Origin: Polyangiaceae bacterium
GTDB taxonomy: Bacteria > Myxococcota_A > Polyangia > Polyangiales > Polyangiaceae
DNA: 36,131 nucleotides
Direction of reading: 5' to 3'
Assembly (NCBI GenBank): GCA_009780955.1
Contig: WQZB01000050.1
Location: 1 to 36,131 of the forward strand
Positions 1 through 36,131 of this stretch are shown one piece after another. Position 1 is the stretch's first letter; each line of letters begins with the position of its first letter. Under the pieces are notes generated by a model. The model ran no database searches. It saw only the letters and a program-made list of their open reading frames with translations, and was not told the DNA's origin. The position numbers and the translations under genes were made by a program.

Positions 1-1
1 A

Positions 2-253
2 ATCGGTGGTGGCCTCGCCACGCTCTGGGCGATCTCGCAAAAAGTGATCACGCAGATCGTGCTCTACGGTGCGCCTATGCTCGCTCTCTACCGCGAGCTG
101 CTCTCGCGCGCCGAGGCATGGCTATCGTTGCCACGCTCGGGCGGTATGCTCGTCGTGCTGCCGTTCGCTGCGATCGTAGCTGCCATCGGCGCTTCAACGG
201 CGGTGGCAGGACATCGCGCGGGACGCCTCGTCCGCAAGCAGAGGGCGTCATGA
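2..253 (+). CDS. C-terminal end of a membrane protein (5' end outside window)
   Basis: The reading frame is open from the first bases and ends at TGA 251-253, so only the last 83 residues are visible. They contain a hydrophobic stretch around the internal Met-Leu-Ala-Leu, and a second one (Met-Leu-Val-Val-Leu-Pro-Phe-Ala-Ala) near the end. The tail is Arg/Lys-rich, suggesting a cytoplasmic C-terminus. The stop overlaps the start of the next gene by four bases (ATGA), so the two are translated together. The next gene is also a membrane protein and the third is an NTPase. A transporter component, for example an ECF-type substrate-binding subunit, is possible, but no diagnostic motif is visible and the family is unassigned. 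Confidence 0.6.
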   Translation: MGGGLATLWAISQKVITQIVLYGAPMLALYRELLSRAEAWLSLPRSGGMLVVLPFAAIVAAIGASTAVAGHRAGRLVRKQRAS

Positions 254-864
254 GCGAACGGTATCAGCACATTCTCGTGCTCCTGTTGTCCGTTGCGCTG
301 CTCGTCTTCGTGTTCGCTACGCCCGCACAATGGCACTTCGTCGCGTGGGTTGGGTCGTTTGCGCTTGCGCGGATCCTTGCGCCTACGTTGCGGCGGGGCC
401 TCGGCAATTTCCGTCGATGGCTCATCGCTCTCGTGGTGCTTGCTGTACTCGGAGCCGCTCTTGGAGCAAAAGATAAAGATAGTGCCATCGTTATCTTTGG
501 GCTCACGCTCTCGCCTAGCGGCGCACTTGCCGCAACGACCATGATCGCGCGAGCCTTTGGCCTCGTGGGTCTCTCGAGGAGCGTGATGGCACTCTACCCA
601 CCCGCCCGCGCCATTCGGCGGCTCACTGGAAAGCGATTCAAGCGTGTCGGCGAAGTCTTGCTCATCGCCTTCAATCTCCTGCCCTCGCTGATCGACGCAC
701 TTCGCCAAGGGTACGCCGATATTGCCATCCGAAACCCCGGATGGTGGCGCATGCCTTGGCGGCTCTTCAACACCATCGTGTTTGCGATCGAACACGCAGC
801 GAATCTTGCGGAGAACATCGCGCAAGATCTCGCATCGTCGACTGACCACAAGGAGTCTACATGA
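250..864 (+). CDS. Polytopic membrane protein, possibly an ECF-type transporter T subunit
   Basis: 204 residues. The ATG at 250 overlaps the preceding stop (ATGA) and has an AGAGGG Shine-Dalgarno-like sequence just upstream, which fixes the start. The N-terminal half has several hydrophobic segments: two near residues 8-45, one near 60-75 and one near 85-105. A basic amphipathic stretch follows (ArgAlaIleArgArgLeuThrGlyLysArgPheLysArg), then a hydrophobic helix containing AsnLeuLeuProSerLeu and another near the C-terminus. This layout, with transmembrane helices followed by Arg-rich coupling-like helices, is reminiscent of EcfT/CbiQ subunits, but the similarity is loose. The gene sits inside a tightly overlapped operon with another membrane protein and a P-loop NTPase. 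It is certainly a gene; the function is inferred. Confidence 0.75.
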   Translation: MSERYQHILVLLLSVALLVFVFATPAQWHFVAWVGSFALARILAPTLRRGLGNFRRWLIALVVLAVLGAALGAKDKDSAIVIFGLTLSPSGALAATTMIARAFGLVGLSRSVMALYPPARAIRRLTGKRFKRVGEVLLIAFNLLPSLIDALRQGYADIAIRNPGWWRMPWRLFNTIVFAIEHAANLAENIAQDLASSTDHKEST

Positions 865-1445
865 CGAGCAACATGACGAAGCGATGGGCACTCATCGTAG
901 GTGGGAAAGGCGCAGGTAAGTCGACTGCGGCGACGCGCGTGGCGAACATGCTCGCCACGCGCGGCATCGCCGTTGGAGGCGTGATCCAAGAAGCAGTACA
1001 CGAAGACGGCGAGCGCGTCGCGTATCGCGCATGCCACGTCGGCGAGCCTACGAGCGGGGTCATCATCGCGCATCGCGGCGCACCGCCCAAAGGGACACAG
1101 ACCAACGCCCTACGCGAATTCTGTTCGCTCGTCTTCGACGACGACGCGTTCGCCGCCGCGGGCGCGTGGGTTCGCCAAGCGATGAACGCATGTGACGTCG
1201 TCATCATCGACGAGGTCAGCAAACTCGAAGTCTCCGGCGGTGGGCATCACAACGCCATTCGCGATGCGCTGGCCGGCAGGGCGCTCGCTATTCTGGTCGT
1301 GCGTGACCATCAACTCTTCGCCGTGGTGGAGAAGTTCGAGCTCGAGGACGCCGTGGCGAGCTTGGAGGTGGGCGACGACGACGCGATCGACGCATTCGTC
1401 GATACTATCGTTTGCGCCGTGCGGACAACGGAGTCGCCGTCGTGA
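861..1445 (+). CDS. Small P-loop NTPase, THEP1/DUF2478-like
   Basis: 194 residues. The ATG at 861 overlaps the previous stop (ATGA) and is preceded by a strong AAGGAG six bases upstream. Walker A is GGKGAGKST at residues 14-22. A Walker B-like strand VVIIDEVSKLE has Asp117-Glu118 and is very like the DEIGKME motif of THEP1-type nucleoside triphosphatases and DUF2478 proteins. The short length and the arrangement (P-loop at the extreme N-terminus, Walker B past the middle) fit that family. It is not an ABC ATPase, because no LSGGQ signature is present. In this operon it may supply nucleotide hydrolysis or regulation for the membrane proteins, or act on a cofactor precursor. Substrate unknown. 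Confidence 0.8.
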   Translation: MTSNMTKRWALIVGGKGAGKSTAATRVANMLATRGIAVGGVIQEAVHEDGERVAYRACHVGEPTSGVIIAHRGAPPKGTQTNALREFCSLVFDDDAFAAAGAWVRQAMNACDVVIIDEVSKLEVSGGGHHNAIRDALAGRALAILVVRDHQLFAVVEKFELEDAVASLEVGDDDAIDAFVDTIVCAVRTTESPS

Positions 1446-2284
1446 GCGTTCGTGCAGGCGACATCGATTGGATCGATCGATGGCAACAAATGACGACAGC
1501 GTCCGAAACACGCGACAACAGTAGCAACGGCGAAGTCGGAAGCGCGGATCCGTGGCAACACCGGGCTGCGCGTTTCGATCGTGTCGGCCGCCAATCCGTC
1601 GACATCGGGCTCGACCAGCTCTGCATGGGTGTTCTCCCCACCGACGTCGTTGCCGACATCGGCGCGGGCACAGGCCGGCATGCCGTGCCCATGGCTCGTC
1701 ACTGCAGAGAGGTCGTCGCCGTCGAGCCGTCGCCATCGATGCGCGCGCTCTTGCAAGCGCACATCGATGAAGAAGGCGCACGCGTGACAGTCATCGCCGA
1801 GCGTTGGCCTTGCGAGTTGCCGCCGGTCGATTGCGTGTACTCATCACACGTCCTCTATGGCGTCGCCGACGCGGATGCTTTCTTGGAGCACATGACGCGT
1901 TCGGCACGGCGCACATGCAAACTCTTGCTCGGGTTGCGCGCGCCAGCCGACCACCTCGCTCCTCTTTGGCGCGAGGTGCACGGCACGGAAAGGAGACGGC
2001 GGCCAGCTGCGCTCGAGGCGCTGGCGTTGCTTCACCAGCTCGGGCACGCCGCGAACTTGCGAATCATCGAAGGAACCGCGCGGCCGATGACGTTCATGCC
2101 TGACGACGACGATCTCAACGAGCTTTGCCAAAGATTGCACCTAGAACCGCGGGATCGAGAGCGAAAGCGCGTGCAAGCGGCGCTTGATAAGCTTTTTCCG
2201 CGATCATCACGCGATGCACCATGGGTACTCGGAATCGGCAGCGCGAATGCCATCATCGAATGGCCGGGCAGAGCCCCGGGCTGA
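1442..2284 (+). CDS. Class I SAM-dependent methyltransferase
   Basis: 280 residues from the GTG at 1442, chosen because it overlaps the previous stop (GTGA) and has GGAG eight bases upstream. An in-frame start at 1412 would overlap the NTPase gene by 34 bases and is less likely. Motif I is VVADIGAGTGRH, with Asp72 and the glycine-rich loop at 73-78. The acidic end of strand beta-2 is in VVAVEPSPSM. A later strand, CVYSSHVLYGV, fits motif IV, followed by KLLLGLRAP. This is the Rossmann layout of small-molecule methyltransferases. It is the last gene of the four-gene overlapping operon. The substrate cannot be read from the sequence; the neighbours suggest a cofactor or metal-transport context, which is inference. 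Confidence 0.8.
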   Translation: MSVRAGDIDWIDRWQQMTTASETRDNSSNGEVGSADPWQHRAARFDRVGRQSVDIGLDQLCMGVLPTDVVADIGAGTGRHAVPMARHCREVVAVEPSPSMRALLQAHIDEEGARVTVIAERWPCELPPVDCVYSSHVLYGVADADAFLEHMTRSARRTCKLLLGLRAPADHLAPLWREVHGTERRRRPAALEALALLHQLGHAANLRIIEGTARPMTFMPDDDDLNELCQRLHLEPRDRERKRVQAALDKLFPRSSRDAPWVLGIGSANAIIEWPGRAPG

Positions 2285-2382
2285 TAACGAGGGCGAAAGA
2301 GCGGCAATAGCGCGATCCGTGCGAAAAAATGAGGCAGCACGCTCGCACATTGCCTGGTCGGTGCTACGCCTAAGCCTACGAC

Positions 2383-3312
2383 ATGCTTATGCGAGCCGTT
2401 CCAATTCCGAAACGCTTTGCGCGTTGCCTACTACGTTGCGCCGCAACGTTCACGTTTGCTGCCATCGCGCTCATGTTCTTGGCAACGGCCAAGCCATGCC
2501 ACGCTCAAGAGCTTGCGCCCGAGCTGGAAACGCTCGGCCTTCGAACGCGCGCGCAAATCGAACTAAAAAGGCTCTATTCGCGCATGAATCAAGCGGATCA
2601 ACGGCGGTTGGTCGGCATTTACATCGCCTTTGATCCAAACCCGAACGATCCAAGCGCAATGGCCGCATGCGACGACGACGGCGACTACGTCGTTGCCATA
2701 ACCGAAGCGATGCTCCGGCTCATGGCCAACGTTGCGCGGGCTCAAAGCTTCGACGAAACGAACGGCTCCCGGCGCATCGACAGTTACGCCCAGTTTGTGG
2801 CGCGCGCACAGCTGCCTGGGCAGCGCTTGTTGCCGCCGCCGCCGGGTTTCTTCTCGGCAGCGAAGCCGGCCGTAACCTTCGAAGATCGGCTGCGTGAGGC
2901 CCTTGCATTCGTCCTTGCACGCGAAATGGCTCACATGAAGGCTGGCGATCTCGTCTGCCCGCATCCAACAGCCACGCACGAGTCCGGCGACGACGTGTGG
3001 ACGGACGACGAGCAGCGCGCGGCACTCGAAGGTGCAAAGAAGATCTACCCGGGCAACGCCACAGAGCGCGACGCGCAAGCCACGGCGGCCTTGGTCAACG
3101 CCGATCTCACCGAAGAAGGGGCGCTGGGCCTGCTGCGCTTTTTTGTGCAGTTCGAAATCGAGCGCGTTAATTTCTCGAGCCGCTTCGCTCCAAGATACCT
3201 TGCGCAGCATCCGAACCCGGTAGCGCGAATGGCCACAGTACGCGCAGCAGCCCAAACTGCACGCGCCGTCAAAGACGGCAGCGCCCCAAGCCCCGGAAGT
3301 ACAAGCTTGTAG
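2383..3312 (+). CDS. Secreted M48-like protein with a degenerate zinc-binding motif
   Basis: 309 residues with a signal peptide: a basic start, a hydrophobic core (FAAIALMFLATA) and a likely cleavage after CHA at about residue 41. The C-terminal half has the layout of an M48-type peptidase: a helix ending AREMAHMKAGD at residues 179-189, then a helix with ERDAQATAAL, and a late HPNPVARMATVRAA segment like the HPSPxxRIxxL tail of M48 proteases. In active M48 enzymes the helix reads HExxH and the third ligand lies in ExxxD. Here the first His is Arg180 (CGC), and the Asp of the second motif is not in place. It is therefore probably a non-catalytic relative. Start: ATG 2383 or the in-frame ATG 2389; no clear ribosome site. 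A 98-base gap separates it from the methyltransferase. Confidence 0.7.
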   Translation: MLMRAVPIPKRFARCLLRCAATFTFAAIALMFLATAKPCHAQELAPELETLGLRTRAQIELKRLYSRMNQADQRRLVGIYIAFDPNPNDPSAMAACDDDGDYVVAITEAMLRLMANVARAQSFDETNGSRRIDSYAQFVARAQLPGQRLLPPPPGFFSAAKPAVTFEDRLREALAFVLAREMAHMKAGDLVCPHPTATHESGDDVWTDDEQRAALEGAKKIYPGNATERDAQATAALVNADLTEEGALGLLRFFVQFEIERVNFSSRFAPRYLAQHPNPVARMATVRAAAQTARAVKDGSAPSPGSTSL

Positions 3313-3380
3313 ACCGCTTTCGATTTGAAAACGGTCAGAAATGACGAAACAAATGTGGGCATGCGGTCGACTAGATCGGT

Positions 3381-4319
3381 GTGCATATAACCCCTTTCGA
3401 TACTGGCTACCCCGACGAACTGCGCGCCTTGCCGGCGCCTCCCAATCTCACGCTGAGCGGCCCGCTCGACCACGCGCGCCGCGTGGCTATCGTTGGCGCG
3501 CGAAGTCCTGTAGAAGGCGCCAAAGCCTTTGCGGCCGATCTCGCTCACGCGCTTGCCAGAGCCGGCGTTACCGTCATTTCTGGCGGGGCCCTGGGAATCG
3601 ACGCATCGGCCCATCGAGGCGCGATGAGCGCCGGTGGCGCAACATGGGTCATCTCCGGCACTGGCTGCAATCACGTCTATCCACCGCAGCACGACAAGCT
3701 TTTCGCCAGCATTGCAGCAAGCGACAAAAGCCGGATGATTTGGCCTTTTGACGACAACGTTGGGCCAAGTCGCGAAACTTTCCGAAGCCGCAACGGCGTG
3801 CTTGTTGCCTTGTCGGAAGTGGTGATCGTAGTGCAGGCGCGGCTTCAATCAGGATCACGCAACGCCGCGACATGGGCGCGGAGCCTGGGCCGCGCTCTTT
3901 GGGTCGTTCCGCCGCTTCCCTGGCCGCCGTACGTTGGAAGCTTCAGCGGTTGCGCGGCGGAACTCGCTCGAGGCGCACGGCCGCTTCATTCCATCGAAGA
4001 GCTTTTTCGTGAGCTGCGTCTTCCGTTCGACCATGTGGTGGAGGGAAAGAACGCACACCTTCCATGGCATCGGAAGAATCAAAAGAACGCCAACAATCGT
4101 ACCGGTGCCCAGCCTTTTCCTCTAGCTTCGGACACTCTTTCATCCGATGAAAAATTAGTGCTTTCAAACCTTTCTCAGGTTCCTAAACATCTCGACGAGA
4201 TCCTTGAAACGGCACACCTTGGAATTAGCTCTGCCTTTACGGCACTCTTGACGCTCTCCATGAAGGACGTAGTAGTAGAGGGCCCTGACGGGTTCTATCG
4301 GCGCAAGCAGATCAAGTAA
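3381..4319 (+). CDS. dprA: DNA-processing protein DprA (Smf family)
   Basis: 312 residues from GTG 3381. DprA loads RecA onto incoming single-stranded DNA during natural transformation. The Rossmann-like core is clear: VAIVGARSP (36-43), GVTVISGGALGIDASAHRG (62-80, the family's GxxxGID..AH signature), GTGCNHVYPPQHDKL (93-107), a Phe-x-x-Arg-Asn element (134-138) and SGSRNAATWARSLGRALWVVP (157-177). The C-terminal region, about residues 250-312, is a winged-helix DML1-like domain. The N-terminal SAM-like domain of longer homologues is absent. Several normally conserved positions are altered: the usual SGSLIT..A is SGSRNAATWA, and RNRIIAGLS is RNGVLVALS. It is thus a divergent DprA. It lies 68 bases after the M48-like gene and 85 bases before topA. 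Confidence 0.9.
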   Translation: MHITPFDTGYPDELRALPAPPNLTLSGPLDHARRVAIVGARSPVEGAKAFAADLAHALARAGVTVISGGALGIDASAHRGAMSAGGATWVISGTGCNHVYPPQHDKLFASIAASDKSRMIWPFDDNVGPSRETFRSRNGVLVALSEVVIVVQARLQSGSRNAATWARSLGRALWVVPPLPWPPYVGSFSGCAAELARGARPLHSIEELFRELRLPFDHVVEGKNAHLPWHRKNQKNANNRTGAQPFPLASDTLSSDEKLVLSNLSQVPKHLDEILETAHLGISSAFTALLTLSMKDVVVEGPDGFYRRKQIK

Positions 4320-4404
4320 CCATTCAGGATTGTTCAATTCTTTGGCATTTTGGCGCAATGCTGCGTCGCCTAGAGGCATCTGCTGGCAGGTTCGGGGCGA
4401 ACAG

Positions 4405-6837
4405 ATGGGTAAGACACTGGTGGTCGTTGAGTCTCCGGCAAAGGCAAAAACGATCAAGAAATACCTTGGCACTGGCTACGAGGTTCTGGCTTCGAAAGGT
4501 CATGTCAAAGACTTGCCCAAGAAAATGGGCATCGACATCGACAAAGGCTTTCAGGAAACCTACGAGGTCGTTCCTGGCAAAGAAAAGGTCTTGGCCGAGC
4601 TGAAAAGCGCCGCCAAAGAAGCGAACGACATTTTGCTCGCCACCGACCCTGATCGCGAAGGCGAAGCTATCGCTTGGCACCTTGCGGAAGAGCTAACCGG
4701 TAAGCCAAACAAAGCCAAGCGCGTAGAATTTCACGAGATCACGAAAAACGGCGTAGAGCGGGGAGTTGCCTCGCCGCGCGCGCTCGACCAGCATCTGTAC
4801 GATGCGCAACGCGCGAGGCGCGTTCTCGACCGCATTGTCGGCTACGACGTGTCCGCTCTCGTTTGGACCAAGCTCGCCTTTGGATTGTCGGCCGGGCGCG
4901 TGCAAAGCGTGGCACTGCGGCTCATCGTCGACCGCGAGCGGGAGATCGAAGCCTTCGTTCCGGAAGAGTACTGGAACATCGGCGCTCAGCTTGCCAAAAT
5001 CGAAAAAAACGGCGGTAAAAAACAGCCTTTCGCGGCGCGCCTTGCCCAACAGAACGGCAAGAAAGTCGAAGTGAAAAACGGGGAGGTGGCGGCTCGTATC
5101 AAGCGCGATCTCGAAGGCGCGGCCTACCGCATCGCGAAAGTCACCAAGTCAGAGCGAAAGCGAAAGCCCTACGCGCCTTACACCACGAGCAAGCTTCAAC
5201 AAGACGCGGTCAACCGGCTTGGTTTCGGCGCCAAGCGCACCATGCAAGTGGCCCAAGGCCTTTACGAGGGCGTTGACCTTGGCAAAGACGGCGGCGCGGT
5301 AGGTCTCATCACGTACATGCGCACCGACTCCACGCGCGTTTCGCCCGAGGCGCTTCAAGGAGCACGCGAATACATCGCACAGCAATACGGAAAGAGCACG
5401 CTGCCCGCGGATCCGAACGTTTTCAAGTCGAAGAAAAGCGCACAAGACGCCCACGAAGCGATTCGCCCAACGCTGCTCGATCACCCGCCCGAGGTGGTCA
5501 AAAAACACCTCAAAGACGAGCAATTCAAAATTTATAAGCTTATTTGGGATCGCTTCATTGCAAGCCAAATGAACGATGCCATCTTCGATCAGACCTCGGT
5601 AGACATCGAGGCAAGCGCGAAGCATACTGATGCATCTTACACGCTTCGCGCAACCGGGCGGGTGCTCAAGTCCGCCGGCTGGCTCGAGGTATACGGTGCC
5701 GCCGATTCCACGCAAGCCGGTGACAGCGACGACGCCAAGGCCGACGCGACCAAAGAACCCGACGAGGACGCCGCAACGCTTCCCGAACTTGTCGAGGGCG
5801 AAAGCCTCGAGCTCGTTGTACCTCCTGGTGTGCTCGCCGAACAGAAGTTCACGCAGCCACCCGCGCGCTATAACGAAGGCTCGCTCGTCCGCGAGCTCGA
5901 AGAGCGTGGCATCGGCCGACCCAGCACGTATGCCGAAATCATCAGCAAGGTGCAGGCGCGCGATTACGTCGAGAAGATTGACGGACGAAGCTTTCGCCCC
6001 ACGATGCTCGGGAAAATGGTCGTCGATGGCCTTGTCAATAGCGAGCTAGACTTTATGGACCCAACTTTCACATCGAGCATGGAGCTAGAGCTCGACGCGG
6101 TGGAAGCGGGCAGCGAAGGGCGGGTGGCGCTGCTCTCGCGGTTTTATAAAAAGTTTCGCCAGCAACTCGACAAGAGCAAGAAAGGCAAGCGTTGGAATCC
6201 CGAGCCTGAACCCACGGGCGAAGTTTGCGAAATGTGCGGCCCCAAGAGCGAAGATGCCAAGCTTCGCGCGCTTGGGCCCGGCGAAATGATGAAACGATGG
6301 TCAAAAAACGGTTGGTTTCTCGGCTGCTCGAACTACCCGAAGTGCAAGAACACGCGCGATCTCGGGCCCGACGGCACGGGCGCAGCCAAGCCTCGCGAAG
6401 CCGGTATCGATTGCGACAAGTGCGGAAAGCCAATGGTCATTCGCAGCGGTCGTTATGGCGAATTTCTCGCTTGCACCGGCTACCCGCAGTGCAAAAATGC
6501 ACGCCCTGTTCCACTTGGCGTTGCCTGCCCGAAGTGCGGTGGTGACATCATCGAAGTGCGGTCGAAAAAGAAGGGCGGCAAGACTTTTTACGGATGCAGC
6601 CGCTACAACGACGAAACCGTAAAGTGTGATTTCAAGCTTTGGCAAAAGCCGCTCAATGAACCATGCCCGGCGTGCGGAGCCAAGTTCCTTGTCATGGCTG
6701 GAACGAAGGCAAAGCCGATCATCGCGTGTGCCGACAAAGAATGTGGGTACAAGCGCTCGGCCGACAAGCCCGCTTCGTCCATCGCACATAGCCTGGACCA
6801 GCTAGACCAAGAAGGCGCTGCGGCCGCCGCAATCTAG
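4405..6837 (+). CDS. topA: DNA topoisomerase I (type IA)
   Basis: 810 residues. It relaxes negatively supercoiled DNA through a transient 5'-phosphotyrosine link. ATG 4405 is chosen because the protein then begins MGKTLVVVESPAKAKTI, the family's normal start, with GGGGCGA eight bases upstream; an in-frame ATG at 4330 would add 25 non-conserved residues. The Toprim domain has Glu9 and the acidic triad Asp81, Asp83, Glu85 (DPDREGEAIAW). The catalytic tyrosine is Tyr304 in GLITYMRTDSTR. RYNEGSLVRELEERGIGRPS is the conserved central segment. The C-terminus has four C4 zinc-ribbon modules: CEMCG..YPKC, CDKCG..YPQC, CPKCG..CDF and CPACG..KEC. An acidic, Asp/Ala-rich insert of about 30 residues lies near residues 435-465. 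It looks fully functional. Confidence 0.97.
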   Translation: MGKTLVVVESPAKAKTIKKYLGTGYEVLASKGHVKDLPKKMGIDIDKGFQETYEVVPGKEKVLAELKSAAKEANDILLATDPDREGEAIAWHLAEELTGKPNKAKRVEFHEITKNGVERGVASPRALDQHLYDAQRARRVLDRIVGYDVSALVWTKLAFGLSAGRVQSVALRLIVDREREIEAFVPEEYWNIGAQLAKIEKNGGKKQPFAARLAQQNGKKVEVKNGEVAARIKRDLEGAAYRIAKVTKSERKRKPYAPYTTSKLQQDAVNRLGFGAKRTMQVAQGLYEGVDLGKDGGAVGLITYMRTDSTRVSPEALQGAREYIAQQYGKSTLPADPNVFKSKKSAQDAHEAIRPTLLDHPPEVVKKHLKDEQFKIYKLIWDRFIASQMNDAIFDQTSVDIEASAKHTDASYTLRATGRVLKSAGWLEVYGAADSTQAGDSDDAKADATKEPDEDAATLPELVEGESLELVVPPGVLAEQKFTQPPARYNEGSLVRELEERGIGRPSTYAEIISKVQARDYVEKIDGRSFRPTMLGKMVVDGLVNSELDFMDPTFTSSMELELDAVEAGSEGRVALLSRFYKKFRQQLDKSKKGKRWNPEPEPTGEVCEMCGPKSEDAKLRALGPGEMMKRWSKNGWFLGCSNYPKCKNTRDLGPDGTGAAKPREAGIDCDKCGKPMVIRSGRYGEFLACTGYPQCKNARPVPLGVACPKCGGDIIEVRSKKKGGKTFYGCSRYNDETVKCDFKLWQKPLNEPCPACGAKFLVMAGTKAKPIIACADKECGYKRSADKPASSIAHSLDQLDQEGAAAAAI

Positions 6838-6907
6838 ATCGATGAATTTGCGATCATGCCGAATTGCGCACGTGACGTGTTGATGTTCCTTGATGATGCT
6901 CTTGGCC

Positions 6908-7040
6908 TGTAGGGGCGCAGCATGCTGCGCCCTTACAAGCCAATGGCCACACCGTTCCCATCACCAATCATGGCGCTAACCATCGCGGTGAATGGGTACC
7001 ATAGACGATTCCCGAGGGCGCGATGAATCGCGCCCCTACA
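6908..7040. repeat. Pair of palindromes in inverted orientation (REP/BIME- or MITE-like)
   Basis: Positions 6908-6937 form a 30-base near-perfect palindrome starting TGTAGGGGCGC; the one imperfection is a G-T pair. Positions 7016-7035 form a perfect 9-base stem (GGGCGCGAT/ATCGCGCCC) with a two-base loop, and the unit ends GCGCCCCTACA at 7040. The outer 11 bases of the two units are exact inverted copies, so the 133-bp block has terminal inverted repeats around a roughly 78-base core with no open frame of note. It occupies most of the 222-base gap between two convergent operons, where either hairpin could act as a two-way transcription stop. The architecture resembles REP doublets or a small non-autonomous element. 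No transposase is nearby. Confidence 0.7.
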
Positions 7041-7059
7041 ACCAAACAAGGGGACCGCC

Positions 7060-7491
7060 TTATTCCGACGCACCGAATCCGCCAGGTGCAGGCTCCCCCG
7101 TTTTGGGGAGGATCCTCACGGCATGATCGGGATCGAGCACACCACCCTGATCGGGATCGAACTCACCACGACGACCAGTATCGGCGTGCGTATAGGTGTA
7201 GAAAACGCCAAGAAAGAAAAGCGCCGTGACAACGACAATCGCGTGAAACTTGGTATCCCACTTCAGGTGCATGAAAAACCCAAGGATTAGCAAAGCCTTG
7301 AGAGTTGCAATGCCCATGACAAGCAAAAGATTGAGCTTGCCAAGGTCGACATAGGACTGCGCCACCGTGCCGGCAGTGAGAAGCAACAAACCGAGGAAGA
7401 CAGCGACGTAGATCAGAGGCGACGCAACATGCGCCACAGCCTCCGGCTCGTTGCCACTTGATTCGCTCTTTGGTTCTGCGATGGCTGACAT
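7060..7491 (-). CDS. ctaF: Cytochrome c oxidase subunit IV (prokaryotic COX4 family)
   Basis: 143 residues, ATG at 7491 with AAAGGA about 11 bases upstream. Three hydrophobic helices are visible: LIYVAVFLGLLLLTAGTVA, LLLVMGIATLKALLILGFFM followed by HLKWDTKF, and AIVVVTALFFLGVFYTYTHAD. The Ala-x-x-Lys-Ala..GFFMHL.W signature between helices 2 and 3 is typical of bacterial oxidase subunit IV. The tail is hydrophilic and Pro/Gly-rich. It is the last gene of the respiratory operon, 13 bases after coxC, and it faces topA across the palindrome pair. Subunit IV is a small accessory membrane subunit with no redox centre. Confidence 0.9.
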   Translation of the reverse strand: MSAIAEPKSESSGNEPEAVAHVASPLIYVAVFLGLLLLTAGTVAQSYVDLGKLNLLLVMGIATLKALLILGFFMHLKWDTKFHAIVVVTALFFLGVFYTYTHADTGRRGEFDPDQGGVLDPDHAVRILPKTGEPAPGGFGASE

Positions 7492-7504
7492 GGTCCTGAT
7501 TCCT

Positions 7505-8200
7505 TTAGATCAAATAAAAAAGCGGAAAGAGGAAAATCCATACGAGATCGACGAAGTGCCAATAAAGGGCTGTGATGTCGACCGCAGTGAAGTATTCTTT
7601 CGAAAAATTACCCCGTAAGTTGCGAATTAATATCCAAATGAAGACCACGATACCCACGACGACGTGAAGAGCGTGCAGCCCCGTCATCATGAAATAGAGC
7701 GCGAAAAACGAGCCCGAATTCGATTTCAAATCGAGCCCCTTGACGAGATGCTCGTCGATAGGCTTGAAGGCAGGCCCAGGAAGAAGCCCGGCATCGAATT
7801 TGTGCTGGTATTCGAAAAACTTGATGGCGAGAAACACACACGCGCAGGCAATGGTCACAAGCAGGTAAAGACTCGTTGCATGTCGTTTGCCTTTTTGTGC
7901 GGCATTCACCGCGAGCGCCGCGGTAAGCGACGAGAAGATGAGCACCACGGTATTCGTGGTGCCCATAATCTTGTCGAGCTGCTGGCTCGCCGCCTTGAAC
8001 ATTTCTGGGTAAGAGGCGCGGAATACGCTGTAGATAACGAAAAGAGCGCCAAAGAAAAGCACTTCTTGCGCGAGGAACAGCCACATGCCGAGCCTTGCGG
8101 TGCCAAACTGTTGAGCAGGCGTATCGAAATGATGCAAAAGCCATTTGGGGCGCGCGCGGCCATCGCCGCTTGCATGCTCGGTCGCGGTAGCCGTGCTCAT
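7505..8200 (-). CDS. ctaE: Cytochrome c oxidase subunit III
   Basis: 231 residues. ATG 8200 overlaps the coxA stop (ATGA at 8197-8200) and is preceded by AAGGAAGACGC, so this start is firm; a longer in-frame extension to 8395 would be Arg-rich and lies within coxA. The protein has about five transmembrane helices. Family features include [20 protein letters not shown], the FEYQHKF segment, and a C-terminal [11 protein letters not shown] followed by [19 protein letters not shown]. Subunit III stabilises the catalytic core and carries no metal. The five-helix form, shorter than the mitochondrial seven-helix type, is usual in caa3 oxidases, in which the first two helices are missing or are carried by subunit I. 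Confidence 0.95.
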
Positions 8201-9933
8201 GCGTCTTCCTTTCCTTCGTCGACGCCGCCCTTGCGTGACTTGTGCGACAAGAGCGGATCGTCGAAACCTTCGTAGAGTTCGTCGTCGGTCGCGAGGTGGT
8301 AGTCGTATTGACCTCGCGTGATGACTGGATCGCTCACGAAATTGTAGGGTGGAGGTGGCGTTGGCGTCATCCACTCGAGCGCCGCCGAGCCCCACGGGTT
8401 ACGAGGAGCGGGCCTACCGTTGAGAAGGGAGCGAACGAACATGGCCCCAAGGAGGAGGAAGCCAAAGCCCAAAATCCACGAACCAACAGTCGAGATTTGA
8501 TGCAAAAACTCATATTGCGGCAAATAATCGTAAGATCGACGCGGCATGCCACGTGAACCAAGAACAAACTGGACGAGAAACGTCACGTTGAAGCCGAGGA
8601 ATACGAATAGCCACCCAGCAATCGCCCACGATTCATTGTACAGCTTGCCGGTGAACTTCGGCCACCAGTAGTGCAAGCCACCGAGGAAGCCCATGACCGT
8701 GCCGCCCACCATCACGTAGTGGAAATGCGCCACGACAAAGTATGTATCATGCAAATGCACATCCACGGCGAGCATGCCGAGAAAGAGGCCCGTGAGACCA
8801 CCAATTGTAAAAAGGAAAATAAACGATAGCGCCCAAAGCATGGGCGACTGGAGCGAGATGGATCCCTTGTAAAGCGTCGCAATCCAATTGAAAACTTTCA
8901 CGCCGCTGGGAATGGCGACAAGAAAGGTGAGCGCGCTAAACACCATGGTGGCGTATTCGCTCATGCCTGCAACGAAAAGGTGATGGCCCCAAACAAGGAA
9001 ACCGAGAAGCGCGAGAGCAATTGAGCTCATGGCAATGGCCATGTACCCGAAGGGCTCACGGCGTGAGAATGTCGCGATGAGGTCGCTGACGATGCCCATG
9101 CCAGGGACGATCATGATGTAAACAGCAGGGTGCGAGTAGAACCAGAAAAAGTGCTGGTAAAGCACTGGGTCGCCACCGAGACGCGGATCGAAAATGCCGA
9201 GTCCGAGGAAACGCTCCATCGTGAGGAGAAGAAATGTAATCGCGAGCACCGGGGTCGCGAGAATCTGGATGATTGCCGTTGCGTAGAGCGACCATGCAAA
9301 AAGCGAAAGTCTACGCCACGTAAGGCCTGGCGCTCGCATTTTGTGGATGGTTGCAATGAAATTGACGCCAGTGAGAACCGACGAAAAGCCCATGATAAGG
9401 ACTGACAGCGTCATCGGAATCACAGACGACGACGTGCCCACACCGCCGTGCGCTGGGTCGCTCGAGCTGTAAGGCGTGTAGAACGTCCAACCCGTGTCGA
9501 CGCCGCCGTGAATCATTGAGTAAACGGCGAAGCAAGCGCCGAAAACATAGATGTAGAGGCTTAGGAGATTCAACTTCGGAAACGCGACGTCTTTCGCACC
9601 AAGCTGAATGGGCAAAATAATGTTACCCAGCGCAGCCGGAATAGCGGGGATGAGAAAGAGGAAAATCATCACCACGCCATGGAGCGAAAACGCCCTGTTG
9701 TACGTTTCTGCATCGATCAGCGTTTGGCCCTTCGTGAAGAGCTCCGCGCGCAGAAGCAGCGCGAAGATTCCACCGAGTGCAAACGCCATCAGAACGCTGA
9801 TGAGATACATCACGCCGATGCGCTTGTGATCGAGCGTGAAGAGCCAACCCATGAGCCCCTTGTTGTTTTCGAGGTAACTCGTATTCGGATCGACCTCGTC
9901 GTAGGTTCCAGGTGCGGTCGTGATGGCGGCCAT
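8197..9933 (-). CDS. ctaD: Cytochrome c oxidase subunit I, A2-type (caa3)
   Basis: 578 residues. ATG 9933 has GGAG about ten bases upstream; an upstream in-frame TTG at 9975 would add 14 Ser-rich residues. This is the catalytic subunit that reduces O2 to water and pumps protons. Ligands visible: His85 (SLHGVVM) and His405 for the low-spin heme, His403 for the high-spin heme (VVAHFHY), and His268, His317 and His318 for CuB. Tyr272 (HPAVY) is the cross-linked tyrosine. Lys346 (IPSGVKVF) is the K-channel lysine. The usual D-channel Glu of HPEVY is Ala270, and the motif reads YSHPAVY, the hallmark of A2-type oxidases. Twelve or more membrane helices, followed by an acidic cytoplasmic tail. It overlaps coxC by four bases. 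Confidence 0.97.
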
Positions 9934-10013
9934 TTCTTGAGACTCCGAGCTTTCCGAGCTGTCGACTCTTCCCAAATGAGGAGTCGACCCAAATCAAACA
10001 ATCCGTTTGCGCG

Positions 10014-11006
10014 TTACTTCAGGCTCTTGATGTATGCGATGATAGCTTCGAGCTGATCGTCGGTAAGGCTAGCGAACGGTGGCATTTGCACGTTGGTGTA
10101 GCCGGCAACAATTTTTGCACTGGGCTTGAGAATGGACTCGCGGATGTAGTTCTCGTCCGCATTGGCGCTTGTGCCGTCGGCAAGAGATTGAGGCTTGCCA
10201 AAAATGCCGGCAAGCTTCGGGCCGAGCGACTTCGCTCCACCGGTCATACCGTCGCCCGCGTTGCCGTGGCATGTAAAGCAGGCATTTTTCTGGAACAGGG
10301 ACTCGCCCCATTTCTCATCGGTGCATTCGACCGGAGGCGTGCCACAAACTTTTGGCTTTTTGCCAGACGACGCGAGAAATTCCTGATGCTGTTCGGGCGT
10401 TTCAATCTTGACGTCCGCGATCATAGCCGAGTGGTTCGTGCCGCAATATTCGGCGCATAAAACGTGAGCCTCGCCAGGCACCGTGGGCGTGAACGCGACA
10501 AACGAATATTGGCCTGGAACCGCATCGCGCTTGAGACGAAACTCCGGAATGTAGAAGGAGTGAATGACATCATCAGACGACAAAATAAGCTTGTACGGCT
10601 TGTTCACCTCGAGATGAAGCTCGTTCGAGCGAGCTCCCCCGGGGTATTCGAAGTCCCAACTCCACTTCTTCGCGTGAACGCGAATTTCGGTGGCTCCTTC
10701 TGCAGCCGTTGCATTGTGAATGTAGGAGCTGAAGCCTTTATGGAAAAGGACAACGATGAAGAGCGTTGGCACAACGATCCACAAAATCTCTAGTTTGGTC
10801 TCAAGTTTGGTATGCCGCGCGGTTGACTCGCTTTTGACACCACTGCGTCGCCTGTATTTGAGGACGAAAAGCAATGTGATCGCGATCACCGCCGCGGCGA
10901 ACACCACAGAGAACCAAAAGATGAAATTGTAAGCGTCGTCTACCCGTGTGGCCGTGTCGGCCATGGCCGGGGGAAGCTGCCAGCTTGAGGGTTCGGACTG
11001 CATCAT
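10014..11006 (-). CDS. ctaC: Cytochrome c oxidase subunit II with fused cytochrome c domain (caa3)
   Basis: 330 residues; ATG 11006 (or 11003), with AAGGAG about ten bases upstream. That ribosome site lies within the last codons of sco. Two membrane helices (about residues 27-49 and 73-89) are followed by the periplasmic cupredoxin domain, with the aromatic segment WSWDFEY (115-121). The CuA ligands are His149, Cys184, Glu186, Cys188, His192 and Met195 (CAEYCGTNHSAM). A C-terminal cytochrome c domain has CFTCH (Cys243, Cys246, His247) and the probable distal Met308 in VQMPPF. The fused heme makes this a caa3-type oxidase, which takes electrons directly from a donor complex. The donor is presumably the alternative complex III encoded upstream in the same operon. 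Confidence 0.96.
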   Translation of the reverse strand: MMQSEPSSWQLPPAMADTATRVDDAYNFIFWFSVVFAAAVIAITLLFVLKYRRRSGVKSESTARHTKLETKLEILWIVVPTLFIVVLFHKGFSSYIHNATAAEGATEIRVHAKKWSWDFEYPGGARSNELHLEVNKPYKLILSSDDVIHSFYIPEFRLKRDAVPGQYSFVAFTPTVPGEAHVLCAEYCGTNHSAMIADVKIETPEQHQEFLASSGKKPKVCGTPPVECTDEKWGESLFQKNACFTCHGNAGDGMTGGAKSLGPKLAGIFGKPQSLADGTSANADENYIRESILKPSAKIVAGYTNVQMPPFASLTDDQLEAIIAYIKSLK

Positions 11007-11013
11007 CTTCGCG

Positions 11014-11934
11014 TCACTCCTTCACGCCTACGCGTTCGCGCGCGCCTTGCCAGCTTCGATCGAAGAATCGGGCGGATCGCCCGTTGATGCGAAGCTCACG
11101 GCCCCAGAAAAGCGCGAGAGCCATTATCAAGACCATCGCAACGGCACCTGCCCCCACTTGCATGACGCGCATCGCGACGAGAACGTATTTCCCGCCCTGC
11201 GGATCGTAGTGATAGCAGTACAAAATTAGCTTTTCGACCGTTGAAATGCTGCGCCCCTGCGAGGCCTCGAGAAGACCAAGCCGGAGATCTTGTGCAGGAA
11301 ACTCAAGACCGTAAAGGTAACGAGCCATTTTGCCTTCGGGCGTTGTGATCATGAGAACCGTCGGGTGCGCCCACTGCTTCTGGCGCTCGTCGTACTCATA
11401 CTCAAAGCCCGCGGCGTTCGCGACGGCAGCAATGGATGCGCTGTCGCCCGTAAGAAAATGCCAACCGGCCTTCTCGCCAGTACCTGCGCGACCATATTCC
11501 TTGAGCAGCGAAGCACGCTTCTTCGCCGTTCTGTCGAGCGGCTCGTTCGGGTCGATCGATATCGTGATAGCCTCAAATTCTTTGCCGACTGTCCACGGCA
11601 CGTCTTTCAGACCCGTAACGGCAGCGCTGAGCACCATGCTGCAAAGCACAGGACATGAGTAATATGCGAACGTGAGAACGACCGGGCGCTTGCCATCGAA
11701 CAGCTCGCGCAAGGTGACGGGCTTGCCCAAATGATCGCGGAAGGGTGTGTCGAGCGGGAGCTGCCCTTCAAGGTGCTCGCTAACGCCAACGTGTTCGAGC
11801 TCGCGTGGCATGGCGTTGACTTGCGCCCACGACGAGCGCGCACAAAAAACCACAACGAGAAGCGCACAAACGGCAGCCATGACCCGCCGGGAAAACCGGG
11901 AGCCAGGCTTTTTGTATGTGCGAGCTTGCATCAT
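11014..11934 (-). CDS. SCO1/SenC-family copper chaperone with C-terminal membrane anchor
   Basis: 306 residues from ATG 11934 (an in-frame GTG at 11961 or the ATG at 11931 are alternatives). A basic N-terminus (SRRVMAAVCALLVVVFCARSSWA) acts as signal peptide or anchor. The thioredoxin-like domain has the copper/redox motif CPVLC (Cys94, Cys98) and His190 (AHPTVL), the three classic SCO ligands. Unusually, the domain continues through a conserved-looking LILYCYHYDPQGGKY segment to a second hydrophobic helix (about 258-278) and a basic tail. The protein may therefore be anchored at both ends, or at the C-terminus after signal cleavage. It stands directly before coxB, whose CuA site it probably helps to assemble. 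The gap to coxB is seven bases. Confidence 0.93.
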   Translation of the reverse strand: MMQARTYKKPGSRFSRRVMAAVCALLVVVFCARSSWAQVNAMPRELEHVGVSEHLEGQLPLDTPFRDHLGKPVTLRELFDGKRPVVLTFAYYSCPVLCSMVLSAAVTGLKDVPWTVGKEFEAITISIDPNEPLDRTAKKRASLLKEYGRAGTGEKAGWHFLTGDSASIAAVANAAGFEYEYDERQKQWAHPTVLMITTPEGKMARYLYGLEFPAQDLRLGLLEASQGRSISTVEKLILYCYHYDPQGGKYVLVAMRVMQVGAGAVAMVLIMALALFWGRELRINGRSARFFDRSWQGARERVGVKE

Positions 11935-11999
11935 TGGGACTGTTCGCTTTCGCGCTTTCACTCTTTCACGTAGGCCTTGCGTCTTCGATTTCTACTTCT

Positions 12000-12401
12000 C
12001 TATTTGCCTTTGCGTGGTGCGTCGCCGGCATTGGCTGGCGCGCCAGCATCGGCGGCACCAGGCATCGGCACCATGGGGGCTTTCTTTGGCAGCTTGGTCC
12101 ACCCCGTCATTGGACCGAGATCGTCGGACTGCTGCGGGGCGATCAAAGCATCGCGCTCGCCCTTTGCCAGTTGCGCCATGGCCTTGTCGATTGGGATTTT
12201 CGAGCCCGCGAGAATCAAACCTTGGGACTTATGGTACTCGTCAAGGCCTGTTGTGGGCGCCAGTTTCGCGCGCTGCGCCTCGTCGGTCATGTGGGAGTAA
12301 TACCCGCCAAGGACGAAATTCAATGCCACAAGCGTCACAACGGTGATGACACCGACTGTGACAATCAGCTTGAGTCGCGGGGGAGAGTTGTCGGTCGCCA
12401 T
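12000..12401 (-). CDS. Small single-pass membrane protein of unknown function in the respiratory operon
   Basis: 133 residues from ATG 12401; an in-frame GTG at 12440 would add 13 residues and leave only 18 bases after actF. One hydrophobic helix near the N-terminus (LKLIVTVGVITVVTLVALNFVL) is followed by a soluble domain that is probably periplasmic. That domain includes GGYYSHMTDEAQRAKLAP and a repeated-helix region (IPIDKAMAQLAKGERDAL). The tail is Pro/Ala/Gly-rich, ends in basic residues, and holds LPKKAPMVPMPGAAD. It has no heme motif and no cysteine. It is placed between actF and sco, in the same direction. I do not recognise a family. An accessory subunit or assembly factor of the alternative complex III or oxidase is a reasonable inference from position alone. 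Confidence 0.75.
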   Translation of the reverse strand: MATDNSPPRLKLIVTVGVITVVTLVALNFVLGGYYSHMTDEAQRAKLAPTTGLDEYHKSQGLILAGSKIPIDKAMAQLAKGERDALIAPQQSDDLGPMTGWTKLPKKAPMVPMPGAADAGAPANAGDAPRKGK

Positions 12402-12458
12402 GGTTGTTTTTGGTTCTGTCGCGGCTGTCACGTACGGCACGTTTGACGCGACTACACG

Positions 12459-13907
12459 TTAGGCGTTCTGGAAGTGGAGCGAGCGCTCGAGGCGAGGATC
12501 GCCGACAGGAACGAGCGAGTGCCTCTTCATGAGCAAGAAGACGAACGTGCCGTAAGTGCCTCCAACCGCAAGGAGGCACGCCACATCCAGCCAGTGGAAG
12601 GCGAAGCCGTCTTGGCCAAGGCGGAAGTTCGGCATCACAAGCCAGTAGATGTCGACGACGTGCATCACGAGGATGATCAATGCGCCGACGTAAAGCAGGT
12701 TCAAATTGCGCTTAAAGTTGCGCGAGATAGTCCAGAAAAACGGCACCACGAAGTGGCCCACCACGAGCCCTATGCTTACGGTAGCCCACGGAGCGTGACC
12801 CCAGCGATTGTGGAAGAACGTCGTTTCTTCGGGCAAAGCGGCGTACCAAATGAGCATAAACTGCGAAAATCCGATGTATGCCCAGAAGACGAGGAAGCCA
12901 AACATAAGCTTGCCTAAGTCGTGGAAGTGCTCAATCGTAACAGCGCCCGAAAGCGGGCCCGAGCTGCGGAGCCCCAACGTGACAAGAATGAGAAGCGCGT
13001 AGCTCGACACAACGCTTCCGCCAAAGATATACACGCCGAAGATTGTCGAGAACCAGGTTGGCTCGAGCGACATGATCCAATCGACCCCGGCAAATGTGAT
13101 GCTAAGCGCGAAAAGGAATGTTGCGGCCGGCGCAAAACCCTGCGACTTGAGCGTAAGCTTTGGATCTTTGGTTGTATCTTGCAAGGTTGAATGACGGAAA
13201 AACCGCAAAGCAAGCCAAGTCCAAATGGCAAAGTATATCGCTGCGAAAATGCCAAATCTCGATCTGTTGAGATACGCGGATTTTTTCTCCATCAGCTCTG
13301 CGTGCTCGATGGCGTGCGGATCGGGCAGCCCCGCGTGCGCGGCGTGGCTTGACATGTGATTGGCCGCAGCGCCTGCCTCGCCGTGCAATGGCGGCACGAC
13401 ATGACCAGGCGGACCTGCAGGCGCGTGCTCTTGTGCATAGGCCGGAGTGATGATTTCAAGAGCGCCGCGGTGTTCCGGTTGCCCCGGCTGCTCGGAGTGC
13501 TCGCGCGCGGCGCCATGCTGATCGTGCGGGTGACCTTCATCGTGAGCCGAGTGATCCGACATCCACGGGAAAAGCTGGTTCATCGAAGCGGCCACGGGAA
13601 AAAACAGCGGAATCATGACGACGACGCCGCACGCGAAAACCTCGGCGACACGACGCACAGTCACGCTCCAACCCGCGGACGTGAGATGCTGAACGAGCAC
13701 GAAAAAGAGCGCACCCAGTGCCACCGTAAGAACGGTGATGAACGCGAAGAGCCACGAGAACGCAAAGCGCCGCGAATCACCTTGCAGGCCGACGACAGCA
13801 CCGATGGCGCCAAGGACACCAAGCCCGGCGCAGACCTTCCACGCGCCTGCCCACGAACCCGTAAGCAGCCAGCGGTTGTTGCTTGTATCGTTGTTGGATA
13901 CGCTCAC
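12459..13907 (-). CDS. actF: Alternative complex III subunit ActF (NrfD-like membrane subunit)
   Basis: 482 residues from GTG 13907, chosen because it overlaps the actE stop (GTGA) and has AGAGGG about nine bases upstream. A polytopic membrane protein with about ten helices, related to ActC and to the NrfD/PsrC family that binds quinol and may conduct protons. Conserved-looking segments include FPVAASMNQLFPW, AGVDWIMSLEPTWFSTIFG, ILVTLGLRS, FHDLGKLMFGFLVFWAYI and SQFMLIWYAALPEET. Between the third and fourth helices there is an insertion of about 80 residues rich in His, Ala, Pro and Gly (residues 119-202). Ends LERSLHFQNA. It lies between the cytochrome gene actE and the small membrane protein. 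Confidence 0.93.
   Translation of the reverse strand: MSVSNNDTSNNRWLLTGSWAGAWKVCAGLGVLGAIGAVVGLQGDSRRFAFSWLFAFITVLTVALGALFFVLVQHLTSAGWSVTVRRVAEVFACGVVVMIPLFFPVAASMNQLFPWMSDHSAHDEGHPHDQHGAAREHSEQPGQPEHRGALEIITPAYAQEHAPAGPPGHVVPPLHGEAGAAANHMSSHAAHAGLPDPHAIEHAELMEKKSAYLNRSRFGIFAAIYFAIWTWLALRFFRHSTLQDTTKDPKLTLKSQGFAPAATFLFALSITFAGVDWIMSLEPTWFSTIFGVYIFGGSVVSSYALLILVTLGLRSSGPLSGAVTIEHFHDLGKLMFGFLVFWAYIGFSQFMLIWYAALPEETTFFHNRWGHAPWATVSIGLVVGHFVVPFFWTISRNFKRNLNLLYVGALIILVMHVVDIYWLVMPNFRLGQDGFAFHWLDVACLLAVGGTYGTFVFLLMKRHSLVPVGDPRLERSLHFQNA
13302..13553 (-). other. Histidine-rich loop within ActF
   Basis: Residues 119-202 of ActF contain 15 histidines, at 119, 122, 126, 128, 131, 137, 146, 161, 169, 175, 184, 188, 191, 198 and 202, together with many Ala, Pro, Gly and Glu. 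The segment is hydrophilic and lies between two predicted membrane helices, after FPWM and before EKKSAYLN. By analogy with ordinary ActF, where these two parts are joined by a much shorter loop, it is an insertion. The spacing (HxxH, HxH, HxxHxxxHxxH) would suit binding of a transition metal. Whether it does so, and whether it faces the periplasm, is inference. Confidence 0.75.
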
Positions 13908-14539
13908 GGCTTTTTGCCCTCTGGAGGAAGCTTGGGCTGTGCGAGTTGAAGCACGCGCACGTAGCTGACGATTGCCCAGCGATCGCTTACCGGTATTTGC
14001 ATTGCATACGGCGGCATATTGCTTTTGCCGTTCGTAATGGTGGCGAAGATTTGTCCGTCTGGCGCGTGGCGCAGCCGGTCTTGGTGGAAGCTTGGCGGCG
14101 CGAATGCCGTAGCGCCCGTTGCCTGCGCATGCTGGGTTACCATGCCGTTGCCACTGCCGGCGTCGTCGTGGCAAGGCGCGCAGTAAATGCCGTACATATT
14201 GCGCCCGTGCTTTGCGAGAGCTTCCATTCCGCCCGCGTCATCGACCACCTTCTGCGGGATTTCAAGAACGTATCCTGATTGATCTTCAAGCCGCCCCTGC
14301 GCCAAGCTTGGGTCGATGTCTTGATCGTGCGCAATAACTCCCTCGACCAGAGGGCGCATCGTGCGGTGGTCGGGAAAGAAGTCCGACTCTTGCTGAACCA
14401 AGTACTTCGGTTGATTGAACATGTTGCGAATGCCGAAAATGGGCGCATCTTTTGAGGTCTGCCCACGGCAACTGGCAAGAGCAAGCACCGCGAGCACGCA
14501 GCAGGTGGCCTTCGCGAATACGAAAGCGTCGGTCTTCAT
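13904..14539 (-). CDS. actE: Alternative complex III subunit ActE (monoheme cytochrome c lipoprotein)
   Basis: 211 residues. ATG 14539 overlaps the actD stop (ATGA) and has GGGAGAGGGC just upstream. The N-terminus is a lipoprotein signal with lipobox LASC and acylated Cys24, so the protein sits on the outer face of the inner membrane. A single c-type heme site CAPCH (Cys120, Cys123, His124) follows HGRNMYGIY, and NMPPYAM near residue 175 can supply the distal methionine. The MRPLVEGVIA segment at about residues 61-70 is typical of ActE. It probably carries electrons from ActA/ActB toward the CuA or cytochrome c domain of the oxidase. Length and layout are normal for the family. Confidence 0.93.
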   Translation of the reverse strand: MKTDAFVFAKATCCVLAVLALASCRGQTSKDAPIFGIRNMFNQPKYLVQQESDFFPDHRTMRPLVEGVIAHDQDIDPSLAQGRLEDQSGYVLEIPQKVVDDAGGMEALAKHGRNMYGIYCAPCHDDAGSGNGMVTQHAQATGATAFAPPSFHQDRLRHAPDGQIFATITNGKSNMPPYAMQIPVSDRWAIVSYVRVLQLAQPKLPPEGKKP

Positions 14540-15177
14540 GCGCCCTCTCCCGTCGCGTTTGTTGGCGCGTTCGCACCCGCAGCGCTTTCGAGGTCTTGAC
14601 CGCCTTCGTTGTCGTCAGCAATGAACTCGAGACTCGTTGGGTGCAGATCTTCGAGAAGCATTTTCGTTTTGTCGACATGAAACTTTGGATCCGTCGCTTC
14701 GACCGAGACGAAGAACTTGTCGTTCGAAAAGCTCTCAAACCGCGCTGAGTTGAAAATGGGGTGATGGTGGCGCGGAAGCCGATTGAGTCCGAACATGCCA
14801 AGCACGGTCGCAAAAGCCGACAAAAGAATCGTAAGCTCGAACATGATGGGAACCATGGACGGCAAAGACGCAACCGACGCAGGCTTGCCGCCGATGATGA
14901 TCGGATAGTCGATGTTGTTCATCCAATGCATCATCAAAAAAGCGAGCGCTGTGCCACTTAGCCCAATGGGAAAAACAATGAGACCAAGCTTGCTGTCGGA
15001 CAAGCCCATGGCTTGGTCCATGCCGTGAACAGGAAACGGCGTGTGCGTGTCAAATTGTGTGTAACCTGCATCGCGAAGTTTCTCGGCGGCGTGCAGGCAC
15101 TCGCCCGCCGTGTCGAACTCGGCCAGGAGAAGGGCTGGTTCGCTCTCGCCTTCGCGAACGTGCTGCATGTTCGTCAT
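14536..15177 (-). CDS. actD: Alternative complex III subunit ActD (DUF3341)
   Basis: 213 residues. ATG 15177 overlaps the actC stop (ATGA), with a strong GGAGG seven bases upstream; a longer in-frame extension is Arg-rich and antisense-like. The N-terminal domain ([20 protein letters not shown], then [20 protein letters not shown]) is the DUF3341 signature. Two membrane helices follow ([20 protein letters not shown] and [20 protein letters not shown]), then the [11 protein letters not shown] motif conserved in ActD. The C-terminus extends in an acidic, Ala/Asn-rich tail. The subunit has no redox centre and has a structural role in the membrane part of the complex. Confidence 0.94.
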
Positions 15178-16616
15178 GACGAAGCCTCCGCTTCCGCGAT
15201 CGCGCCAGCACTTTCGTGGTCCTCGTGGCCGCCGTCGTCGTGGCCGAAGTGCGGATCGGCCTCGGGCATGACGCCTTTGACTTCGGCGATGGCAATCATT
15301 GGCACCCATCGAATGAAGAGAAGGAATGCCGTGAAAAAGAGGCCGAGCGTGCCGGCATAGGTGAATATGTCAATCAGCGTGGGACGGAAGTAGCCCCAAC
15401 TCGATGGAAGAAAGTCGCGGTAGAGCGAAGTCACGATGATGACGAAGCGCTCGAACCACATGCCGATGTTCACGAGAATCGACACAACGAACATGACCGG
15501 TATGCTCGTGCGGAATTTCTTGAACCAGAAAACCTGCGGGCTAAGAACGTTGCACGAAATCATGATCCAATACGCCCAGGCCATTGGACCGGTGAGGCGG
15601 TTGTTGACGAACAAGAAGCGCTCGTACTGGTTGCCACCGTACCAAGCGATGAAAAACTCCATCGCGTACGCGTAACCAACGAGGCTGCCGGTCGTGAGGA
15701 TGATTTTGCTCATCAGCTCGAGGTGCTTCATGAGCACCAAGCTCCGCATGCCATAAACGGCGCGCGTAATGAGCATGAGCGTCATCACCATGGCAAAGCC
15801 GCTGAAAACAGCGCCCGCAACGAAGTACGGTGGGAAGATCGTCGTGTGCCACCCCGGCATGAGCGAGGTCGCAAAGTCGAACGAAACGACCGAGTGAACC
15901 GACAAAACCAGCGGCGTGGAAAGTGCCGCGAGAATTAAATACGCGCGCTCATAATTTTGCCAGTGGCGGTTCGAGCCGCGCCAGCCAAGAGCAAGAGTGC
16001 CATACACGATGCGGCGCACTCGGTTTTGGGCGCGATCACGCAGCGTGGCAAAGTCGGGAACCAGGCCGACGTACCAGAACAAAAGCGAAACGGTAAAGTA
16101 GGTGCTAACCGCAAAAACGTCCCAGATGAGCGGGCTTTTGAAGTTTGGCCAAATGCTCATCTCGTTTGGCAGCGGAAGCATGTAGTACGCATGCCAAATG
16201 CGACCGACGTGAATGCCGGGAAAGATCAAAGCGCAGATGACGGCAAAAATTGTCATGGCTTCGGCGAAGCGGTTGATCGCCGTGCGCCACTTTTGGCGGA
16301 ACAGAAACAGAACGGCGCTGATGAGCGTGCCCGCGTGACCAATGCCGATCCACCAGACGAAGTTCGTGATGTCCCAAGCCCAATAGACAGGCGCGTTGTT
16401 TCCCCAAACGCCGATGCCGTGCCAGAAAAGGTACGCAACCGCTGTGAGGAGGATGCCGGTGAACGACGCTGCGAGCAAGAAAGCGACCCACCAGCCACGC
16501 GGTGCCTTGTTCTCGGTCACACGGCAAACGGTGTCGGTGACTGTTTTGAACGTCGTCCCCTCACCGACGAGCGGCGTTTCGCCAATGGCTTTGATCGGAA
16601 GATTCCAAGCGCTCAT
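15174..16616 (-). CDS. actC: Alternative complex III subunit ActC (NrfD-like quinol-binding membrane subunit)
   Basis: 480 residues. ATG 16616 lies three bases after the actB stop, with GGGAG about nine bases upstream. About ten hydrophobic helices. Segments characteristic of ActC include [23 protein letters not shown], the [20 protein letters not shown] helix, [46 protein letters not shown], and [26 protein letters not shown]. These residues form the quinol site and a putative proton path near the FeS subunit in the NrfD/PsrC family. The C-terminal tail is His/Asp/Glu-rich ([15 protein letters not shown]). It overlaps actD by four bases. Confidence 0.96.
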
Positions 16617-16619
16617 GGC

Positions 16620-19600
16620 TCAAGCTCCCATCTCGGGGTTGGGGTTTCTGATTTTTCCGAGGTAGGTCGTACGCGGGCGTGTTCCGAGTTCGGTAAGCAA
16701 GCGGTAAGAGCGGTCGATGCCGTACCAGCGAGCAACGCGGCTCGTTCGATCGTTGAGGTCGCCGAAGGCAATGGCATCGGCCGGGCACGCTTGCTGACAA
16801 GCTACTTTCAGCTCACCCTCGCCGACTTTTGGCTTGCCAGTTCGCTTTGCCCGGATCTTCGCTTCTTGGATGCGCTGCACGCAGTAACTGCACTTTTCCA
16901 TCACGCCGCGCATGCGAACCGTGACGTTGGGGTTGAAGCGCATTTTCTCGGTTTCGGGCACGTCGTCGTACATGCCGCCGCTCGTGTGGTAGTTCAAAAA
17001 ATTGAAGCGACGGACTTTGTACGGGCAGTTGTTCGCGCAGTAGCGCGTGCCGATGCACCGGTTGTAAGCCATGTCGTTCAAACCTTCCGGCGAGTGCGCG
17101 GTTGCGTTGACCGGGCAAACGTTCTCGCACGGCGCTTCTTCGCATTGAACGCACGCCACGGGCTGGAAAGAGATCTGCGGATCGTTGGCATCGATGCCAA
17201 CGAAGTAGCGATCGATGCGGAGCCAAGACATCTCGCGACCACGCTCGATCTGCTCTTTGCCAACGGCTGGAACGTTGTTCTCGACTTGGCAGGCGATGAC
17301 GCACGCGCTGCACCCCGTGCACGCCGACAGGTCAATGACCATGCCCCACTTTTGATTCTGCGAGTAGTCGACGGTCGGCCAAAGCGGCGGAACCAGTGGA
17401 TCAGGAGAACCCGAACCACGAACATCAACGTTGTCGTTATGCAGGTCGATGTCTTTGCGCCCGTTGTGCTCGTCGTTTGCAACAACGTTGCTTGCAAAAA
17501 ACGGGAATAGCGCGTTTTTTCGGTACTCTTCGAGCGTTGCGTCGATGGCGATCGGACGACCTTCCATCGCGTTGTGGTCTTGCGTTTGGCTGATTTTGTA
17601 GAGATTCGTCTCGACGTCGAATGGGGAGTCGGGACGAACGCGGCCCGCAACCGGGCTGTCGGTCGCAGCCAGACCAACCCGGCGATACCGATCGGCAATC
17701 GCAGCGATCTCACCGGCACCGAGTTTGTCGACCTTCAAACCGCTCGCAAACCACATCGCGTCCGTCGTGCGAAGACCGCCGACGTTGAAGCCATGCTTGT
17801 TACCGTAGCGACCCGCCTTTTGGCGGCCCCAACCGAGATAAACCGCAATCGAGTGGTCGGCTTGGCCTGGAACGATCCACATCGCAACATCAACGGGATC
17901 GGCGCCGGCACGCGTGAGGCGAACCATCTGGCGACTCTGAACGCCGAGCTCGTCTGCCGTTTTTTGCGAAACGAGCGCAACGTTGTCCCAGGTGATCTTC
18001 GTGAGCGGATCGGGCAGCTCGAGAAGGATCGGATTGTTTGCGTAGCGGCCGTCGTAAAGCCTTGAACACGGTGCGAAAGTGATTTCGAGGTTGTCCTTCG
18101 AGAAAGGCGCGTTCCCACCCTGGTTTGGCGCCTTTGCCTGCGCAAAAGCCGAAACAATGTCGGCGTGACGCACCTTAGAAGGGTCGGCAAGTGACACCTC
18201 TTGACCGCGCATCACGCCTGTTTTGCTGCGTATCACACCTGTTTTCAGGCTGTCGTTCCACATGCCCGTGAAAAGGGTGGGGCTAGGCGCCGAGCCGCGC
18301 ACCGTTGCCTGAACGAGATCGTAGCCTTTCGGAGCGTTTTCACCTGCGAAGCGCGCGAGGATCTCGATGTCGCTCCGCCCATTGTAAAGCGGTGCAATGA
18401 GTGGCTGCTGGATCGAAACGGTGCCGTCAAGGGCGCGCTGGTCGCCCCACGCCTCGAGCTCGAGAGCCCGTGGAACGTGCCACGAGCACATTTCACTCGT
18501 TTCGTCGAAATGCGATGACACGTGCACGGTGGTCGCGACGCGATGCAGCTTGTCACCGAAGTGAACGTCGAACGGTGCATCATACACGGGGTTGCCACCC
18601 AGGATGACGAGCGCGGAAACCGCGCTCTTGTCGATATCGGTGACAAGCTGCTTGATGCTGACAGCAGGATCGACCGTTTGCGCGTCAGCCACGGAATAGT
18701 GGAGCAACGCAACGCTGCCAAGGACTGCATTGATCGCATGCGCGAGGGCATGAACGCGTGCGGGTTGACGTGCACCAACGAGAATGGCGCTCCGCCCATG
18801 CTTGGTGCGCAAATCTTTTGCGACAACTTTAAGCCAGTTGGCAGGGATGCCAGCGCCGTCGGCCTTTGCGATGACGTCTTTGATGCCACCAAGGTCAACG
18901 CCTTGCGCGGAGAGCTCTTTCGCCAAAAGAAGCAGGTAACGCTCAATGTCGTGCGCGGCGAGGCGCAAGCGGTGATCGGCGTTCATGCCCGTCACGGTGA
19001 ACGTTGGCTCCACGACATAAAGCCGGTTCATCGCGCTTTTTTCCGGACCATCGGGGAGCTTACGACGCTCCGCGAAATCACGCATCATGCGAACGCTGCC
19101 GGTCTCGGTGCCAAGAAAATCCGAGTCGAGCGACACGATGACGTCCGCGTCCTCAAGGTTCGCCAGAACGGCAGTCGGCGCGCCAAAGGCAATGCGTCCG
19201 CCTTCGTGCACGTTCGCGTCGTTGACCGGCGCCCACGAGTGAAACTGCGCCTTTGGCAGCTTCGCGCGCACGGCATCACGCAAACGCAGAAGCGTCGGCG
19301 AATTGGTTGGCGGGATAAGGAAACGGAGCTTTGTGCCGCCGTCGGCGGTCGCGACGCGAATGATTTCACCGAGCGCCGCGTCGAAGTCGGCAATGCTTGC
19401 TTGAGCGTGCGCGGCCTGCGCGCCTACACGCTTCATCGGCGTGGTGGAGCGATCGGGATCGTACAAGTCGTAAATCGCGGCCTGCGCGAACGCCGAAGTC
19501 GCGCCCATGCTGGACGGGTGTGCCGGATTCCCTTCGACTTTCGTCGGACGGCCTTCGTGGCTTTCAACCAGAACGCCAAGCGCATCACCGCGCGCTGAAA

Positions 19601-19970
19601 GAACCGACGCGTAGTAGCTCGGCCTGCCTGGCAACACGTGCTCGGGCGCCTTGCTATAAGGCAGGATTTTCTCAACCGGGCGGCGCGCACAACCCTCGGC
19701 AAAAAGAGCTGCAGACGCGCCCGCAAAAAACATGAAGCCACGCCGACCAACTGTGCTGCCTGCGCTGCGCTCGTTGCCCGCGTTCGCGATCTGGGCAGCA
19801 ACCGAAGCATTGCTTGCTTCTTCAAGGCCGAGCGGGAACTCGACTTCAGCCCGCGCCTGCGCAAGAGCAGGGTTGGCTTTGTCTTCGAGGCTTTTCCAGA
19901 AAACCTTCCCGCCATCGGATGCGGACGGGCTGTCTGATGCGAGAGAAGGCTGCGATTCTTGGCGGCTCAT
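16620..19970 (-). CDS. actB: Alternative complex III subunit ActB (fused molybdopterin-oxidoreductase-like and FeS domains)
   Basis: 1116 residues from ATG 19970, which overlaps the actA stop (ATGA at 19967-19970); an upstream in-frame extension has no support. The N-terminus has FWKSLEDKANP, usual in ActB, then an internal twin-arginine signal GRRGFMFF (Arg76-Arg77), a hydrophobic core and a lipobox-like LFAEGC (Cys94). This suggests Tat export and lipid anchoring. The middle (about 100-800) resembles molybdopterin oxidoreductases but in this family has no cofactor. The last part (about 870-1075) has the ferredoxin motifs CTGCSACVIAC, CVQCEEAPCENVC, CIGTRYCANNC, CSYC and CQQACP, fitting three 4Fe-4S clusters and one 3Fe-4S cluster as established for ActB. 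It passes electrons within the complex. Confidence 0.97.
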   Translation of the reverse strand: MSRQESQPSLASDSPSASDGGKVFWKSLEDKANPALAQARAEVEFPLGLEEASNASVAAQIANAGNERSAGSTVGRRGFMFFAGASAALFAEGCARRPVEKILPYSKAPEHVLPGRPSYYASVLSARGDALGVLVESHEGRPTKVEGNPAHPSSMGATSAFAQAAIYDLYDPDRSTTPMKRVGAQAAHAQASIADFDAALGEIIRVATADGGTKLRFLIPPTNSPTLLRLRDAVRAKLPKAQFHSWAPVNDANVHEGGRIAFGAPTAVLANLEDADVIVSLDSDFLGTETGSVRMMRDFAERRKLPDGPEKSAMNRLYVVEPTFTVTGMNADHRLRLAAHDIERYLLLLAKELSAQGVDLGGIKDVIAKADGAGIPANWLKVVAKDLRTKHGRSAILVGARQPARVHALAHAINAVLGSVALLHYSVADAQTVDPAVSIKQLVTDIDKSAVSALVILGGNPVYDAPFDVHFGDKLHRVATTVHVSSHFDETSEMCSWHVPRALELEAWGDQRALDGTVSIQQPLIAPLYNGRSDIEILARFAGENAPKGYDLVQATVRGSAPSPTLFTGMWNDSLKTGVIRSKTGVMRGQEVSLADPSKVRHADIVSAFAQAKAPNQGGNAPFSKDNLEITFAPCSRLYDGRYANNPILLELPDPLTKITWDNVALVSQKTADELGVQSRQMVRLTRAGADPVDVAMWIVPGQADHSIAVYLGWGRQKAGRYGNKHGFNVGGLRTTDAMWFASGLKVDKLGAGEIAAIADRYRRVGLAATDSPVAGRVRPDSPFDVETNLYKISQTQDHNAMEGRPIAIDATLEEYRKNALFPFFASNVVANDEHNGRKDIDLHNDNVDVRGSGSPDPLVPPLWPTVDYSQNQKWGMVIDLSACTGCSACVIACQVENNVPAVGKEQIERGREMSWLRIDRYFVGIDANDPQISFQPVACVQCEEAPCENVCPVNATAHSPEGLNDMAYNRCIGTRYCANNCPYKVRRFNFLNYHTSGGMYDDVPETEKMRFNPNVTVRMRGVMEKCSYCVQRIQEAKIRAKRTGKPKVGEGELKVACQQACPADAIAFGDLNDRTSRVARWYGIDRSYRLLTELGTRPRTTYLGKIRNPNPEMGA

Positions 19971-20593
19971 CGGTGACACCCGGAGCAGTGCTGTGGGGGA
20001 TGAACATCGGGGGCGGCCCAATTCGCCGCCATCTCCGGCTTCCATTCCATGTTCGTGATTTGATCCTTTGGCCGGAGATTCGGCTTTGGATCGCGATGAC
20101 ACTCAAGGCACCAACCCATGCCGATAGGCGCTTCGGCACGCACGGTCTCCATCTTGTCGATGCGACCGTGGCAGGTGACGCAGCCAACGCCAGCGGCGAG
20201 GTGAGCGCTATGATCGAAGTAGGCGTGATCGGGCAACTTGTGGATCTGCACCCATTCGATCGGCTTGCCGCTGTCCCAACTCTCGCGAACGAGCGCAAGG
20301 CGGCCACTGTCTGCCTTCACGAGTGAATGGCAACCCATGCACACCTGCGTTGGCGGGAGCATCGCTTTTGCGGCGACCTCGACGTTCACGTGGCAGTACC
20401 GGCAGTCCATACCCATTTGCCCGACGTGGAGTCGATGCGAATACGGCACGGGCTGCGTTGGTGCATAGCCGACCTGGAAATTTTTCGGCGTGAGGTAGTA
20501 CCAAATCGCACCGATCAAAAGGACCGGCACGATGGTGCCCACCCCTCCAAGGATGAGCGGGAGCTTGTTTAGCGACCGGGGAAAGATCTGCAT
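19967..20593 (-). CDS. actA: Alternative complex III subunit ActA (pentaheme cytochrome c)
   Basis: 208 residues from ATG 20593 (MQIFPRSLNKLP). In-frame starts further upstream, up to 20716, would run into the predicted promoter. One N-terminal membrane helix (about residues 12-33) anchors a periplasmic domain with five CxxCH sites: CRYCH 64-68, CMGCH 85-89, CVTCH 138-142, CLECH 162-166 and CSGCH 203-207. The five sites and the motifs PVPYSHRLHVGQMGMDC and HKLPDHAYFDHSAH are diagnostic of ActA. It accepts electrons from the FeS clusters of ActB. First gene of the twelve-gene operon, with about 90 bases of untranslated leader if the promoter at 20687-20716 is used. Confidence 0.96.
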   Translation of the reverse strand: MQIFPRSLNKLPLILGGVGTIVPVLLIGAIWYYLTPKNFQVGYAPTQPVPYSHRLHVGQMGMDCRYCHVNVEVAAKAMLPPTQVCMGCHSLVKADSGRLALVRESWDSGKPIEWVQIHKLPDHAYFDHSAHLAAGVGCVTCHGRIDKMETVRAEAPIGMGWCLECHRDPKPNLRPKDQITNMEWKPEMAANWAAPDVHPPQHCSGCHR

Positions 20594-20686
20594 GCGCGGA
20601 CTCGGGGTCTCAGGCCTCCACGATTCCAAAGCGCCACACACACGAGGGCGCCACAGCGGAAGAGTGGCCGATGTACGGCGGGGCCC

Positions 20687-20716
20687 CTTATAGAGGAGTG
20701 CGCCGCCTGGGTACAA
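20687..20716 (-). promoter_or_regulatory. Sigma-70-like promoter of the act-cox operon
   Basis: Read on the minus strand, TTGTAC at 20716-20711 is followed by an 18-base spacer and TATAAG at 20692-20687. The first matches the -35 consensus TTGACA at four of six positions and the second matches TATAAT at five of six. Transcription would start near 20680 and leave about 90 bases before the actA ATG. The rest of the 276-base gap between ctaB and actA (20594-20869) shows no gene. It holds an AT-rich stretch at about 20805-20850. Confidence 0.55.
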
Positions 20717-20869
20717 GTCTCCGCTTCATCCGACAATCACGAAAAATTTTGCGGGACTGTACCGAGTCCAAGCAAGCCGCCCCAAACTGCACACGAGAAC
20801 GGAGGTTTTAAGACACAAATATTCGAAATTATTATGTAAAAATTTACTGCGCACACGTCGACACACGCG

Positions 20870-21811
20870 TCAAGTCATACCCAGCGCAGCAAAGAGCAGC
20901 ACCAAGTAGGCGATGCTGACTCCAAAAAGCGACCGCGCCCAACGCACGCCGCTGCCCTCGCGAAGCCCGTAACAGCTCCACGTAAAGAAAATCGCGCCGA
21001 GCAGACTCGCAACAATGAGATAGCCGTGGCGGGCAACGCCAAGCGGGACGAGAAACAGACTTGTGGCAACGCACGCGAACACCCAGCGAACGATCGTGTG
21101 GCGGCAGGCGAGCTCGCCAGCCACATTCGGCAGAACCACGAGCCCGGCGCGCTCGTATTCGGTTTTACGAAAGATGGCGATCGCGACAAAATGCGGAACT
21201 TGCCAAAGGAACAGGACGCCGAAAAGAACGATGCCAATCGCGTTGACACTTCCGGTGGCTGCTGTCCACCCGAGCAGCGGTGGGATGGCACCAGGAATCG
21301 CACCAACGTAAATCGCGAACGCCGAACGCTGCTTCATCGGCGTGTACGCAAGTACGTAAAGCAGGTTCGCCAAAAGCGCGAGAAGTGCCGTCAACAGATT
21401 CGCGGCTGTCGCAAGGATGGCAATGGCCAGGACCGAACAGGCGACCCCGAACCAGAACGCAAAGCGCGGTGCCATGCGTCCGGCCGGCAGCGGGCGACTG
21501 CTGGTGCGCGGCATTTGACGATCGATGTCGCGCTCGATGTACATGTTGAGTGCGTTCGCACCCGCCACGACGAGCGCGATGCCCAAGAGCGTCGCGAAAA
21601 CCGCCAGGGGCGAAGTTACCGCGTGCTCCGTCGCGTAATCTGACGCGTGTTCTGGCGCGTGTTCTGGCAAACGTTTCGAAAGAAGCAGCCCACCCGCTGC
21701 GGTCACAACGACCATGAACGTGACCCGCGGCTTCGTCAGCGCAACAACATCACGAAACCAAACTTGCGCGGGTTTCGCTCCCCGAATTGCACCGGCGAAC
21801 GGCTCGTGCAT
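20870..21811 (-). CDS. ctaB: Protoheme IX farnesyltransferase (heme O synthase)
   Basis: 313 residues from ATG 21811; an in-frame TTG at 21838 would add nine residues. The enzyme adds a farnesyl group to heme b to make heme O, the precursor of the heme A needed by the oxidase encoded downstream. UbiA-family polytopic membrane protein with about eight helices. The prenyl-diphosphate/Mg site follows the UbiA signature exactly: NMYIERDIDRQM with Asn89, Glu93 and Asp97, then PRTSSRPLPAG up to Gly111. LAYTPMKQRS and a second acidic region near KTEYERAG fit the family. Between the first two helices there is a short tandem repeat (residues 49-64). No heme A synthase (ctaA) gene lies in the window. 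Confidence 0.95.
   Translation of the reverse strand: MHEPFAGAIRGAKPAQVWFRDVVALTKPRVTFMVVVTAAGGLLLSKRLPEHAPEHASDYATEHAVTSPLAVFATLLGIALVVAGANALNMYIERDIDRQMPRTSSRPLPAGRMAPRFAFWFGVACSVLAIAILATAANLLTALLALLANLLYVLAYTPMKQRSAFAIYVGAIPGAIPPLLGWTAATGSVNAIGIVLFGVLFLWQVPHFVAIAIFRKTEYERAGLVVLPNVAGELACRHTIVRWVFACVATSLFLVPLGVARHGYLIVASLLGAIFFTWSCYGLREGSGVRWARSLFGVSIAYLVLLFAALGMT
21621..21668 (-). repeat. Four 12-base imperfect tandem repeats inside ctaB
   Basis: Four consecutive 12-base units occur at 21621-21632, 21633-21644, 21645-21656 and 21657-21668. The last two are identical and all begin GCGT on the plus strand. On the coding strand they give PEHA-PEHA-SDYA-TEHA, residues 49-64 of CtaB, in the loop between the first and second membrane helices. 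The repeat keeps the frame, so copy-number changes would lengthen or shorten the loop without breaking the protein. Confidence 0.75.
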
Positions 21812-21822
21812 GGCGGGCGGCG

Positions 21823-21851
21823 GTGATACGGAGGGCAACTCGTCGAGTCAA
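21823..21851 (-). promoter_or_regulatory. Possible ctaB promoter giving a very short leader
   Basis: On the minus strand TTGACT (21851-21846) is followed by a 17-base spacer and TATCAC (21828-21823). The match is good at -35 (five of six) and moderate at -10 (four of six). Transcription would then begin only a few bases before the ATG at 21811, giving a nearly leaderless message, consistent with the lack of any ribosome site there. It argues against the TTG at 21838 as start. The divergent 221-base gap (21812-22032) shows no clear promoter for the giant gene on the plus strand. Confidence 0.3.
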
Positions 21852-22032
21852 GCCGGAAGCGAGGCTTCGGTGATGCGGCACAATGCCACACATCTACCGA
21901 GCAATCGCCGTGATTGCGTAAAACAAAGGCAGGTGGCGTCGGTTACGACGCACGACAGCCCTCTAACAAGAATGGCACGTACGCTAAAGATTTCAGTACG
22001 CTGCAGACTCAAGTTCGACCGGTACATTCCTC

Positions 22033-25000
22033 ATGCAATCGTCGTCGCCGCCGCCACGTTCGTCCCGCGTTGGATTCCTGTCATTCGACGCCACCAAGCT
22101 TGAAAACGAGGAGGAGGTGCTCAGCGCCATTCTGCTCGCAATCTCGAAAAACCAGCTCGATGCCGAAGTGTGGCGCGATTTGCACGCCGCCGCCATCCGC
22201 GACAACCGGGTAGCCGAGCTCGCCTTCGCCTACGACGCCGTTGCGCACGGCAGAAAACTGCGCGCGCTGCCCCCTATGGTGCAGGCAGAACTCTATTACC
22301 GAGCCGGAACATTCTTTTGCGACGTGCTTGGCGACGATTTCGGCGCAACCACGTATTTCGAGAGAGCCCTTCGTGCGTTTCCCGCACACCCAGGCGCGTT
22401 CGAGCGCATTGACGCGCTTCTGACGCGAGCCGAAGACCACACAAAACTTGCCGATCTCTGCATTCAAACCGCAGCGCACTGTTCGAAGACCGATCAGCGA
22501 GTGGTACTGCAGCGCGCAGCGGGCCTTTATGAGCGCGCAGGCCTCGACGACAAAGCCATCGAGACCTACCAACAGCTCGTACGCCTCGACCCAACCGACG
22601 AATCGGCGCGCGATCTGCTCGAAGTTCGCTACGTCAAAGTAGGCCGCTACCGTGATCTCGCGCGAATGCTCGAGCAAGCGCTTGCTGCGCTCCCCCTACC
22701 CGACGCGGGGGCCCCACCCGACGTGGGAGCCATTCGCGTGCGCGCGAAACTCATCGACGTTTTCGCCAACCACCTCAAAGAACCCGAGCGCGCCATGGCC
22801 CATGTGGAAGCCGTGCTCGCAGTAGACCCCGCGCAAAGCGAAGCACGTCGCGTTGCCGGGAGCCTTCTCGACAACAAAGGCCTTGCCGCGCGTGCAGCAG
22901 CAGCCCTCGCCGCGGGAGCCGAATCGACCGAAGAGCGCGCACACCTGTACGGCATCGAGCTCGAAAATACGCGCGGGCCGCGGCGACGAGACGTGCTCCG
23001 GCGCATCGGCATTCTCAAGCAGGACGAGCTGTCGGATTTCGCCGGCGCGTTCGAGGCGTTCGAGCAGGCCCTTGGTATCGATCCGACCGACGACGAGCTG
23101 CGCGTGCGCTACGCAGAACTTGGTTGCAAAATCAAAGGGCCGCTCGAAGTCGCCAAAGTATTCGCTCGCGTGTACACCGTGGCCAAAGACTCCGCCGTCC
23201 GCTCGCGCATCACGGCCGAAATGGGCACCTTGCTCCTTCGCGGTGGCGACGCCAAGCGCGCACGCACGACGCTTGCGGGCGTGCTCGTTGCACCCGGCGC
23301 CGACTCACGGGCCGTGCTCATCGCGGCGCGCGCCCTGACCGATGTGTACGAGGCCGATCAGGACACCAGAAGTCTCACCGATGTCTTGTCGCGCATCGGT
23401 GAAATCAGCACCGACGAAGCCGAGCGCCAGCAAGCCAACGAGCGCGTTGCCGAACTCGCTGCCAACACCGGCGACGTCGACCAAGCCATCGTCGCGTGGC
23501 GGCGGCTCGTCGACACCCCGGCACACAGCCGCGCCCTCGCAGCGCTCGAACCGCTCTACGAACGCCGCGGCGAGTGGCACGACCTGTCGTTCGTCCTTGC
23601 AGAGCGCGCCAAAGAACTACCCGACCGAGATCAGGCACGCGCACTGTCGATGCGTGCCGCCGAGGTCCTCACGACGAAAACGAACAACCTTGCCAACGCA
23701 ACCGAGGCATGGCGCCAAATCATCGAAGCGTACGGCCCCGCACGCGACGTCTACGCGAAGTGGATGCCTCTGCTCGAAACGCAGCGTCAGTGGAGCGAGC
23801 TTGCCGTCGCGCTCGTCAACGATGCGAGACTTGCCCCCGAAGAACAAAGGCCCGCAATTTTCGCACGCCTTGGAACTGTGCATATTACACGTATTGGCGA
23901 CGTGGATGCCGCCATCGAAGCATTTCGCAACGCGCTCGAAGGCAACCCACAGGAAAAAACCAGCCGCGCAGCTCTTGAAAAACTGCTGCTCGCTGGAGAA
24001 AGGAGACTCGCAGTCGCCGCCGTTCTAGAACCTGTCTACCAGCGCGACAACGACGACCAAAGCCTTCTTCGCGTGCTCGACGTCAAGGCGCTCTTGTTGC
24101 CGGCGGTGGGCGACAGGCTTGCCGTGCTCGAGCAGGCCGCAGATCTCGCAGCCCGGCACTCGCGCGACAAGGCTCTCGACTTCGTCCGCCGCGGCCTCGT
24201 CGAAGCCGTCGAGAACGAGGAGAATATCCAAGGTTGGCTTGACCGCTTCGACAAGTTCGCGGTCGACGCCGACCCCAAGAAGCGTGCGGCGATACTTTCG
24301 AGCGCGCTCGGTGAGCACGAAATCGACTCTCACGAGCTCGTGCTGCTCGCCAAACGCGTAGGCGAAGAGCACGCCGCGTCGGGCAACGTTGCAGCAGCAC
24401 TCGCAGTGCTCCGCCGTGCGCTTACCTGCGAGCCTTCGTCCGCCGAGCTAATCGGACGCGTCGACGAGCTATTGCGCGAACAAGGCACCCCCGAAGAACG
24501 TGTCGCGCTCTTTCGCGCAGCGCTCGAACAGAACCCCGACCCAGCACGCCGGCAAAAACTTTTGCACGCCATCGGCAGCGTCGAGCGGCACGAGCTCGCA
24601 AACACGAGCGCCGCCATTCTTGCGTACAGGCACGCGCTGAAAGACGACAGCACCGATACCGCTGCGTTCTCTGCGCTCGCGGAGCTGTACGAAGAAACCG
24701 AGGCTTGGGACGCGCTAAGCAACATCCTCGCCGATCGCCTTCCGCGTGCGGCGTCGAAGGAAGAAACACGCCGTATTCGTACGCAGCTTGCCGACATTGC
24801 ATGCGCGCATGACCAGCACGATCGGGCGATTGCGCATGCGTGGGAGCTGCTCGCGGATCCCGAGCTCGGTGGTCCGGAGCTCGATCTCGTCGAGCGTGTC
24901 GCTGTCACGACGGCAAACCATGATCTGCTGCGCGCTCTGCTCGAACGACGTGCCTCCAACGCGACCGATCCAAAAGCGCAAATCGAGTGTCTCACGCGTC

Positions 25001-28000
25001 TCGCCACACTCGCCGAAACGACGGGCAGCACCGATCTGGCCACCGCACGCCTCCGTCAGGCCGCGGACATGGCGCGGAGCGCCGGCGACGACACGAATGC
25101 CATCACGCTTTTCGATCGTCTGCGCGGCCTGAACGCGCGCGACCGAGACGCAACGACCCAGCTCGCGGCGCTCCACGAACGCGCCGAGAACTGGGCGACA
25201 CTCCCAGCCCTGTACGACGCCCTGGTCGACATCGCCGAGAGCGACGACGAGCGGGTTGCGTGGCTCCGAAAACTCGCTGGCACACTCGCCGATCGTCTAG
25301 GCAATGCCCCCTCGGGCTTCACGGCTCTCGCAAAAGCTTTCGCGATCGAGCCGGGCGACGCGACGCTGCTCGCCGAAACCGAAGCGCTTGCGCTGCGTGC
25401 GTCACGCGAACGCGAGTTCTCTCGTGTGATCGACCAAGTCCTCGAACACCATCCCGATTTGGCCCGCGGCGCAGCGCTCGATCTGGGCATGGCGAAAGCA
25501 CGCGCCCTGGCAGCTCGGCCCTCCACGGCGGGCGAAGCAGCAGTCGCATTCCGCGACGTGCTCGACAAGGTCGACGACGTACGCCTCAGGCCCGCCATCG
25601 AGGGCTTGGAAGCGGTCCTCGGCAACATGGAACCAAGCGCCGAGCGCACCACATGGGTACGCTGGCTCTTCGCATTCCGAGTCGCGCGGGCGCTGCCCGA
25701 GCAGCGTTCGCGGGTGCTCTTCGAGGCGGCGATGGCCGAAGAGCGCGAGCTGTCCGACCCGAAGGCAGCCCTCGACATGTACCGCCGCGTCGTCGAACTC
25801 GATCCCAATGATCTCGATGCGCTCTCGGCGATTTCGCGTCTGTCGCTGGCAGAAGGTGATGTCGAGGGAGCCATCGAGGCGCTCGTCGCATGCCGAAGCA
25901 CTTCCGAAGGCGCTGCGGGCAACGCACTCGATGTGCAAATTGCAAATATTCTCTTTGAACGCGGCGGCCGCGGGCACGAAGCCCTCGAGCGCCTCGAGCG
26001 GGTTTTCGACGATGCCCCGCACGACGCAGACGCGATCGAACTCGCGGCAAAGCTTTCGACCGATCCGAGTCTTGGAATTCACGCCTCCGCGGTGCTCGAA
26101 AAGGCGCTCGACACAATCGACGATCCGGCCGTATTGGTCGACGCCCTTGGTCGTCTGCTTGCCCATCGCGAGCTCGACGCCGACCTGCGGTTTAGTCACT
26201 ACGAGCGACTGCTCAAAACACTTATTTTGCTTGGTCGCAACGCCGATGCCTACGAGGTCGTTCTTGCCGCGTGCCGCGAATCGCCAAGCCAACCTGCGCT
26301 GTGGGATCGAGCCGAAGCGATCGCGCAAGAACTGTCATTGCCCGAGCCGCTCGCCGAACTCTACACGCGCGTACTCACGACGGACACGACGGATCTGCCG
26401 AAAGACAAAGCCATCGATCTTGGACAGCGCGCAGTAGCGTTTCACGAAGAGTGGTTCGACGACGACGATCGCATCATTGGTCTTCTCGAACGCCTCGTCG
26501 AGATCGATCCAGAGAACGAGTGGGCGTTCGATAGGCTCAAGCTCATCTTCGACTCGCAAGAGCACTGGGACGACTTGTTCGCGCTCTATGATCGCGCCGC
26601 GCACAGTGCCCCTCGCCAGCGCCGCATCACCGTGCTTGAAGAAGCCGCGCAAGTCGCCAAAGACTTTGCGGACCACCCTAAGCGCGCCATTGGCTACTTC
26701 GAAGAGCTTCTCGAGCTCGAGCCGGGCAACGCGCAATTCGAAGGAGCCCTCGAACGCCTGTACGATAGGCACGGGTGCTACCGCGAGCTCATCGTGCTGC
26801 TCGGTTCGCGCATCGCGGTGTTGCCCCACGATCTCGGGCAGAAAGAGCGCGCTCGCATTGCGGGCCTTTGGCTGAACGAGCTATCGGACACATCGAGCGC
26901 GATCATCGTGGTCGACGATCTGCTTGCTCATCAGATCGAAGGCGACGACGAGGGCATCGACGTCGTTGGTTTGCTTGAACGCATTCTCGCGGCCGCGCCG
27001 CACGCCGAGCAAGTGCAAGAGCGCGCCGCCCAACCGCCCGAGGGTCACCGCGATTCGTACGCACCTGTGGCCAAAGCACGCGGGCTCGTGCGTCAGCGCG
27101 CAGCCGCTTTGCTCAGAGACCGTTACAGCGCCATATCGCAAAAGGCAGATCTCGCACGGGTGTTGGAGGTACAGCTCGAAGCCGTCGACGACGGCGCCGA
27201 GCTCGCCCGGCGCCACAAGCAGATTGCCACGCTGTACACCGAGCTTGGCAAGGACGATCGTGCACTCGATCACGTTGTAAAGCTCGTTCTTCTCGAGCCA
27301 GCCATTTTCGAATACCGCGCAGAGCTCGCAGCCATCGTTGGGCGCACGGGTCGCTACGACCGGCTCGTGGAAGTGCTCGTTTCGGCGGCCGATGGCACCG
27401 AGGACAAGGCTCTACAAGTCGAGCTTTTGATGGGTGCCGGCGTCGCTGCAAAAGAGAAAATTGGCGACAGCGTCCGCGCGATCGAACTTTTTTTCCGCGT
27501 TCTTTCTGTGTCGCCCACAGCCGACGCGGTGCTGCTCGAGGCGTGCCGCGAAGTCGAACCACTTCTCGCCCAAGCCAGCCGCCGCGAAGATCGCCTCGAC
27601 GTTCTCGAGAAGCTCGCGATTCTCGAGCAAGACACAGGCACACGCGTGCACGTTCTCGGCGAAGCGGCGCGCCTTGCAACCGAGCTCGAAGAGCATGACC
27701 GCGCCATCTGGGCGTGGGAAGGTCGGCTCGAAACGTCGCCGCACGATCGCGAGGCGATCGACGGACTCGCCCAGCTATTCGAAAAGACAGAGCGCTGGAG
27801 CAAGCTCGTTGGCGTGCTCGGCAGGCGCGCGGATCTCGGGGAGCCCGACGGTCCGCTTTCGAGCGACAGGCGAGCGGATCGCGTGCGCATGGCGCACATC
27901 CAAAGCGACAAGCTCGAGGCAAGTTTCGATGCCATTGGTACCTGGCAACAAATCGAGTCGCTCTTTGGCGACTCCGACGAGAGCACTCGCGCACTGGCCT

Positions 28001-31000
28001 CGCTCTTCCGCACGACACGGCAGTGGAACGAGCTCACCGAGCTTCTCGGCCGCGCGGCTTTGCGGAGCCAAGTCGGAACCGAAAAAGCCGACATCCTGCG
28101 TGAGCTCGGTGACGTGCAGCGCCTCGAGCTAAATTCCGAGGCGGCTGCCATTGCAAGCTACGAAAATGCCCTGACGGCCGATCCGCACAACGAGGGATCG
28201 CGCGTCGGCCTTCACGCACTGCTCGCGCGCCTCGAGCAACGTTCCGACGTGGTTCGCGTGCTGCTCGCTGCGTACTACGCGGCCGACGATTGGCAGCTCG
28301 TGGTCGACTTGACCGAGCAACGTTTGAGTTGCGCGAGCGACCAAGCCGCGCAGATCGCCATCCTCACGGAAGCTGCAAGCATCTCCGAAACGCGCGCCCA
28401 CGATGCTCGGGCAGCCTTCGCGCTCACGCGACGCGCCTTGCTCGTCGATCCGAACAGCACGCCGGTGCTCGACGAGCTTTTCCGGCTCGCGGCAGCCACG
28501 GACAATTTCCGATCGCTTGCAGACACACTGCGCGAGTGCATCGACGCGGCGCCTATCGAGAAAAGCGAGACAGGCGAGCAAGAGATTGCTCCGCCGTGGA
28601 TCGACGGCCATCGCTTCCGCATGGGCGAGGTGCTTGAAACGCACCTCGGCGAGCCGCGCGCCGCGCTCGAGGCATTCGTTGCAGTCGCTCAGGCAACGCC
28701 GTCAAGCATCGAAACGGCGCGTGCCGTGATCCGCACGGCAGCCCTCACGTTCCGCTGGGACGCGGCGGCTCACGCGCTCGTCGAAACGACGCGCGCCAGA
28801 GGTGCGCTCGAAAGCGAGCTCATAGTCGCCATCGAGCAAGCTGCCGAGAGCGCGAACGGATGGGACGCGATGACCTCCGCGACCACGTCGCTCATTCATG
28901 ATGGCGGCGGTCTCGCTGCCTCGCTTGCACGAGATCTCGAGGCCACAATCGCTGTTTGGCATCGCGACAGACGCGGTGACCCGGGCGCTGCGGAAGCCGC
29001 CTATACGCGTGCACTCAGCTTCGATCCAACGAACGCCGAGCTCCTCGCACCGCTCGCGCAACTGCAACGCCGCGCCAAGGGCCGCCCGCTCGTCGACAGC
29101 CTTCTTCGGCTTTCGCAGGCAACAGGCGGAGACCTGGACCTGCTGAGCGAAGCCGCAGACGTAGCCTTCACAAGCATTGGGGATCGCGATCTGTCGAAGT
29201 CAATCTTCGAACAGTTGCTTCAACTTGCAATCGATCGCTGGACGAACGTACCCAACGCGCCCGTCGCGATTGCCGGGGCGCCCGGGGCATCGAGCAGTTT
29301 GGGCGACTACGTCCAGCACGCGATGCAGAAGCTCGTGCACATCTACAGCGACGAAGACAACTACGACAAGGTCGTGACGTTGCTGGTCGATACCGCGTCC
29401 TTGCCGTGGGAACGAGAACGAGCGCGCGGGCTTCGTCACGAAGCCGCCGAAATTGCATCATCCAAGCTTGCTGCGTCGGATCGTGCGACCGGAATTTACC
29501 TTGGCCTCATCGACGAGGATCCACACGATGCGGTCGCGGTCGAAAGGCTAATTTTCATCTACAAGGCAGGCGCGCGCAAAGTCGAGTTGCTGTCGCTCGA
29601 AAGGCGGCTGACAGACTCGGCAAGAACCGCAGACGAGCGGCTTGCCCTTCGCCTCGAGGTTGCGTCGCTCGAAGACGAAGTCGAAAACGTGACTCAAGCG
29701 ATTGTCACGCTCGAGAAAAATCTCGCGGAGTCACCACGTCACCAAGCGTCGGTGAATCGCCTTGCAACGCTGCTCACGCGCGAGTCGAAGCACGAAGAGC
29801 TCGAGTCGCTCTTTGCCGGGCAGGCCGCACTCGCCGAGGCAGGCGCGGAGCGTGAGCTTGCTGCCAACCTCTACGAACATGCGGCCAACGTAGCGGAACT
29901 CAAGCTCGGCGACGTGTCCAAGGCGATTGGTCACCTGCGCCGAGTAGTCGACCTCGAACCGCGCCCGTCTGCTCTCGATGCACTCGCACGCCTGTCCACG
30001 AGCACGGGCGACTACAACGGCGCTGCAGGCTACCTCGATCGGCTGCGCGACATGACGCTCGACGCCAGCCGCGCAACCATTACGTTGCGCCTCGCCGATG
30101 CCCTGACGGCCGCCCATAGAAAAGCCGACGCGCAAGCGCGCCTCGAAAACGAAATTGCGCGCGATCCCGATGCCGACGATGTCCGCATGCGCCTTGCCGA
30201 CATCTACCGGCATGCTCAGTCTTGGTCGCACCTTGCCTTGCTCTTGACCGAGGGGGCAGCGCACGCACCCGACAAGGCAATGCGCCTGTCGCGCCTGCAG
30301 GAAGCCGCCGAGCTCCATCGCGACCGCACGGGCGAACCCGAGCTCGCAATCCCGCTGCTCGAGCAGGCCTCCGAGCTGGCACCGGATCAAAGTGCGGTGA
30401 AGCTCGCACTCGCCGATGCTCTTGGCGCAGCGGCCCGTTTCGACGAGGCGCAGGTCATTCTTCGTGCGCTCATCGACGCGTTCGGCCGGCGCAGACCCAA
30501 AGAGCGCGCGCTCGTGCATTATCATCTGGCGCGTATTCATCTTGCGGTCAAAGACCGTGCGCAGGCCCTCGTCGAGCTCGACGCCGCGTGGCGCATCGAT
30601 CCGATCGATTCTACGATTGTCCGCACACTCGCCGAGCTCGCCCGCGACGAAGGACAGCTCGAAAAAGCGGAACGTTCCTACCGCGCGCTGCTCACGCTTC
30701 TGCGCCGCCAAGAAAATCCAACCGACGAGACACTGGTAACGCGATCCGACGTTCTCTTCGAACTCTTGCAGATTGCACGTCGGCAAGGCGAAGTCGATCG
30801 CGCAGGCGAAATTCTCGAATCTTTGTTCGAGCTTGGAGCGAAAAACCAAGTCGAGGCGCGCCGCCTCGAAGCGGCACTACGCAAAGCAAACGACCATGCG
30901 AGCCTTGCCCGCTCGCTCGAATCGCGCCTCGCGCGTGCTGGGTACGTTGCAGGCAGCGCCGACCTCGACCAACTCCGCTCGCTTGCTCTTCGCATGGACG

Positions 31001-34000
31001 ACGCGGCAAGCGTATTTTCCGATCTTGGACGCCTGTACGAAACAGTGCTCGGCAGGAGCGACGATGCGCTTGAAATGCGGATGAGCGCACTTGAAATGGA
31101 TCCATCGTCGGCCGATTTGCATCACGATGCACGCCGCCTTTCGAGCGCCCTTGGCAAGGCAAAGGTCTACGAGGACCGGGTGCGCGCTCTGGCCGATCAC
31201 GAAGGGCGACCCGAAGTCGCGAGCGAACTATTCGTTCGTCTCGCACGCATCGCCGAAACCGAAAACGGCGACAACACCGAAGCAGCATCGCTATACGAGC
31301 GGGCGTTTGCCGTTCGCCAAGACGATCGCGAAGTGCTCACCGCGCTCGATCGCGTCTACGAGCAGAGCGGCGACTACGCAGGCCAAGCCCGCGTGCTCGG
31401 CATGCGCGTCGCCCTGGACGCCGCGGACGGAGGCGCTTCTTCCTCGACGCTCTACCGACTCGCCGAGCTTCGCTTCCGCTCGGGCGACGTCGAAGCCGCG
31501 TGCGACGCCTTCGAACAAGCTTTCGAGAGCAACCCCGACGCCGAGCGCGCCGAAGATCTCTTGCGCGAAGCCGCCAAGGCACACCCGCAAAGCGAGCGCA
31601 TTCTCGAAATTTACGAGCGGCTCGCGCGCACGCCAGGCCGTGAGCGAACACTCATCGACGTTCTTATGCGCAAGTGGAACTTGCCCGGTCAAGGAACTGA
31701 TTCGGTGCGCGAGGCCGCTGTCATCGCGCAAAAAATCGGCGACACCAAGCTCGCCGAAGAGTTGCTGCGAAAGTGGCTCGAACGCGAAAAGCACGACGAC
31801 GATGCGGCACGTGTCTGGGCGCTGTCACTCTTGTCGACAATCTGCGAGGGCGACGGACGCACGCGCGAGGCCGCGCTTCTCAAACGTGCTGCCGCCAAGA
31901 TCGCCGAGCCGGGCGACGCGAAACGCCTGCTCATTGAAGTTGCTGCGCTCGCTGCCGGGGCGCTCGACGACTTGCAATTGTCAGCGTCGATTTACGAAGA
32001 CCTGCTCGCGCGCGATCCTGCTGACAGAGACGCATGGACACCGCTGCTCGATGTTTATCGCAGGCTGGAAGACTTCCCAAAGCTCGCAGCGCTTTTGGCC
32101 GTTGTGATTGGAAGTATGGACGACGTCGGCGAGCGCTCGAAGCTTCGTCTCGAGCATGTGCGCATCGGTGTGGAGAAGTTAGGCCTACCAGACGACGACG
32201 CGGCTAACGAGCTTCGTGAAATCGTTGACGACGACCCGTCGTCCGTCGAAGCAGCCGTGCTCCTTGGCACGATCCTCGAGCGGACTGGCCGCGACGCCGA
32301 TCTCGCCGACTTGCTCTCGCACCAGCTCGACACCGCAAGAGATCGGAAGGACGCCGAGGCTGTGATCTCGCTTTCGCGACGCCTTGGCGCTCTCCTCGAG
32401 CGAACGAATCGCAATCAAGCTTGCGTCGTTTACTACGCGGCGCTCGACTGGGATCCGCAGGCGCCAGATCTTCTTTTGGCGCTCGAGCGGCTCCACGAGC
32501 AAGAGGGCCAGCAAAGTGCTCGCGCCGAAATCATGGAGCGTCGGCTTGCACTCGCAACAGGCAGCGAGGCCGAAACGCTGGCCCTCACCCTGGCCGAAAT
32601 TCGCGACCAGAAGGGCGACGCGGAGGCAGCCATGCGCGCCCTCGAGATCGGCTTCCGGTCGTTGCCAGAGAGCCATAACCTCGAGAGCCGACTCGAGGCG
32701 CTCTACCGCGAGCAAGGCGAGTACGAAAAGCTTGCCGAACTCTACGTGCAAAACGCACGCAAATGCCCCGATGGCCGCATAAGGGCAGAGCGCCTGCGCG
32801 ATGCTGCACGCATTTACAAGGACGAATTGTCGGACGTCGAGCGCGCCGCCACCGTACTTCGCGAAGCTCGCTCATCCGATCCAACGAACGCACTGCTCTT
32901 CGAACAACTCATCGAGGTGCTCGTCAACGCGGGTGACTTCGTGGCAGCCGACCACGAGCTCGCAGGAGCGCTCGAAGGCCTGGCAGCCGACGACCCAACG
33001 CACCTGCGTCTCATCGTGCGCCGTGCAACCGTGCGGGCGCGCACGAGCAACGTCAAAGGCGCGCTGATGGACTTCGAAGAAGCGCTCGCCAAAGGCGCCG
33101 TCGAAGTTCGTGGTCCGCTCGCCCAGCTCCTTGGCAAGATGGCCGTCGCAGCTGCAGGGCGTGGCGACACCGCCGAGTGGCGAAAGTGCAGGCTTCGCAT
33201 CGCCGACCTAAGGCTCGCGATGGGCGAGGTTGCGGAGACACGCGATGTTCTGACCGAGCTTGCAAAGACCGACGCGAAGGATCGAACCGTTTTGCGCGCC
33301 TTGGCGAGCCTCGACGAGCTCGAAGGGCACTGGGAAGCAGCAAGCGCAACGTACCGGCGCCTCGTTGGTCTCGAAGAAGGTGAGGGCATCGTCACTGCTG
33401 CATTCAAGCTCGCCGAGACATGCGAAAAGGCCAATCGCCTCGAAGACGCGCGCAGCGGCCTCGAGCGCGCACGCGTGGCAGCTCCGAACAACGTCGAGCT
33501 GAGGCAGCGACTTCTGTGGCTTTACGAGCAACTCGGTGCGCACAAGGAGCTCGCAAACCTCGTGCTCGAAGAAGCGCGCGCATCCCGCGACACTGCCCAG
33601 CGCTTCGAAGGGCTCGTGCGCGGCGGGCAACTGCTCCTCGCGCAAGCGCAAGATCCCACGGCAACGACGCAGATCGACACGTCGCTCGCCGTAAGGCCGC
33701 TCGAAGAGGCCCACGCGCTTCGCCCCGCCGATCTCGACTGCGCCGCGCTGCTCTCGGATGCCTACGTGGTTGCGGGACGCATCGACGACGCCGAGCAGCT
33801 GCTCCATCGAACCATTGCGACCTTCAAGGGGCGCCGCGCACGCGAGCTGTCGGCCTTCTACCACCGACTGGCACGCACAGCCGAAATCCGCGGAGATAAC
33901 AGCGCCGAACTCGCGCACCTCACAACCGCACTCGATATGGACGCCCAGAACGGTGTCGTGGCAACCGAGCTATCGTACCTCGCGATGGAAATTGGCAATT

Positions 34001-34212
34001 GGGACATCGCCCAGCGTGCCCTGCGAGCCATCACCATGATGAAAGCGCCCGCCCCACTGTCGAGAGCGCTCGCCTACCAGCACCTCGGTGAGATTGCTCG
34101 CACCCAAGGAGACGACAAGCGAGCGGCAAGTCTGTTCAAACGCGCACTTGACAACGATCCCACGCTCGAAAGCGCGCGCGCGCTTTACGAGGAGCTGCAA
34201 GCATCGAACTAG
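22033..34212 (+). CDS. Giant tetratricopeptide-repeat protein, 4059 residues
   Basis: One uninterrupted frame of 12,180 bases, from ATG 22033 (no clear ribosome site; no upstream in-frame alternative) to TAG 34210-34212. There is no signal peptide, membrane helix, CxxCH or catalytic motif, so it is probably cytoplasmic. Almost the whole length is alpha-helical repeats. A helix ending like A-x-x-x-Y-x-x-x-L-x-x-D-P is followed by a helix like L-x-x-L-Y-x-x-x-G-x-W-x-x-L and by a helix beginning R-A-x-x-x-x-R-A-A. I count about 40 such anchors by eye (for example RRVVELDPNDLDALSAI, ERLVEIDPENEWAFDRL, KRALDNDPTLESARALY), roughly one per 100 residues, i.e. super-units of about three hairpins. It is Ala-, Arg-, Asp-, Glu- and Leu-rich with few Cys and Trp. 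Very long TPR proteins of this style occur in Myxococcota; a scaffold role is inference. Divergent from ctaB. Confidence 0.93.
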   Translation: MQSSSPPPRSSRVGFLSFDATKLENEEEVLSAILLAISKNQLDAEVWRDLHAAAIRDNRVAELAFAYDAVAHGRKLRALPPMVQAELYYRAGTFFCDVLGDDFGATTYFERALRAFPAHPGAFERIDALLTRAEDHTKLADLCIQTAAHCSKTDQRVVLQRAAGLYERAGLDDKAIETYQQLVRLDPTDESARDLLEVRYVKVGRYRDLARMLEQALAALPLPDAGAPPDVGAIRVRAKLIDVFANHLKEPERAMAHVEAVLAVDPAQSEARRVAGSLLDNKGLAARAAAALAAGAESTEERAHLYGIELENTRGPRRRDVLRRIGILKQDELSDFAGAFEAFEQALGIDPTDDELRVRYAELGCKIKGPLEVAKVFARVYTVAKDSAVRSRITAEMGTLLLRGGDAKRARTTLAGVLVAPGADSRAVLIAARALTDVYEADQDTRSLTDVLSRIGEISTDEAERQQANERVAELAANTGDVDQAIVAWRRLVDTPAHSRALAALEPLYERRGEWHDLSFVLAERAKELPDRDQARALSMRAAEVLTTKTNNLANATEAWRQIIEAYGPARDVYAKWMPLLETQRQWSELAVALVNDARLAPEEQRPAIFARLGTVHITRIGDVDAAIEAFRNALEGNPQEKTSRAALEKLLLAGERRLAVAAVLEPVYQRDNDDQSLLRVLDVKALLLPAVGDRLAVLEQAADLAARHSRDKALDFVRRGLVEAVENEENIQGWLDRFDKFAVDADPKKRAAILSSALGEHEIDSHELVLLAKRVGEEHAASGNVAAALAVLRRALTCEPSSAELIGRVDELLREQGTPEERVALFRAALEQNPDPARRQKLLHAIGSVERHELANTSAAILAYRHALKDDSTDTAAFSALAELYEETEAWDALSNILADRLPRAASKEETRRIRTQLADIACAHDQHDRAIAHAWELLADPELGGPELDLVERVAVTTANHDLLRALLERRASNATDPKAQIECLTRLATLAETTGSTDLATARLRQAADMARSAGDDTNAITLFDRLRGLNARDRDATTQLAALHERAENWATLPALYDALVDIAESDDERVAWLRKLAGTLADRLGNAPSGFTALAKAFAIEPGDATLLAETEALALRASREREFSRVIDQVLEHHPDLARGAALDLGMAKARALAARPSTAGEAAVAFRDVLDKVDDVRLRPAIEGLEAVLGNMEPSAERTTWVRWLFAFRVARALPEQRSRVLFEAAMAEERELSDPKAALDMYRRVVELDPNDLDALSAISRLSLAEGDVEGAIEALVACRSTSEGAAGNALDVQIANILFERGGRGHEALERLERVFDDAPHDADAIELAAKLSTDPSLGIHASAVLEKALDTIDDPAVLVDALGRLLAHRELDADLRFSHYERLLKTLILLGRNADAYEVVLAACRESPSQPALWDRAEAIAQELSLPEPLAELYTRVLTTDTTDLPKDKAIDLGQRAVAFHEEWFDDDDRIIGLLERLVEIDPENEWAFDRLKLIFDSQEHWDDLFALYDRAAHSAPRQRRITVLEEAAQVAKDFADHPKRAIGYFEELLELEPGNAQFEGALERLYDRHGCYRELIVLLGSRIAVLPHDLGQKERARIAGLWLNELSDTSSAIIVVDDLLAHQIEGDDEGIDVVGLLERILAAAPHAEQVQERAAQPPEGHRDSYAPVAKARGLVRQRAAALLRDRYSAISQKADLARVLEVQLEAVDDGAELARRHKQIATLYTELGKDDRALDHVVKLVLLEPAIFEYRAELAAIVGRTGRYDRLVEVLVSAADGTEDKALQVELLMGAGVAAKEKIGDSVRAIELFFRVLSVSPTADAVLLEACREVEPLLAQASRREDRLDVLEKLAILEQDTGTRVHVLGEAARLATELEEHDRAIWAWEGRLETSPHDREAIDGLAQLFEKTERWSKLVGVLGRRADLGEPDGPLSSDRRADRVRMAHIQSDKLEASFDAIGTWQQIESLFGDSDESTRALASLFRTTRQWNELTELLGRAALRSQVGTEKADILRELGDVQRLELNSEAAAIASYENALTADPHNEGSRVGLHALLARLEQRSDVVRVLLAAYYAADDWQLVVDLTEQRLSCASDQAAQIAILTEAASISETRAHDARAAFALTRRALLVDPNSTPVLDELFRLAAATDNFRSLADTLRECIDAAPIEKSETGEQEIAPPWIDGHRFRMGEVLETHLGEPRAALEAFVAVAQATPSSIETARAVIRTAALTFRWDAAAHALVETTRARGALESELIVAIEQAAESANGWDAMTSATTSLIHDGGGLAASLARDLEATIAVWHRDRRGDPGAAEAAYTRALSFDPTNAELLAPLAQLQRRAKGRPLVDSLLRLSQATGGDLDLLSEAADVAFTSIGDRDLSKSIFEQLLQLAIDRWTNVPNAPVAIAGAPGASSSLGDYVQHAMQKLVHIYSDEDNYDKVVTLLVDTASLPWERERARGLRHEAAEIASSKLAASDRATGIYLGLIDEDPHDAVAVERLIFIYKAGARKVELLSLERRLTDSARTADERLALRLEVASLEDEVENVTQAIVTLEKNLAESPRHQASVNRLATLLTRESKHEELESLFAGQAALAEAGAERELAANLYEHAANVAELKLGDVSKAIGHLRRVVDLEPRPSALDALARLSTSTGDYNGAAGYLDRLRDMTLDASRATITLRLADALTAAHRKADAQARLENEIARDPDADDVRMRLADIYRHAQSWSHLALLLTEGAAHAPDKAMRLSRLQEAAELHRDRTGEPELAIPLLEQASELAPDQSAVKLALADALGAAARFDEAQVILRALIDAFGRRRPKERALVHYHLARIHLAVKDRAQALVELDAAWRIDPIDSTIVRTLAELARDEGQLEKAERSYRALLTLLRRQENPTDETLVTRSDVLFELLQIARRQGEVDRAGEILESLFELGAKNQVEARRLEAALRKANDHASLARSLESRLARAGYVAGSADLDQLRSLALRMDDAASVFSDLGRLYETVLGRSDDALEMRMSALEMDPSSADLHHDARRLSSALGKAKVYEDRVRALADHEGRPEVASELFVRLARIAETENGDNTEAASLYERAFAVRQDDREVLTALDRVYEQSGDYAGQARVLGMRVALDAADGGASSSTLYRLAELRFRSGDVEAACDAFEQAFESNPDAERAEDLLREAAKAHPQSERILEIYERLARTPGRERTLIDVLMRKWNLPGQGTDSVREAAVIAQKIGDTKLAEELLRKWLEREKHDDDAARVWALSLLSTICEGDGRTREAALLKRAAAKIAEPGDAKRLLIEVAALAAGALDDLQLSASIYEDLLARDPADRDAWTPLLDVYRRLEDFPKLAALLAVVIGSMDDVGERSKLRLEHVRIGVEKLGLPDDDAANELREIVDDDPSSVEAAVLLGTILERTGRDADLADLLSHQLDTARDRKDAEAVISLSRRLGALLERTNRNQACVVYYAALDWDPQAPDLLLALERLHEQEGQQSARAEIMERRLALATGSEAETLALTLAEIRDQKGDAEAAMRALEIGFRSLPESHNLESRLEALYREQGEYEKLAELYVQNARKCPDGRIRAERLRDAARIYKDELSDVERAATVLREARSSDPTNALLFEQLIEVLVNAGDFVAADHELAGALEGLAADDPTHLRLIVRRATVRARTSNVKGALMDFEEALAKGAVEVRGPLAQLLGKMAVAAAGRGDTAEWRKCRLRIADLRLAMGEVAETRDVLTELAKTDAKDRTVLRALASLDELEGHWEAASATYRRLVGLEEGEGIVTAAFKLAETCEKANRLEDARSGLERARVAAPNNVELRQRLLWLYEQLGAHKELANLVLEEARASRDTAQRFEGLVRGGQLLLAQAQDPTATTQIDTSLAVRPLEEAHALRPADLDCAALLSDAYVVAGRIDDAEQLLHRTIATFKGRRARELSAFYHRLARTAEIRGDNSAELAHLTTALDMDAQNGVVATELSYLAMEIGNWDIAQRALRAITMMKAPAPLSRALAYQHLGEIARTQGDDKRAASLFKRALDNDPTLESARALYEELQASN

Positions 34213-34258
34213 TGCCAGTTTTACCTTGAGACGATTTTGGCAAAAAAGGTTTGGTTCA

Positions 34259-35242
34259 ATGAAAAAGTCATTTTGGATTCCTATTCGGACTCGCGCAAAA
34301 AGATGCCTGTCTTTGTATTCCAGGCATTCCAAAGGAATGGGCGCCCTCATGCTTTTCTTGGGCTTGATTTTCCTACCGCACTCGGCTTTTGCCGTGATTT
34401 CGGAATCGGGCACAAAACCCATCGTCGTAGCGTATTTCAATGGGATGTGGACGACCGAGGAACGAGCCGAAATCGGGAAGAATGCCGTCATCGATTTGAT
34501 GGGCACCAACCAAAACGGTACTCCGCTGGATTACGAGCTCTTTTACAACCAAAACGACTCCACACTGATAGATCTTGCCGAAACCTTCGAGCAACGCAGC
34601 AAGGAACTCGACGGCGTGCTCGCCGATCGCTGGGAAATCTTCTGGGAAATACTCGACGGCAGGCACACCGAAAGCCATTCGCTTACCGCAAAGCTGCTCA
34701 ACGGACTCGGCGCCGACGGCCGCGCGCTGGCCCCGTTGATTGACGCCACCTTCAACGCGACCCTAGCCAAGTTCGTAGCCATCTGCTCGGAGCCTGTAGG
34801 TACCCCGTCCACCGAAGCCGATTACGCGGCGCACTTCGCCAAACTCAGCGAGCTTTCCAGCCAGAGCAAAGGCTTCGTGCTGGTGGGCTCTTCGCAGGGC
34901 ACTCTGTTCGTCAACCACAACTACGACACCTTCCTCGCCGCCTATCCGGAGTTCACCCTCAACACCAAAACGGCGTTTATAGCGCCGGCCTCGCCCACAA
35001 CCCGGCCCGAGGGGGGAGACGATAGCAATTATATTTTGTCATCCAATGACCTGGTGATCGGTGCGCTGCGCCTCATGGGCGGCGCAAAGCCGAACAACAT
35101 AACCATTGCGCCGAGCTCCAAAGACATCGGTGGTCATGCGCTCATAGAAACTTACCTAGATCCCGATCGCAATGGGCGCGCCAGAGTGCAGGAGATTATT
35201 TCTACGGCACTCGATGCCGTCAACGCGGCGCCGCAACCGTGA
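34259..35242 (+). CDS. Secreted serine-hydrolase-like protein (alpha/beta hydrolase type), function unknown
   Basis: 327 residues. ATG 34259 has AAGG nine bases upstream; the frame is open further upstream, but that part overlaps the giant gene. A long basic N-terminus (IPIRTRAKRCLSLYSRH) leads to a hydrophobic core ALMLFLGLIFLPHSAFA, a probable signal peptide cut near residue 46. The mature protein starts with a strand (PIVVAYFNGMW) and has a nucleophile-elbow motif FVLVGSSQG with Ser212. GGHALIETYL near the end offers His293 as the catalytic His. The order Ser then His near the C-terminus fits alpha/beta hydrolases, but no closer family is recognised and the acid residue is not obvious. The lipoprotein gene follows after 19 bases. 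Confidence 0.7.
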   Translation: MKKSFWIPIRTRAKRCLSLYSRHSKGMGALMLFLGLIFLPHSAFAVISESGTKPIVVAYFNGMWTTEERAEIGKNAVIDLMGTNQNGTPLDYELFYNQNDSTLIDLAETFEQRSKELDGVLADRWEIFWEILDGRHTESHSLTAKLLNGLGADGRALAPLIDATFNATLAKFVAICSEPVGTPSTEADYAAHFAKLSELSSQSKGFVLVGSSQGTLFVNHNYDTFLAAYPEFTLNTKTAFIAPASPTTRPEGGDDSNYILSSNDLVIGALRLMGGAKPNNITIAPSSKDIGGHALIETYLDPDRNGRARVQEIISTALDAVNAAPQP

Positions 35243-35261
35243 GCTCGTAGGAGAAAAGAAG

Positions 35262-35804
35262 ATGACACCACAAATCACGTTTTGGGGTGCAGCTCGCCTT
35301 GTCCGCACCGCCACGTACGCGGCTTTGCTTGTCGCATTGACCGCCTGTGGGAAAAGCAATGCTGACTCGTCTGTACTGAAATACCAGATTGCTACTTTGG
35401 AAAGTAACGGCACGCTGCCAAAACTCGATCGATCGAGCGACGTGGCCGGGATCGACACCAATGGCAACGACGTGCGCGACGACATCGAGGCGTGGATCGA
35501 CGCGCAGCCCGTCACCGACATGCAGAAAACGGCACTGATGCAGAATGCACGGGCATTGCAGCACACGCTAACGGTCGACCTGACGGACCAAGCCGCGCTG
35601 GGCAGCGTGGGAGCCGAGATTGTGGCAGCCATCCACTGTGGTGTCAGTCGTTTCTCGACCTTTGCCGACTTTTACAAATACAGCCAAAATCTCGAAGCCA
35701 TTACCGCCAACACGAAAAACCGGGCCGTTCGCTATATCCAATACAATAATGCCCGCTCAGGAGCGGTCAATTCGACGCCTGATTACGATACCTGCACGCC
35801 GTAA
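35262..35804 (+). CDS. Hypothetical lipoprotein with a calcium-loop-like motif
   Basis: 180 residues. ATG 35262 has a strong GTAGGAG eight bases upstream. The signal (RLVRTATYAALLVALTAC) ends in lipobox LTAC with acylated Cys29, and the next residue, Gly30, does not suggest inner-membrane retention. A segment GIDTNGNDVRDDIEAWI (residues 63-79) has the D-x-N-x-N-x-V-x-D-D pattern of calcium-binding loops found in many secreted bacterial lipoproteins. The rest is helical and unrecognised; it ends NSTPDYDTCTP. It is 19 bases after the hydrolase-like gene and certainly in the same operon. The pair may act together at the cell surface, which is inference. Confidence 0.75.
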   Translation: MTPQITFWGAARLVRTATYAALLVALTACGKSNADSSVLKYQIATLESNGTLPKLDRSSDVAGIDTNGNDVRDDIEAWIDAQPVTDMQKTALMQNARALQHTLTVDLTDQAALGSVGAEIVAAIHCGVSRFSTFADFYKYSQNLEAITANTKNRAVRYIQYNNARSGAVNSTPDYDTCTP

Positions 35805-35863
35805 TGCGCCGGGAGCGCTGCATCCTGCTAGACGTCTATACCTAGTCCGAGTTACGGATTGAT

Positions 35864-35904
35864 CGGCGTCGGCCGCCCACCAGATAGATGGGCTGCCGAC
35901 GCCG
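35864..35904. terminator. Strong hairpin between convergent genes
   Basis: CGGCGTCGGC at 35864-35873 pairs perfectly with GCCGACGCCG at 35895-35904. Five more inner pairs (GCCCA 35875-35879 with TGGGC 35889-35893) form after one mismatch, leaving a nine-base loop. It sits between the end of the lipoprotein gene and the end of the minus-strand gene at the window edge, where it may stop transcription from either side. No T-run follows on either side, so it is not a classical intrinsic terminator. Confidence 0.5.
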
Positions 35905-35942
35905 TTGCGTGAAGACCGAAGACCATCACGCCGCCACGAGGC

Positions 35943-36131
35943 CTATTGCCAGCAACTGTGTACCACTTGAGAACACAACGAGTCGTAGGGAGCCCCTGGG
36001 GGAGCAGTACACCACAAACACGCCGAAATATTGCAACTGATGGGCACACCCGTTCCAGTGTCAGGCGTGCCGACGATCACGTTGAGTGCGACATCGGCGT
36101 TTGCTTCCTCCTCGCTGCAGTCCACAAGGGG
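35943..36131 (-). CDS. Cys-rich hypothetical protein, C-terminal part (5' end outside window)
   Basis: The minus-strand frame is open from the window edge to TAG (35945-35943), giving at least 62 residues. A GTG at 36125 could be a start, but the frame stays open beyond the edge, so I treat the gene as cut off. Seven Cys are visible, including CNISACLWC and a closing SLCSQVVHSCWQ. The acidic segment CSEEEANADVALNV resembles secreted proteins. Disulfide-rich export is likely if the gene is real. Short length and lack of a recognised family keep the confidence low. Confidence 0.4.
   Translation of the reverse strand, partial: PLVDCSEEEANADVALNVIVGTPDTGTGVPISCNISACLWCTAPPGAPYDSLCSQVVHSCWQ

Follow-up and report, generated by a model that had tools for sequence, protein, structure and literature searches.

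Among the motility proteins of M. xanthus, GltI (also AgmK, MXAN_4863) is a TPR protein of 4132 aa with no signal peptide or transmembrane segment, whose gene belongs to the gltD-E-F-G-H-I-J cluster and came up in screens for motility (PMC3169522). A 2026 review describes GltI as a large scaffold which, together with GltG, links AglQ to MreB (PMC13104615). The group-A glt genes, that of GltI included, can be present in several copies in Myxococcales, so giant paralogues as such are not new; duplicated clusters of the machine do not stand in for the motility genes and have taken other functions (PMC3169522).

The window analysed here, a stretch of 36,131 nucleotides, is contig C50 of a 4.2-Mb genome (98.7% complete). 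We refer to its giant gene as A and to the two other giant TPR genes of the same genome as B (contig C85, 3698 aa) and C (contig C6, 3835 aa). Gene A and its parts are laid out as follows:

22033-34212, + strand: gene A, giant TPR alpha-solenoid protein, 4059 aa, ~446 kDa, pI ~5.0
22033-22107, + strand: disordered N-terminal tail, residues 1-25 (pLDDT <50 at residues 1-21)
22108-34209, + strand: helical solenoid of ~54 two-hairpin units of 71-76 aa (occasionally 89), reaching the last residues
23011-23076, + strand: low-confidence solenoid break, residues 327-348 (pLDDT <50 in the model)

Gene A is a single, uninterrupted ATG-to-TAG frame of 4059 codons. Pfam searches along the protein returned TPR families (TPR_19, E 2.5e-42), with ARM_TT21 among the matches; the remaining matches above cut-off are all TPR or TPR-like helical repeats. 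Over the full length Pfam found no enzymatic domain, no segment reaches transmembrane strength (hydropathy >1.6 in no 19-residue window), and the N-terminus (MQSSSPPPRSSRVGFLSF...) is not signal-peptide-like. An earlier note on this DNA had described one intact frame of 4059 residues, filled with TPR-like repeats and free of enzymatic, membrane or export elements; the frame, which has stop-free orthologues elsewhere, the Pfam families and the repeat profile described below, and the inspection of hydropathy and N-terminus uphold this description. The protein also falls below every curated cut-off of MamA, PrsT, LapB and the other NCBIfam TPR equivalogs, and a search of PADLOC-DB for anti-phage defence gave no match.

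The same note had proposed ~40 super-units with a period of ~100 residues. Autocorrelation of A peaks at 17, 34 and 72 residues and then at 234, and self profile-profile alignment built on 13 orthologues gives lags of 70-76, 89, 163, 217, 234, 305, 377-380 and 456. A profile of two hairpins (consensus ...RRALLRRLAELYEDELGDPDAAIEAYERALELDPTDAEALAALERLYEAAGRWAELAALLERALEAAED) gives 56 matches, partial or full, that tile the protein at a median single-step spacing of 72.5 residues (50 steps), and 48 units are found at iE<0.01 compared with 0-1 in each of 20 shuffles; the profile used is the first one, of 78 columns, an iterative HMM having been dropped after it drifted to double or triple units. 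Given this spacing and the lag maxima, the super-unit of A is two TPR hairpins of ~72-76 residues, present in ~54 copies (~113 hairpins). The 100-residue period was rejected, as autocorrelation, profile self-alignment and unit spacing all disagree with it, and spacing and tiling likewise replace the count of ~40. That the units have diverged in sequence does stand, and the divergence is strong: at lag 72 substitution scores average just -0.55 (expected, -0.77). BLAST self-comparison of A returned no internal copies; profile methods find many, and we read the BLAST outcome as a limit of that comparison only.

Structure prediction of pieces of the protein, a check the earlier note had suggested, gave purely helical models. 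A was modelled with AlphaFold2 at both ends, with residues 1001-3060 covered by the repeat profile: residues 1-1000 (pLDDT 84.5) and residues 3061-4059 (pLDDT 88.0) each form 55 helices and no strands, which extrapolates from these two end models to ~227 helices in the whole protein. Its Pfam TPR matches, its lags of 17/34/72 and these models identify A as a TPR alpha-solenoid. The break at residues 327-348 may be a modelling fault and not a linker, because the sequence there resembles an ordinary unit (residues 311-386 match the repeat with iE 2e-22). Within the genus the N-terminus follows the pattern 'R.SR.G..SF..KLENEEE', with R12, G14, S17, F18 and T21-E28 invariant in four orthologues.

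When conservation among orthologues is averaged per unit position, it peaks at packing positions (the TPR-consensus A, L and P), and the classical TPR inner groove shows no conservation peak that would indicate a conserved ligand groove. As conservation tracks packing residues, we claim no common repeated ligand for A. Local patches, such as those at residues 309-333, 389-413, 1497-1521 and 3889-3913 (82-84% identity; mean, 55%), are candidate binding sites. The top PDB matches in Foldseek are TPR scaffold subunits of IFT-A, SKI and PAF (Ctr9), with TM-scores of ~0.10-0.26. Like A, the eukaryotic subunits IFT139/TTC21, SKI3 and Ctr9 are long TPR superhelices, and theirs hold large complexes; at 12-14% identity and with such low TM-scores, these matches fit a scaffold mode but show no kinship, and no common descent beyond the TPR is claimed.

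B and C share the double-TPR unit of A, at 72-73 residues. Profile-profile comparison aligns A 254-4057 with B 18-3698 (E 3e-223) in a preferred register (score 2062; next register, 1638). In eight relatives the A-B alignment ends just a few residues short of both C-termini, and A has ~3 N-terminal units that B lacks. This full-length preferred register makes it well supported, from sequence profiles, that A is an end-to-end paralogue of B. The two are ~24% identical, and B is also found in other families of the order. B 62-3693 in turn aligns with C 65-3259 (E 1e-249). The profiles of A and C have no strongly preferred register (1069 vs 1005), so the tie of A to GltI runs through B. In trees A, B and C form clades with support of 1.0 each, and A+B is separated, again with support of 1.0, from a B-like giant of another class, which places the split between A and B later than the split from that class. 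These trees were built on repeat-rich alignments, and TPR proteins, A and GltI included, can come to resemble one another by converging on the consensus of the repeat.

The gene order around C connects the family to the glt cluster. Upstream of C are encoded a 1180-aa TPR protein (GltD-like), a 434-aa TPR protein (GltE-like) and a 717-aa FHA protein (GltG-like); the last matches NF033760 GltG over residues 7-715 (E 9.7e-84), under the strict equivalog cut-off. A complete genome of the other class (5.05 Mb, family f32) has the order gltD-gltE-gltG-giant, and this giant of 4156 aa aligns with C down to the last residue; a second giant in that genome groups with A+B. From the shared gene order and the tree we assign C, by synteny, as the counterpart of GltI/AgmK, B as a second old giant lineage and A as a later offshoot of B. 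A itself lies outside the glt cluster, by ctaB and alternative complex III (ACIII) genes or by glutamate synthase genes, and in the tree it stands with B (1.0), with C and the giant beside gltDEG on the other side. Each of the two small genomes (the window's and G010) also encodes two long GltG-like proteins, ~70% alike (G000:C6 and G000:C10; G010:C28 and G010:C96), only one of which adjoins a GltI-like giant.

A, B and C are thus all GltI/AgmK-type giants in the broad sense, with ~3.4-4.2 kaa, TPRs throughout, no signal peptide or transmembrane segment and collinear homology. Compared with GltI, through C as a synteny stand-in and not through the M. xanthus sequence itself, A is similarly giant (4059 vs 4132 aa), made of TPRs and devoid of signal peptide and transmembrane segments, and is related through C, which is alignable over most of B. 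It differs in lying outside glt clusters and in forming a separate Polyangiaceae clade, and it lacks the non-TPR C-terminus of C-type proteins. In C this part comprises ~350 residues (L038:4808-6127, + strand), for which no Pfam family or known domain was found; its H..YYHGQH recalls a degenerate metallopeptidase motif. A DUF374 lysophospholipid-acyltransferase-type gene overlaps the 3' end of B by a few bases (L036:130-11882, contig C85) and is also 3' of B in four relatives, and PlsC and diacylglycerol-kinase-like genes are near B in some genomes. With giant paralogues B and C and the known GltI/AgmK branch beside it, A is not the singular gene of wholly unknown kind that it had first seemed: it is a new lineage within the known kind of giant TPR scaffold. 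Our literature searches found neither the separate Polyangiaceae A clade nor its end-to-end tie to B described.

Full-length orthologues of A occur in 10 genomes (nine congeneric, one from the family) as stop-free frames of ~4.0-4.3 kaa with 50-69% identity to A over practically the whole length. Within the genus the length stays within ~2%, start-site calls aside; distant Polyangiaceae orthologues have 3900, 3472 and 2769 aa. Identity between A and its nearest orthologue is 0.79/0.84/0.54 at codon positions 1/2/3, by which measure A is under purifying selection. The earlier view of an old expansion kept by selection agrees with this third-position-weighted divergence and with the collinear orthologues. 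With the last 399 residues of A as the query, matches of ≥40% identity were obtained in at least 22 of 60 family genomes, a lower bound because the A and B types overlap below 40% identity. In 14 order-level genomes searched with A, matches were at paralogue level only. B and C extend into further families of the order, and the A clade was seen only in Polyangiaceae. In a class sample, TPR-type frames >3.1 kaa were listed for 34 of 39 genomes. Two small genomes, of 4.2 and 4.8 Mb, retain all three giants. Very large chance ORFs do also occur on the antisense strand in high-GC relatives, as would suit an artefact of merging or frame fusion, or a repeat gene in decay, but the collinear frames of ~4.0-4.1 kaa in 10 other genomes, the concentration of divergence at third positions and a repeat profile that spans the whole length of A leave such a reading a negligible chance, and we consider it ruled out by the comparative data.

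The immediate neighbours of A in the window are:

20870-21838, - strand: ctaB (heme O synthase), divergent neighbour of A (NCBIfam TIGR01473, 261.7 bits; cut-off 210)
34337-35242, + strand: small protein with a signal-peptide-like N-terminus, no Pfam match, 3' of A and not kept as a neighbour

ctaB and A form a divergent pair in 11 of 14 contexts, near relatives only; ctaB is absent beside A in three deeper family members (G014, G017, G023) and in each of 8 further family genomes. An ACIII/cytochrome oxidase operon lies behind ctaB in up to seven contexts. In the window this row (7505-20102, - strand) comprises ACIII genes (ActB, ActC, ActD and others), SCO1, COX2 with a fused cytochrome c, and COX1; it includes a 571-aa frame (12459-14174, - strand) with no Pfam match, which the gene caller did not accept as a single gene and at whose place relatives have an ActF-like gene. 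On the 3' side, two small secreted- or lipoprotein-like genes (34337-35804, + strand) have no Pfam match, and no homologues were found at that place in the relatives examined. In 8 genomes a J-protein and Hsp70 pair faces A from its 3' side, and glutamate synthase genes often come next. The J-domain protein of the pair has a small C-terminal helical part (L040:17892-20000, - strand; L065:9127-12207, + strand; six more), and the Hsp70 has a Pro-rich linker of ~300 residues between its ATPase and C-terminal parts. Neither of the two smallest genomes has the pair at this place, and no close homologue of that Hsp70 was found in the window's genome (best, 45% over the ATPase domain). None of the 8 further family genomes has the pair beside A, one of them matching Hsp70 weakly on the opposite side; in 4 of the 8, glutamate synthase genes (gltBD) are on the 3' side. 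Order-level neighbour calls were excluded, as the gene caller had the giant on the wrong strand. The search for neighbours kept by orthologues, which had been proposed earlier, thus returned no gene kept beside A across the family. Since no neighbour is general across the family, gene order names no partner for A, and ctaB, Hsp70/J, ACIII/cox and gltBD were all rejected as partners by this route.

These contexts bear on what A might do. Were A to assemble or place the respiratory complexes encoded nearby (ctaB, ACIII, cytochrome oxidase), its frequent position opposite ctaB, with ACIII/cox behind, would be accounted for; A stays, however, in the three deeper members and the 8 further family genomes from which this neighbourhood is gone, and we give this role hardly any credence. 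It is only slightly less improbable that A is a scaffold tied to chaperones, acting together with the Hsp70 and J-domain protein beside it. The pair at its 3' side in 8 genomes suggests such a link, but it is convergent to A and not co-transcribed with it, A is kept in the window's genome and G010 where the pair is absent, and wider family members lack it beside A.

A more substantial alternative makes A a direct part of the Agl-Glt gliding machine, a second GltI linking motors to the cytoskeleton. Profiles and tree do make A a paralogue of the GltI-type giants, and the window's genome keeps GltG homologues and four MotA/TolQ/ExbB-type genes. Yet the contexts examined showed no recognisable glt-motility or agl gene close to A, C is already there as the syntenic candidate for GltI and is 77-80% identical between species of the genus, with A less conserved, and duplicated clusters have taken other functions (PMC3169522); we consider this role unlikely. 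We instead think it probable that A is a cytoplasmic, non-enzymatic alpha-solenoid, a GltI/AgmK-family paralogue that is an offshoot of B and likely a multivalent scaffold. Kinship with the GltI-type family makes a scaffold with several partners the best guess for A, and among the points against a GltI-type scaffold is that A has no stable motility-linked neighbour.

By its end-to-end homology, A probably originated when the B lineage duplicated after the split from the other class, the A copy then diverging fast; it is now seen in Polyangiaceae. As a scaffold of the GltI kind it would be a very long, flexible superhelical rod with many binding sites and no catalysis. A canonical TPR superhelix has ~8 repeats and 6-7 nm per turn, from which A, if regular, would make ~14 superhelical turns and measure ~0.1 µm. 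By analogy it most likely holds several different proteins at a set spacing, as GltI is thought to. Its location would be cytoplasmic, as read only from the absence of a signal, and is probably along the inside of the cell envelope or at the cytoskeleton. We suggest more tentatively that A could form the backbone of a large, separate and so far undescribed machine in the Polyangiaceae: a ~0.1-µm rod split from the gliding-scaffold family that would set out its many partners along cytoplasm or envelope, its ~54 units being held genus-wide.

The three giants cost ~35 kb, a price paid even by small genomes, and among the giant TPR branches a role is known for GltI alone. With A and B set next to GltI, the question arises whether myxobacteria gained further cytoplasmic scaffolds by duplication of the gliding-scaffold giants, and what cargo these would carry.
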